NCBI GenBank assembly: GCA_009829735.1
Contig: CM020620.1
Location: forward strand, 2,793,447-2,857,446
Origin: Pyropia yezoensis
Taxonomy: Eukaryota; Rhodophyta; Bangiophyceae; Bangiales; Bangiaceae
Length of the DNA: 64,000 bases
Reading direction: 5' to 3'
Below are positions 1 through 64,000 of this stretch, in pieces. The notes beneath the pieces were generated by a model. It saw nothing but the letters and a program-made list of their open reading frames with translations, had not been told where the DNA came from and made no database searches. Position 1 is the stretch's first letter; each line of letters starts with the position of its first letter. The position numbers were made by a program, and so were the translations under genes.

Positions 1-340
1 ACCCCCGCGCTCACTGGACGGCGGGGAGTGTGGCGGCGCGCGGTAGCCGCGCCCTAGCCGTAACGTGGAGGGGGCGCAGCGCGAGTGGCCCGCGCCGCGC
101 ACCACCCGCTCCACCCCCCGCCCCCCCCCCACCCCCGACCCCCCCCCAACCGTCCAAAGGTAGAGTGCAACACCACGCCCTCACAATCCCGCCCCACCCT
201 CCTCCCCCCGGGCGTGGGGGAAGGCTCACCCCATGGGCCGCGGCGTCATTGGCCGCTCCTCCGTGACGGGCGGGCACGCCCAGTCCTCCCCCGCCGGCCG
301 GCCGCGGGACGGGTAGGACGAAAAGGTCGGGAGCAGGCGC

Positions 341-374
<34 letters not shown>

Positions 375-1296
375 CCGCCGCCGCCGCCGCCGCCGGGTCG
401 TCCCGTCCCGGCAGCGTCGCGTACCCCCCCGCGTTGCCGCGTCCCAGGTAGTCGGCCGCCGAAAAGACCGTCGCCACATACGCGCCGGTCGGCCACTCCA
501 TGTCCGCGCGGCAGCTGCAGCGGAAGGAGAGAGGGGTCGCCGGTGCTGGGTGCTCCGGAGAGGGGGGGTGGGAGTGGCCGCCCGCACTGCACCCCAGGTT
601 GGCGAACAGAGGTCGTTGGCCGCGCCTTCACGGGCACGTGGGCGCAGTGTGGGGGAGTGGTGCACGCCCTGGCGAGAAGCGCGGGAGTGCCCTCCCTATC
701 GAGAGAGGGCGAGGGGTGCCCTCCCTTCTCGCGTCAGCAGCGGGGGGGGGGAAGAGTCCCCGCGGCCAGAGTGGATGGGTGCCGTGCGTGGGGGTGCACG
801 CTCCCGCGAGAGAGGGGGGTGTGAGTCCTCCCTTGTCAGAGAGGGACGGGTGCCCGCCTCTTTGGGGTTGGCGACTGGGTGGGAGGGCACATCGCCCAGC
901 GGCCGCCTTGCAGCTACGCTGCCTCTTCAGCAGAAGCAGTGGAGACTTGGGGTCCATCGCCGCCGCCGCCGCTGCCGCCACCACCGCCGCCGCTGTTGCC
1001 GCTGCCGCCACCACCGCCGCCGCTGTTGCCGCCGCCGCTGCCGTCGCCCCGCCGTCACTGGCCGCTGTCACCACTGCCGGTGAGGTCCGACGCGGAGGGG
1101 ACGGCGGAGCGGGCGGCGGAGGGGGGCCGGGGCCGCTTCCAGGACACTGCGGCCAGTAGCTGCTGTTGAGGTTGCGGCAGCGATGTGGCCCCCCACCCCC
1201 AGCACCGTCGCAGCAACAGGCACCGCCGCCACAGCGGCGGCTCTCGACCAGCGCACCGAGCGGCGTGCCATACACATGCTCACGCGCGCGCGCGAC
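1..1296. other. GC-rich low-complexity region without a convincing gene
   Basis: All six frames stay open for long distances here only because the DNA is almost pure G+C. The translations are Pro, Gly, Arg and Ala runs with no domain. A run of 31 C occupies 343-373 and is followed by a CCG trinucleotide tract. A second CCG/CCA microsatellite lies at about 955-1060. I see no gene that can be supported. Confidence 0.6.
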
Positions 1297-1839
1297 CTAG
1301 TCGGCTGAACATTTGCACGGCCCTGATCCAGACGGGGGCGCCACATTGCAGCGGGGGCACGATTCAGTGGCGAAGGGGCGAGAATCCCCGACCCGCGTAG
1401 CAACCGCCACCCAGGCGGCATCTACGACCGCAGGAGTGGTCCACTTAACACCGCGAGGACGCCTGCCAACCTCCCGGCCCGGAGGAGCTCCCTCTGCCGG
1501 CCACTCGTACGTCAGCAGGGGCCGATGGGAAGGATAAAATCGCATCAGGAGAGGCCGTTGGTGCGGTTGAAACCGGGAGCGGCGTCGATGTGCCTCCTCA
1601 CAGTTCCCGTCAAGAAAGTCATCACAACAGGCTTCAAAGCACCTGACAAACCGCCGCGTTGTCCTTACGGTTACATTGTCGCCGGCTAGTGAGGGCGCCG
1701 GCTCGTCAATACTGACCCAGACGGCCCCGGGCCATCTTGGATCAGCGTCAGCATCGACGAGAGACAGGAGGGTCTCGTCGACTTGCTGTGGTAGCCCCGT
1801 GTCCGCTCGTACGGCTCCGCGCAGCCGGTCATGTGACAT
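1297..1839 (-). CDS. Hypothetical protein with C-terminal CPRCN motif
   Basis: A 180-residue frame starting at the first ATG on the minus strand (1839). It has balanced amino-acid composition, unlike the neighbouring shadow frames. No known family was recognised. Near the C-terminus it has a segment ending VGDSRPFATESCPRCN, followed by a further CKC, so four cysteines could form a small zinc ribbon. The last ~25 residues of this segment are also found at 25775-25897 on the other strand, with matching nucleotides, which argues that the frame is really translated. The frame stays open upstream of 1839 without another ATG, so an upstream exon is possible. Function is unknown. Confidence 0.45.
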   Translation of the reverse strand: MSHDRLRGAVRADTGLPQQVDETLLSLVDADADPRWPGAVWVSIDEPAPSLAGDNVTVRTTRRFVRCFEACCDDFLDGNCEEAHRRRSRFQPHQRPLLMRFYPSHRPLLTYEWPAEGAPPGREVGRRPRGVKWTTPAVVDAAWVAVATRVGDSRPFATESCPRCNVAPPSGSGPCKCSAD

Positions 1840-2810
1840 CCGTCCGCCGGCCGGCCGCACGTGCGAATCCAACAGTGCCCGGCGGTGCCGTCGCGGCCTC
1901 TTCCCGTGTGGTGGTGGGCACGGGCAACGGAAGTCCTCTCCCGGGAACGGGCGAGCACACAGCCGGAGGGGACCCGTCTACCGCCCAGCCGTTGTCCGGC
2001 AAAGAGGTGTCGGAGCGCTGGGGCGGCAGCAGCCGCCGAGTCGGGTGGCACCACCAAGGAGAGGCGGCGCCTGCACGTGGCCACCTGTCTGTGTCTCTCT
2101 TGCGTGGTCTTTCACTTTTTCTATGTGTGTTGCCGCCTGTTTTCAACCAATGGGATGTGTATACTTTTAACTGTGCGACCGCTCCGAGCTGGGCGTGCCC
2201 CACGGCCCCACGGCCACTCCAGTGTAAATACCGGGCCGGGTCGAGCAGGGGCCGCTGCTCAGGGAGCGGGACCACCTCGATGTGGGCATGGATTGGTCTG
2301 TGCGCCACTTCAGCTCGAGCACGAAGCCCCACCGCGCGTGAGGAGAGGGTAAGGACACGCCTACTGTACCTCGGCGTGGGCAGGTGCACGCCCACCCAAT
2401 GGCTGGCCAGCTCCGCCGCGTGGCGGGTGGTGGTTTACCAATATGCGTGTCACAATATTGTGTGGTGGTGCCCTACACCAGTGTGAGAGCCACGAGACAC
2501 TGTCGGTCGGTTGCCACTGTCGGTTGGCGGTGGCGTATCGCAGTCGCACTGACTCCCTTTAGGGGTGGCCGGCTGGCTGGTCGTTGGCTCGGACCACCCC
2601 TACCCCCCCCTGCACCTCCCCGGAACTTCACCCCGTTCCCAGTACCGTCGTCACTGTGTCTCTGGCACCGGCACCGTGCCACCCCCTCTTCTCTTCCCTC
2701 TTGCCCGCCCGACTCACATTGCCACCACCTTTGTCCTCGCTGACGGCTTCACTCTCGCGGTCTTACCCACACACCCTCCCTCTCCCACCCACCACAGTCC
2801 CCTCGGCAGG
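1840..2810. other. Intergenic, candidate divergent promoter region
   Basis: This stretch separates the minus-strand CPRCN gene from the plus-strand BRCT gene, so it should hold both promoters. The final ~150 bases before 2811 are pyrimidine-rich, as expected of a 5' leader. No clear TATA box or other site was recognised. Confidence 0.3.
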
Positions 2811-4073
2811 ATGGGGGCAGAGCACAGAGGCGGTCGTGCGGCTACTCGTTCCACCCGTGACCGATCGCCCGATACGGGCGAAGACCGTGGGGCACGAGCT
2901 ACAGCTACACATGGGGCGGGCGAACGAGAGGCGGCCGGCAAGAGAAAGAGGCCGGAGAGGCAGGCCGGCGCCCGGGGGGGGCGCTCTGCTGGGCAGCGGG
3001 CAGTAGCAGTGGGCAACGGCAACAGCAACCGGGCCAATGGCAAGGATCCAGCCAAGGGTCCCGGCACAGCCGCTGGTCCGTCGGTGGTGCGCCGTGTGGC
3101 GGTATCCGGTGGTAGGCGTGTGCCCTCAAGATCCGCCAACGCACCTGTTTACGACAGGGGCGGCGACGGTAACTGTGGCAGCGATTGTGGCAGCGACAGT
3201 GGCAGCGACAGTGGCAGTGGCAGTGGCAGTGGCGACAGTGGCGACAGTGGCGACAATGGCAGCGGCAGTGACAATGCGCACGCTGGGGGTGGTCGCGGCG
3301 GACGAGTCGGTACGAATGACGCGACGCCCGGGGGCTGTGTGAGGGGGCCAGGGACCGCCCCTGACGGTGCCCCCAATGACACGGGCCGCCCCCGTGCACG
3401 CGAATCGCTCGGGACAACCCCCAGTTCACATCGACAAGGGCCGGGCGTCGTCCGTTCGTCTTGGAGCCGTGGAGACGAGGCATTGAACACCACTGCTGTG
3501 CGGGCTGTAGCGACTATTGGTGACTGTGAGGTCGTCGAGACCCCGCTCAATTCTGTTGGCCAGGAAGGGGCGGGTCTGGGTCTCGTGCGGTACGAGGACT
3601 TGGACGTTTTTGTTGTCGGCCGTCGACCACGCCGGTCTGCCCGGCTACTGGTCTCTCTCGCTCACGGGGCTTGGATTGTCCGTCAGCGATGGCTAACAGA
3701 CTCTATCGCCGCCCGTATGTGGCTCCCATGTCGGGACTATGTACCCGCCGCTTTTCCAGGGGTCGTCCGCGCTCTTGCGGCACGCAAAGCCGGTCTCAAG
3801 CTGCTGGGGGGGCTGCGGGTGAGGATCGCGGACAACATTGTCATGAACCGTGCCGACATGCGCACTCTCGTCCATGTCGCGGGGGGTGTTGAGGACAACA
3901 CCGACAGCGCCGACGTGTCTGTCTTGTGTGGCAGGCAGACGGGGAGAGATGGAGGTGGTGGGGGGGCCGGTGGGGCGACGGTACGTGGGGAGGTGTGCCG
4001 AGTCAACGAGAGTTGGCTCCCAGACTGTATCGTCCAGTGGCAGCGCCTGTCGTATGCAGGCTACCGGGTCTAA
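2811..4073 (+). CDS. Tandem-BRCT domain protein (BRCA1/MDC1-like C-terminus)
   Basis: A 420-residue protein. The ATG at 2811 was chosen because it has an A at -3 and because the upstream in-frame sequence reads like a pyrimidine-rich leader. The N-terminal ~120 residues are Arg/Gly/Ala-rich and disordered. They are followed by a Ser/Asp/Gly repeat (about residues 120-160) suited to acidic phosphorylation. The C-terminal ~170 residues fit two BRCT repeats. The first has VVGRR...RSARLLVSLAHGAWIV and the invariant helix-3 Trp at residue 294 in WLTDSI. The second has GGLRVRI, a GGV turn and helix-3 Trp 402 in SWLPDCI, and the protein ends shortly after. BRCT pairs bind phosphoserine peptides in DNA-damage signalling. 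Here the usual Lys of the RTxK pocket aligns with Arg. Probably a nuclear checkpoint or repair adaptor; the orthologue is uncertain. Confidence 0.75.
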   Translation: MGAEHRGGRAATRSTRDRSPDTGEDRGARATATHGAGEREAAGKRKRPERQAGARGGRSAGQRAVAVGNGNSNRANGKDPAKGPGTAAGPSVVRRVAVSGGRRVPSRSANAPVYDRGGDGNCGSDCGSDSGSDSGSGSGSGDSGDSGDNGSGSDNAHAGGGRGGRVGTNDATPGGCVRGPGTAPDGAPNDTGRPRARESLGTTPSSHRQGPGVVRSSWSRGDEALNTTAVRAVATIGDCEVVETPLNSVGQEGAGLGLVRYEDLDVFVVGRRPRRSARLLVSLAHGAWIVRQRWLTDSIAARMWLPCRDYVPAAFPGVVRALAARKAGLKLLGGLRVRIADNIVMNRADMRTLVHVAGGVEDNTDSADVSVLCGRQTGRDGGGGGAGGATVRGEVCRVNESWLPDCIVQWQRLSYAGYRV

Positions 4074-7000
4074 AGGTAGAGGCGGTGACGGCGGCGGTGG
4101 TTGCGGCGGTAGAGGCGTCAGTGGTGGTGGTGACACCACGGCCATTACCTACAGCGCTGCCGTTGGGGCGGGTGCCGTTTACGGGGCCATGCCTGTCACA
4201 GTGGTGCACTGGGTGGCGGTGGCGGTTGGGCACAGTGCCAGGGGGTGGCTGTGACAAGTGGTGAGAGCGGACCATGACAGCAGTAGGGGGGAGCGGTCTG
4301 AGTGCGGCCATCCGCACCTGGTGGGGGTGCCGTTGTAGTACCGTTCCACACAGTCCGTTGCTGTTTTTCCTGGGGCCGCATACAGCGCACCTTCACTATA
4401 TAGATGCTTCACACAGTGGGGGGTACCCCCTGGCACACGAGCATAATGTCACACACACACACACCCTGTTTGGGGAACGCGTACGTGCTAGCCACAACAC
4501 CACAGGGCGATTCATGACAAAGACGCAGAAAGAGAGATGACCAAGAAACAAACGCGACAGGTGGGACAGTCACGTGGCGAGGCTGGCGCCAAATACACAC
4601 TCCGCCTGTGGTGCGGGGCACGGGGGACCGTCCGTAGGCCGTCAGGGCGCGGGAGAAGCAGGCGCCTGAGACGACGACGAAGATGACGACGACGGCGGCG
4701 GCGGCGGCCGCGGCGGTGGCGGCGGAATCATATCAGGTTCCAGCTTCGGAGGTTCCACCTTGGCGACCGGTACCACGTGTACCGGATGGACAGGCGGCTG
4801 CGGCCGAGGAAGCTGGCGCGGCGGCGGCGGCGGCGGCGGGGGCGGCGGCGGCGGGGGCGGCGGGGGCGGCCGCGGCGGCGCCGACACCGCTCCCGACGAT
4901 CGACGGAGCGCCAGTCGCGCCGATCGACGGAGAGGGGGCGGCGGCGGCGGCGATGGCGGTGGCGGCGGCGGCGGCGGTGAGGATGACGAAACTGGCGACG
5001 GTGACGACGGTGGCGGTGACGGTGACAACGGCGGCGTGACGGGAGGCCAGGATGACGACGGGAACTGCGTCCGAGACACGCGGGACGTCGGGGGCCCAAC
5101 ACCCGGCCCAGAAAAGTAAAGGGAACGTGCCTCCCATGCCCCAGTGTCACGCGGGTGGCCACGTGCCTCCCATGCCCCAGTGTCACGCGGGTGGCCGCCT
5201 GGCCGCTCCGCCGCCCCCATCTCGCCGCCCGGACGGCGGTCGCCGCTGGTAGGCCGCCCCGCCGGGCCCGCCCAAGTGTTATGCGGGTGGCCGCCTGGCC
5301 GCTCCGCCGCCCCCGTCTCGCCGCCCCCGTCTCGCCGCCCGGACGGCGGTCGCCGCTGGTAGGCCGCCCCGCCGGGCCCGCCCCCGTCTCGCGCGCGCGT
5401 ATCAGCCGCGTCCACGCAGCCTCGGCGGCACGCAGCAGGTCTGCGCACGCCGCCTCGACAGACCCAGAGCCGTTCTCGTCCCCGCCGCTGGTAGGCCGCC
5501 CCGCCGGGCCTGCCCCAGTGTCGTACAGCGGTCCTCCTGCTGACGCGACTACCGGCGGGCATGCCGACAGCACGCAGGGACACGGGTGTGTGGTGTGGCA
5601 ATGGCAAGAGCAGCGAGGGGGGGGGGGGAACCGCCCGGACAGGCCCGACCCATCCGGATACGGGCCGCGGGGGTCACGCATCGGCCGCTTGCCGCTGCGC
5701 ATATACCGCTGGTGGTTGTCCCGCGGGTCCATTGTGGCTACCACATGTGGAGCACCCTGAGGAGTTGTAATAATGGTGTGCGGGGGGTGGGGGTGGGGGC
5801 AACGGTCCTCGCGTCTGGCGGCGTCGGGCCGCGCCGTGCTCGAGTGGGGGAGGTCCGGAGGTTGGTACGCCCACAGCGGCGACGTCGATGGGAATCAGGA
5901 TAGCGGGATGCCGTCGTGCTAGTGCTAGGTGCCACATGTTGGCCGATCCGAACAAGAAGACGAGCACATGAACACGAGGCCCAGCCAACGCCCGTGTCCT
6001 GGAAATCACGAATAGCGTGCTGTGACGCTCCTTTATTGGCTGTGGGGACCGTGAGTCTCGATCTGAACGCTGATTGGTCAGAACTTTTCTGTTTTCTCGT
6101 CCAAAATCAGTCGGGGCAGACGCGCCCCACCGGGGCTGGCCCACTCACTGCCCCGCCGGACACTGTCGGGGCTGGCCCACTTACAGCTCCGTCGGACACT
6201 GTCGCAACTGGGAAGATTTGCAACGTGGCCGATGGCCACGTTATGTGAATGTGTGCCAGATCGAGCTGCTCAGACACTGCTGACCCCAGCGAGCTCGTGC
6301 CCGCGCCAGCACCCGTGTACATAGCTACCAGTGTTCCCGTGATCACCTGCCCACGGCCGCCATGCTGACAGTCGGATCACAGTGGTCCTTTCGAATTCAT
6401 GAGGTTCTTGGGTCTCCTGGTAGTGTACCGCTCTGAGCCGCTCTGAGGGGCACACCCTGAGAGGACCGGTTGCTGACCCTCCCGAAACGGGGCCAACCTT
6501 TTCGCATTGATTTGCACTGCTCGGGGGCTGGATCTGGCCCATGAGCGAACCCCATAACCTGTTGAGAAAATCGGTGAGGAAGGTGGTCCCTCACCACCCG
6601 CGGACGTCCCCTTCCGCGCCCGCCTTTGCCTTGGCACTAGTGCAGACGGACCGAAGGAAAGTTCCTTGTCCTCCCCCGGACCCCCGTGGTTAGCCCACGG
6701 GGCCCGCGCTCATAAACTCTCCCGGGAGCGCCCGCCCATCACACGATGGGCCTCACGCCCCCCTCCGCTCACCCTCCTCGGGATCCTTCGGCGGCCCTGC
6801 CGCCCGGGCATGCCGGTCACGTTGTCGCTCGGCCAAGCTGCTCGCGCCGGCGGGCGGGCGGCTGGGCGGCTAGCCCGCGCGGGGCTCGCGCGGCCGCCCC
6901 GCGCGGACAAGCCGCCCGCCCGGTCGCTCTCTCATCCGTTCGCCCTCTCCCGGCGGGCACACCTGCCCGCTGGGTGCCCTGCCGCGCACTCCCCCGCACC

Positions 7001-8143
7001 CTCACCCCCGATCGGTGACGTTTGCGCGGCGTGCGCTGGGCGACGGTTGTCCGGCTCCAATTCATTCCCGCGCCATGCCCACCCACGGTGGGTACAACCC
7101 TCCATGCACACAGCCTGCCGGTGGCCCACGTCCGCCCGACGCCCTGCGCTGTGGGGCTTAAACCCCGTCCCTTGTTCGAGCCGATTTTTCATGTTTGCGC
7201 GTGTAATCACGTGCTGGCAAACGCCGCGCACGGCTGTGTACGGGGCCCAAATTCGTGCAAGGATGCACGTTTTCCCCCGGTTACGTGCACAATTCACCGC
7301 ATTCTGCTCAGAAAAATGCTGCGGGCACGCGGCGTGCGCGAGTGGATGCTGCACTTTTCCAAGAGGGCCGCACCACACGTGTCACACGTGTGCAAGCATA
7401 CGGATCCTGAGCTCTGACAGTGTACCGAAGGCTGCACACTGGATGCAGGCGTGAGCGGCGCAGCCGCGCAAGGGCGTAATGGCTGATGGGGATCACTCTC
7501 CTCTGGCGATTTTTCGGGTACAATAAAAGCACACCTTGTCATCGATCGCGGTGCGTGGCAACTTGCTCATCGACTGCCGCCACTGCACTGGAGGTGCCAC
7601 TGCCTCTGACGCCGCCACGGTCACCGGGCCTGAGCCCACGTCACCGACAGACACAACACAGTGCTCAATCGTCATGACCGACAGAGACCATGCATTGGCT
7701 GTTCTTTACGGCACCAGGCGGTCTCTCCCCACGGTGCGTTACCCTCCCAGCAAAGAGGGCACCGTGCGCAGGCCCTCCTTGGCTATGAGATAGTCCCCGT
7801 CGCGTGGCGCCGCCGCATATCCCACGCAGCTGAATGGGCCTGGGCAAAGGACGGTGGACTGTTGCATGTGTCATGGAGAGGGTAAAACGCGCGCACGGGT
7901 CCTGCCGCGCAAAGCGGGAGGATGCTTGAGGCACAAACAGCACCGTTCCATTTTTCACAGACTACCTCTGTGGACATCGACTAAGTGGCTCCGTCGGAGA
8001 GCCCTATGAACAGTGGGCCTTTGCATCTTGTTTATACACACGCATCCACCTCACACACTCAGAAGCGAACACACACTCGCGCACCGAGTGTCTACGCAGA
8101 ACAGAGAAGAAACACAAACACGCAGACCAACAGCGAACTGCAA
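4074..8143. other. Gene-poor region with tandem repeats
   Basis: No frame here has recognisable domains. The long frames at 4642-5744 are Arg/Pro/Gly shadows of CGG microsatellites. A 36-bp unit is repeated twice at about 6132-6203 (GGGGCTGGCCC...GGACACTGTC). The part from 5900 to 8100 has more normal composition but only short, unsupported frames. Confidence 0.5.
5127..5530. repeat. Minisatellite cluster (36-bp and ~95-bp units)
   Basis: Two 36-bp copies beginning GTGCCTCCCATGCCCCAG start at 5127 and 5163. A larger unit of about 95 bp then begins GGGTGGCCGCCTGGCC at about 5189 and 5284. A third partial copy, containing CGCCGCTGGTAGGCCGCC, lies near 5483. Frames that run through it are repeat-derived. 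Confidence 0.7.
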
Positions 8144-9643
8144 TCACCAGCGCACCTGTGGAGCTACCTTCAGTCGAGCTAGGAGAACAGCCGTGATGTA
8201 GCTGTCTCTTTGCAAACTCAGATGCAGAGGGTCCGCCGTGTCAAGGTCCATATCCGTGAAGAATGAACACTTGACAAAACGGGATGAAGGTGGTGACTGA
8301 AGAGTAGTCTTCACAGTGGCGACACGTCCAAGTTGGAAGCTTGGGCCGCCGCGAACAGCCAGTTGTGGAGGCCCAAAGGCGTGGGACCCTCGGACACAGG
8401 AGACACGGCACGCCCTCCGCCCGCAGCACCCCCACCGAGTACCACGACGGCCACCGCCGGCACCCCGGTCACCGGCGGCACTACCACCGCCGGCAGCACC
8501 CCTACCACCGGCAGCACCCCTACCACCGGGCGCGTCACCACCACCAGCGGCATCACCACCGCTGGCAGCGTCACCACCACCATCAACATCGGCACCGCCG
8601 CCGCCGGAGCCACCATCACCCGCTACAACACGACAACCGGCAGCTCTGTCTCCGCCTTCTGCATCGGCCGGAGCACCGCCGCCGGCCTCCCTACCGCCGT
8701 CTCCTGCGCCGGTTGCAGCAACGACAGAGGTGTCAGTACCCCCAACCGTCTCCATCGGCGGCGGCACCACCGCGGGCCGTCGCGGGCCCACCAGCATCAC
8801 CGGATGGCGAAGTGCCGACACCATCACCGGTGCGACCCGGCCAGCCCCTCCGGCCCGTGCGCCCTCGCCAGCATCTCCCGCGCACTCGACACCGCCGCCA
8901 TCCCGGCCAACTGCTGCGGAACCGCGACCTCGGCCACCCACGACGGAGCTGTCGCCGACGACGTGAAGCGCACCACCTCCGAGCGACACGTCTGAATCCT
9001 CATCCTCTTCCAAGAGGGGGTTGTCAGTCTCGCGCCCCGCTCCCTCGACCATGACACGTTCGCCGTCCATGTCGCCAGCCTCGTAGTCGGAGCCACAGTC
9101 GGAGCCACTGCCATCGGTACTGCCCGGCCCAGAGGCGTCCTCGGCACCGTCCTGGAGGGTCATACCGACCTCGTACGTGCCTCCCTGGGAGATGCCGTGT
9201 GGTGCACACGCCAGGTTGCGGCAAAAGCAAATCCACGAGCCACTCTGCTGCCACGAGAGGTCGGGCAAAAAAAGGGAAAGGCCGTAAAGCACGACACCAC
9301 CGTCCGGCCACCGCAGGTTGGGCACCAACTCCTGCACGAGGTAGAAGGGCTTCGCGATGGCTGAAGTCTCCTCCTCTTCCACCACAATCGCCGAGACGAC
9401 CAAGTCGTGCGCCCTCTTCATCCGCTCCTGAACCAACGGAGACCGGAGTGGCCGCGCTGTTGTCGCCCTTGGCTTGGTGACCCCCGCAGAGGACACAATT
9501 GCCCCGCCGGCAGCTCGTGACCGGCGCTTGCCCGCGTTGGTGGCTCCAGCCCCTGGCCCGGCCCGCCCGGTCCGTCGGCGGCCGTCCACCGCCGGCACCC
9601 GGTAGAGTCTAAGGGCATCTCGGCCGTATGTCTTTGTGTACAT
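8144..9643 (-). CDS. Hypothetical protein, acidic then Gly-rich
   Basis: A 499-residue frame from an ATG at 9643. Residues ~1-170 have normal composition, including an Arg/Lys-rich N-terminus and a hydrophobic aromatic stretch (PNLRWPDGG...LFLPDLSW). Residues ~175-230 are acidic. Residues ~300-420 are Gly/Ala/Asp repeats. The last ~80 residues again look like ordinary coding sequence (FTDMDLDTADPLHLSLQRDSYI). No family was recognised. The Gly-rich middle corresponds to a GGC/CCA microsatellite, so part of the frame may be intron or spacer. Support comes only from length and from non-repetitive ends. Confidence 0.35.
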   Translation of the reverse strand: MYTKTYGRDALRLYRVPAVDGRRRTGRAGPGAGATNAGKRRSRAAGGAIVSSAGVTKPRATTARPLRSPLVQERMKRAHDLVVSAIVVEEEETSAIAKPFYLVQELVPNLRWPDGGVVLYGLSLFLPDLSWQQSGSWICFCRNLACAPHGISQGGTYEVGMTLQDGAEDASGPGSTDGSGSDCGSDYEAGDMDGERVMVEGAGRETDNPLLEEDEDSDVSLGGGALHVVGDSSVVGGRGRGSAAVGRDGGGVECAGDAGEGARAGGAGRVAPVMVSALRHPVMLVGPRRPAVVPPPMETVGGTDTSVVAATGAGDGGREAGGGAPADAEGGDRAAGCRVVAGDGGSGGGGADVDGGGDAASGGDAAGGGDAPGGRGAAGGRGAAGGGSAAGDRGAGGGRRGTRWGCCGRRACRVSCVRGSHAFGPPQLAVRGGPSFQLGRVATVKTTLQSPPSSRFVKCSFFTDMDLDTADPLHLSLQRDSYITAVLLARLKVAPQVRW

Positions 9644-9956
9644 TCAGGGTGCGAAGACCGGCAGCAGCGGCTGCTCCCTGACACGCCGCCTAAGTGGCAA
9701 GGCGCCAGGAGTGCAGTGGAATGAAGTGCAAGACAGAAGCGCGGATGCCTTTCATATTCTCGAAACAATATTGAGAAAAGCATTGGTGAGAGGCTGCCCA
9801 GAGCAGTCAGACAAATAGAGCGAAAATGAGGGGAACGACCCCTCCTCACACACACCGCCCCCCTCGTGGCCAGAATACCCGCAACACAACTCACTGCTGC
9901 GACTATGGGGCCGGCCCAACTGTCAGCGGGGCTTGGCATTGCTAGAACCGCTCCCC

Positions 9957-10319
9957 TCAAATGCGGCAGGCAAGACGGATGTCCTTCACCGTAATGGTGA
10001 CACGCTTAGCGTGAGCGGCGCATACGTTCGCCTCCTCCCAAACTTCCGCCAGGTACGCCTCACCCGCCTGCTGCAGCACCGCCACCGCCGACGACCGCAG
10101 GAGAAAGCCGGGTACCAGGTCCTCTGCCATTTCGTTCACTTGGCGTCGAAAAGGAGACTTGCTGATGGCCACGTGGGTGGACTTCTGAAACTTCTGAATC
10201 TCCCGCGGCGCCCGCGTCCCCGGGCGGTACCATGGCCTGGACTTGGTCGCTTCTTCGGTTGCCAACCTGCGAGGTGCAGCGGGAAGGAGTTGAGCTGGGG
10301 CTCCCTTGCGCCGCCCCAT
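9957..10319 (-). CDS. Divergent histone H3 variant, candidate centromeric H3
   Basis: A 120-residue histone-fold protein. From residue ~31 it follows H3 closely: YRPGT, REIQKFQKST, PFRRQVNEMAEDL, SSAVAVLQQAGEAYL and CAAHAKRVTITVKDIRLACRI match alpha-N, alpha-1, alpha-2 and alpha-3. The ~30-residue tail bears none of the canonical ARTKQ or ARKS marks. Loop 1 (LVPGFLLR) is unlike the canonical FKTDLRFQ but has the same length. Alpha-2 carries a Trp in EVWEEAN. A divergent tail and loop 1 on a conserved core are typical of CenH3/CENP-A, but the one-residue loop-1 extension common in CenH3 is absent. The stop codon is a TGA where H3 has Arg of IRGER. The next codons in frame (9945-9956) read G-E-R-F, so the ancestral end appears to be truncated by a CGA-to-TGA change. 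Confidence 0.8.
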   Translation of the reverse strand: MGRRKGAPAQLLPAAPRRLATEEATKSRPWYRPGTRAPREIQKFQKSTHVAISKSPFRRQVNEMAEDLVPGFLLRSSAVAVLQQAGEAYLAEVWEEANVCAAHAKRVTITVKDIRLACRI

Positions 10320-11532
10320 CTTGAAAGGTGAAGGCGTGCCCGGCGCCCCTGTGGAGAGGCGGGCGAGTGCGGCGGTTCAGCGCCCGCCGACGTGGTGGCA
10401 GTGGGGGCCGATGGTGACGATAGAGGTGGGGGGCGATGGCAGTCGCGGCGACGGTGGCGTTCGTGGTGGAGGCCACCGCGGTGGCGGTGGTGACAACGAC
10501 GGCGGCGGTGGCGGTTATAGTCGGGGTGGCAGTGGGAGCGCTGGTGGAGCAGCATCTCGGCAGCCAATTTGCCGCGGAGCCTCAGCCTCAGCAACCGGCC
10601 CGGGAAAGCACGTTCCAAGGGGAGGGTAGTCCGCGCCCGCAGTGGGGCTTGTCAGCAGGGATGGCAAAGGCTGCGTATGATCGCGGGTGAGGGGCTTTCC
10701 GCAGCCCCGCCCGCCCCGACTGGTGCAGCACGTAAAAATTCAAGCGCTTTGTGGGATCGGGGTGGCCCTGCGTCGGCGGAGGCTGACCAGGATAAAAGAG
10801 GTCATTGGGTATGGCTCTCGACGTGGGGGACGTTTTCAGAAAAATGTCCTTGGATCCGACGCCGTTGCGCAAAAACGATACGTAGGGGCCGAAAGATGTC
10901 GAGCGAGCGAGCACTCCAGGAGTCGCAGCTGTCGATGTTAGCGCTTTATTGATGACCCCCAGCCTGTGGGACTGAGCCAGTTGGCTCCCTCCGCCGTCCA
11001 AAATCAGAGAGTCAAATGCGCACCCAAGCCTCTTGGCCTGGGATCCCTCTCGCGAGCTCTTGTGGAATACTCCTAGCTCATGCATTGAGCGCTTTCACGA
11101 CAGACACCCCCTCCTCCCTCCCTCACGTTGCAAGGGTCGTGCAGGAGGGAATAGGCCTCCGCGCTGCCACGTTACTGGCGACGCATGGCCACTCACGTAT
11201 CGCCAGCAAGGGATCTCCGCGCGCGGCGGCGAGCCCAACTGCACGACGCCAGGGGCGCACGTCACGCAATCTCGCTCCCACACCGCCCCCGCCCCAGCTG
11301 ACCTCCATGCGGACAGCCGGGACACCACCCGCTCGAAGGCCACGAAACCAAGTCACCGTATCCCCTGTCCCCGCCACACACAGCGCTTGCAGCCGGATCC
11401 GGACATAGCAGCACCGGCCAGACGCCGCGCTGTCGTCTTTCACTTTCAGAGGCCCGCCCTGGGCACTACTGTACCCACTCTCCTCACGGCCGCCTGAACG
11501 CTGGCTGCCCCTCCCGTATCCGCTGGCGGACT
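10320..11532. other. Intergenic, no supported gene
   Basis: A GTG/GGC-rich simple tract lies at about 10430-10560, upstream of the histone gene. Frames at 10588-11085 (minus) and 11016-11497 (plus) have near-normal composition but no recognisable motif and overlap on opposite strands. I do not call either. Confidence 0.4.
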
Positions 11533-12290
11533 TTGCCCGCCTCTCCCGGGCGCCGCCTGCGCTCCCCACCATTTCGAGAGGGCTGCCTGCCCCCACCGAC
11601 TACGAACCACCTGTGTGCATTTGCCGGGCGCTGCCTGACCCTCCCCGCAATCACCCCACCGGCGTGGCGGTGGCCACCTCCACCGACCAGGCGGCGACAG
11701 CCCGCCTATCCCGGACGCTGCCCTCCCTCTCTACCATTACCTTGCCGCTGGCCCACATACCCTCACCGTGGTGACTGCCGGCCTCTCCCGACCACTACCC
11801 CCTCACCTGACTGCCGCCTAAAGACAGGCCGCCCCTCCCGTCTCCGCCGCAGCTGCCCGACTATCCAGGGCGCCGCCCACACCGCGACACGACGTGGACG
11901 CAGCCCTCAAACTCCGTCTCCGCGGACACTGCCCGCCTCTCCCAGGCGCTGCCAACCCCCCCCACCAGAAAAAGAGGCTGAGCGCCCCGACCGACGACGA
12001 GGCAACTGCCTGCTTCCGCTTCCGCCGGGCGTGGGCCCCCCTCCTCGCCGTCACCCTGCCGTTGGCCACCCACCATTCGGCGAGGAACGCCCCGTCTGTC
12101 CCGGGCGTTGCCCGCCCCCGCCACCATCACCGTGCCGCTGGCCCACACCATCAAGGCGGCGACTGCCCGCCTCTCCCGGGCGTGGGCCGCCCTCCCCGCT
12201 GTCATCGTGCCGTTGGCCGCCCCCACCGACGCGGTGGCGACCGCCCTGTCTCTCCCGGGCGCTGCCCGTCCATGGTTTGATGCCTCCACC
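11533..12290. repeat. Degenerate ~75-bp minisatellite
   Basis: A unit containing CCTCTCCCGGGCGCTGCCCG, followed by CCACCATCACCGTGCCGCTGG, recurs every ~70-80 bases in diverged form (clear copies near 11540, 11936, 12095, 12170 and 12250). The 334-residue plus-strand frame through it is a Pro/Arg/Cys repeat product. It is probably not a gene, although an AATAAA follows near 12592. Confidence 0.6.
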
Positions 12291-12299
12291 ACCTCGGAC

Positions 12300-13074
12300 C
12301 GCTGACTCTACTGATGCCGTACAGAGCCTAGAGGTTGCAGGCCTTCATATTGAAGGCAGGGAGGGCGGCCCTTCAGGTGTGGAGGCTGCCCACGACGATG
12401 ATAATGGCGACTTGGGCGGTGCTGCAGACGGCGCGCTTCCTGTCGACCGCCATGCTACAGGCACTTTCATAACCGGCCAGCGCAACTGCCCCCACCGCGT
12501 CGCCCCGTCGGCGGGGGGCGTCGGCATGGCGGTGTGAGCAGCGTTGACGCGCGACGGCGGGCCGACTGCGGGGGAAAGAAGCGACTGGCGGAAATAAAAA
12601 TTAGATACCAACGTAGGTACAGTATCCACGGGATATGGGCTGTAGCCCCACTGCGCCGGTCGGTGCACCCCGACGCGAGAATGTTCGCAATCAGAACTGA
12701 TATGCAAAATGCACCAACCCATTGCTCTCCGATTCCAGCTCCCTAGTATTATTCAGAATACATCGGTATGCACATACCACACCATCACGGTACAATTTCC
12801 CCGAGGTGATCGCGCAAAGCATGCACGCACGCACCGCGACCACCTTTCCATGTGCATTCTTTAGGATACAGCCATTATTCGGTTATATGCGGCTCGATTA
12901 TATGACAGGGTCACAAAATCAAGCTTCCTCGCCCGAGGGCGATTCCTGTTTTCCAGAGAGTTGCTCCATAATGTTTTGCGTTGGGCAGGACTGACCGTGT
13001 GTGCGCCTCACCGATTCGGCTCATCCCTCTCGCTGACGCCGCCGCCGACCATCACCATCCGGAGGGACGCCGCC
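12300..13074. other. Intergenic, lower-GC spacer
   Basis: Base composition drops here (12590-12960 is clearly less GC-rich than its surroundings). No coding frame is supported. The last bases before 13075 include CGTTGGGCAG, which could be a splice acceptor for the next gene. Confidence 0.35.
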
Positions 13075-13404
13075 ATGGTTATCGCTGAGGAGTGGGAGAA
13101 GGTCACTGCGGTGCAGCTGGCCAACTGCTGGCTCACTGCAGAGGTCTTGCCGGACAAGGCAACCGCAGAAGTGCGCCGGCAGCTGCACGGGGTCGTACCT
13201 GTGGCGGATAACGTCCACACTGACGCTTCTGAGGTGGTAGCTTTGATGGCTAACAGCCGCTTGTGGGGCAATTTTGAGGGTGTGTCTGACAGTGAGCGCT
13301 TCGTTGCTGCTGAGCAGTGGTTTGCTGCGGAAGGTGATGTGGAGGCGTTGGATGAGACGGTCGACATGGCGCTAGGGGAGGGGGAGGACGAGTGCGAGGA
13401 GTAG
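13075..13404 (+). CDS. Tigger/pogo (DDE_1) transposase-like C-terminal fragment
   Basis: A 109-residue frame with a strong start context (GCCATGG). It begins EEWEKVTAVQLANCWLTAEVLP. The pattern W-x2-V-x5-NCW-x2-A matches the region just after the catalytic domain in Tigger/jerky/pogo transposases and proteins domesticated from them. It continues with a helical stretch and ends in an acidic tail (ALGEGEDECEE), also usual for that family's C-terminus. No CENP-B-type DNA-binding domain or DDE core was seen in the preceding 1.5 kb. It is therefore a decayed remnant, the last exon of a spliced gene, or a captured C-terminal piece. Codon use is clean, with no stop, which suggests it is or was recently expressed. 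Confidence 0.5.
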   Translation: MVIAEEWEKVTAVQLANCWLTAEVLPDKATAEVRRQLHGVVPVADNVHTDASEVVALMANSRLWGNFEGVSDSERFVAAEQWFAAEGDVEALDETVDMALGEGEDECEE

Positions 13405-13776
13405 ATGCCGTCGTGCTATTATGGTTGTGACTGGTCGTGCGTAGGAAGCAACTTGTGCGCCTGACTGGTGCGCCCTGCTCGCATCACCCTTGACGCGGAT
13501 TTCTTGCGAGCGTGTAGTTTGATCGGTCGACACTGCTGCGACGCCCGGCGGTGTTTGTCAGTTCACGCACTCGTTGCGAATCCGCTGTAAATGATATTCC
13601 GATTTAACCCCTAGCCCCCCTTCATATAGTCGAATAATGACTGTATGTACTGTACTTTACGTACGCGCGCTTGCCCGCTCTGCCCCCCCCGCTCCCCCCG
13701 CCCCCCCCCGCCTCTCCTCTCTCAGTGCGCGCGCTCGTCTGCATCCCCCCCCCGCCCCGCCCCCCCCCGCCCCCCG

Positions 13777-13990
13777 CTCTTGCACACTTTCCCCCCGCCC
13801 CCCGCTCTTGCACACTTTCCCCCCGCCCCCCGCTCTTGCACACTTTCCCCCCCGCGCCCCGCTCTTGCACACTTCCCCCCCGCCCCGCCCCCCCCGCCTC
13901 CCGCTCTTGCACACTTCCCGCTCCCCCCCTTTCCCCCCCCGCCCCGCCCCCCCCGCCTCCCGCTCTTGCACACTTCCCGCTCCCCCCTTT
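13777..13990. repeat. C-rich minisatellite with CTCTTGCACACTT core
   Basis: Six copies of CTCTTGCACACTT, starting at 13777, 13805, 13833, 13863, 13904 and 13963, are separated by C-rich spacers. The first three are exactly 28 bp apart. The tract lies directly upstream of the shared leader at 14037. Confidence 0.8.
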
Positions 13991-14036
13991 CCCCCCCCCC
14001 CCCCCTCCCCCTCTTCCATCCTAGCCAAGACAAGGG

Positions 14037-14110
14037 GAGAGGCAGGCTAGAGTGGGCCTTCAACCGGTGACGCCCTGTGCGTAGCCCGGTTGCCCCTCGT
14101 CTGCCTCTTT
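14037..14110 (+). promoter_or_regulatory. Shared ~74-bp leader element, copy 1
   Basis: About 74 bases that recur at 22451-22523 with only about six to eight differences. Both copies sit upstream of a plus-strand gene for a repeat-rich protein and follow a C-rich minisatellite. The core holds a 7-bp inverted repeat, CAACCGG...CCGGTTG, with an ~18-base loop. The copy lies ~145 bases before the ATG at 14255, so it could be core promoter or 5' UTR. The differences do not follow a codon pattern. Confidence 0.55.
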
Positions 14111-14254
14111 CCGCCCGCCCACCAACTCCTTCCCCCCCTCTCCCACCCGGCTCCTCCGCCTCTCCTCCCTCCACGCCGTCCCCCCCCCCTCCCCCCCCAA
14201 TCCCGGCCAAGTCGCACGGCGCCTGCTGTTCTCTCCTACCGCAGGCGTCTCACC

Positions 14255-16086
14255 ATGGCCGACGGTGGGTATGATGGGCAGCGCGGTGGTGGCGGTAATA
14301 CGGGTGAGGGTGCGAACCCACCAGCCCGTCTTTCTCTGGCGGAGCGCCGACGACGCGCGCGTCGTAGCGCCGCTGCGGCCAGCTTGGCCGCACCTGCTGT
14401 CGCCGACCAAGCGCGCATGGGGGCTGGCACATCATCCACCCGCTCTCCCGTAGAGGATGGCATCGGTGGTGGTGGTGGTGACGGTGGATCATGTTCATCG
14501 GCGTCGTCAACGCCTCACACCCCCGACCGTCAGGTGTTCCCTACTGGGGAAAGCGCTGCCGATGGTGGGGCGGATACGCCTGGTGTTGGCGAAGGCGACG
14601 ATGTAGAAGTGAAGCGGGAGGACGTCCTGGCGGCTCAAGTGCGCGGCATCGACGGCCTTACAGCCGGGATTGGTGAGGCTGCGGTCGGGACCAGCATGTT
14701 GTCCTCGGGGTGTCGCCAAGAGGACGTGGCAGCGCGCTCGCCTCCGCCGCCACCGCAACGTGCGCTGGCGGACATCATAGCTGCCGGGATGGGTGTCCTG
14801 GCGTCGGGGACTCGCTTAGATGGTGCAGGACAGGGCATGCCGCCGACGCCACCTCCGCAACAGGTGCCGCCGCGGGTGCCACTTCCCCCGCTGGCGTCGT
14901 TTGGCATGGCGTCAAGGCCAGCAGTGCCGTCTGGTGGTGGGTCGGACGAACAGCACCGCCAAGAGGATGGGAGTGCGCGTGGCCAGGAGCCCCCTGTGCC
15001 CCGCCCGACCGCTACAACGGTGAAAGTAGGCGGCGTGCCTGCTCCTGGTGGCCCGCCATCCACGGCGTGTGCGCGGTGTCTCGAGACCCCCAGCTGGGTG
15101 GGAAGCCCCCCGCCATATGAGTACAAGAAGGGGCAGACAGCTGACTCAAGCCTCAGCAAGACCCTCGCGAAAAGGGTCGATTCGTGGAAGCGCGGACACC
15201 CCCCCGTCAAGAACGCGTGTGGCTGTTGTGGGATGCGGTTTTGGAAGCGCCTGGACTGCGTGTTGCACGAGGTCGCGTGCAGGGAGTTTAAGGAGTCGTC
15301 TGCATTGTCAATACCGGGCAGGCTGCCATCGCGGGACAGGGTGTCGGGTGTTGGGCATATGGCTGGCCCATCGGAGGGACGTATCGTCCGCCCAGTTCAC
15401 CTTCGGGTGAGCGCTGTGCGCGGCAATGCTCCCCGCCACGGCCACGGCGATTCTCCTAGCCACGGCCACGGCACTTCTCCTCGCCACGGCCACGGCACTT
15501 CTCCCCGCCACGGCCACGGCACTTCTCCCCGCCACGGCCACGGCGCCGGCCCCCGCTACGACGACGACGGCACTTCTCCCCGCCACGGCCACGGCGCCGG
15601 TCCCCGCTACGACGACTACGGTGGTGCTCCCCGCTACGACTACGGTGGTGCTCCCCGCTACGGCCACGGTGGTGCTCCCCGCTACGACTACGGTGGTGCT
15701 CCCCGCTACGACTACGGTGGTGCTCCCCGCTACGACTACGGTGGTGCTCCCCGCTACGGCCACGGTGGTGCTCCCCGCTACGACTACGGTGGTGCTCCCC
15801 GCCACGGCACGGTGGTGCTCCCCGCGACGACTACGGTGGTGCTCCCCGCTACGACGACGGTGGTGCTCCCCGCTACGACTACGGCGGTGCTCCCCGCCAC
15901 GGCCACGGCGGTGCTCCCCGCCACGGCAACGGCGATTCTCCTCGCCACGGCAACGGCGATTCTCCCCGCTACGGCAACGGCGAATCTCCCCGCTACGGCA
16001 ACGGCCACGGGCCTGTGCGTGAACCATCTAGTCCGGCGAGTCCTTTGGGGTCGCGTAGCTGGGGGGCCAGGGGTCGGGGTATTTGA
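14255..16086 (+). CDS. Repeat-rich protein with C2HC-like zinc motif (frameshifted)
   Basis: Start chosen at ACCATGG (14255). Residues ~1-270 are low-complexity and disordered. A conserved-looking middle (about 15067-15300) has CARC, an STSLSK-like Ser-rich helix, then CGCCGMRFWKRLDCVLHEVAC, a possible C2HC zinc finger. The C-terminus is built of ~25 eight-residue repeats of the type GGAPRYDY / TSPRHGHG. At about 15808 one base of a 24-bp repeat unit is missing. The frame shifts to VVLPATTT and runs open to 16090. In the original register the sequence would end at TGA 16084-16086 after a non-repeat tail (SPASPLGSRSWGARGRG), which is the more believable end. The deletion may be an assembly error. 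Function unknown; repeats rich in Tyr, Gly and Arg suggest a condensate-prone or RNA-binding tail. Confidence 0.55.
15425..16017 (+). repeat. 24-bp tandem repeat inside the coding frame
   Basis: About 25 units of a 24-bp sequence such as CCCCGCTACGACTACGGTGG plus TGCT, grading from a CACGGCCACGGCACTTCT form on the left to a CACGGCAACGGCGATTCT form on the right. The array is stop-free in several frames on both strands, so a frameshift within it does not end translation. Confidence 0.9.
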
Positions 16087-16733
16087 GTGACGTTGCAGTC
16101 TTTTTCCATTCTTATCACATCCACTCTTGGGCCACGGGGTCTTGGCCACGGGGTCTAAGAATGAAGGTAGGACGGCTATCCGGAAAAGGTGACAGTTCTT
16201 GCTATCGTGCTATCGTGCTTATCAGGGGAAGTTTGGCGCCGCGGTCACCTCCACCGCAACCGCTACCGCCACCGCCGTCGGTGGAGCCCCACACCCCCCC
16301 CCCACGAAGCGCGCCCCGATGGCCGCCCGTCCGCCGCCCATGCTGCCAACAGGTGCCCCACACCCGCCACCGCACACGCCACCACCCACGACGCCGAGAC
16401 CGCCGCCGCCACCAGTTCCCGCCTCGCCGCGGCGCGTCGCCGTCGTCGTCGCCCGCCCGTCGCCGACGACAGCCTTGTTGCGCTGGGTGGGAGTGGCGAC
16501 AGCGGCCGCGAGCCGCCGGGCCCAGCCCCTGGCCACGTGGGCGCCGACCCGCTGAATGGCATGGAGGGGTTCATCACGTCGCCGCGCTATCTCGAGGGTG
16601 CGTCCGCAGGACACAACTACCACTGCTTAAACAACAGCACAACCACCCCCACCACCCCCCATGCTACACACTCTCCCACCCCTCCTATCATCCCCGACAT
16701 CTACGGAACACCAAAAGCCCAAGCACCACCCCT

Positions 16734-18409
16734 TCAGACACTCTCATCACCAGGGGTAGGCGCACCGGCGCTCGGCATCCCACCAGGCGCAGGCGCCCAC
16801 AGACCGTCAGAGTGCAGCGGCGAAGGCTGCGGAGGCACATTGGCCGCAGGCCTCTCCCCAGCACCAAGCACACGGTCAGTCGACAGAGCCCACTCCATGG
16901 CCGGCGCCCCACCGACCGCCCCAGGCATCAGGCCCGCTGCCCGTGCCGCACCTGCTTTCCGGCACCTACCGGCCGCCACAGACATCAGGCCCGCGGCCCG
17001 TGCCCCACCCGCCGCCACCGACATCCCGCCAGACGCCAATACCCCACCTCTGACCGGCGCTGCCACAATGCCACCGGCCGGCACCGCCCAAGCTGGTGCC
17101 ACACCACCGGCCGGCACCGCCCCAACTGGGGCAGCCATCCTAACTTCCTGCGCCGCCCCATCTCCGCCACCGTCAGGCGACTCTCCACAGTTGGTACCCA
17201 CGGCCCCGGTAGGAGCCCCCGCCGCGACCACCGCGAGCGCCTCAGACACCGCTCCCGAAACTCCACCAGATTCGACGCAGTGCTTGCCTGTGCGCTTGCC
17301 GTGGCCTGCATGCGAGCAGCCAAGCCGTCGGCCATGCCCGCGTTCGTCGTGACCAGGCTGGTCAGATGGTCTACGGCACCCTGGAGCCTCACGATCTTGC
17401 CATCCATAGCCTTGACAGCCGCAGTAATGGCACAAAAGAGCGATTTCAGGTCGGTCCCCTCTGCGTTGGTGGTTGGTGAGGCGCCGTCCAGGGCAGTGGC
17501 GCCCGCAGCAGTCATTGCTGCCGCAACAGACACATCCCCAGCCCTCAGCTTCGGGGATGGGGAGCGGGAAGCCCGTGGGCGCCTTCCAGACGGAGCTACA
17601 AGAGCCCCTGCCGGAGACCCCCCGCCACTCGATACCCGTCGCACGGAAGCCGACGCGGGTGAAGAGGGAGATACATTCGGGGTCGGGGTGTCCGATGGAG
17701 GGGGCGCGATGATCAGCGGAAAGCCCATGCCGCCACCACGACCTCCACGACCTCCACGACCTCCACGACCTCCACGACCCCCACGGCCCCCACGAATTCC
17801 GCGACTGCGACCGCGTGAGCCGGGAGGTAGAAAAGACGATCCGTGACCGACAGCTTGCTCTCGCCCATAGGCAACCTCTTCCTCCAAGGGACTCGGCGAC
17901 GACAGCGTCCCGCCACTGACTGCAAGACCACCTCCCGTCGAGTCGGACGGCGAACCCACGGATGGCTCACCCGTCGCGTGGGCGCTCCCCTGCAAAGGGT
18001 GCGCGGCCGGCCGCGGAGCTGGGGGGAAGAAAGAGCGTGGTGGCGGCGACGGAGGGGGCGGGGGCGCAGGGGGAACGGCAGCCGCTGCAGCGACAGCCTC
18101 TCTAGACGCGCCGCGCATGAGGCTGCCGGTCGACTCCGTACTCGGAGTGTGGCCCGGCACGTAGTGGGTGTTGACACGATGGAGCTGGTCGTCTCTTGGC
18201 TGCTCCCAGGCGCTAGCCACCCTCCGAGGAGGGCAGCTCCACGCGGGTGCCAGCGCTACCTCCCCTGCAAACCCAGGAACTGGAGGCGGGCCCCGGCCTA
18301 GCACAGGCCCTCGAACAGCGGGGGCGCCCTGCCGCACGGGCGTCGAGAGTGGCTCACCGCGGCCATCCGTGTCCTCTGCGCCCGGACCACGGCCACCGGA
18401 GTCGGACAT
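16734..18409 (-). CDS. RGG-box and coiled-coil hypothetical protein (frameshifted)
   Basis: Start at 18409 (TTCACCATGTCCGAC on the minus strand), after a plausible leader. Order: ~200 disordered Ser/Pro/Gly-rich residues, an RGG tract of about seven RGG units (around 17740-17800), a second disordered stretch, then a heptad-like helix (about 17270-17460) with DLKSLFCAITAAVKAMDGKI and VDHLTSLVTTNAGM. Near 17260-17280 this frame switches to Arg/Trp-rich nonsense, while another frame becomes sensible Ala/Gly/Val-rich protein ending at 16734. I read that as a frameshift or tiny intron. RGG boxes usually bind RNA; the coiled coil suggests oligomers. It is convergent with the repeat gene ending at 16086. 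No family recognised. Confidence 0.5.
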
Positions 18410-18742
18410 GGTGAAAGAAGAATGGGAAGGAGGGTTCACCGAGGGAAGGGGAGGATGTAAACAAAGAAAAAAAGGTGCCTGTGGTGGCAGGGTGGCCGTC
18501 GATACAGAACGGATGATGGAAGGGGAGCGGGTGAGTGGAAGGAACATGTGACATCAACAGAGTCGCTTATGAACTCTCGCACACTGACGCTTGGCGCATC
18601 GCCACCTTCTCCGCTCCACCCCACCCCCCCCCTCGCCAGACAGCTGCAACGGACGTGTCCTGTCTCCCTCCCAACGCCGTGTCCTCTCCCCAACCCGCCC
18701 ATCCAGAACCCTTCGCCCTACCGTGCGGCACGTACAAGGCAG

Positions 18743-18945
18743 CACCGCTTGCGATCGACGTTGCACCTGGATGGTGTGTCGTGGCCGCCCAAAATGGCGC
18801 ACGGAAGCACCAGCACCGCTTGCGTCGTCGACCCACTTTGCGTGAGTCGGCTTCTTGTAGCCGCCCAAAATGTGCCAACGGAAGCGACAGTGCCGCTTGT
18901 GGTCGCCGGCCCTCCATGCGTAGGTAGCTTGTCGTGGTCACCCGA
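18743..18945. repeat. Three diverged ~71-77-bp direct repeats
   Basis: Units start at 18743, 18814 and 18891 with CACCGCTTGCG or variants. Each carries CCGCCCAAAATG or its relic about 50 bases further on. Diverged copies suggest an old tandem duplication. Confidence 0.65.
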
Positions 18946-19677
18946 AAGGGCGACAGACAGGAACAGTGCTTTACGCGTGAGACTGGGGATGAAGACTGGG
19001 GATGAAGCCCCCGGTAGGGACGTAGCTGTCAGGGCAGCAAACGCCGAAGGACGGTACACGTAGCGTCCAGGAGGACCTTCGACGACGACAGCAACCAGGC
19101 TGACGGCAAAGGCATACCAAAAAGCATTCGGCGGGGGCGCTGACCACGGTGCATGAGCACCCACGGTGCATCCGCGCGGCGCCGACCCCGGTCACGCCGA
19201 CGGTGGGTGGGAGGTCGCTAGGCGCGAGGACACCTGCGCGTGCGAACCGGCCATGAAAGCAGTTGCCACCCAGTATTGTGCGCACCAAACTGAGCGATTC
19301 CGTGTCCGCAGAAAGTTTCCGAGTTTGGGCCGAGCCAATCAGATGTGCTGAATCACACCATTTCACCGGACTGTCTGTTTGGCAGGCGTGCGACTTGGCG
19401 CACCAATCGCGAGAAGTACGCGTTTTGTGGTGTCTGGGGTGACGCCACAAAGCAGGCTAGCGCCGAGCCAACCCTGAAGGTCCCCGGATTCACCTTGCCC
19501 TCTACTGTACATGAGCTACTCTCAAAGTTGCTTGTCACTTCGGAGTGCCTCTTCTGTTCTTGGCCACCTACGACGGCCGCATGCTGGCCACCTGCGGACG
19601 CAAGCAACGGCATCCCCATCATGGGGAGAAGATCTACCTGGCCGGGCTCCTGCGGCTACAAGCCGTGCCAGCGAGTG

Positions 19678-20156
19678 NNNNNNNNNNNNNNNNNNNNNNN
19701 NNNNNNNNNNNNNNNNNNNNNNNNNNNNNNNNNNNNNNNNNNNNNNNNNNNNNNNNNNNNNNNNNNNNNNNNNNNNNNNNNNNNNNNNNNNNNNNNNNNN
19801 NNNNNNNNNNNNNNNNNNNNNNNNNNNNNNNNNNNNNNNNNNNNNNNNNNNNNNNNNNNNNNNNNNNNNNNNNNNNNNNNNNNNNNNNNNNNNNNNNNNN
19901 NNNNNNNNNNNNNNNNNNNNNNNNNNNNNNNNNNNNNNNNNNNNNNNNNNNNNNNNNNNNNNNNNNNNNNNNNNNNNNNNNNNNNNNNNNNNNNNNNNNN
20001 NNNNNNNNNNNNNNNNNNNNNNNNNNNNNNNNNNNNNNNNNNNNNNNNNNNNNNNNNNNNNNNNNNNNNNNNNNNNNNNNNNNNNNNNNNNNNNNNNNNN
20101 NNNNNNNNNNNNNNNNNNNNNNNNNNNNNNNNNNNNNNNNNNNNNNNNNNNNNNNN
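19678..20156. other. Assembly gap (479 N)
   Basis: Undetermined bases. The flanks do not obviously repeat one another, unlike the gap at 54298. Confidence 1.
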
Positions 20157-20583
20157 GTGAGCGGTGGTGTACGATGGTGTACCGGCGGTCACTACCAGGT
20201 CACTACCAGACCTGCCAGCCAGTCGCAGAAGTCGCGTTGCCTTGCGCCGCCAGTCCCGGGCAGATCGTCCTCTGCTCGCGTCTGTGGTATTTGGGGGCGC
20301 GTGGCCTCCCCCAAAGCAAAGGAGGTGCTGCAGAGGGGTTCTAGTCGGTGCCTTTTTCCTCTCCCCACCCTCTCCCCACCCTCGCCCCTCCCCGCCCCTC
20401 CCAATTTCCCGATCTAACCTGTGGTCTGAATTGTGAGCTGGTCGCCCCGTCACAGAATCCGTCGGTCCCATGTTGCCGACCGGTGCCGCATGACAGTTCC
20501 GTGGACGGAAGAGGGACAGCTGCGGCTTCATACGTGACTGACCCTGCGACGCCGTGATCATTAGGTTACGAACCCGCAGCAGC

Positions 20584-20751
20584 AGGCCACCCGGGCTCCG
20601 TAGCCCACACATGCACGGGGGGGCCTTGCAAGGGGCGAAAGGCACGGTATGTATTGTAGCAACAGGCCACCCGGGCTCCGAGGCCCACACATGCACGGGA
20701 GGGCCTTGCAAGGGGCGAAAGGCACCGTATGTATTGTAGCAGCAGGCCGCC
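20584..20751. repeat. 80-bp tandem duplication
   Basis: Two nearly identical 80-bp units start at 20584 and 20664 (AGGCCACCCGGGCTCCG...GTATGTATTGTAGCA). The first bases of a third copy begin at 20744. The few differences indicate a recent duplication. Confidence 0.9.
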
Positions 20752-21043
20752 GGCAGCGGAAGCGAAGAGGCGGACATGGTATTAAGTGATCACCAAACGC
20801 GACAGAGCGATGCTGGGTGCGGGCGCGTGCATAATACACACGGGAGGCGAGTGTCCCTGCACTTGTGGCAGCCCGTATTCCGGCGTGGGTGACGTCGGGT
20901 GTGGCGCAAACGATTTGGTCCCCCGCCACACAGGTCTCTTGCTGACACTTGTGCTACATAGACGCGTGCCGCATTCGGCGGCGGCACCCCCGAGATGATA
21001 CGGGGAAGGTGACCCACGGGGAGAGAGGAGAGAGGGGGGTGAA

Positions 21044-21076
<33 letters not shown>

Positions 21077-21837
21077 GTCGCCAGGAGCTCGTCTCGAGAC
21101 AAGGAACGACCCAGCGCGGCAGGACAGCGCCGTAACTTGTGGGTATGTGGCATGCAGGACCGGGCCTTAACTGGTGGGTACGGGCCAGGACCGGGCAATA
21201 ACGTATGGGTATGGGCGTGCAGATCGCACGTTGCGGTGCCCGCTTCGGCCCAAAAGTTGTGGTTTGTGGAACGGTCTGTCAGGACGGTGTACGGTAACAT
21301 ACGGGGCTCCACTGCAGAAGCAAAGCTTGTCCGAGGGCCTTGTCCGTGAGCCTTGTTAATTTCTCCGCGGACGAACCTCACAGACCACAATCTCCCGGCT
21401 GTGGCGCGCCCGAGGATTTGCACAGACTCGCCACGACCCCCACGCTACTCTATACGTCTCACCTGGAAGGTGCTCACAGACTCAATATGCATATCGTAAC
21501 ATATCACGTTTCGGCCGGCCACGTACTTCCCTATTCGTACCGTGTGCCGGTCGATGCCCGCGGGTGCTTGGCTGGGTAGGCGGGTGGGCGGGCGGGTACG
21601 CGGGCAGGCAGGCCGACGGGCAGGTAGGTGGGCGGACGGGCGAACGGGTGCGGTGCGCCGTCCCGAAACTGCCCGCGTGGGCGCCTGTGCGTGCTTTGGG
21701 GTCACCATCTCCTGCATTCGCGGCCATTGCATGGCGGCCCATTCACCGCCCACATTCAGCGCTTCACAGGCGCCCCATGAGCTACCCTTGGTCCCGTTGG
21801 CCATGGATGCACCGGCGTGGCCCTGCCCGCATGGGCG

Positions 21838-22340
21838 TGGTCCCCCTCTGACTTGGTGGTGTGGTGTGCCGTGCCCGCATGGGCGTGGTCGCCCTCTGAC
21901 TTGGTGGTGTGGTGTGCCCTGCCCCTGGGCGTGGTCGCCCTCTGACTTGGTGGTGTGGTGTGCCCTGCCCCTGGGCGTGGTCGCCCTCTGACTTGGTGGT
22001 GGGGTGTGCCGTGCCCCTGGGCGTGGTCGCCCTCTGACTTGGTGGTGTGGTGCGGTGTGCCCCTTCCCGCCTGGGCGTGGTCGCCCTCTGACTTTGTGGT
22101 GGGGTGTGCCGTGCCCCTGGGCGTGGTCGCCCTCTGACTCGGTGGTGTGGTGTGCCGTGCGTTGCGGTGAGCTCCTGACTCGGTGGTGTGGTGTGCCGTG
22201 CGGTGCGGTGAGCTCCTGACTCGGTGGTGTCGTGCGGCGTGTGGTGCGGCGTGCCTCTGCCCGCCTGGGCGTGGTCGCCCGCTGACTCGGTGGTGTGGTG
22301 TGCCGTGCGGTGCGGTGAGCTCCTGCCCGCCTGGGGGAGT
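21838..22340. repeat. 46-48-bp minisatellite upstream of the 22.6-kb gene
   Basis: A unit containing GGGCGTGGTCGCCCTCTGAC, then TTGGTGGTGTGGTGTGCC, is repeated about nine times with a 46-48-bp period. It grades into a shorter GAGCTCCTGACTCGGTGGTG form at the right. It ends just before the C run at 22355 and the shared leader at 22451. Confidence 0.85.
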
Positions 22341-22450
22341 CTATTTTTCCACCACCCCCCCCCCCCCCCCCCCCCCCCCCGCCCTTCTCCTCCCCCCCTC
22401 CCCGCCACTCACCGGTTCCTCCGCCTGTCCTCCGGTCCGGCGTGCGCTGG

Positions 22451-22523
22451 GAGAAGCAGGTTAGAGGTGGCCTTCAACCGGTGACGCTCTGTGCGTAGCC
22501 CGGTTGCCCCTCGTCTGCCTTTC
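22451..22523 (+). promoter_or_regulatory. Shared ~74-bp leader element, copy 2
   Basis: Second copy of the element at 14037-14110, including the CAACCGG/CCGGTTG inverted repeat and GTGCGTAGCCCGGTTGCCCC. It precedes the long frame that opens by 22601. Upstream are a minisatellite and a run of 26 C, the same arrangement as copy 1. Confidence 0.55.
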
Positions 22524-22600
22524 CCCCCGCTCTCGACTGCGTCCCACTTGGAGTGCTGAGAAGGTGCGGTGTGTCCCTGTGCGCCTGGTGATCGCTATCT

Positions 22601-25600
22601 GTGTCGGTAGTGCGAGGTGTTGTGCGGTGTAACACCTGCCATCCCCGGTGCATACCGACCGACTGTGTGGCTGTCATAACGCCTCATACGACGTCACTGC
22701 GGAAGGGTGGACGAAAGCGCAGCCGTCGTGCCTCTGGCGGTGCCAACACTCTACCTGCTTCTGGTCATTCAGGTGTGTCCACTGGCCTGCCTGCCCTCCC
22801 GCATGGCGGGTATGGCTTCACACCGGGACCTCACGCCTCTCCACCGGCTGGTCATTACAACGTTGTGCCGGGGCCGGGCGCCTTCCCACAAGGTCCTGGC
22901 GGTCCACACGCCTTCCCACATGGCGGGTATGGCTTCACACCGGGACCTCACGCCTCTCCAGCGGCTGGTCATTACAACGTTGTGCCGGGGCCGCGCGCCT
23001 TCCCACAAGGTCCCGGCGGTCCACACGCCTTCCCACAAGGTCCCGGCGGTCCACACGCCTGCCCACAAGGTCCCAGCGGTCCACACGCCTTCCCACATGG
23101 TTCCGGCGGTCCGTACGGCTTCCCAGTAGGTCACGGTGGCCCAGTAGATCACCGTGGCTTACCATGGACGCACACCCTCCCTCTTGGTCCGCATGGCGTC
23201 CTTCTCGGCGCGCATGCGCCGGGGCCGCATGCCTTCCCTCCTGGGCCAGGGATCTTCTCCGTTGCCCCTCAAGGCTTTCAACCGTGGACACACGCCCCTC
23301 CCCTGGGTCCGCACTATTCTCCGGATTTACGCGTTCTTCCCCCTGGCCCGCACTATCCTCCGGATTTACGCGGTGTTCCCCCTGGCCCGGGTGTCTACTA
23401 TGGCTTTCCACCCAACTTCCCAGCTGCCCCCCCCGGCACACAAGGCTGGGTGGGGTCAGCAGGGAATGCGGGGGGGGGGGGCCACGGTGCTCATTCCCGT
23501 CGCACCGCAGGAGGTGTCCCACCTACTGTGCGGCCTCCTGCTGCAAGCACTGTGCGCAGAGGCACGCGCTCCCCCAGTGGGCGCGGCGGCCGTGAAGAAC
23601 GGCATAATGTGCGTGCAGCGGCCGGGGGCAGCAGCCGGGGAGGTGCGGCGGCCGGCGGCGCCGTGGCCAGTTCCACGCCGACCCCCGACAACGACAAAGA
23701 GGGCGGTGGGGTGGACGCGGACGCACAAGCGCGTCTGCTGGCCACAGACACACCGACCGACGACGACAAAGAGGGTTGTGGGGTGGACGAGGAGGCAAAA
23801 GCGCGTCTGGAGCGGGCCATGAGTGAATGGCTGGCCGAGCACGAAGACAACACGACGGTCATGGGTGTGCAGCGCTCCGCAGGTGGACACCCGCCTACCA
23901 GCCCACGAGCCGGACGACGGTCGATTGAAGACAGTGCGGAGAGACGGGTACCGGCCGCGTCTGCCCCTGTGCCGGCATCCCCCGTCATCCTGATTGGTGA
24001 TTCGTCTACCTCCTCCGCCGCACCGCCCGCGTCACCCCGCCCAGTGGGGGGGACTCCGACCACGTCTGCCTCGCGCTGGTCGTCGCCTCGCATGTCTGAA
24101 GACTCGTCGGGTGAAGAAATCGTCCCCGTCAGGCGGTCTCGCAAGCGACGACTCCGGTTTGGCACCGGGTCGGAGGCTGCCGATGCCGAAGAGGTCTCCC
24201 CCGGTGTATTGGAAGCAGGGACAGGGAGAAAGTCCGCGCCCGTTGGCGGTGCTGCTTGTGCGGAGGAAGACGTCCTTGCTGGTGGCGCCGACGACAACAC
24301 GGAAGGCTTGGGCGAGGAAGACCTTTTGCAGCGACGGGGTGTCGATTGGAGCGTCGTTGACAGTGGCGACGACGTCAGTGGCGACGACGACGACGGGAGC
24401 AGCAGTGACGCCCCAGGGGACGTTGACAAGGCCCAGCCACCAAACCCATCAAGTGGCAGCACGCGCGCACGTCTCAGTGGACCCCTGACCCTACCCCGCT
24501 CGAGGTACAGCAAGAAAGACGGTGTGTTCGGGGAGATGCGCGTCCCGCTCCGCACCAAGACGACTGTCTTGAAAGGTGGCGAGAATTCCCCCTTGCGTGA
24601 TGACCCGCGGACTGCCTTCTGGGTGTCACTCGACGGCCGGGCGGATCGGTCGGGGTGTCACGCTTTCCCACCCGGGGCAACCCGGTCCGAAAAACGAAAG
24701 TGGCGGAAGGTAATGCGGATGCTCAAGAAGGCCATGCCTACGATTCTGCAAAAGGCCGCGCGTGCAGCGGCAGAAGGCGCGCAGCATCCTCAAACAGTGG
24801 CCACCGACCCGGCAGCCAGAAAGGTACGGTCGGAGGAGAGCAGGGCAAAGTTCGTCTATGTCTACGTCTATGTCAAGGGCAAGGGCAATGGCGATTGCAA
24901 GACGTGCGTCAAAGCGGTTTACTGCGGCAGGCGGTGCTACCTGGATACTATCGAAATGCCGTCCGTGCAGGGTGCCTTCAACAACCGAGACATAATGCAC
25001 TACGACAGTGTTTCTGTAGGCGGCAAACCACCCCCCCCGTTTGACATCCATTATCGACGACACCCTAAGCACTTTTGGCGGACCATTGTCTACTACTACA
25101 CGGGCCCGGATGGGGACATTCCCATTCGCATGGCGGTGGCCGCGGTGGAGTATGCCATCTGGGAGTTGTTTCACGCACACGGCATGGCGGCAATGAACAG
25201 CATGACGCCGTCGGTATCGGCTGTCCCGCTGGTTCCTATTGTTGGGGACACTGACGAGTGGCGAAAGCTACGCGCCGAGCTGGTGGCGTACAAGGAGGAA
25301 CACGGGGACATGTGCGTCACTAACAGGCAGGCGCGCGCTGACTGGAAGCGGCTGGCTAACCGAGTGCACCACGTGCGGCTTCAGCGTGGACTTGGTGACC
25401 CGGCGGAGGAGCAGTGGCTCACCGGCCAGGGCTTTGAGTGGGACGCGGACCGTGCGAGCCGCACAGAGCGGGGCCTGCAGGCGCGGCAATGGCCTGTCGT
25501 CAAGGACGTGATCACGTGGTTCGAGAACCACAACGGTGACCTGCCACGAAGGATCTCACAGGCGGCGCAAGACAAGATCGGTGGGGGTGTAGAACTGGCA

Positions 25601-25747
25601 GCGAGGAAGGCAGAGGACCGTTTGCGCAGGAGGTGGACCGACACGATCAGGATCTACGGGGGCGTGTCCCTCGATCATGCGAAACTCATCAACGCGGCGT
25701 TTTTGCGTGGACGGGGGAAGGGGATAACCTTCCGGACAGGGCGATAA
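22601..25747 (+). CDS. Large hypothetical protein, PHAFPQGPGG repeats and conserved C-terminal half
   Basis: A 1048-residue frame. It has no ATG until about 23819, so the true start probably lies in an upstream exon near the leader at 22451; 22601 is only where the frame opens. Residues ~60-300 are Pro/Gly/His repeats: two 37-residue units (HGGYGFTPGPHAS) plus 10-residue PHAFPQGPGG units. Residues ~300-650 are acidic and Ser-rich. The last ~400 residues look globular, with VYVYVKGKGNGDCKTCVKAV and CGRRC (possible CxxC pair), HYRRHPKHFWRTIVYYYTG and a helical segment. It ends with two Trp/Arg-rich repeats (WRKLRAELVAYKEEHGD..., WFENHNGDL...) reminiscent of helicase-associated repeats. Function unknown; DNA binding is a guess. 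Confidence 0.6.
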   Translation: MSVVRGVVRCNTCHPRCIPTDCVAVITPHTTSLRKGGRKRSRRASGGANTLPASGHSGVSTGLPALPHGGYGFTPGPHASPPAGHYNVVPGPGAFPQGPGGPHAFPHGGYGFTPGPHASPAAGHYNVVPGPRAFPQGPGGPHAFPQGPGGPHACPQGPSGPHAFPHGSGGPYGFPVGHGGPVDHRGLPWTHTLPLGPHGVLLGAHAPGPHAFPPGPGIFSVAPQGFQPWTHAPPLGPHYSPDLRVLPPGPHYPPDLRGVPPGPGVYYGFPPNFPAAPPGTQGWVGSAGNAGGGGHGAHSRRTAGGVPPTVRPPAASTVRRGTRSPSGRGGREERHNVRAAAGGSSRGGAAAGGAVASSTPTPDNDKEGGGVDADAQARLLATDTPTDDDKEGCGVDEEAKARLERAMSEWLAEHEDNTTVMGVQRSAGGHPPTSPRAGRRSIEDSAERRVPAASAPVPASPVILIGDSSTSSAAPPASPRPVGGTPTTSASRWSSPRMSEDSSGEEIVPVRRSRKRRLRFGTGSEAADAEEVSPGVLEAGTGRKSAPVGGAACAEEDVLAGGADDNTEGLGEEDLLQRRGVDWSVVDSGDDVSGDDDDGSSSDAPGDVDKAQPPNPSSGSTRARLSGPLTLPRSRYSKKDGVFGEMRVPLRTKTTVLKGGENSPLRDDPRTAFWVSLDGRADRSGCHAFPPGATRSEKRKWRKVMRMLKKAMPTILQKAARAAAEGAQHPQTVATDPAARKVRSEESRAKFVYVYVYVKGKGNGDCKTCVKAVYCGRRCYLDTIEMPSVQGAFNNRDIMHYDSVSVGGKPPPPFDIHYRRHPKHFWRTIVYYYTGPDGDIPIRMAVAAVEYAIWELFHAHGMAAMNSMTPSVSAVPLVPIVGDTDEWRKLRAELVAYKEEHGDMCVTNRQARADWKRLANRVHHVRLQRGLGDPAEEQWLTGQGFEWDADRASRTERGLQARQWPVVKDVITWFENHNGDLPRRISQAAQDKIGGGVELAARKAEDRLRRRWTDTIRIYGGVSLDHAKLINAAFLRGRGKGITFRTGR

Positions 25748-25774
25748 ACGGCCACCGACGGGCCCAACGCCGAG

Positions 25775-25897
25775 ATGCTCCTGTGGACCATGGTCGCCGA
25801 CGGGGAGGTGGTGGCTGCTGAGCAGGTCGGGGACTCTTCCCCCTCCCCGATGCAGTCATGCCCCCGCTGCAACGCCACCCTTACGGAGGAGTTGTAG
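25775..25897 (+). CDS. Small in-frame CPRCN module after the stop
   Basis: Only nine codons after the TAA at 25745-25747, and in the same frame, a 40-residue stretch opens with ATG. It contains VGDSSPSPMQSCPRCN. This matches the C-terminal segment of the minus-strand gene at 1297-1839 in protein and nucleotide sequence. It may be the natural C-terminus of the large protein, lost through a nonsense change, reached by readthrough, or spliced in. It could also be a separate small gene. The match between two distant loci is clear to the eye; the role is inference. Confidence 0.4.
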   Translation: MLLWTMVADGEVVAAEQVGDSSPSPMQSCPRCNATLTEEL

Positions 25898-26313
25898 TCG
25901 TGCAATTGCACGACGAACTAGGCGGCGGGTCGGGGACCGCAGTGGCGCGGCCGCGAATGCTACGAAGCGGGCGGTGCGTTGGGCGCGGCCGAGGGGCGAG
26001 GAGCCACCAAGTGGCAGGGCGGCGTGGGCCGTGGGCGGAAGTGGAAGATGGCACTTCTGCGCAACGGGGAGAGGGGCGGGCCCGTGCACCGGGCGGCCGC
26101 ACCCCCCACCTCCCACGCCGGCCCCGGCACCGTCTCCTGCCCGGCCCCAGGGTCACGTGCCCTTGACCGGGCGCTCCCGGGGGGGGCGGGGGACGTCGAC
26201 GCTGCAGGGGCGCCTGGGGACGGACGCAGGGGAGACGGGGGAAGGCGCACGCGCGGGAGGACGACCGGGGCAGGCACGCACGGTGGGAAGCAGGACCGTC
26301 TTGAGGGGCTTGT
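25898..26313. other. Intergenic spacer
   Basis: No recognisable gene. Because the phosphatase gene ends at 26314 on the minus strand and the CPRCN module ends at 25897 on the plus strand, this is a convergent intergenic region. Confidence 0.4.
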
Positions 26314-26762
26314 TTACCCCGGGAGGGATGTCTGGCGTGAGGCTGCGGGCGGGGGTGTACGGGCTGCTGGGCAGCCCGGCCGGGTACATGGGGGAGCTAG
26401 TGTGGGAGGTGAGGACCGCGGGGGGACAATACCACCTTTACGCACACCGACCCCGCCCCCCACCGCCCACCCCGCCGCCATATCCGCCATCCCCGGCCGG
26501 GTGGCGCGGACGTCGGGCCCCTCGTGGGCGCGGAGGAGCCCCGCCAGGCGGTTGTCCCGCAGCCACCGCTCCGCGGCGCCCGGCCCGTAGAGCAGCCCCG
26601 CCCCGCGGAGGCGGTTGGCCTCCACCCCGCCCGCCGCGCCGGGGCCCGCCGACGGGTCTGACCAGAGGGCGTCCTCGACGGCATCGCCTTCGGGGTCTGC
26701 CGTCCGCCGGGGGGTTGCCGCCAGAGTGGAGAGGGTGCCCAGGGCGACGCGACGCGCGGGGG

Positions 26763-26797
<35 letters not shown>

Positions 26798-27867
26798 CCG
26801 CCGCCCCCACCGCCCGCGCCGCCGCCGCCGGCAGAGACCAGCGGGGACGGCCGGTCCCGCCAGATGCCCCCGTGGAGGGCCAGCACCCGCCGCTCGCCAG
26901 GGACCAGCGGCCGCTCCCAGACGGGCAGCGGCGGGCCGCCAGCGCCGCCGTCGGCGGGGGCACCCGCCCCCCGGCGGGCGCCCCCACGGCCACCAGCGCC
27001 CCGGCGGGAGGGGCAGGCCACCCCGCGGGTGCGGCCGCCGCGGCCACCACGTGCGGCGGCGGCGGCGGCGGCTGCCCCCCCCGGCGCCACGGCGGGAGCA
27101 GTGACCACGGCGGCGGCAATGGGGAGCTCCCGAAAGGCAGACAGGAAGCCCCCCAGGGACTTGGCCCCGTACTTGCGCGCCACCTCGGTGGCAAAGCCGT
27201 ACCGCTCCACACACCCCGACGTTTCGTGGTTGCCCCGCAGCAGGTGCACCGCCGCCGGGCGCCACGCCTTGAGCGCAAAGAGCGCCAGCACCACCTCCAC
27301 CCCCCAGTTGCCACGGTCCACATAGTCCCCCGCAAAGACGTAGACGTTCTCCTCTGACGGGAGCCCCCCCACCGCCAGCAGGTGGAGCAGGTCGTGAAAG
27401 TGGCCGTGCAGGTCCCCCACCACCCGGACCCGCCCGGCGGGCGGCACGCGCACCTCGACAACGTTTGGGCAGCGGGACAGCGCGTCCCGGGCGGCGCCCA
27501 CCAGGCGCGTCATGTCGGGCTTGCGGAGGGCGTAGAGGGCGAGGAGCTCGGGCTCCCGGTGGGACGCCGCGCGCAGCCGGCGGAGGAAGGCGCGGGCCCA
27601 GGCGTCGTCGGTGGGGGGGGCGGGGCAGCTCCCGTCTGGGGACCACTTGAAGGGGGTGGCGCACTCGAGCTCATCGGGGGGCTCCACGCCAAACGCGGCG
27701 GCGACGGGGTCGTCTGCGGCAGAGGGTGCGGGGGGGGGGGACTGGACGGCGGGCAGGGGGGCCGCGGGGGCGCCCGCCGACCCCTCGATGGGTTCCGCGG
27801 GGGCGCCCGCCGACCCCTCAGGGGGTCCCGCCGGGGCACCCGCCGACCCCTCAGTGGCAAGCCCCAT
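26314..27867 (-). CDS. PPP-family Ser/Thr phosphatase with low-complexity insertions
   Basis: A 517-residue protein starting ATG at 27867. The N-terminus holds three EGSAGAPA repeats. Catalytic metallophosphatase motifs are in order: GDLHG (151-155), GDYVDRG (180-186), GNHE (212-215), HGG (332-334), LWSDP (401-405), LRGAGLLYG (420-427) and RAHE (446-449). These supply the metal-binding Asp, Asn and His residues of PPP enzymes. About 75 residues of Ala/Gly/Arg-rich insertion separate the GNHE helix (ELPIAAAV) from HGG, and another such insertion follows HGG. The SAPNY motif that normally follows RAHE is not seen. The frame ends in Pro-rich sequence, so the C-terminus is truncated, intron-interrupted or diverged. 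It is closest in layout to PP5/RdgC or plant-type PPPs with insertions, but I cannot assign the subfamily. Probably a soluble protein phosphatase. Confidence 0.8.
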
Positions 27868-28288
27868 CGTCAGAGCTCGGCAGTCACCAATGCCGCATAG
27901 GTAAAGGGGGGGTGCCGCGGGAGGGCGGTCGGGGTCGGGCGAAGGCGACGGGCGCTCGCGGCGACCGCGGGGGGATCATCCCAGCCCTTTGGCGCCACCT
28001 CCGATGGAGACTGTTCGCGCCATTTTGTTCGCCCCTGAAAAAGGGACCCCGCAAAGAAGTTGGCTTTCGGGCAAACTATTGGCTCACAGCCTACGGCCGC
28101 TCGAAAGCTCGTCTTTTGTCGGCCGACGCTTGACATTGAAAAACACCACCTCTTGGTCTGCTCGTCCAAGGGCTGCACCAGTCCCACCAACGCCTCCCCA
28201 TGGACGCCCATCCCCAATGCACGGCGGCAAACGTGCTCGCAGCGGCCCCACGCGGTGGGCGCCGACCAACTTTGTCTCTTGGGAGATC

Positions 28289-28958
28289 CTACTTGCTCTT
28301 CTTCACCGGCCCGAGGGGCGTCTCGCACAGCTTCACCTCCCCCCCCAGGGCCTTGGCAAACGCCGGCTGCGCGGCGAGGGTGGTGAAGTAGCGCATCACG
28401 CTGGGCATCGCCGCCCGCGCCGGGGCGTCCAGGATGTGCTCCATCAAAATGGACAGCACGACGACCGCCCAAATGTCGGCGAGCGTCACCCGCTCGCCGA
28501 CCAGGTAGGTCTGCGACACGAGCACCCGCTCCAGGGTCACCAGCACCTTGTCCATCCCCACTCGCGCCTTGGCCGCCGCCCCCGCCTCGTACTTGAGCGC
28601 CGGGTACAGGTGGGGGGACACCATGGCGCCGACGGCGGGCACCAGGTCCGACGCGACGACGCTCATCCAGGCGTCCACGGCGGCGACGTCGAGCGGGGTG
28701 GCGCCCGCCAGCCCCGCCGCGGGGGCGGCGCGCGCAAAGGCGCGGGTGAGGGCGGGGGACTCCCAGACGGGGAGCCCCCCCCGGCGTGCGCATCGCCGGC
28801 ACGCGGCCGGTGGGGTTGAGCGCAAGGAAGTCGGGGGTCTTGTTGTCGGTGCCCATCGTGAAGGGCGGCACCTCTACCGCCACGCCCGCCAGCTCCGCGG
28901 CGATGAGCACGGAAAGCACCCGCGGGTTGCCCGGGTAGGAATAGACGGTGAAGGGCAT
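28289..28958 (-). CDS. eEF1B-gamma-type glutathione S-transferase domain protein (one-base frameshift)
   Basis: ATG at 28958 (MPFTVYSYPGNPR). The first ~60 residues are a thioredoxin-like GST N-domain with MGTDNKTPDFLALNPTGRVPA, characteristic of elongation factor 1B gamma. The helical GST C-domain follows in another frame: VDAWMSVVASDLVPA, YLVGERVTLADIW, AFAKALGGEVKLCE. The switch falls in a run of eight G (28773-28780); seven would keep frame, so a sequencing or assembly error is likely. The protein stops at KKSK, right after the GST C-domain. The Lys-rich linker and the C-terminal EF1G domain of full-length eEF1B-gamma are not found downstream. It is either a GST-only paralogue or its second half lies in a distant exon. 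Role: structural subunit of the eEF1B exchange factor, or a GST-like stress protein. Confidence 0.75.
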
Positions 28959-30011
28959 TGTGGCGGCGGTGATGGTGAGGCCGGCAGGCGGGAGTGGGGG
29001 GCAGCGAAAGGGTGGGGGGGGGGTGAGGGGGAGCAGGAAAGCGGGACGGGAATGGCCACTTGGGATGGGGGTGGGATGGCGCGCAGGAGTGGGCGCAGTG
29101 GGGCATTGCCAGGCACACGACCGCGCCGGCCGCCGGCATTGACAACTGGCGCGGATCGCGGGGCCACAGATCCCTCCAAAGCCTCGACGTGGATTGGTGA
29201 GGCCGCCAAAGTGCTGCGTGGTTTTCACGCTTCTGTCCCCCATCATCAACTTCGCCACGGCGCGAGGCCTGCGCTGCTGGCCGGCTGGTGGGGGAGGAGC
29301 GCTGGGAACTGCCCGCCTCTTGCAGGGGGAGGGGGGCGGGTGGGGGCCTGCGTTGGAGGCGGCGCGGGCGGCGGCGACGGCGGGGCCTCCAGCGGTGAAG
29401 CGGGTGGGGCGGGGGCGGGTTGCACCCGCGGGGAATCCGACACCGGTTGCCTGGAGGCGCCCTCCGCAGGAGACGTATGTACCGTCCCCACTGCAGAGAT
29501 AGGGGGCGGAGTGTTGCTGGGGAGGGGGGGGGAATACCGGCCAACAGCCCTGCGGGGGGTGCGGGAGTGGGAAGGGGGCGGTGGGGGTGGAGCGAGGCTG
29601 AGGCGGTCCCACGGCGAGGAAGGGAAGGGGACCTACCACCTGGGTCTTCCCCGCCGCCGCCGCGCGCCCCCACCGCTGCCGCTTCCGCCAGCCTGCCACA
29701 ACGTGGCCACGGCGGCTGCGCCAGCCAACAACACGGCCATGTCCACGTCCGTAGCGCAAGTGCGTTAACGCATTGTCAGGCGGCCGCCCCACCGCGGACG
29801 GCCGTCCCCGTTCCCCCCTGCCCAACCCCTACGCAGCCCGCCCCATCCTACCCCACCAGCCTACGCCACCATCACCCCAGCCCGCCCCCACCCGCGGGCC
29901 CCCCCAAGACACCGTACCCACAGCCGCTGCCCCCGCCACCCCCCTGACGCTCAGCTACCGCGCCGGTCGCCCGCCCCCCCCACTAGACCCCCCACAGCGG
30001 GCGTGTCCCCC
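28959..30011. other. Intergenic, overlapping low-complexity frames
   Basis: Long frames on both strands here are shadows of GC-rich sequence. No domain is visible. The stretch contains the upstream region of the GST gene. Confidence 0.4.
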
Positions 30012-30175
30012 TTACCCGACCGCCGCGGGCGCGTCGACGCCGCCGCCGCCGGCAGGCAGCGCCTTGTGCGCCGGCAGCGCTCCCCCCGGCGGGGGCGTGC
30101 CCGTACGGGGCGCCGCGGTCGTCGCTGCCAGCCGGTTCTCCTTGTCGCCCCCCCCCGCTCCCCGCGCCGCCGCCG

Positions 30176-30206
<31 letters not shown>

Positions 30207-32054
30207 AGCCGCCGCAGACGCCGCCGTGGGCGCCGTGGGCGCCGCCGCCGCCGACGCCGACGGCGTCACTGGCGTCACGTCTGGTGCGAGTGTGGCCGCG
30301 GGGGTGGCCCCCACGTCGGCGGCGCGGCGGGGGCGGCCACCGCCCCCCCCCCCCCAGCCAGCGAGGCCCTCCTCTGGGTCCTCGGCAAAGGCGGCGAGGC
30401 CGCCCAGGGCGGCGAGGCCGCCCAGCCGCGGCGCGGAGAGCACCCCCCCGCGCCCACAGGCAAGCCCACCACCTCCGTCGCCACCCCCACCGCCACCGCC
30501 ACCGCCACTGCCGCCCTCCCCCCCCCAGCCGCCGCCGCCCAGGCCCGCCAGCCGCCCCGCACGGCGGTCTGCCAACGCCGCCCGCAGGGCGCCCAGCTCG
30601 CCCGCAGTCACCCCCCCGCCGGGGGCAGACGCGCCCCCACCCCCCCCTCTCCCGCCCGCCACGCCGCTGCCGCCGCCGCCCACCCCCCCTCCTCCACCTC
30701 TGGCGGCAGCCACCGCCGCCGCCAGCATCGGCGACCGCTCCCGAATGAGCGCCGCGAGCGGCCCCGATGGGGGTGACGCCGCCACGGCGGCAGCGCCTGC
30801 CGGGGACCCCGCCCCCCCACAGTCGGCGAGCGTGGTGGGCGCCGGCCGCGGCCGCCGCGGCCGCGGGCGTGGCAGGTGGGGCGGCAGGGGCGGCAGGGAA
30901 CCGCGCGGGGGGGCGCGCGGCGGGCGCCCGGTGCTGAGCCGCCGGTCGGGGGGCGGCGGCGGGGGGGACGGTGGCGGCGGGAAGGGGGGGGGCGGCGCCC
31001 CCGCCGTGTCGCACGGGGCGGCCGCCGCCGCGGCCGTGGCGGTCGCGCAGCCAGCGGCGCCCGCCGCGATGGCGGCGGCGGCAGCGGCTGCGCCCCGCGC
31101 TGTGGGGTCCCCTGCGGTGCGCGCAGCGGGTGCCGGGGTGGGGGCGTCGGCGGTGACCGCCGGGGTGGTGACGAGGGTGGTGGGGGGGGGCGCCGCGACC
31201 GCGACCGCCGCGGCGGCGGCGGCGGTGGCCGTGGGGGTGGCCTCGACGTGGACGGCGGCGGCTGGCGGCGGCGGCGGCGGCGGCCGCGCCCACTGACCCG
31301 ACAGCGGGCTGTCGGTCGTGCCCGCGGGCGGGGAGGGGGGCGGTGGGCCCCACCGCGCCAAGTCGCGGTCGACCCAGTCCCGGCGGCCACGGCTGCCGTT
31401 GCCGCCACCGCCGCCGCCGTCGCTGTTGCCATCGCCACTGGAGCTGCCGCGACGACCTTCGCCCCGCCAACCCCTCCTCGCACAACCCCCACCGGCACCA
31501 CCACCACCGCCACCACCGCCACCGTCACCGTCACCAGCACCTCGCCCACCGCCCAGCGCCGCGGCGGCAGCCGCCACCGCCGCCACCGCCCCGCGGGGGC
31601 CCGGCCATCCCCCCGGCGGTGGTGCGGTCGTCAGGGGATCCCCGCCCCACCCAACCCCCCCCTGCCCCCGCCGCAACGACCACCGGCGGCGGCGGCGGAG
31701 GCGGTCCGCGGGCGGCACTGCCGTGCCCACCGCCTCGGGGGAGAGTGTGGCGGGCGGTGCCGCCACCGCGGCGGTGGCGGCAGCGGCAGCGGCAGCGGCA
31801 GCGGCAGCGGCAGCGGCGGCGGGGACGCCGCCGGTCGAGGCCCGCCGGCCTGGGAGCGACGCCCGGCGTGGGAAGGACACCCCCCGCCGGGGGGTGCCGC
31901 CCCACAGGGAGGGGTTTGCAGACGACGGCGCCGCCGCCGCCGCCGACGGCGGCCGGGGCAGGGAGGCGCGGGCGCCACCCCACAGGGGGGAGGAGGGGCC
32001 GGCCACCGACGGCGCTGTCGCCGCTGACGTCGGGCGGGGCAGGGAGACGCGCAT
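30012..32054 (-). CDS. Hypothetical Ala/Gly/Pro-rich disordered protein
   Basis: A 680-residue frame from an ATG in good context (ACCATGC, 32054). The first ~75 residues hold imperfect repeats of SLPRP-SAA and PSLWGG with RRAS-type basophilic phosphorylation sites. The rest is poly-Ala, poly-Gly and poly-Pro interspersed with a few ordinary segments (RRDWVDRDLARWG, LAALIRERSPMLAAAV, GELGALRAALADRRAG). No domain was recognised. Several competing frames on the plus strand are as long, so the call rests on the start context and the repeated N-terminus. If real, it is intrinsically disordered. Confidence 0.35.
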
Positions 32055-32064
32055 GGTCTAGGAA

Positions 32065-32099
<35 letters not shown>

Positions 32100-32647
32100 G
32101 CTGGGGAGTGCAGGCTGAAACGGAGGTGAGGCACGGGCCGGGGGGGCGTTGGTAGGGGTTGACAGATGCAGCGGGTTGCCGCGTGCCACGATGGAGGGAG
32201 GGGGCGGTCGCCGCGCCGGCGGTCTCGGGCAACCAGCACGCCGTAGCGCACAGCGGGGCGGCGCGGTACGGGCGACGGCCGCGGCGGCCGTGCACGCGAG
32301 CGGCAGCTCCATGCACGCGCATGCTCCTCCGTGTGTGCACACGGAGGGGCACCGCAGCCCTCCCCCCCCCTCCCCCTCCTACCTGGCTATTTAGCTGGGT
32401 CGCGGCGGCTGGCGCCCGGCCGACTGGCTGCCGCCACAGCGGGCCGAGGGCCCTAGGGCGTCCACGACGGCGGACGCAGTGTGTGCGCACCCGCACGGCG
32501 GCCGCGCGGCGGCGCGAGAGGGAGGCGTGGCGGGGGGGGGGGGGGGGGGGGGGGCCCGGGGGCGAAGAGGGGGGGGGCGGGGGGCCCCCGACCGCGGGAG
32601 CGGGCCTTCCGGGGGGGGGGGGTGGGGGGGGGGGGGGGGGGGGGGGG
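32065..32647. repeat. Cluster of long G homopolymers
   Basis: Runs of 34 G (32065-32098), 23 G (32532-32554) and 24 G broken from 12 further G by one T (32611-32647). No gene is supported between 32055 and 33296. Confidence 0.9.
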
Positions 32648-33296
32648 CGAGTGCCGCTCAGAACGCCGTGGCGGGGGTGCCGGCCAGGGAACGCGCGGGA
32701 GTTTGAATGCCGCTTTGAACTTTTGAAGGACCCGGTCAAGAGATGGAATGGCAGAGTTGCTCTGCACATGCACTGTTCATGTACAGTACATTTGCTTCAC
32801 GGCGTGAGTGAGAGACTTGTAATTTTACGCAATTGGAGAAGCGCCCGTAGCCCTCGTGACTCGCCGGTCCGCAGCGTTGCCACGCAGCCCTGCAATGTAC
32901 TGTAGCTTAGGCTACGCGTTGGCCGTCTCGACAGCCCCATCTCGGCACACGGGTGTCTGCCATCTCCGCTACTCGGGCGTGGCTGTGCACTGCCCGGCAC
33001 GTCTATTACTGTGTCGCCCTAATGCTCCTTGGCTGTCAAAGCAGACTGCGCTACTTACGGGGTCCTGAGGACCTTGTTGCGGAACTCGACACGCTGGTTG
33101 TGCCAGCCGGCGCCTCACGCTGGCGAGGCGCCCGCGCTTGACCCACGGCACTTCCTGCTGACCCCCCTCCTGCCGAGCTCTTCCCCTGGTTTTCTTCCTC
33201 CTCGACGTCTTTTGCTGTGCGCCCGTTGCCCCCCGCCCTCTTGCCCGCCAGTCACTTTGCGCGGCCCTCCCGCTCCGCCCTTCTACCGCCCCGGCC

Positions 33297-34178
33297 ATGG
33301 GTCAAGCCCAGTCCCAGAGCCCCGCCGCGGGCGCGGCGGGCCCGTCACACCTCCCCCCGCCGGGCGCCACCAACGTGACGCTGAGCATCCCCAAGGCGCA
33401 GCACGGCCGCATCATTGGCCCTGGCGGGTCGACCATCTCGGCCCTCCGTGCCGACACGGGCGCGCTGGTGGACGTGCCGCCCAAGGCGTCCCCCTCCACC
33501 TCCATCACCATCCGTGGCAACGCGGCGGCCGTCGCGGCAGCGACCGCCCGCATCCACGCCCTGACCGGCCCCGCCCCGCACTCGGCGACGGGCGACCGCC
33601 TCCGCGCGTCCGCGTCGGCGGCCGGGGCGGAGCGGGCGCGCCTTGCCGCCGCCGCCGCGGCGGCGTACGAGCGGGGCGACCGCGCCGAGGCGCACCGCCT
33701 GTCGGTGGCGTCCAAGGCGGCAGCGGCGCGCGCAGACGGCGCCGCCGCGGCGGCCGCGTCGGCCATCTATGAGACGGCCAACGCGGGGCGGGGCCGCGGG
33801 GAGGTGGACCTCCACGGCCTCACCGTCCGCGAGGCGGTGGGCGTCGCGACGCGGCGGCTCAACGCGCTGCGGCCGGGGGAGCGGGTGCGGCTGATTACGG
33901 GGGCGGGCCGCCACAGCGGGCCGGGGGGGCCAAAGGTGCGCCCCGCCGTGGAAGAGCTCCTCCGCACGCGCCGGGCGCGCTACGTGGCCGACGGGCCCGG
34001 CGCATTTGTGGTGACGGGGGGGGAGGGGGGTGGGGGGGTGGGTGGGTGGCTCGAGGGGCTCTTGGGGGGGCTTGGCGGCGCGGCGGGGGGGCAAGGAGGG
34101 GGGGAGGGTCGCGCCCGCTTTGGCCTCGGCCGCTCGTTTATGCGGTGGCTCATGCGGCTCCTGACGGGGATATTTTGA
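33297..34178 (+). CDS. KH-DUF1771-Smr protein, predicted N-myristoylated
   Basis: A 293-residue protein with an ideal start (GGCCATGG). Residues ~26-90 are a KH RNA-binding domain with the GPGG loop (41-44). About 105-160 is a DUF1771-type Ala-rich helical segment (AYERGDRAEAHRLS). 169-240 is an Smr domain with DLHGL (171-175) and TGAGRHS (201-207). Smr domains nick nucleic acid, and eukaryotic members with DUF1771 act in mRNA decay and ribosome-linked quality control. The protein opens MGQAQS, matching the MGxxxS N-myristoylation signal. It ends in a short amphipathic, cationic-hydrophobic helix (FMRWLMRLLTGIF). Both ends could therefore tether it to membrane. A Gly-rich linker joins Smr to the last helix. 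Single exon, no frame problems. Confidence 0.85.
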   Translation: MGQAQSQSPAAGAAGPSHLPPPGATNVTLSIPKAQHGRIIGPGGSTISALRADTGALVDVPPKASPSTSITIRGNAAAVAAATARIHALTGPAPHSATGDRLRASASAAGAERARLAAAAAAAYERGDRAEAHRLSVASKAAAARADGAAAAAASAIYETANAGRGRGEVDLHGLTVREAVGVATRRLNALRPGERVRLITGAGRHSGPGGPKVRPAVEELLRTRRARYVADGPGAFVVTGGEGGGGVGGWLEGLLGGLGGAAGGQGGGEGRARFGLGRSFMRWLMRLLTGIF

Positions 34179-34695
34179 CATGAGGGAGCGGCGGCCGTAC
34201 ATGGCCGTGCGTCGTCCCAAGGGTATGGGCTATCACCGAGTGTGGTGGGCGTGTTATCTATACTCTTTTTGCTTTCTTGCGCTGCCTTCCCCATTGTCTG
34301 TGTTGCTGCCTGTATGTGTGTCGCTCATGGTCCAACTGTGCCTTATTACGAGACTGCCTCACCTTTGACGACTCACTCAGACCTCCGAGCAGAGCAGGAG
34401 AACATGACAACGACATATGTAATACAGAGCAGGAGTGCTTGCAAGCACAAGAAACAGTTGGTATACCACGCCTCGGTGCCGACAGAGCCCACCAGTTGGG
34501 GCCAGGTGACGCGCAACCGCGCAACAACACCCCCGCGGAGGCCTCTCCTCGTTGCACTCGCGCGACACGCTTGCGAGCACCGGGCCGAGCGGCAAATGTG
34601 GGCGAGCTTGCAGCCCGGCGGCAGCCGCCGCCGATCTGGAAGCACGCAAAGAGCAAAAAAACAACAACAAAAACCCGCCTCCCCTCCTAGCGGGT
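34179..34695. other. Convergent intergenic region
   Basis: Lies between the Smr gene (plus) and the tyrosinase-like gene (minus), so it contains both 3' ends. Composition is closer to 50-55% GC. No gene is supported. Confidence 0.5.
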
Positions 34696-36934
34696 CTACT
34701 CGCCTTCCCCATCGCTGTCACCGTCATCATCATCCGCCGCGCTGGCAGAGTCCGCTGGCGTCACAGAGATCCCCGGGGCGGACCCCTCGACGACAGCATC
34801 CACCGCCGCCTCTTCCGCCACCTGCAGCCCCTTGTCGGCCTGGAAGTTGCTCACCGGCGACCGCTCCACCCACTGCGACAGCAGCTTGCGCCGGTTGGCG
34901 CGCGCCCGCTTGACCGCCAGCGTCGCCGCGGCGCGGCTGGTGCGGCCGCGGCCAGACCGGCCCGCCCGACCTGACCGACCCACCGGCCCGGACGCATACG
35001 ACACACACGGCAGGTTGAAGGAGCGCGACACGGCGACGCCAAACGGTGCCAGCACGTCCGAGCCCGAGACGGAGGAGCCCTTGTGGTCCCCAGAATAGCT
35101 CTGAGCCCCGTTGATGCCCTGCCAATCCGAGTAGACCTTGTCCACAAACGCTTGGTGCACAAACGCGATGGGGTCGTTGTAGCTGGTGGAAGCGGTGCCC
35201 ATGTCGCCCGTCGGACCACTTCCCAGCACCCCGCCCACGCCCAGGTTCACAAACGCGGCCGACATCTCGAGGGCGGACTCAAAGTCGGGGTACTCCAAGT
35301 CCAGGAACTGGCTCAGCACCCCCTCTTCGTCAAAGATAATGTCACCCATGCCAAGCTCCTCGCGGCCGTTGAACTCGCGCCGCACGCAGTGGTCGTTGGG
35401 CACCTGCGCACGAAGGTCCATGAAGGGGCCGTCGGGGATGCACTGGCCGGGAGTGGCCCCGCCAAAGAGGTCCGTGCCAAACACCGGGTCAATAGCGGGG
35501 TCAAACCAGTTGTCCGTCCACTGCCAGAAGGGGAGAACCACGGACGGGTCGACAAAGCGGAGAGCATCCTCCAGCTCGAGGAGGAAGAGCCTGTGGAAGG
35601 GCAGGAACTGAGCACCACCAAAAGCGGCCTCCACGTTGGCCGACAGTAAGGTCGAGAACTGGCCGTACACCCCATTGGCAATGATGGTCTGCAGAGCAGA
35701 CGTGAATGCTGACCGCTCCAGGGCGCTCAGAGTCGTGACATCCCGCCGAGTCCGCGAGTTGTCCGCCGTGCACTTGCGTAGGCCGTCGCCAAAGGTCCAC
35801 TCGGCCGGTGGTGGTGGCGTTGGCGACGCCGTCGGAGGCGCGGTGGGCGGCGCAGTAGGAGGCGCCGTCGGTGGCGCCGTTGGAGGCGCCGTCGGAGGTG
35901 CCGTCGGCGGTGCCGTTGGCGGTGCCGTTGGCGGTGCCGTTGGCGGAGCCGTTGGCGGCGCCGTTGGCGGCGCCGTAGGCGGCGCGGTGGGTGGCGCAGT
36001 GGGTGGTGCCGTCGGCGGCGCAGTGGGAGGTGCCGTAGGCGGCGCGGTGGGCGGCGCCGTAGGCGGCGCAGTAGGCGGCGCGGTGGGTGGCGCAGAGGGC
36101 GGCGCCGTCGGCGGCGCAGTGGGTGGCGCAGAGGGCGGCGCCGTCGGCGACGCAGTGGGCGGCGCAGTGGGTGGTGCCGTCGGCGGCGCAGTGGGTGGTG
36201 CCGTCGGCGGTGCCGTTGGCGGTGCCGTTGGCGGTGCCGTCGGGGGCGCGGTAGGCGGCGCAGTGGGCGGAGCCGTCGGCGGTGCCGTCGGGGGCGCGGT
36301 AGGCGGCGCAGTGGGCGGAGCCGTCGGAGGTGCCGTCGGCGGTGCCGTTGGCGGTGCCGTCGGCGACGCCGTTGGGGCCGCCGTCGGGGCGGGCGTTGCC
36401 GAGGGTACTGGGGTATTCCCCCCCCCCCCTGCCCCCCCCCCCCGGCTTTGGCTTCATCGCCACCCCCTTTGGCGTCGCCGACAGCCCACACACCGCCTTG
36501 CCACACTTTCTCGGCCAGCACTCGCGCACCTGCCGCCACTCCTTGACGCACGGCTGGAACGGGTTGTCCCGCCCGTTGCGGCCGCCCGAGCCCCACTGGT
36601 ACTGCCGCGCCGACACGGCGTGGCCGCCCGCCCCGGCCGGGCAGTTGCCCTCGGTCACAAGCCGCCACGGGTTGTAGCAGTCCTCCCCACACGGCTCCTC
36701 CACCCAGCAGCAAAACCGGCGGGCGACGCCGTAGCCATAGTAGCCCCAGCAGTCGGGGACGGTCGCCTGCCGCACCGCGGGGGCGACGAGCGACGCGCCG
36801 CCGGCGGGCGGCCCGCCGCCCATCGGCGCCGCCCCCGCCACCGACGCCACCGACACGGCGGTGGCCACTGCAGCGGCGGCAGCAGCGACAGACGGCCGCC
36901 GGCCGCCGGTGGGGGTGCCCGACCAAGATCCCAT
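34696..36934 (-). CDS. Secreted tyrosinase-fold protein lacking copper ligands (frameshifted linker)
   Basis: ATG at 36934. Order: signal peptide (Arg pair, then ~22 Ala/Val residues, AGA/AP cleavage), a ~95-residue domain with ten Cys (DCWGYYGYG...FCCW...KCGKAVCG), a Pro/Thr linker of ~50 APPT-type repeats, then a tyrosinase domain and an acidic tail. Two G runs at 36418-36442 shift frame between the Cys domain and the APPT frame; homopolymer error is likely. The tyrosinase domain keeps FLPFHRLFLLELEDAL and NDPIAFVHQAFVDKVYSDWQ. By alignment to the two family signatures, only the HR histidine (35593-35595) remains. CuA positions read Leu and Ala/Phe. The CuB HxxxH reads A-xxx-N (35257-35259, 35245-35247). 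The last ligand reads Gln (35152-35154). It is probably a non-catalytic cell-wall or matrix protein. Confidence 0.7.
35800..36415 (-). repeat. 12-bp coding repeat (APPT linker)
   Basis: About 50 copies of a 12-bp unit, on the plus strand GGCGGTGCCGTT or GGCGCAGTGGGT variants. In the frame that joins the tyrosinase domain they encode APPT/ASPT units, a mucin-like, O-glycosylatable spacer. The other frames give AVGG and DGTAN products, which are shadows. Confidence 0.9.
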
Positions 36935-39900
36935 CGCGCGGTGTGCCGAGGTCGGGTGGCGGGGCTGCCTCCAGGGAAAGGGGAAGGGGTAGCGGCTCTG
37001 GGGAAAAAGGCAGGGGAGGGGGGGACGGGGGGGAAATAGGGTGTGCAGGCAGCGTCGCTGACGCAGCGACGCGGCTCACAAGGGAAGGTAGGTATGCAGG
37101 CCACCGCCACGCCCGCCGACCCGACGACGACCGCCTGCTGCTGCTGGGAGAGAGTCGATGACAAGCGCCGCCGTCCGCCGCCCGCAGATGCCGGCTGTTG
37201 TACAGTGGGGGGGGAGGGATGCCAAAACCGCGCTGCCCCAGGCGGCCAGTGTAGCGCGACGCCACACAGGGGTACGTGGGGATGGAGTGGGTAGCGGAAA
37301 GAGGTGGTTGAGGGGGGGAGGGGAGCGGTACCGCCGCACTCTGCTTGACACGCCGGCGGTTCGGGTGGGGAGGGCGCGGCGCAGCCGACATCGTCCCCGC
37401 CCAGCCCCCCCCGCCCACACCTGACGGCAATGCCCCTGTGGCGGGAGCCGCGGGGGGTAGAGCGAGGTATGGCCACCCCCGCCGCCGCCGCTGCTGCTGC
37501 CACCCCCCACCCTGCCGCGGTCCGCACGGGTGGGGGGCGCAGGGACGGCCCACGGGGGGGCGGGGGGGGGGCGGCCCCACACCAGTGTGCCCGCCACTTG
37601 CGAGGTGGGGAGCCGCATCGGTGTGCGGCGGGGGGGGGGGGGGGGGGGGGGGGGGGAAGGGGAGGGGAGGGGAGGGGAGCGCGCCGTCGACCGCCGGCGG
37701 CGCCCCCCGCCGCCGTGACGACCGTCACGCCCAACGTCCCCGGCGGGCGCTGCGCGTCGGCTGCCGCAGCCGCCACGGCTACGGTCATGGGCGGGGGTGC
37801 CGCTGCCCGCTTCGCGACTCCCCCGCCCCCCCGCCGCCCCCAGACCGCCGCTCGACGCACCGCCCGCCCGTGCGGCGGCGGGGCCACTGGGGAGAGGGAC
37901 GAGGAGTGGGCGCCACGGAGGGGTGCCCCCTCCTCCCCCCCTCCCTCCCCGGCGTCCCCCCCCCCCCCCCCCCCCTCCACCTCCACCCGCGGCGTGCCGG
38001 CGGGGGGGAATAGCCGTTGCGCAGTGCCACCGGCAGCGGCCATGGGGCGTCAAAAGGGGAGGGGCACCGCCGCCCGGCAAGCCCCCCCTGCCACGACGCG
38101 GGGGCGCCTGACACCCCCTCCTCCCTCCCCCGCCCGCCCCGCAGAGTCGGTCGCCATACCCCCCTCCTTGCCCCCATCAGTACTCCCTCACCCCCCCTCC
38201 ATCGCCAGCACCAAACGGCCCCGCCACTACCATCAGCCCCCCTCCCCCCCCCCCGTCCCCCCCTTCTGCACGAGGTACAGCCCGGCAAAATGCGGGGCCG
38301 CCTGCGCCGTTGAGGAGCCGCCGCGTGTGTCACGCGGCCACCCCATCCACCAGCAACGGCAGGCACAGAGGCGGAGTGTTGGGGAGGGAGGAGGGGGAAG
38401 GGAGGAAGCACGGAGGCCCTCGTCAGTCGGGACTGGGGGGGAGGGGCGCCTCCACAGCCCCGACCCGCCGCCCACCAACCGCCCGCGATGGGCGGGGGGG
38501 GGAGGGGCTGCCCATTGGCACACGCACGCTCGCGTGCGGTGGGGGGGGAGGAGCAGGGGGCGGGGGGGGGGGAGGGGCGGCCCCATTACTGCACGGTGGG
38601 GCGGAGAGAGGTCGCGGCGCCGACGGGGAGGCGGGGCAGAAAACGAAGCGGGGAGAGAAAAGATTGGGAGCTGGCTGGCAGCGGCCGGCGATAGGGGAAG
38701 GAAGGGGGGGCAAGTGGCAGTGACGGCCGCCGCTTGCCGACGCCCGACCCCCCCCCCCCCCCCAACCATTACGTGGCTGGCGGCGGCGACGGCGGCGCAC
38801 GCGCGGGCGGTGGGGTTGGCGTCAGCGCGGGCGCGAGGAGGAAGGGGAGGGGCGGGGGGGGCGAGCCAGCCGCCGGCCTGGCATCGCCGTATACTATGGT
38901 GCGCCGCCCGGTGTGGGTGGCGCGGTGGGTCCGAAGAGGGCGGTACCGCGCTCTTCGCCCGCGGTGACGGGGGTGAGGGGAGGCATGCGTAGGCGCGGGG
39001 AGGGAGGAAGGGTGGTGGCCACAGCTCTGCCGCCGCGTTGTCGCCCACAAACCGTGGGTGGCGAGGCCGTCACGACAAGACTTCTCCGCGACCGGCCGGG
39101 TGTCGGTGCGCGGATCAATCTTGATCTTGGTCAAACGTCATGTAAAGAACGTAGCGTAGTTACGCTCCATCAATCATCTTCCAAGGTTGTCCGCAGTCGT
39201 GGAGAAGAAAGTGTGGGTGTCCTGTACTGTACAGATGTAAATATTTTCGCATAGTACACTGAAGAGCTGGCTTGGTCATCACACTCTCTCGTGAGCCGGC
39301 TGCGATCCATGACAGTGGCCGTCTGCCCCAGACGCCGCCGCACTGTGCCTTGTCATTGCGATTCCTCCCCCACCAGGCGCTGAGGCAAGGGTCGTAGGGG
39401 ATCCCCTTGAGCACCTTGAGAAGCTGCTTCCCTGCTGTGCGCATCGCTGTGCCCATGACCTGCGTCGAAACGCTGGCACCGGCCTTCTGGAAGTGTGAGT
39501 CTACACACGCCTATCCAGATAAGACGGCCCAAAAGCGGACCTATGGCTTGCAATCACGTGAAGCAGCGTGAAGGACAAATTGTCAAGACAAAAAATGAGC
39601 ATAAAAAAGGGCAGCTCAGAGCGCTTTTGATGGTCCATGGATAGCTTGTCCACCCCCTACGTGTCTCTCCGCACGTGTGCCCGTTTGTGTCTCTCTTCGT
39701 CCCCTCTCCACTCCACTTCTGGGCGTCCGCCGGGGTCGCCAACGAATGAAATGGGTCCGCTCAGATCCACGAGCCCGCCCTGAACGAAATAGGCTGGTAC
39801 AGCGTTGCGCTGTGGCCTTGCGTGCGCTCACGCCTGCCGGCGAGCATTGCCTGCCGTGCGCTCGCTCCCGACCGGCGCCCCCGCGTCCTTCGAGGCTTTT

Positions 39901-40686
39901 GGCAACCACGCCTTCACCCCTCTCCCTTCCTCACCCCGGTTGCCGCCGCCCCTCAAGAGGTGGGCGCCCCAGCCCGCAGCAGCGAGAAAGCACTTTCCCA
40001 CTTTCCACCGAGATTCCTACCACTCTCCCGCTGCCGCGCTCCCCACACCGCGTTGCCGTTGAGGCGCGCGCGTGCCCGCGGGCGGTGGCTCTCACTGCGT
40101 CCCATAACCCCCACTCCTCACTCTCCTCTTTTCTCTGGGACACGCGCCCCGTGCACGTCCTTCTCGACAGTGAGGGGGCGCCGATACGAGCGGTGGCGGC
40201 GGCTGTCTGCCTTTAGCCGGCAGTTTCCGTCATCATTGACGACCCCGACTGACGAGTCCCCGCACCGTCGAAGGCACGGAGTGGAACCGTTCGGCTTCCA
40301 AGAAGCTCTCGACGATGTCGGGCAAGACCACGGTGGGCACATTGTCACGGCAACCTAGGATGAACAAGCGCCTCATCATGAAAAAAAGGGCGGGTACGAC
40401 GAGAGGTAGCCAAGCCAGCACCGCAGCTGAGTCTAAGCAGGCGCACCGAGGCGGCAGCGTCCACGCAAGCTCGCCACCTACGTCGTGGCGCCAACTTGAT
40501 AATGAAAAGCGTTGTCATCGTCGGCGACCGGAACCACTGTATTTCACTCAATATTTTCTTGTGTTTCAACACCTGTTTGAAGTGCAGTAAATACAGGCAG
40601 ATGCGTGCAACTCAGACACGGTAAAATGACGGCGAGAGTGGTGCGATGCACCATTCACCATGTGCATTGCATCACGTCATGCACCT
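36935..40686. other. Low-complexity intergenic region, no convincing gene
   Basis: 36935-39100 is extremely GC-rich, with a run of 27 G at 37630-37656 and other C or G runs. Long frames on both strands are Gly/Pro/Arg shadows. 39100-40686 has normal composition. The only candidate there is 40315-40590 (plus), a 91-residue basic frame starting MSGKTTVGTLSRQPRMNKR, which I cannot assign. Element A begins 100 bases after it. Confidence 0.4.
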
Positions 40687-40691
40687 CAATG

Positions 40692-41160
40692 TGTGGCAGT
40701 ATTGACCCCCAGGTAGGGGGGCAACACGTGCCATGCAAGGGGCCGCAGGCCACTAGCCTGACCCGTTCCTCCCCCTGCTTTCGGGTCCATATTCCGTACG
40801 TTTGGGATAGTTCGCTTAGTAGTAAATCCAACTTGGATTTGAGGGTTTTCTGCATTTATCGTCTTGAATTTTCGTGTGGCCCGGTGGGCAGGTGCTGGGG
40901 TGGGAGATTCTGAGTGGCGAGATTCTGAGGGGACCCTGGGGGGATAAGGGGAGGGACAGCGGGGCTTGGCCTTGCTTCCCCGTCCCGACCAAGAAACTGT
41001 TGGCCCACACACCATCTTCTTGTTTGTCAGTGGGGGGATTGCCCCACAACAGGGACAGAGTGTGTGCGACTTGCACTTCTTCCGGTTCCCCCGACACGAA
41101 AGGCAGCCCTTGCGCACCGCCCCAACTTGGGTGTCGCGTGTGCGAGGTGTTTTTGCCACA
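40692..41160 (+). repeat. Element A 5' LTR
   Basis: Starts TGTGGCAGTATTGAC and ends TTTTTGCCACA. Same length as the 3' copy at 61815-62283. Differences include the third base (T versus A) and GAGGTG versus GAGTGG near the end. Confidence 0.95.
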
Positions 41161-41162
41161 TT

Positions 41163-41180
41163 TGGTGGAGCAGCAGGGGA
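41163..41180 (+). promoter_or_regulatory. Element A primer binding site
   Basis: TGGTGGAGCAGCAGGGGA begins two bases after the 5' LTR. The identical 18 bases follow the 5' LTR of element B. It would pair with a tRNA ending in ...CTGCTGCTCCACCA. This is not the usual initiator-Met site, and the tRNA is not identified. Confidence 0.8.
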
Positions 41181-41284
41181 CAGAGGTAAACTTTTTTTTA
41201 CCTCCGGGTGCACCCGGGTGTAAGGGGCCCTCTGTCTCAGAGGAACGGTGGACTTGGACCGTGTCATACGAATCGTTAGCCAAC

Positions 41285-43231
41285 ATGGCTGGTTCGGACC
41301 CCTTGTCGTCTGGGGAGTACACGGGTGGCGCACGTACTTCAGTGCCTTCGAATACTGATGAGACACAGGTAGGTGTACCTGGGGTCGCAGAGGGACTAGA
41401 GGTCCCTCAAGCCAGCAGGACTGCGAGTACGGGCGGGCAGCAGGCCACCCCGACTCAGCCGGGAGTTCATTCGGGAGACACTTCTGATGTTGGTGGGCCG
41501 AAGTCTGGCCACCGTGTGGTGCACTCCACGGGAACGTCCCAAGGTGAGAGGACTGTCCCCGCGGGTTCCACTCGGGTTGGAGCCAACTTTGGCTTGGAGC
41601 CGTCGCCAACTAGGCTTTCGGAGGACGGCGGACCTCCGTTGGTCGGCGATGGGCTCGCGCCCATGCCCCCGGTTGAGACTCCTGAGGATCGTGGTTACCC
41701 CTCAGGTGGACTCCCGGAGGCGGACCGAGACTCAACTGGAGTCGATAATCCACTCCTCGCGGAAACTGTCCGTCGGGAGGCGACCAATGTGTTGCAGCAG
41801 GCTTTGCCAGACCTGGTGGTCACGATGACGAATACTATTTTGAATCAGATTTTGGCGAGTTTGCCAGATGGTCTCAATGTCCAGACCGGATTGGGGCTTT
41901 CGAGCCCACAGACGCAGGGGGAATCCCTCCCTACGCCTGTCTCGGGTCGCCCCGAACCGGGGGCGACCCCTGTGACTCCCAACGAGGGAGCCACACCATT
42001 CTCGGTGGGGCGTACGCTCTTCACGGGGGAGTTCCCCTCGGAAACACCGGTGGCTACACCAAGCTCGCCGCGGCAGACGACAGGCACTGCGGGTCAACTC
42101 ACCCCGTTGCCTCAGCGGTTTTTCCCTCAACGTGAGGTGCCGCCCAAGATCCAGGTAGCCAACCCGGTCTATCAGAGGATCTTTGACTGTGAGACTTACG
42201 CCCTCCCTAACAAGTCGGTGGCGTACGGTCCTATTCAGGCCCGAGCTATGGGCCGTGCCAAGAAGAATGCACTTCACTCTTTTGGGCACAAAGCGGAGTG
42301 GGATGGAACTCCCCCCCTCCGTGTCTTTGAGTTTCTACGTCGTTTCACAAAAGCCTGTGACGACAATGCCATAAATGAAGGCATGGCTTTCTACATGCTA
42401 CAGGAGTTTACCATGGGCGACATACGGACAGAACTTATGTCCGTCATGCCCAGTTCCTCAAGTGGAGGCGCTGGTGAGGTGACGTCCTACTTGGAGCTCG
42501 TCAACTGGTTGTTGAGAGCCATGGTGGATGAAGCAGCGTTGGCTTCTCAAGTCGAGGAGTTTACGCAAGCTCATCAGGAAGAGACTGAGGACGAGTTGCC
42601 CTGTGCGGAGCGGGTTCGTAAGCTCAATAATCTTTGTGGCCTCCTTCATCCACAAGCTGTGGTGACGAGTCGGTTTGTGGAGGGACTCCATTGGTCAGTC
42701 CGTATGGAGACCCAGGAGCATAATACTGTCCGGGCGACACTGGCCGAGTTGTATAGGTTCGCCTACCGCAGAGGTGAGGCCTACCGCAAGTTGCGGGAGG
42801 AACAACGCCAGGAGCGTCAGGCCGAGTTGGCCAAGGAACGAGAGGAGGCGCGCCAGGTCAGAGAGCTACGAGAGGCACGCCGAATCCGCAAGGAGAGGGT
42901 AGTAGCTGCCGTGGGAACTTCCCAGGGTACCTCATCTACTTCCCAGGTCGGGAAGACTCCTCCGGGAACTGACCATCGGTGTTGGAACTGCAACTCCGAT
43001 GGACACTGGGCATATGATTGCCCTATGTTGAGTAAACGCATTCAACAACTCGTTAAGAATGCGAGTAAGAAATGGGCTACGAACGAAGTACGTTCACGCC
43101 GCGAGGGTAAACCTCGACCGGTAGTGGCGGTCGCCACACCCTCGGCGGAGGGGGCGGACACGTCGTCCTCGGACTCGTCGTCTTCCCCTGCACCCTCGGA
43201 TTCCGACGCCAAGTCGGCGGGAAACGAATGA
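41285..43231 (+). CDS. gag: Element A gag polyprotein
   Basis: Start at ATG 41285 (CAACATGG), the first ATG after the PBS. 648 residues. The N-terminal third is Ser/Thr/Gly/Pro-rich. The central region (about 42140-42780) is a helical Retrotrans_gag capsid domain with FEFLRRFTKACDDNAINEG and RVRKLNNLCG. An Arg/Glu-rich coiled segment follows (about 42780-42900). The nucleocapsid zinc knuckle CWNCNSDGHWAYDC (CX2CX4HX4C) is at about 42981-43022. An acidic Ser-rich tail ends at TGA 43229-43231, which overlaps the protease ATG as ATGA. The frame is intact. Function: virus-like particle and RNA packaging. Confidence 0.95.
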   Translation: MAGSDPLSSGEYTGGARTSVPSNTDETQVGVPGVAEGLEVPQASRTASTGGQQATPTQPGVHSGDTSDVGGPKSGHRVVHSTGTSQGERTVPAGSTRVGANFGLEPSPTRLSEDGGPPLVGDGLAPMPPVETPEDRGYPSGGLPEADRDSTGVDNPLLAETVRREATNVLQQALPDLVVTMTNTILNQILASLPDGLNVQTGLGLSSPQTQGESLPTPVSGRPEPGATPVTPNEGATPFSVGRTLFTGEFPSETPVATPSSPRQTTGTAGQLTPLPQRFFPQREVPPKIQVANPVYQRIFDCETYALPNKSVAYGPIQARAMGRAKKNALHSFGHKAEWDGTPPLRVFEFLRRFTKACDDNAINEGMAFYMLQEFTMGDIRTELMSVMPSSSSGGAGEVTSYLELVNWLLRAMVDEAALASQVEEFTQAHQEETEDELPCAERVRKLNNLCGLLHPQAVVTSRFVEGLHWSVRMETQEHNTVRATLAELYRFAYRRGEAYRKLREEQRQERQAELAKEREEARQVRELREARRIRKERVVAAVGTSQGTSSTSQVGKTPPGTDHRCWNCNSDGHWAYDCPMLSKRIQQLVKNASKKWATNEVRSRREGKPRPVVAVATPSAEGADTSSSDSSSSPAPSDSDAKSAGNE

Positions 43232-43806
43232 CCGTTGGAGCTGGCTGTCCTAAGCTCACAACGGCAGCCTCGGCCAAGCGGGTCAAGAGGACGAACCAAC
43301 CCTGCTGGATACTGCGCCGACCTAAGGGAGTCCGCCCACCTCGGGTAGGACTCCCCAAGAACGTAAATCCACGTCGGGTCATCGCGGTGCTGACGGGTGA
43401 GAACTTCCAGGTTGCTGGACGGGTGCAACTAGCCCCCGGCCGTGCCTGTTGTGCCCGTATCGTATTTGATACCGGTTCAGGAGCCTCCTTGATACGCAAG
43501 TCGCTATTACCCAAGGAGATGAAGCTCCAACGCTGGAGGTCTAAGGCCGACCATATGATTGACATCAATGGTGGGGTACTTCCCATTGTTGGTGCCGTGA
43601 CCCTACCAACTAGGTTGGGAACCCATGAGGTTGACGTGACCTATGGAGTAGTCGAGAATATATCGGTACCCCTGCTTCTGGGTACCCCTTATGTTGTAAC
43701 ACAAGTGCCTCTCATTTGTGGCCCTGAGTATTGGGTCAAGTTGATGAATGGGGAGACCATCCCCATCCTTGGTAAGGGAAAGTCTGTGGCTCCTGTGACA
43801 GTCTGA
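43228..43806 (+). CDS. Element A aspartic protease region
   Basis: Lies in the -1 frame relative to gag and overlaps it by ATGA, suggesting termination-reinitiation or frameshift expression. The catalytic signature DTGSGAS starts at 43468 in the context RIVFDTGSGASLIRKSLLP. LLLGTPYV near the end resembles the second retropepsin motif. It stops at TGA 43804-43806. The same frame continues immediately into RT, so this TGA is probably a nonsense change in a once-continuous pol. Confidence 0.85.
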   Translation: MTVGAGCPKLTTAASAKRVKRTNQPCWILRRPKGVRPPRVGLPKNVNPRRVIAVLTGENFQVAGRVQLAPGRACCARIVFDTGSGASLIRKSLLPKEMKLQRWRSKADHMIDINGGVLPIVGAVTLPTRLGTHEVDVTYGVVENISVPLLLGTPYVVTQVPLICGPEYWVKLMNGETIPILGKGKSVAPVTV

Positions 43807-43827
43807 CAGTCGAAGCCTGTTTGCTCT

Positions 43828-45704
43828 GTGAGAGAAGGGTTTACTGCTACCCTGCGTTTAGCCCGTAAAGTCACGTTGCCCCCCAACTCGGTGGCGCACG
43901 TTGACGTTGTAACTGATTATACGGGGAACGGGTTGGTGCACCCTCACCCCCGTCTTGCTCGCAAGCACCAAGTGCATGTTGCCCTTGGCACGATGGACTC
44001 CAAAGCCGGAGTCCCGTGGAGGATTCAGGTGATGAACCTGAGCTCTTCGCCCAAGTACTTCAAGTCGGGAGCCAAGTTCGGCTATATCGACCAACATGAG
44101 GGACCAGTAGTAGCGGTCACCCTCAACGCGGGCGTGAGTAGCGACCCGAAGTCCGGAAAGGAGAAGCACCAAGCCAAGCCGGCCGCCTCTCCTCGACCCC
44201 ATGTGAACATGGAGGGTGTTCCACCCAGGTTGTGGGTTCAAGTTGAATGCCTCTTGGACCAATATCACAAGTTGTGGGATGGTCAATTGGGACTCATGAG
44301 AGCCACCCAACACCGGATCGAGTTGAAACCTGGTGCACCCCCTATACGCCAACAACCGTACAGGGGAGGGCCCCGTTCAAGGGCCCTCGTCAAAAAGCAA
44401 GTCGCTCGCATGGAGGCTCTCGATGTGATTGAGGCCAGCAACGCAGAGTGGGCGAGTCCGGTGGTCATTGTCCCCAAAGTTGATGGGACCCCACGGTTCT
44501 GTATCGACTACCGTAAGCTCAAAGAGAACATGGTGAAGGGCATCTATCCCCTACCTAGGATGGACGACTGTCTGGACTCACTGGGGGAGGCAAACGTGTT
44601 CTCTACCCTAGGCTGTAACGCGGGGTATTGGCAAATTCCCATCGCCCCGGAAGACAGGCATAGAACTACCTTTATCTGTCACTGCGGTACCTACCAGTGC
44701 AAGCGACTACCGTTTGGACTATGCAACGCGCCGGCAACTTTCCAGCGCGCCATGGACATGATTCTGGCCGGAGTACGGTGGCAGATCTGTCTTGTGTACC
44801 TAGACGATATCATTGTGTTCTCCCGAAGTCCGGAGGAGCACATTGGCCATCTTGGCCAGGTGTTCAAGCTACTTGCTGATGCCGGTGTGTCACTGAAGGC
44901 GAGCAAGTGCCACCTCTTCACTCAGGAGGTGGAATACTTGGGACATGTTGTCCGTCCGGGGCGCCTCAGTGTCAATGAGAAGAATTTGGGGGCCATCCGT
45001 AAGGCTCAGTACCCCCGGACCCAGACCCAGATGAGGAGCTTCCTCGGGATGTGTAACGTGTACCGACGTTTCACCAAGGGCTTCGCCAAGGTGGCGAAGC
45101 CGCTGAACGAGCTAGTTAGTTCGACGCTACCGAAGAACCTGCCTCCCCCGAGTCAGGTGGAGCAGGAATCCTTTGTGATTCTTCGGGACCTACTGCTGAA
45201 GCCCCCTATCTTGGCTATTCCCAGGTTGGGAGGCCACTACATCGTAGACATGGATGCTAGCTACGACCAACTTGGTTGTGTGTTGCTTCAGCAGCAGCCG
45301 GACAAGGAGTACTTGCCGGTAGGATACTTCAGCAAGGGGCTGAACTCAGCTGAGAAGAACTATGGAGTCCCCGAGTTGGAAGGACTCGCAGTGGTGTGGG
45401 CGGTGACGTCACTTCGTCACTACCTAGAGGGTGAGAAGTTCCTCATCCGTTGTGACCACCGCGCGTTGCAGTTCATCTTCAAGACGGATTGCACGAACAC
45501 ACGCCTCAACAGGTGGAGGGTGCGACTGGCACCCTTCAGCTTTGATATTGAGTACCGACCTGGCAGGCAACATGCCCTTGCCGACGGCCTTTCTCGGGCA
45601 CCGACCGAGGGGCTGGACACTAACTCAGTCGATGAGGACATCCCCATCGTGGGGGTAGTCACGCACTCGTGTCAGACGTTGGACCCTTGTAGCAATATGG
45701 AGGA
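43828..45704 (+). pseudogene. pol: Element A reverse transcriptase and RNase H (cut by element B)
   Basis: Same frame as protease, from just after its TGA. RT signatures: FCIDYRKLKENMVKG, RLPFGLCNAPATFQRAMD and the catalytic YLDDIIVFSRS (at about 44797). RNase H follows with HYIVDMDASYDQLGCVLLQQ, YGVPELEGLAVVWAV and FLIRCDHRALQFIF. The frame would stop in the left LTR of element B at 45712. Element B is inserted here, between RNase H and integrase; the remainder resumes at 57548. Confidence 0.95.
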
Positions 45705-45709
45705 TGTGG

Positions 45710-45716
45710 TATAAAA
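45710..45716 (+). promoter_or_regulatory. Antisense TATA box in element B LTR
   Basis: TATAAAA lies six bases inside the LTR on the strand opposite to gag-pol. In the 3' LTR it faces the antisense frame that starts at 46460. It could therefore drive that gene, with transcription beginning near 45740. Position and orientation are observed; promoter activity is inferred. Confidence 0.35.
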
Positions 45717-45986
45717 CTCGATCCTCTCAGACACGTGTCAATATCCCTCGGGGGAATGGGACAGGTAACACAGAAAGGGGAACTACGAGAATGGTATGCC
45801 TGTTGCCTCACGTGCCTGCTCGCAGAGCAAACAGATTCGCACGGTAGTGCACACGGGGAAGAGGAAAGCAAACGCGCAGTTGTCTTTTTCTTGAGGGCGC
45901 GGGCCAAGTGCGCCTCGCTGTCCCTCTTAACGTGCATCTGGGGGAGCCTCGGCACGTTGGCCAGGTAGCCCCCCCATACCCCCGAG

Positions 45987-46026
45987 TGGCCCCGACCCGA
46001 GTCTAACCTCGTCAGGTCGGGGGCCA
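45987..46026. other. Hairpin in element B LTR
   Basis: TGGCCCCGACC pairs with GGTCGGGGGCCA (one bulged G) around a loop of ~17 bases. It is repeated in the other LTR at about 57259-57298. Possibly an RNA structure in R or U5. Confidence 0.6.
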
Positions 46027-46275
46027 CTATCACTACTAATTCTATTCCCACTCACTAATCTCACACTCAAATTCTCTCAAATCAAGTCCCTCACAAGTAT
46101 GCAAAAACCCATCAGCAATCCCTCTCTCACGTGTGGATAGCGTAGTCCACCGCATCCCAGTGCCGGGCACGGGCCACGGCCGCCAACCATCACCACACGG
46201 CGGGCGTGTTCTGGCACCTGGTGCCCTCTGGTTGTAGTCCCGGGTCGGCGCCAAGTCGGGGCCAGGGATGCTACA

Positions 46276-46292
46276 TAGCTCCCTCCCTAGTC
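46276..46292 (-). promoter_or_regulatory. Element B polypurine tract
   Basis: On the minus strand CTAGGGAGGGAGCTA abuts the 3' LTR, as expected for the plus-strand primer of an LTR retrotransposon. Confidence 0.6.
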
Positions 46293-46459
46293 CGGCACGT
46301 CCTCGGGCCGAACCAGGTGCCACCGTGCACAGCCTCGAGCACGTCCACACCGGTGCCGAGGTCGAGCGTCTTCACCCTGGTCACGATCACCTGCTCCGGT
46401 TCTCTGCCCCCCTTCTCTCCTTCACCTTGGCCCTCGCGTTCCCCCGGAGTCTGGACGTC

Positions 46460-48577
46460 ATGTCCAGTTCCGAGATCCAAGCTGGGCCCGTGGTTCCGGC
46501 GGCGAGTGTTGCGGAGGAGAACTCGGGTAGTCGCGCCCCTCTCCTGCCTCCGGTTCCTCGGGTGTCGATGTCGGCGCCGGTCGCCACGGCGGGGACGGAT
46601 CGGGTTCCCCCGGCTTCTGTGATGCACCCGGTCGAGACCCCCCCGGTGGGTCTCCCGGAGATGCTTCTTGGGCTGGACCCTCTGGCGGCCCGGCGTTACT
46701 CCACGGTGGTCGGCAACGCCGGCGCGGCCCAGTGCCAGCAGGATTGCTTGGACCTCTGGCGCAAGGAACTCCAGCGCGGGGTCTTGACAGAGATGGATAA
46801 GGCTCGTCTTCACACGGCGGACCAGATGCGCCTGGCACAAGACCGCTCCCAGAGCTTCTCGGGTTCCTCTTGGGTTGCTCGTCTGGAGGATCTCCCCTTC
46901 GCGCTAGTGCTGGATCTGCCCTTGACCGAGCGTCGCGTGTCCGCGTCCGTTCTCCGGTGGCCGGAGGAGGAAGGGTACGTCCACCGGGCGCTCAAGGTCT
47001 GGGACGAGGCGCTCAAGGGGTCGGGGAGCCTGAACTGCGACCCCCGTCCGAGCATGGTCGCTCTGGAGCCGCCTTTCCTGACCCGGAAGTACTCCAAGTT
47101 GTCACCGGCACGGGAGCAAGGCGAGCGACGCGGCCGTCAGCGTGACTTCCTCGTGAGCTGCAACCATCAGGAGTTCTGGAAGCTGGATAAGGCTAACCGG
47201 GCGGCGTACTACCCCAAGGTCATCCCGCAGCAGCAGGAAGTCGAGATCCCGGACGGGTTTGCTCCTTCCAGCATCCCCTTCACCTGGTACTTCTTGGACG
47301 CCTTGACTCAGGCGTCGATCAAGGGCTTCTTCCACTCGATCCCGTAAATGATGTACACGTCCGAGATGACAGTCTTGGCGGCCAACCACTGGCTTCACGA
47401 GGTCTTGGTGTCCAACCGGCTTTGGTTTCTCCCTGACCTCCTGATGGTCTGGATTGTCGACAAGTTGACCGTCGACTTCCTGTGCAGCCAGGACGAAGAG
47501 TACAAGGGGCTCTTCCAGGCGATGATTGACTTCCGGCGTCTGGTGCCGGTGCATGACCGGAACTTCTTGAACGCGATTGCCGACCAGAACCGCCCGCGTC
47601 GGGATGGCTTCGGTTGGGCGCAGGTGGTCTACCAGTCTTCTCCGGCCAAGGTGCAGCTGGCGACGCCGCTTCCGGCGTGGCCGCAGCTAGGTAGCTTTCC
47701 TGCCCCGGCCGCCCTTGATCTTCTGCCAGTTGGGCCGCCGGTGCAGGAGTCGGGATGGGCCGCGGCGGTCGGTCAGGCGTCTGCGGCGGCTCCGCTTCCT
47801 CCTGTTGCACCTGTCGCCCCGGTGGCCTCGCCTGAACCGTCGCCGGCGCGTTCACGCCCTGTTCCGGCTGTGCCGGTACTTTAAGCTCCTCCGGCACCGC
47901 GCCTGTCTGCGGCAAGTCTGGGGGTGACCGTGCGGTCGCCTACCACTCCGGCCGCCCCGCCTCGGACGCCTTCTTCCAACGCCGGCGGCGCTGTGCCTCC
48001 GCTGGAGTTGGGTACTCCGGCTTCGGGGGCCGTTGTGGACCGTCCGGTGGTGTCATCCTCGGGGCGGTTCGAGATTCCGGCGCCGACTCTGCGCCTTACC
48101 CGCTTCCGGGTGCCTGACTGGTACCTGAACCAAGGTGGCCCGACATGCGACCAGTACGACGTCGGTATGATTGAAGACCAGCTGGGTCGTCTTCCGGTGC
48201 AGGTTGAGGGCGTCGGGTCTTCCCTGGTGCTGGGCACTTACGCCAGCGTCTTGAACAACGTGGTTGACCGGGTGTTTGCTTGCGCGGACAGCGGCCAGAT
48301 GTCGAACAGCCCGGTGGTTGGCGAACTTCTGGCGACCTTGACGCGGCATGGCTTGGCCCAGCAGTGGTCAGAAACCTTCACTGGCTTCCAGGGGCGCCGA
48401 CGGGCATCTCTGGATGAGCGGGAGCCCCCGGCAACTACCGGTACTACTCCGATGGCGTCATACCGGGATGCACCGCGTCCACCGCACTGCGTCATCCCGT
48501 CTTCCTCCGGTTCCCGTCGTGCCGCGGAGGCAGCGCTGGAGGACACTCCCGCGGCTCAGCGTCCGCGCCGGGAGTAG
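46460..48577 (+). pseudogene. Element B antisense ORF (two in-frame stops)
   Basis: Runs opposite to gag-pol in the space between chromodomain and 3' LTR. From ATG 46460 a single frame of 706 codons ends at TAG 48575-48577, interrupted only by TAA at 47345-47347 and TAA at 47882-47884. The continuity in one frame shows it was one gene. Domains seen: Pro/Ser-rich N-terminus (~85 residues), a helical region (LWRKELQRG, VHRALKVWDEAL), then DFLVSCNHQEFW, YYPK and VEIPDGF, then WLHEVLVSNRLWFLPDLL, a Pro/Ala linker and a helical C-terminal segment (TYASVLNNVVDRVFACADSG). Each block has a colinear counterpart in the antisense frame of element A. No known family; not envelope-like, as no signal peptide or membrane segment is evident. 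Confidence 0.7.
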
Positions 48578-48722
48578 TAGTTGGAGGCAAGGAGGGTGAG
48601 GGTCTTGGGAGAAGCGAGGAGGGAAGAGGCGGAGAGAAGGGTTGCCCGAGCGGGTGCTTGTTTTCCTTGATTGTTCCATGCTTGTAATGCGTGTTCTCCT
48701 TGATATACCCGTTCCCTTCTTC

Positions 48723-51083
48723 TCAATCCTCTTGTTCCGCATCCGTTGCGGATGAACTCGGCTCGTCCCGAGGGTCTTGGTTGGCCCCATCCTCTTGGTC
48801 CTCCTCCGAGTCCGACTCCAGAATCTTGCCGGCTCTGGCCACTGGAGTGCCCTCCATCCCGTTCCGTCGCGTGTAGGCACAGACATCCGCGATGGGTAGC
48901 CGGTTTGAGGGTTCCCAGGTATCATCTGCCGGGTTAAAACCGAACCAGCGTACTCGCAGGTACAGGCGTCCGTCTCTCCAGGCATGGTCCACAAACTTGA
49001 CGTAGACATATTCCCGACCTTCTTCTTGGGATAGCCAGGGTACTGCGGCCCGCTTGCGCCGGGTCAAGTCCCGTTGGATTGGCGGTGGAGCTCGGGTGAC
49101 ATGGTTGCTGCTCACGCGGTACGGGGAGCCATCCACGTCTAGAAGAAAGGTCCAACCGTCCGTATTCAGGATCTCATAAGGTCCATCCGTCTTGGAGTCC
49201 AGCTTCCCCCGGGTCTTGCTATGGTTGTCCACAAAAACCCAGTCGCCACCACCCAGTTCCTTGTTCTTTTCCCGAACGCCCTTGTCATAGCCCCGCTTGT
49301 ATCGCTCCTGGGTCTTCGAGATTGACTCCTTGACTCTTGGGAGCAGGAGCTTCAGTTGTTCCAGGAACTCATCCTTTGCCTTGGGACCTGACTTCAGTGC
49401 AGGCTGGAGACCATCTGGTATTCTTTCCAGGGAGAAGTTGGTCAGCCGCCTTGGGGTGACAAAGTCGAGTGGAGCGACTCCCGTTGTCCGGTGAACTCGG
49501 GAGTTGTAGGCTAGAGTGAGGACAGCCAGGAGCTCGTCCCAGTCTTCTTGGTGCTCCTCCACGTAGTGCCGTAGCATGTCCACTAGGGTCCGGTTGAATC
49601 GTTCCACCTGGCCGTTCGTTTGAGGGTGGTGCGTCGTAGTGTACAAGTTCTTGATGCCCATCAGGTCACAGACTCCTTGGAAGAACAGGGATGCAAACTG
49701 GGGACCGTTGTCGATTAAGACGGAGTCTGGAGGGCCGTAGGCAGCTATCCAGTACTCGCAGAAGGCTGACGTGACATCCAGAGCCGTGATGGTCCTCAGC
49801 GGGATTGCTCGAGTGAACTTGGAGAACCGGTCACCAATGATGAGCAGGTATATGTTGCCTCTGGATGTTTCAGGTAGGGGCCCCAGGATGTCCATGCTTA
49901 AGCTTGCAAAGGGCTCCGCCGCAGGGAATAGGCGTAGCTTAGAAGTCTTCTTCCTCTGGGACAACCGGTTCCTTGCACACGAAACACAAGCCTCCAGGTA
50001 CTTATGGACGTCACTGGCCATGGTTTCCCAGTAATAGTGTCGTCTCATGGAAGCATACATCCGATTGATACCAGGATGTCCGGCCTGGGGAGACGAGTGC
50101 TCCAGGCGTAGGATGTCAGCTCGTAGGCCCCGGGGTACGTAGACTTGAGTGGCCCCATCGAAGGGTGACACCCGTACTAGGAGTCCGTCCGTAGACTCGG
50201 AGAAGCGACTGTTCCGGTTCAGGTCCATTTGGTGGCGAAGCTCCAAGCACTGAGGATCCGTCAGTTGTGCCTCCAGCATCCGGTGAATAGTCACCGGTTG
50301 ATCAGCTTCAGGCGTCTCATACAGGGGAGCATGCCAGCCACGTCCGACATTCGGGAGGATGAAGCAAGGTATTTCCTCCGGGATAGGACCGGTATCGGCT
50401 GCAGGAGTCTCCAGCCGGGACATGGTGTCGGCGCAGTGGTGCTCCCTCCCTGCTCTGGTGCACACCTTGTACTTGAACTCCGAAAGGCGTAGGCGCCACC
50501 GGGCGACCCTTCCTTGACTGCTGTCCATGCATAGCAGCCACCTTAGACTGGCGTGATCCGTCCGGATGAGGAACTCTTGTCCTTCAAGGTATGGCCGTAA
50601 CAGGAAGCAAGCCCAGACGACTGCCAAGCACTCGCGCTCCGTCGTGGAATAGTTCTTCTTGGCTGGAATCAAGACGCGACTGTAGTAGCCTATCGGGAGG
50701 AAGTGCCCATCAGGTTGCTGCTGGAGTAGTGAGCACCCCACCTGGACGCCACAGGCATCAGTCTCCAGAACAAACTGGCCCTCCCGCTTGGGTAACGCCA
50801 GTACTGGAGTGGTGGTCAGGCGCTTCTTTAGCTCTTCGAAGGCCGCGGTCTGCTTCTCGTCGAACACCGGGAGTTGTGCGGGAAGCTTCTTGCTGGTAAG
50901 CTTGGTCAATGGCCGGGCAATCAGAGCATAGTCCCGTACGAACCGGCGATAGACGTTGCACATACCCAGGAAGCTCTTGAGTTCCGTCTGGGTTTTGGGT
51001 TGCCGTGCATGCCGGAGGGCCTTGATGTTCTTCTCATTGACTCGGAGCTCCCCCGGACTCAGCACGTGCCCCAGATACTCCAC
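48723..51083 (-). CDS. pol: Element B RT C-terminus, RNase H, integrase and chromodomain
   Basis: 786 residues of open frame; it stays open a further ~110 bases upstream to the frameshift near 51190. RT thumb and connection (YLGHVLSPGELRVNEKN), RNase H (FVLETDACGVQVGCSLLQQ), integrase HHCC zinc domain (ending CVSCARNR), the D-D-35-E core (MDILGPL, LIDNGPQFAS, HPQTNGQVERFN, all catalytic residues present), then a GPY/F-like segment and a C-terminal chromodomain (YVYVKFVDHAW...LRVRWFGFNPADDTWEP) that would steer integration to modified chromatin. A Glu/Asp-rich tail ends at TGA 48723-48725. Integrase and chromodomain look fully functional. Confidence 0.95.
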   Translation of the reverse strand: MEYLGHVLSPGELRVNEKNIKALRHARQPKTQTELKSFLGMCNVYRRFVRDYALIARPLTKLTSKKLPAQLPVFDEKQTAAFEELKKRLTTTPVLALPKREGQFVLETDACGVQVGCSLLQQQPDGHFLPIGYYSRVLIPAKKNYSTTERECLAVVWACFLLRPYLEGQEFLIRTDHASLRWLLCMDSSQGRVARWRLRLSEFKYKVCTRAGREHHCADTMSRLETPAADTGPIPEEIPCFILPNVGRGWHAPLYETPEADQPVTIHRMLEAQLTDPQCLELRHQMDLNRNSRFSESTDGLLVRVSPFDGATQVYVPRGLRADILRLEHSSPQAGHPGINRMYASMRRHYYWETMASDVHKYLEACVSCARNRLSQRKKTSKLRLFPAAEPFASLSMDILGPLPETSRGNIYLLIIGDRFSKFTRAIPLRTITALDVTSAFCEYWIAAYGPPDSVLIDNGPQFASLFFQGVCDLMGIKNLYTTTHHPQTNGQVERFNRTLVDMLRHYVEEHQEDWDELLAVLTLAYNSRVHRTTGVAPLDFVTPRRLTNFSLERIPDGLQPALKSGPKAKDEFLEQLKLLLPRVKESISKTQERYKRGYDKGVREKNKELGGGDWVFVDNHSKTRGKLDSKTDGPYEILNTDGWTFLLDVDGSPYRVSSNHVTRAPPPIQRDLTRRKRAAVPWLSQEEGREYVYVKFVDHAWRDGRLYLRVRWFGFNPADDTWEPSNRLPIADVCAYTRRNGMEGTPVARAGKILESDSEEDQEDGANQDPRDEPSSSATDAEQED

Positions 51084-51090
51084 CTCAGTC

Positions 51091-51945
51091 TCAAACAGGT
51101 GGCACTTTTCGGCCTTGAGGGTAACTCCAGCCTTGGACAGGAGGGCCAGGACCTCCCGAAGGTGCTCCAGGTGTTCCGCTGGGGTCTTGGAGAAAAACGA
51201 TAATGTCGTCCAGGTAGACCAAACATGTTCTCCACCTTAGCCCGGACAGGATGGTGTCGATGGCTCTTTGGAAGGTTGCCGGAGCATTGGTGAGACCAAA
51301 AGGAAGACGCTTGCACCGGAATAGTCCCAGGTGGCACGTGAAGGTGGTCTTGTCCTTGTCCTCGTCAGCCAGAGGGATCTGCCAGTAACCGGCATTACAA
51401 TCCAGTGTCGAGAAGAGGGTGGCATCAACAAGAAAGTCGAGGCAATCATCCATCCGGGGTATCGGGTATACGTCCTTGACTGTCATCTCGTTCAGGCGCC
51501 GGTAGTCAACGCAGAAACGGAAGTGACCGCCGGTTTTCGGGACGACTACCACCGGGAAAGCCCACTCGCCATCAGACGGCTCGATAACATCCATCTTGAG
51601 CATTTTGTTAACCTGCTTCTCAATCTCATCCCGGCGATGAGGTCCGGCCCGATATGGTTGTATGTGCACTGGCTTAGCTTCTGGCTTGAGTTGAATCCGG
51701 TGTAGAGTGGCGTCCATCTTGCCCAGCTCTCCCGACCACAGGTGCCGATATTCCTGGAGAAGCTTCTCCAGTGCCTCCTTCAAGTCGGGAGGGACATTTT
51801 CTTGCTTGACCTTCGGCATCCCGGGTGGTGCTTGTTCGGGTTTCGGAGTAGCGCTGCCAGCCTGCTCTTGTTTCGGAGGTACGTCTAAGGCCGTCAAGTT
51901 GGATGCCAGTTCTTGTTGCAGGTTCAGGAGGTCTTCCTTGCTCAT
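51091..51945 (-). CDS. pol: Element B reverse transcriptase N-terminal half (frameshift)
   Basis: Contains the RT fingers and palm: LHRIQLKPEAKPVH, FRFCVDYRRLNEMTVKD, RLPFGLTNAPATFQRA and the catalytic YLDDIIVF at about 51195-51218. Immediately after, a run of five T (minus strand, near 51190) puts the frame out. With four T the sequence would continue into the next segment. This is either a sequencing error or a fresh inactivating indel. The upstream part of this frame (51700-51945) is a Lys/Glu/Pro-rich linker from protease. Confidence 0.9.
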   Translation of the reverse strand: MSKEDLLNLQQELASNLTALDVPPKQEQAGSATPKPEQAPPGMPKVKQENVPPDLKEALEKLLQEYRHLWSGELGKMDATLHRIQLKPEAKPVHIQPYRAGPHRRDEIEKQVNKMLKMDVIEPSDGEWAFPVVVVPKTGGHFRFCVDYRRLNEMTVKDVYPIPRMDDCLDFLVDATLFSTLDCNAGYWQIPLADEDKDKTTFTCHLGLFRCKRLPFGLTNAPATFQRAIDTILSGLRWRTCLVYLDDIIVFLQDPSGTPGAPSGGPGPPVQGWSYPQGRKVPPV

Positions 51946-52601
51946 AGCACGGGCGGATCCCCGGTAAGGCTCTGCTGTACCAACTCGGGTGCCCTTGGCG
52001 AGGGATATGGCTTCCGGCTCACGTTGACGATGAGCACCGGGAACGGGGTGTGCCTTTCTACCTTCTTGTGATGTCCGTGGGCCAAGTATAACCGGTGTTT
52101 CGCCAGAAATCCCTTACGTCCGTAGATCAGGCATTGACCTGCAATCCGGGTCGTTACTTGAACCTTGGTCTCCGAGCGAGGAGGTAGGAGCACCGGTTTG
52201 AAGAGAGTCAAGGTAGAGGGTGGGATGCGTTCCCTCTTGCTCTTGGCTACACGAACCTTGGCGTCCAGATGCTCCAATACCGGTGACACAAACCCATGGT
52301 TGAACTGGACCTTCCCTTCTCCGGGTAGGATGCTCTTGACATGCTGCTTCTGGAAGTCCCAGCCTAGGATGAGGGGACTGATAGGGTCTTGACTACTAGA
52401 AAGGGAAAAAGCATTGGTTCATTGTTGACATAGATGGCGACAGGAAGACGGCCAAGCGGTCGTAGGGTTTGACCCGAAGCGTCGACGATATGGGTCCGGG
52501 TAGGCGCTCTCCAGGCATGTCGACGCCAGCCCGGAGGTAACAGGTTCTCAGTGATGACGCTTGGTCCGGCTCCCGTGTCAACCACCGGCGTAACAGCTTG
52601 G
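51946..52601 (-). pseudogene. Element B protease region (frameshifts)
   Basis: Protease signature VVDTGAGPSVITENLLP lies at about 52540-52590 in one frame. It is preceded in another frame by KINARMRVGDSLPK (the usual beta strand), so a one-base shift separates them. A second frame then carries the protease-RT linker (LFKPVLLPPRSETKVQ), which aligns with the start of pol in element A. At least two frame breaks lie within ~600 bases. Confidence 0.75.
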
Positions 52602-54297
52602 GGAGGCTATCCCCCACACGCATACGAGCATTAATCTTGAGGTTTTCTTTACGCAGGACGAGCAATGTCCCCTTGAACAAACAGGGTGTCCAGGCGGCTA
52701 CCGGTTGAGCGGGTAACTGCCGTCCTTTCTCCCGGCAGCAAGGGGAGAACAGGTAGAAGTACCCTGCCGTCGGAGATTCGGGAAGACACTTGGGGAGAGC
52801 GCCTGCCCTACTCGTTTCCCGGGTCCGAGGAGTCCTTAGAGGTTTCGGTCTCCAGGTCAAAGTCCGTAGGAGCTTCCCTTGCCAAAGCCTCCGTGATGCT
52901 CTGTAAGGTTGCCACTCGGATTGCGTGTACCTGTGCCTGGTCCATCTTGGAGGGTGCTCGCCGGTCAGCCCAGTTGACCGCCTTTGCAAACACCAGTCCT
53001 TGACGCTTGAGTTTCTCCTTGAGGTCCTTGGGAATGGTCGGGCACTGGTAGGACATGTGATCCTCCTTCTGGCACAGCCAACAAGACTGGAACCGCTGGT
53101 TCTTGACTTGCTTGGGGGCGACCAGGGATGGTTTGCTCCTTAGAAATGAAGCCGCCCCACTTGACCCCTGACCCCACGGGTGAGGCCTCGCCAATTGCGA
53201 GTACCGGTACAGGGCTATCACCTCCCTTGTACTTGTCGGGTCCGGAACGAACTCGCGACAACGGCTTGGGAGTTGATACCATGGGAGCTTGGAGGGCCCT
53301 GGCTTGCCGGTACTTGCCCTGGGTGTAGGCCATTAACTGCTGGAAGGTATGTTCTTGATGTTCCTGGTTGTAGTTCTCCGCATCCACTTGAAGATATTCA
53401 GGAAGCCCTTCCGAGAAGATCATCTTGAGCCTTTCCTCAGGGTAAACGTTGCCACAAGCATCGCTCATCTCCCGTACACGACGGGCGAACGCCTCTGGAG
53501 TCTCTTGTCTTTCCATGGTTGCCCGGTTCAGCCTGCCGACTGCTTTACGCAGAGAGTCCGCGTCAGCGTAGTTGGACAGGAGCCAGTTGACCGCTCGGAT
53601 AACTCGACGGTACGTCCGACAATGTGTCCGGCAGAGTCTGGTAGAACCTGTGCAAACCGCTGTTCCGCTTCTCCGGTCATGAAGTTAACCAGGAGGTAGA
53701 GAGCCTTGCCCTCGGACACATCGTTGTCATTGCATGCCTTGACAAACCGGCGCAGGAAGGCAAAGATAAGCGCCGGTCTCTTCCCGGAAAACTTAGGATG
53801 TCCCCCGAAGCTCGGCTGCATTCGCCGGTTCAGGGACGCCATCTTCTTGGCCATCTTCCGGGTGTAACCTTGGTCTTGGTTCTCCAGCCGGTAGTTACCC
53901 CAATACTTGACCTTGTTCAGGGTGGCATCTCCCACTTGTGGGCAGGGAAGTCAAACTCGACTAGCCTGCGCCGGGTGGGACCGGGAGATGCATCCCAATC
54001 ATATCCCTCCTCAGAGCTGGAGGAACTGGTCTCGCTGGTGCTAGAGCGACGGCGATGACGCCGACGCCTTCGGCTGCTCCGGTTACCGGTCTTGGAGCTC
54101 CCCGCCCATAGGATGCAAGGGGAGGAAAAAGCTTGGCCGGTCCCAGAAGTCAAGGTCTCAGGGACACCCGTAGAACCAGTCACAACGGTGCCTCTGGCAT
54201 CGCTAGTGCCCACAGGAGGGGGTGTATATACCCAGCTGCCATGTGTGGTCCAGGAGTAAACACACCAGGGGCTATCCCTGGAGGTTGAGGAGTAGAA
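52602..54297 (-). other. Duplicated, error-rich copy of gag 3' part next to gap
   Basis: This ~1.7-kb stretch repeats 54798-56497 almost base for base (for example GAGGCTATCCCCCACACGCA starts both). It contains several one- to three-base indels that break the gag frame (near 53600, 53930, 54100). It abuts exactly 500 N. The pattern is that of an unmerged, less-polished contig end rather than a biological duplication. The intact copy is on the other side of the gap. Confidence 0.8.
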
Positions 54298-54797
54298 NNN
54301 NNNNNNNNNNNNNNNNNNNNNNNNNNNNNNNNNNNNNNNNNNNNNNNNNNNNNNNNNNNNNNNNNNNNNNNNNNNNNNNNNNNNNNNNNNNNNNNNNNNN
54401 NNNNNNNNNNNNNNNNNNNNNNNNNNNNNNNNNNNNNNNNNNNNNNNNNNNNNNNNNNNNNNNNNNNNNNNNNNNNNNNNNNNNNNNNNNNNNNNNNNNN
54501 NNNNNNNNNNNNNNNNNNNNNNNNNNNNNNNNNNNNNNNNNNNNNNNNNNNNNNNNNNNNNNNNNNNNNNNNNNNNNNNNNNNNNNNNNNNNNNNNNNNN
54601 NNNNNNNNNNNNNNNNNNNNNNNNNNNNNNNNNNNNNNNNNNNNNNNNNNNNNNNNNNNNNNNNNNNNNNNNNNNNNNNNNNNNNNNNNNNNNNNNNNNN
54701 NNNNNNNNNNNNNNNNNNNNNNNNNNNNNNNNNNNNNNNNNNNNNNNNNNNNNNNNNNNNNNNNNNNNNNNNNNNNNNNNNNNNNNNNNNNNNNNNN
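54298..54797. other. Assembly gap (500 N)
   Basis: Exactly 500 undetermined bases, a conventional placeholder length. Both sides carry the same sequence, so the true gap is probably zero or negative. Confidence 1.
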
Positions 54798-55003
54798 GAG
54801 GCTATCCCCCACACGCATACGAGCATTAATCTTGAGGTTTTCTTTACGCAGGACGAGCAATGTCCCCTTGAACAAACAGGGTGTCCAGGCGGCTACCGGT
54901 TGAGCGGGTAACTGCCGTCCTTTCTCCCGGCAAGCAAGGGGAGAACAGGTAGAAGTACCCTGCCGTCGGAGATTCGGGAAGACACTTGGGGAGAGCGCCT
55001 GCC

Positions 55004-56764
55004 CTACTCGTTTCCCGGGTCCGAGGAGTCCTTAGAGGTTTCGGTCTCCAGGTCAAAGTCCGTAGGAGCTTCCCTTGCCAAAGCCTCCGTGATGCTCTGT
55101 AAGGTTGCCACTCGGATTGCGTGTACCTGTGCCTGGTCCATCTTGGAGGGTGCTCGCCGGTCAGCCCAGTTGACCGCCTTTGCAAACACCAGTCCTTGAC
55201 GCTTGAGTTTCTCCTTGAGGTCCTTGGGAATGGTCGGGCACTGGTAGGACATGTGATCCTCCTTCTGGCACAGCCAACAAGACTGGAACCGCTGGTTCTT
55301 GACTTGCTTGGGGGCGACCAGGGATGGTTGCTCCTTAGAAATGAAGCCGCCCCACTTGACCCCTGACCCCACGGGTGAGGCCTCGCCAATTGCGAGTACC
55401 GGTACAGGGCTATCACCTCCCTTGTACTTGTCGGGTCCGGAACGAACTCGCGACAACGGCTTGGGAGTTGATACCATGGGAGCTTGGAGGGCCCTGGCTT
55501 GCCGGTACTTGCCCTGGGTGTAGGCCATTAACTGCTGGAAGGTATGTTCTTGATGTTCCTGGTTGTAGTTCTCCGCATCCACTTGAAGATATTCAGGAAG
55601 CCCTTCCGAGAAGATCATCTTGAGCCTTTCCTCAGGGTAAACGTTGCCACAAGCATCGCTCATCTCCCGTACACGACGGGCGAACGCCTCTGGAGTCTCT
55701 TGTCTTTCCATGGTTGCCCGGTTCAGCCTGCCGACTGCTTTACGCAGAGAGTCCGCGTCAGCGTAGTTGGACAGGAGCCAGTTGACCGCCTCCGGATAAC
55801 TCGCGACGGTACGTCCGACAATGTGTCCGGCAGAGTCTGGTAGAACCTGTGCAAACCGCTGTTCCGCTTCTCCGGTCATGAAGTTAACCAGGAGGTAGAG
55901 AGCCTTGCCCTCGGACACATCGTTGTCATTGCATGCCTTGACAAACCGGCGCAGGAAGGCAAAGATAAGCGCCGGTCTCTTCCCGGAAAACTTAGGATGT
56001 CCCCCGAAGCTCGGCTGCATTCGCCGGTTCAGGGACGCCATCTTCTTGGCCATCTTCCGGGTGTAACCTTGGTCTTGGTTCTCCAGCCGGTAGTTACCCC
56101 AATACTTGACCTTGTTCAGGGTGGCATCTCCCACTTGGTGGGCAGGGAAGTCAAACTCGACTAGCCTGCGCCGGGTGGGACCGGGAGATGCATCCCAATC
56201 ATATCCCTCCTCAGAGCTGGAGGAACTGGTCTCGCTGGTGCTAGAGCGACGGCGATGACGCCGACGCCTTCGGCTGCTCCGGTTACCGGTCTTGGAGCTC
56301 CCCGCCCCATAGGATGCAAGGGGAGGAAAAGCTTGGCCGGTCCCAGAAGTCAAGGTCTCAGGGACACCCGTAGAACCAGTCACAACGGTGCCTCTGGCAT
56401 CGCTAGTGCCCACAGGAGGGGGTGTATATACCCAGCTGCCATGTGTGGGTCCAGGAGTAAACACACCAGGGGCTATCCCTGGAGGTTGAGGAGTAGAACC
56501 GACAGGAGGGAGACGTCTGCTGCGAGCGGACTCAAACGCCGTTGACCCCGGGGTGGCTCCCACAGGAGGAACAGCCGGAGGAACGGGAGCAGGTGGTACT
56601 TGGCCGCCTGTGGACTCCAGTCCGCTACCGGATGTCACACCCAGGTCTGCTTCACCCGTAGGGAGAACGCCGGGTTTGGCACCGTCCCCCGCGGTGACCA
56701 GGGGTGCGTCAAGGGACGCGGGGTCTACCCCTTCGGGCACCGTCGTGCCAGGGAGGGTAGCCAT
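55004..56764 (-). CDS. gag: Element B gag polyprotein
   Basis: Start at ATG 56764 (MATLPGTTVPEG), the first ATG after the PBS. 586 residues, intact. The N-terminal ~210 residues are Pro/Gly/Thr-rich and include an Arg/Ser/His-rich basic patch. The capsid region (FAFLRRFVKACNDNDVSEG, EAFARRVREMSDACG) matches Retrotrans_gag and the equivalent region of element A. The zinc knuckle CWLCQKEDHMSYQC (CX2CX4HX4C) is near 55275. An acidic tail ends SSDPGNE. Confidence 0.95.
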   Translation of the reverse strand: MATLPGTTVPEGVDPASLDAPLVTAGDGAKPGVLPTGEADLGVTSGSGLESTGGQVPPAPVPPAVPPVGATPGSTAFESARSRRLPPVGSTPQPPGIAPGVFTPGPTHGSWVYTPPPVGTSDARGTVVTGSTGVPETLTSGTGQAFPPLASYGAGSSKTGNRSSRRRRRHRRRSSTSETSSSSSEEGYDWDASPGPTRRRLVEFDFPAHQVGDATLNKVKYWGNYRLENQDQGYTRKMAKKMASLNRRMQPSFGGHPKFSGKRPALIFAFLRRFVKACNDNDVSEGKALYLLVNFMTGEAEQRFAQVLPDSAGHIVGRTVASYPEAVNWLLSNYADADSLRKAVGRLNRATMERQETPEAFARRVREMSDACGNVYPEERLKMIFSEGLPEYLQVDAENYNQEHQEHTFQQLMAYTQGKYRQARALQAPMVSTPKPLSRVRSGPDKYKGGDSPVPVLAIGEASPVGSGVKWGGFISKEQPSLVAPKQVKNQRFQSCWLCQKEDHMSYQCPTIPKDLKEKLKRQGLVFAKAVNWADRRAPSKMDQAQVHAIRVATLQSITEALAREAPTDFDLETETSKDSSDPGNE

Positions 56765-56954
56765 GTTGGTCTCTTGACAGCCACAGTCCAGTTGCCTGCG
56801 TGTCCAAAGATCGCCAGACCACAAGAGAGGGGTTGGAGAGCCAGGAATGGGATTCCCGTGAACGGGTGCAAATAATTCCCAAACCACAGAAAAAGACAGA
56901 ACAGGAACAACCCAACCGCTGCTCCCAAATGTCTTTTCTCAAACACTCCAACCA

Positions 56955-56972
56955 TCCCCTGCTGCTCCACCA
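56955..56972 (-). promoter_or_regulatory. Element B primer binding site
   Basis: On the minus strand TGGTGGAGCAGCAGGGGA, four bases after the 5' LTR. Identical over 18 bases to the PBS of element A. Confidence 0.8.
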
Positions 56973-56976
56973 AATA

Positions 56977-57547
56977 TGTGGTATAAAACTCGATCCTCTC
57001 AGACACGTGTCAATATCCCTCGGGGGAAAGGGACAGGTAACACAGAAAGGGGAACTACGAGAATGGTATGCCTGTTGCCTCACGTGCCTGCTCGCAGAGC
57101 AAACAGATACGCACGGTAGTGCACACGGGGAAGAGGAAAGCAAACGCGCAGTTGTCTTTTTCCTGAGGGCGCGGGCCAAGGGCGCCTCGCTGTCCCTCTT
57201 AACGTGCATCTGGGGGAGCCTCGGCACGTTGGCCAGGTAGCCCCCCCATACCCCCGAGTGGCCCCGACCCGAGTCTAACCTCGTCAGGTCGGGGGCCACT
57301 ATCACTACTAATTCTATTCCCACTCACTAATCTCACACTCAAATTCTCTCAAATCAAGTCCCTCACAAGTATGCAAAAACCCATCAGCAATCCCTCTCTC
57401 ACGTGTGGGTAGCGTAGTCCACCGCATCCCAGTGCCGGGCACGGGCCACGGCCGCCAACCATCACCACACGGCGGGCGTGTTCTGGCACCTGGTGCCCTC
57501 TGGTTGTAGTCCCGGGTCGGCGCCAAGTCGGGGCCAGGGATGCTACA
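56977..57547 (-). repeat. Element B 5' LTR
   Basis: 571 bp. Five differences by eye from the left copy (for example GGGAAAGGG versus GGGAATGGG and GTGTGGGTAG versus GTGTGGATAG). Confidence 0.95.
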
Positions 57548-59424
57548 GATGACCGTATTGTGACCCTAATATAGGGGGACTACTTCTAACCCTTAACTTT
57601 CAATTTGGGAGTCCGTATCGGTCACGGTACCTATAAGTTACGTATGACCAGAGGGACTTGCATCTTGGGGTGGAGGGTAGTTAGTAGTGTCACCAAGGGT
57701 TTATAACGAGGGAGCCGGTGGCGAATCCACCGCCGGCCATGGTAGAACGACAAACCCCTTCCATTTGGGCTCCCGTCTTGGTCCCGTGGCTTGCGCTCCA
57801 AGGACAGCAACCTTGGCCTCCCGGTGACGTTGATGCCGATCCCCCTTGGTGAGTGTTCCCTGAGAGTGGACGTGCAGCGGATACCTATTGTGCTACAAAC
57901 CTGAGGCGCCGGGGAACAAGAAGAACTTGCCCCTGTCCCTGGACGAGGTGGTGAAGGCCCAGATCGAGGACTCCTTCTGCAATTCGCAGAGGGATACACT
58001 GTATACGGTGGCGGAGACGCGGTTCTTCATCGGAGACGATAGCCTTCTCTTGAGGAGGGGGTGATTCAGGGGACCGAACAACTTGTCGTCCCCGCATCCC
58101 TCAAGGACAGTATCCTTGAGAGGGAGCATAACGCTCCCACAGGTGGACACCTGGGGTCTATTAAACTGTGCCAGACCCTAAGGACCAGGTACTACTGGCC
58201 GTCCATGGTGGTGGACATCTACAGTTGGGTGGCTGCCTGCACAAGTTGTGCGCAGATCCGTCTGATGGAACGGCGGCCTACTACGGCTATGTTACTGTTC
58301 CCGGCCAAGGAGCCCTTTGCCGCGCTGGCAATGGACATCCTTGGGCCCCTGCCAGTAACCGAGGAGGGCAACCAGTACCTCCTGGTTATCTGTGACCACT
58401 TCACGAAACTTACGAGAGCGATCCCACTGGCAGAGATCACGGCCATGTCGGTCGTGTCAGCCTTCCTAGATCACTGGGTTGCCGCTAATGGCATCCCGGA
58501 CAGTACACTATGGGAAAATGGACCGCAATCTGCGTCCGTACTGTTTCAGGGAGTGCTGGATGTGTTGGGGGTTCAGGCAAACTATGCCACCCCCTACCAC
58601 CCACAAACTAATTGGTAGGTGGAGCGCTTCAACAAAACTGTTGTTCGGCAGCTGCGCCACTATGTGAGTGAGCACGTGAAAACGTGGGACCAATACATTC
58701 CTATTCTTACGACTGCCTACAATTCGCAGGGTCACTCATCTACCGGGGAAGTACCCCTCGCGTTTGTGACCCCCCGTCGCGTGCGGTCTATTGCCGTACG
58801 ACGGCCGCTCCCAACTAGGGAGGCCGATGGCAGTATACCTACTCCCACTGAGAGTAAGGCGGAGTTCGCTGCTAGGCTCGAAAAACTCATCCCTAAAGTC
58901 AGGGCTGAGATGGACGAAGCGCAGAAGCGCTACAAGCGTACTTTTGACAAAAAGGTGAGTAACGCCAAGCACGTCCCCGAGCAGGGTGACTGGGTACTGG
59001 CTCACTCACACACCCCAACTGGGGGTAAGTTGGTGTTCCAGACGAAGGGGCCATACCAGGTCCTTCGTACAGATGGACGGCGGTTCACCATCGAAAGTGA
59101 CGATGGGATCCGCACCGTAACTGTACAGGACGCGGTAAAAGTTGCACCACCTCCTGCAGGCGACCCGGCTTGGGCGCGTGCGCTGAAAGCGTGGCGCCTG
59201 CCTTCGCTACCTGCGGCCAAACAGGGCCCGCAGGAGTACGTGTTCGATAAGTTCATCGACCACGGGTGGGATGAGGACACAAACCGCGTCATGTTGAGGG
59301 TGCGTTGGCTCGGCTACACGGCCAAGGATGATACGTGGTAATACGTGGAGGACCTTCCCGCTGAGAAGGTCCAGGCATACTGCACCCGGAATGACATCGA
59401 TCCTAACTGCCCTCCCTCAACGTG
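57548..59424 (+). pseudogene. pol: Element A integrase and chromodomain (dead)
   Basis: Continuation of element A pol after the insertion. 57548-58060 is decayed RNase H-integrase linker with several stops; a frameshift at ~58060 joins QIEDSFCNSQRDTLYTVAE to the integrase frame. Integrase HHCC domain is present (CTSCAQIR). The catalytic core has MDILGPL, but the second Asp is Glu (LWENGPQSAS, Glu at 58514-58516). NGQVER reads N-W-TAG-V-E-R (TAG 58616-58618). After it the frame resumes with VERFNKTVVRQL and a chromodomain (YVFDKFIDHGW...LRVRWLGYTAKDDTW), cut by TAA 59339-59341. Catalytically inactive. Confidence 0.9.
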
Positions 59425-59536
59425 AGGGAAGGCCAAGTGACAGTGCCAAGAGAGTGCTTCAAGTCGAAGTGGTACGCAGAGTGGCTTTTAACTACAGCCC
59501 TAACCCACACACTCTCACGACAAAGGCAGCTGCCAA

Positions 59537-61479
59537 CTAGGCACGCATGCTAGACTCCCCAACACCACGGCCCTCGCCCTCACGTGGAGGCGAGCGGCGA
59601 GACCCACGCCGATAACGTTCCCCACCCGTCGGCGGGGGCAGCGGCTCCAAGTCGGAACCGTCGCGCCCCTCACGGTCGCGCAAGTGGCGACGACCGCGGC
59701 TACTCTTCTGCTTGGTCTTGCGCGCAAGCTGGCAACGCAGACGCCGGACCGACTCCGTCTCCGACGGGGTAGAAGACTCCGAGACGGAATAAGACAACTC
59801 GTCTTCCGACACGGAGGGAGAGCGCCGCGAGTAACGGCGACGACGGCGAGGAGGCGAGTATGCCCGGCTCGCCCGACGCTTGCCACGCCCAAGTGGGGCT
59901 GGCTGGGGCACAATTGACCCAATACGAGCCAACTCGGACGTCATAAACCCCGCTACCGACTCGCAACTCGCGGTCGCCACAACAGTACGAACGCGCTCCT
60001 CAAGTTGAGGAGTCTCGGAAACTTGAAGGGTTGCAGTCGACGCGGCCAACCAAGAAATGATGCGCACCAAGGTGGTGATCATCATTCCTGAGGTCAAGGG
60101 CGTGGCCGGCAATACCAACTAGGGATAGACCGTCAGGAGGGTGGCCCCCAAGTTGGGGGACAACGGGGAGGACTACTCAACGGCGACGCTTATCGGGATG
60201 TCCCCGTGCGGCTGGAAAGGGACAGGAGGAAGCGGAGGGGCTCGCCGAGTAGGCGGAGCCCGAGAGTAACTGCGACCCCTACTCGGGGCCCCCGATTTGG
60301 GTTGAGTCATGTAGTCATCGTGAGAGGGCACAGCCATCACGATTGTCTTCTCCGGTGGAGGCGCAGTGTGGCGATCCACCGCCGGGGCATACGAATAGTC
60401 CCCGATGCCCAACCCCTCTCGAAGTACCGCACGGCCGTCGTGAAGTTCACGACCGACCCAGACGAACTGGCGAAGTGTGCAATCGTCCTTGGGCCCGCGG
60501 GAGGAGCGGCGCAACTTGTGCTCGATGCTCTCCTACTCGATGAGGTTATGGAGGCGCAGCATCTCCTCAAGTAGAGTGAGCTGTCCTGATGAGCACCCCT
60601 CAGCATCTCGCTGAGGGGTGAGCTGTTCCAAACCTTGGATAAGCCGGGGGGCGAGATGCCAGAGCATCCCCCGCAGCTGAAAACAAGACACCCAGGTCGA
60701 CATGACGTCGAGGAGCCACTGGGTTGCCAACATGGTAAACACCAGGTGGTCCGAGCTAGCCGCCAACCTGGCGGAGCCGAAGTGATCGAGCAACCGAGGA
60801 AGTAAAGCCGGAAACCCGTAGGGGACCTCGACTTGGGGCCACCACTCGGGCTTCTTGGGATAGTACTGCTCCTTGCTAGCAGCGGACTGCTGCGGAAACT
60901 CGAGTTGAGCCGAGGTCACGAAGTAGGGACCTCGCCGGAAGTCCTTCTCCATCCGCACATCAAAGTGATGGGTGTGCGGATCGGCTTCGCGAAGGTACGG
61001 GGGGCGAGTTGCCACCGCGTCCCAAGTGAAGGTCGGCACGTCGCCGGCGCCCGGGATAGTAACCCCGCGGTCCACCATGGCCTTGGCCCGCTGCACGTCC
61101 TCGACCTCGTCCTCATCCAGGAAGGCAAACTGGTCCGTCCTGAAGTCGGGAGGAAACCCGACCCTACGGGGAACGTCTCCCGTAGGCGGTCCCATACACG
61201 ACTCATCGCTGTGCCAAGTCTGCCACAGCGGAGAACAGTCAACCCCTCCTCATACAGAGGCCAAGCGGGGTAAAACCACCGCCCCAAGGCCTCCCGTGGG
61301 ATAACGCGGCCCGTCTCCGGGGGAGATCCCGCCGCCAACCCAAAGCCGGGTGACGCCGGAGCCCCATCCCCCGGAGCGATCGCGAAGCCCCCGCCGGAAG
61401 TCCCGGCGGGCGCTGCGTAGTAGGACGTGTCCTCCATACGTTCATGCAGGGAGTCAGTCTCCACCCCCGGGGTCAGCAT
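59537..61479 (-). pseudogene. Element A antisense ORF (frameshift and three stops)
   Basis: Opposite to gag-pol and in the same place as the antisense frame of element B. It starts at ATG 61479 (MLTPGVETDSLHER). A frameshift in 61150-61200 leads to a frame that is otherwise continuous to 59537, broken by three TAG codons (60533-60535, 60173-60175, 60119-60121). Matches to element B, in order: DFRRGPYFVTSAQLEF, EQYYPKKP and VEVPYGF (B: DFLVSCNHQEF, YYPK, VEIPDGF), FTMLATQWLLDV (B: MTVLAANHWLHEV), LRQFVWVGREL (B: FRRLVPVHDRN) and TTLVRIISWLAASTATLQVSE (B: SVLNNVVDRVFACADSGQMSN). The C-terminus adds an Arg/Ser-rich basic tail. Role unknown. Confidence 0.7.
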
Positions 61480-61796
61480 GGCTCTCCCCAAGTTAGGGAG
61501 AGACGACCTGGTTGCAGTCGCACGAGACCCACCTCGAGTTCAGGGGGGCCTGGATCGCGGGTAGATGGGTGGTCTCCCCTGCGTGGGGCGGCCAAGGGTA
61601 AGGTGAAGAGGATGTGTTGGTGGTGGTGAGGTGAGAGCCGATAAGAGCAAGCTGCCAAGTGGGCAAGTTTGAGGAGAGGGGCGGTCAACGTGACCGCCTC
61701 CACGTCCACGTGACGTACCAGGGGGACAGCAAGTCGCGCCCCCAACGCCGCGATGTGCATTTCTACGCCCCCTCGCAGGGCCGACCGGGTCGGTCG

Positions 61797-61814
61797 GAAC
61801 TGAGGAGAGGGGAG
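61797..61814 (+). promoter_or_regulatory. Element A polypurine tract
   Basis: GAACTGAGGAGAGGGGAG directly abuts the 3' LTR. Confidence 0.75.
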
Positions 61815-62283
61815 TGAGGCAGTATTGACACCCAGGTGGGGGGGCAACACGTGCCATGCAAGGGGCCGCAGGCCACTAGCCTGACCCGTTCCTCCCCCTG
61901 CTTTCGGGTCCATATTCTGTACGTTTGGGATAGTTAGCTTAGTAGTAAATCCAACTTGGATTTGAGGGTTTTCTGCATTTATCGTCTTGAATTTTCGTGT
62001 GGCCCGGTGGGCAGGTGCTGGGGTGGGAGATTCTGAGTGGCGAGATTCTGAGGGGACCCCGGGGGGATAAGGGGAGGGACAGCGGGGCTTGGCCTTGCTT
62101 CCCCGTCCCGACCAAGAAACTGTTGGCCCACACACCATCTTCTTGTTTGTCAGTGGGGGGATTGCCCCACAACAGGGACAGAGTGTGTGCGACTTGCACT
62201 TCTTCCGGTTCCCCCGACACGAAAGGCAGCCCTTGCGCACCGCCCCAACTTGGGTGTCGCGTGTGCGAGTGGTTTTTGCCACA
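61815..62283 (+). repeat. Element A 3' LTR
   Basis: 469 bp, starts TGAGGCAGTATTGAC and ends TTTTTGCCACA, followed at once by the CAATG duplication. Confidence 0.95.
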
Positions 62284-62288
62284 CAATG

Positions 62289-64000
62289 CAAGCTAGATTG
62301 CAGTGTGAAACACATAGTTGAATAGGCCATTGCAGTGAGTATCCGGCACAGGCCAGATGACGGTCCCTTTTCTTCCGGTCCTTGAGGAAATGCTGATCTT
62401 TTTTGTTTCACTTCATTAGTTACTCCACCACTTCTCGAAGCCTTTGTTAACATATTGCAGAGGCGGGCCACCTGGAGCTGCCTGATCCGGTGCACGGACA
62501 CAGTCGCAGACAGACACCACAGACAGACACCGTCACAGCCACTGGCCGCATCGACGTCAGTGCCTCGCCACAGTGTCTGCGCCGCCCCAGACACAGGCTG
62601 TCCCAGAACACGGTGGGCAGACAATCCGCTCTACGGATCCCGTCAGACACTCTGCACGCGTGCTGATGCTCCCACCCGCGGCCGCTTGTACTCGCCGTCT
62701 CCCGACCAGCACCATCATGCCCGCCGCCTCCCGCCCGCACGCCCTCCCGTACAACCCCGGAAGCATCCAACCGCCCACGCACCCACCTACATCACCACAG
62801 CAACTGCGTCCGGCCCATCCATCCACATGCACCACACACGACATCCTCTGCACATACCTGAGGGGTGCACAGAAAGATCGGGGGGAAGATGGAGTGGGTG
62901 CGGGAGGGGGGAAAGGGGGTGGAGGGGAGCCGGAGGGCGGGGGGCGGGAGGGTAGGGAAGAGAGCACGCCAGTGCGGCAAGGAATACATTGAAAATACCG
63001 GCGAAAGGTGCGTAGCGAGTACAACACTTGTGAATATGCAAGAGCATGCAGGTAAATGCAAGCCGCCGCAACGCACACGCAGGTGCCTGAAAGCCAATGC
63101 AACGCATGACATGGAACTGGGCATGTCTGGCACCCCTATCTGTATCGTCCTTCTACCGCCACCACCACAGCAGCCTGCACCCTCTCACACGCCCTCTCGT
63201 ACCACCGCGCGAGCAGCCACCCGCCCACGCACCCACCTGCGTCACCACAACCACTGCGTCCCTCCGATCCACCCACATGCGCTACCCACGGCATCCTCCG
63301 CACATACCAGAGGGGTGAACAAAGAGAGTAAGGGGAAAACAAAGGACGTGGGTGCGGGGAAGTGGGAGAAGAGATGGACGGGAGCGGGGGGGGGCGCGGG
63401 GGGTGGAGAAGGGGGGAGGCGGGAGGGGGCAGGGAGGGAATGGAACACGACGCGGGGGGAGAAAGGGCAGAGCGGGAGAGCGCTTCCAGGGGGTGGATGG
63501 GAGCGCGAGGGGGGCGTGGGGTGGGGGGGTGGGGTGAAGGCAAGGCGGTGGGTGGAGGGGGCAATGTGTGGCAAGTCCGGTTCGTGCTCCAAAGGCATCC
63601 AATGGCGAGTGGTTTCTACCGCAGCGACGGCAGCCACAAGTTCCCTCATCGGACGCCAATTGGTGCTGGCCGATTGCCCTGATTGGTCAAGTTGACAATC
63701 CTCATATGGAGCAAGCTCGAGCGAAGATCTGCCCACCCTGCTCAGAATCAGTGAGAGCTCACCAGGAGATCCTGTATTTGCGCATGCGGAGAGTTCAAAT
63801 ACTGACGAAAACATACCCGAAGCATCCCCGATTTCCGAGTGCGCGAGCATTCTAACATAAGTCATCGAGAGAACATGCGGACAGGCAAAACTTATCATCA
63901 CATCGACCAACCAGAACGCGATGGTGCTCCTATTTAACTTCAGGATAGTGGCATCGAATGAGACTTATCATGAACAAGTAAGATTTGCTAACTTTCCTGA
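62289..64000. other. Flanking region, no supported gene
   Basis: Frames here are short or Pro/Gly-rich on both strands. The region contains one tandem duplication (next entry) and ends in lower-GC sequence. Pre-insertion host DNA joins 40686 to 62289 through one copy of CAATG. Confidence 0.5.
62700..63440. repeat. Diverged tandem duplication, 450-bp offset
   Basis: About 290 bases around 62700-62990 recur around 63150-63440 at a constant offset of 450 (CCGCCCACGCACCCACCT starts at 62771 and 63221). Each copy passes from a CA-rich to a G-rich part (GTGGGTGCGGGA). Similarity is moderate, so the duplication is old. Confidence 0.7.

What the first reader, a model, noticed from the sequence alone, without database searches (positions are those of the whole stretch)
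46460..61479. Conserved antisense gene in the env position of two different chromoviruses
Elements A and B each carry a ~650-700-codon reading frame on the strand opposite to gag-pol, between chromodomain and 3' LTR (59537-61479 minus in A; 46460-48577 plus in B). The two proteins are colinear over most of their length with shared blocks (YYPK plus VE-P-GF, FxMLAxxWLxxV, and an [ST]xLxxxxxxxxA-S helix) but are strongly diverged. In both, a single frame persists across stops, so each was one long protein gene. An antisense protein kept in two subfamilies implies selection. It does not look like an envelope protein. Candidate roles are regulation of transposition, host-defence evasion or particle assembly.
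Basis: partly seen in the sequence, partly recalled or inferred. Interest (0 to 1): 0.87.

Follow-up and report, generated by a model that had tools for sequence, protein, structure and literature searches.

The report
Antisense accessory gene of algal retrotransposons
Three related families of jumping genes in this alga each carry an extra protein gene on the opposite DNA strand, and selection has kept that protein, so the elements evidently need it although nobody knows what it does.

Summary
Both window copies are broken, but the genome gives at least 150 matches to the A antisense gene and 133 to the B gene, many with long open frames. In 56 of 58 sampled copies the gene is convergent with pol, and in 57 of 58 it lies behind the 3' LTR.

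Selection acts on the antisense frame: one pair of A copies shows 56 synonymous and 10 nonsynonymous changes, dN/dS 0.06, like the end of sense pol in the same pair (0.08). B gives 0.32.

A and B are homologous only over a core. A third family, C, has the gene in the same place and bridges them. By integrase A, B and C form one clade; six sampled elements outside it lack the gene.

The protein matches no Pfam family and no protein beyond near-identical copies. Antisense genes at this position are known in plant Retand, Grande and RIRE2; their TRP28 domain was not found here. A new protein family of a known architectural kind; a regulatory role is inferred.

The parts
40692..62283 (+). Element A, Ty3/gypsy-type LTR retrotransposon (LTRs 40692-41160 and 61815-62283; CAATG at 40687-40691 and 62284-62288), interrupted by element B
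   Evidence: LTR repeat 98.3%; sequence read; RT and RNase H by Pfam
59537..61479 (-). A antisense gene, window copy, interrupted by in-frame stops and a frame change; open relatives encode 647 aa
60536..61195 (-). Stop-free stretch of the A antisense gene holding most of the conserved core, used as query
   Evidence: alignment
45705..57547 (-). Element B, Ty3/gypsy-type LTR retrotransposon nested in A (LTRs 45705-46275 and 56976-57547; flanks GAGGA and GATGA); holds an assembly gap
   Evidence: LTR repeat 99.1%; RT, RNase H, integrase, sub-threshold chromodomain
46460..48577 (+). B antisense gene, window copy, interrupted by in-frame stops; open relatives encode 705 aa
47057..47278 (+). Part of the B core that the A protein hits by tblastn (E 8e-4, 31%)
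48723..51083 (-). B pol frame (RNase H, integrase, weak chromodomain), convergent with the B antisense gene
58061..59341 (+). A pol, integrase to chromodomain part (two pieces), convergent with the A antisense gene
   Evidence: downstream position tested

Best explanation
It is a true accessory protein gene of one clade of Ty3/gypsy elements, read from the strand opposite to gag-pol, starting just inside the 3' LTR and running convergently towards the end of pol. Shown here: the gene occurs in three families, in the same place and orientation in nearly every copy sampled; its reading frame is under purifying selection; its core is homologous between the families; and the integrase branching fits inheritance together with pol. 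Inferred: an antisense transcript that starts in or beside the 3' LTR is translated into a soluble protein of about 640-705 residues that acts in trans, most likely in the nucleus, as a regulator of the element's expression, export or integration, as has been proposed for the plant Retand and Grande antisense proteins. I put about 0.95 on a translated, selected gene of one origin and about 0.4 on the regulatory role in particular; the confidence given is for the statement as a whole.
For: At least 150 A, 133 B and 70 C matches in the genome. Convergent pol end in 26 of 28 A and 30 of 30 B loci, LTR upstream in 27 of 28 and 30 of 30. dN/dS 0.06 (56 synonymous, 10 nonsynonymous, Fisher 9e-25) for L039-L045 and 0.13-0.14 for L047 and L004 against L045; B 0.32 over all pairs of 30; C 0.35, p 6e-7. 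End of sense pol 0.08 in the pair L039-L045. Core similarity above shuffles for all three family pairs. Integrase tree: A, B, C together at 100/100. Gag and the antisense core are about equally diverged between A and B (27% and 23%).
Against: No transcript, peptide or localisation data. The regulatory role rests on analogy alone. The A copies include many broken ones. L069 in family C gives 0.55, p 0.06, and the very close pair L044-L045 gives 0.88 on 16 changes. No NLS-like basic run was found in B; only A has one (C was not scanned for it). TRP28, the domain on which the plant proposal rests, was not found.
Confidence: 0.55

Rival explanations
1. It is a particle-associated or structural protein: a second Gag-like subunit made from an antisense message and packed with the element RNA.
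For: It evolves about as fast as gag between A and B. A has an arginine-rich tail that could bind RNA. The poor models are mostly helical.
Against: Cores of A and B do not resemble the gag or pol of either element above shuffles, the highest z being 1.8. The arginine-rich run is in A only of the two scanned. The models have mean pLDDT 30 and 31 and prove nothing.
Confidence: 0.15
2. It is a protein with which the element counters host silencing, for example small-RNA or chromatin silencing.
For: The genome holds one Piwi-domain protein (E 1e-75), so such a defence may exist. Convergent transcription could make double-stranded RNA that the element would have to withstand (inference).
Against: No sequence similarity to any known suppressor or other family was found. 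Constraint is strong and even along A (0.06-0.21), with no sign looked for or seen of the fast change expected in an arms race.
Confidence: 0.2
3. The antisense RNA, not the protein, matters: it controls copy number by pairing with the sense RNA, as antisense RNAs of yeast Ty1 do, and the frame is a by-product.
For: Antisense RNAs limit Ty1 (passages of PMC12786077). A Piwi-domain protein is present.
Against: Synonymous sites change many times faster than nonsynonymous ones, in one frame only, apart from the complementary frame that shares its third positions and is full of stops. The stops of pol and of the antisense gene do not overlap. An RNA role could exist besides the protein.
Confidence: 0.05
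4. Chance frame in GC-rich DNA, or a separate insertion caught in these copies.
For: The gene is 64-65% GC, which favours long frames, and nested insertions occur here, element B being one.
Against: Same position, strand and core in three families, and selection on the frame. Capture of a host gene long ago is not excluded, because the genome search scores only the best candidates.
Confidence: 0.02

Closest known systems
Antisense additional ORFs between pol and 3' LTR (aORF-3R) of plant Ty3/gypsy elements: Retand, Grande gene23, RIRE2, PvRetro13 (PMC7264820, PMC11963269)
   Same: Position, opposite strand, presence in many copies of a family, conservation like the other element proteins, large element of about 10 kb
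   Different: Retand is a non-chromovirus lineage of flowering plants and carries TRP28 (PF04195); here no TRP28 match in the proteins or in the genome, and the elements lie in an alga and end in a weak chromodomain
Antisense ORF of the fungal element Boty (named in PMC7264820)
   Same: Antisense, between pol and 3' LTR, outside plants
Antisense genes of deltaretroviruses such as HBZ of HTLV-1 (named in PMC11963269)
   Same: Antisense protein gene near the 3' LTR with a regulatory role in the virus
   Different: Not compared by sequence; an analogy for how it may work only
Envelope-like genes of LTR elements
   Same: Placed after pol
   Different: Those are sense and encode transmembrane proteins; this is antisense with no membrane-like stretch

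Membership tests
aORF-3R class (antisense extra ORF of LTR retrotransposons) | Lies between pol and 3' LTR on the strand opposite to gag-pol | tested here: met
   Pol end convergent in 56 of 58 loci, LTR upstream in 57 of 58
aORF-3R class (antisense extra ORF of LTR retrotransposons) | Present in most copies and conserved like other element proteins | tested here: met
   150, 133 and 70 matches (capped lists, lower bounds, share of all copies unknown); dN/dS 0.06 against 0.08 for the pol end in one pair
aORF-3R class (antisense extra ORF of LTR retrotransposons) | Antisense transcription from an own promoter, nuclear protein (Grande) | not testable with these tools
   No expression or localisation data
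Retand TRP28 antisense proteins | TRP28 / Transposase_28 domain (PF04195) | tested here: not met
   No match in A, B, C proteins nor at E up to 10 in the whole genome; a relation beyond the reach of profiles is not excluded
Envelope-like gene | Sense orientation after pol | tested here: not met
   Antisense
Envelope-like gene | Transmembrane segment or signal peptide | tested here: not met
   Highest Kyte-Doolittle mean over 19 residues 1.32, 1.54, 1.53 in A, B, C; no dedicated predictor was run
Chromovirus | Chromodomain at the end of integrase | tested here: inconclusive
   PF00385 scores 23.6 (A relative), 20.5 (B) and 18.5 (C) against a cut-off of 25.1; other elements of the genome reach 66.5
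Ty3/gypsy LTR retrotransposon | LTRs, target duplication, RT and RNase H before integrase | tested here: met
   perfect 5-base duplication for A, one mismatch for B

The most novel reading that the evidence does not exclude
A protein superfamily unknown so far, gained once by the ancestor of one retrotransposon clade of this alga and kept ever since as an antisense gene, by which the element disarms host silencing or controls its own transcription in trans. Plants and algae would then use unrelated antisense proteins at the same spot.
Probability: 0.3. Interest if true: 0.8.

Novelty: new variant of a known kind. Interest (0 to 1): 0.6.

Why it matters
Antisense genes behind pol are known from flowering plants and fungi, with their function unknown. 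Here the same arrangement turns up in an alga with a protein that matches none of them, in hundreds of copies, many nearly identical and therefore recent, and with constraint as strong as on the end of pol. If the proteins are truly unrelated, the site itself, perhaps a promoter reading inward from the 3' LTR, would seem to suit a separately timed regulator. Recent open copies make the old question of what such proteins do directly testable by RNA-seq, proteomics and localisation.

Tried and rejected
Dropped readings. (1) A Harbinger-type transposase frame in L062 as another antisense gene: it lies beyond the point (1143) where two other copies of the element diverge. (2) Relation to TRP28: no profile match; the conserved positions published for TRP28 are not matched in spacing, by eye. 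(4) A longer start of the B frame reaching into the LTR: dN/dS of the 64 codons upstream is 0.96, but indels disturb that ungapped comparison, so it supports the ATG at 46461 only weakly. (5) Fold comparison: both models too poor, so no fold search was made. (6) No relatives in IMG/VR. PDB rows were at chance level (best E 0.035; none for the three-family profile). (7) PHROGs: no family for A and B.

Limits. The genome search scores only the best 69-150 candidates, so copy numbers are lower bounds and well-kept copies are favoured. In two of the three protein searches only the 8000 or 7999 candidates sharing most words were scored; family C was not searched there, the cap being used. The six elements without the gene belong to about three families.

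Full report
What is in the window. Element A (40692-62283, + strand) has LTRs of 469 bases, 98.3% alike, flanked by CAATG. Element B (45705-57547, - strand) sits inside A's pol, with LTRs 99.1% alike and flanks GAGGA and GATGA. Pfam finds RT and RNase H in both, a zinc knuckle in A gag, integrase in B and a sub-threshold chromodomain in B; relatives of A and C give sub-threshold chromodomains too. A and B share 61% identity in RT over 221 aa, 52% in integrase over 183 aa and 27% in gag over 380 aa. Between the end of pol and the 3' LTR each carries a long frame on the other strand. In the window these frames are broken by stops, and in A by a frame change as well.

The gene is open elsewhere. 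The window lies in a genome of 107.5 Mb in 11 contigs. A search with the stop-free part of the A gene lists 150 matches, the 150 scored of 2280 candidates; by recount of its rows, 117 of 150 have a frame of at least 720 codons and no stop in the match. The B search lists 133 of 1681 candidates; by recount 98 of 133 rows have a frame of at least 747 codons and no stop in the match. Both lists are ranked by similarity and so favour well-kept copies. Among loci read in full, 9 of 28 A and 21 of 30 B have the whole frame open; the A loci were partly chosen for variety, and each set includes the window copy.

Place and orientation. In 26 of 28 A loci and 30 of 30 B loci the end of pol follows convergently on the other strand; in 27 of 28 and 30 of 30 the LTR lies upstream as in the window. 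The misses are L003 and L058 (no pol end found) and L008 (no LTR). The stop codons of pol and of the antisense gene are about 110 bases apart in A and 145 in the window B copy, so the genes do not overlap and constraint on the antisense frame is not a shadow of a sense gene.

Selection. By Nei-Gojobori counts, L039 against L045 gives 56 synonymous and 10 nonsynonymous differences, dN 0.007, dS 0.122, ratio 0.06, Fisher 9e-25; L047-L045 gives 0.13 and L004-L045 0.14. Eleven older copies against L045 give a pooled ratio of 0.20; the other frames give 1.16 to 2.35, except the complementary frame '-1' at 0.31, which has about 30 stop sites per pair. Among those old copies the ratio is 0.33, as expected if dead copies drift. 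Very close pairs are noisy: L044-L045 gives 0.88 on 4 and 12 changes. The 30 B loci give 0.32 over all pairs, the other frames 0.94 to 1.40 and the '-1' frame 0.38. In the pair L039-L045 the end of sense pol gives 0.08 on 13 and 4 changes, so the antisense gene is held about as tightly as that part of pol. By region the ratio is 0.06 to 0.21 in A (six pairs) and 0.11 to 0.53 in B.

Homology and a third family. BLASTP of open A against open B gives E 5e-8, 23% over 166 residues; hhalign gives probability 64% and E 6.7e-5 on nearly single-sequence profiles. The core scores 96 against 33.7 +/- 5.4 for shuffles, 0 of 500 reaching it. YYPK-x7-VE[VI]P-x-GF occurs once in each. Following integrase zinc-finger hits, I read four 3' regions that proved to be one further family, C. 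L068 has an antisense frame of 638 residues convergent with pol, hit by A at E 2e-36 (36% over 281 residues) and by B at E 2.7e-5. L070 gives E 3e-39 and 2e-6; its frame changes near residue 462. L067 and L069 lack parts of the gene. A genome search with the L068 protein gives 70 matches, 65 spanning residues 1-638 and 59 without stops (my count). L068 against L070 has a ratio of 0.35 on 48 and 46 changes, p 6e-7; L067 0.32, p 4e-5; L069 0.55, p 0.06, not significant. Core against core: A-C z 53, B-C z 14.7, A-B z 12.5, none of 1000 shuffles reaching any; A-C also align in the middle part (z 7.8); B-C and A-B do not, and the N-terminal and C-terminal parts of all pairs do not (z at most 0.7).

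History. Six elements with a chromodomain above the cut-off were read downstream of it. tblastn finds no antisense relative in them, apart from a 30-residue piece of an A gene in L061, beside an A-type LTR and gag. Their integrases are 26-33% identical to those of A, B and C. In an integrase tree of 10 rows A, B and two C rows stand together at 100/100, with B outside A+C; the other six, about three families, stand on the other side. The root and the small sample allow a gain in this clade or a loss outside it, and the tool marks the A row as a long branch. The order (B,(A,C)) agrees with the core similarities. The simplest account is one gain before A, B and C split and inheritance with pol since.

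What the protein is. Pfam gives no family for whole A, B and C at E up to 10, and for pieces only DUF641 at E 0.09 on the A tail, below its cut-off. PHROGs gives none for A and B, the PDB nothing convincing. Three searches of 5.8 billion proteins return only P0001 for A (96% identical, found twice) and P0002 for B (98%). IMG/VR gives none. The AlphaFold models have mean pLDDT 30 and 31 and are unusable. No stretch looks like a membrane segment. Of A and B only A has an arginine-rich run. The cores do not resemble the elements' own gag or pol.

Comparison with what is known. [quoted passage not shown] In Retand, 97% of the clusters encode a TRP28 domain antisense to pol, and DNA binding and a regulatory role are proposed (PMC11963269, passages and the first part of section 11 read). 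The architecture here is the same; the protein is not shown to be. PF04195 was found neither in the proteins nor in the genome. Seven searches of the open paper library listed no paper on antisense genes of red-algal LTR elements; beyond the two papers above and passages of PMC12786077 I saw listings only, and subscription papers are not covered.

How it most likely works. An RNA starting in or beside the 3' LTR, opposite to gag-pol, is translated into a soluble protein that helps the element, most likely as a nuclear regulator. Promoter, translation, location and partner are all inferred. The host has one Piwi-domain protein by this search, so convergent transcription could feed silencing, and a counter to silencing is a fair rival. 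The RNA-only reading fails on the codon evidence.

Noticed in passing
52603-54297 and 54798-56498: A 1.7-kb stretch of B (gag region) is present twice, 99.4% alike, around a run of 500 N (54298-54797); probably an assembly artefact.
   Followed up: no
19678-20156: Another run of N in the window.
   Followed up: no
L062:1532-2854 (minus): Open 441-codon frame with a DDE_Tnp_4 domain (E 1e-19), a Harbinger-like transposase gene lying beyond the end of a chromodomain element.
   Followed up: partly
L067, L069: Family C copies with deletions inside the antisense gene while the read part of pol stays open, possibly non-essential in cis.
   Followed up: no
G000:C3:5004889-5005788: The only Piwi-domain match in the genome (E 1e-75), in a 959-codon open frame.
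   Followed up: no
36000-36443: Tandem array with a 12-base period; the searched region began at 36000, so it may reach further left.
   Followed up: no
62696-62909 and 63146-63359: Two direct copies, 74% alike, 450 bases apart, just outside element A.
   Followed up: no
45705-45720; L014, L010, L027, L025: Read in the antisense direction, the B LTR begins with a TATAAAA-like sequence, present in all four aligned copies; not seen by eye at that place in A. A possible antisense promoter, untested.
   Followed up: no
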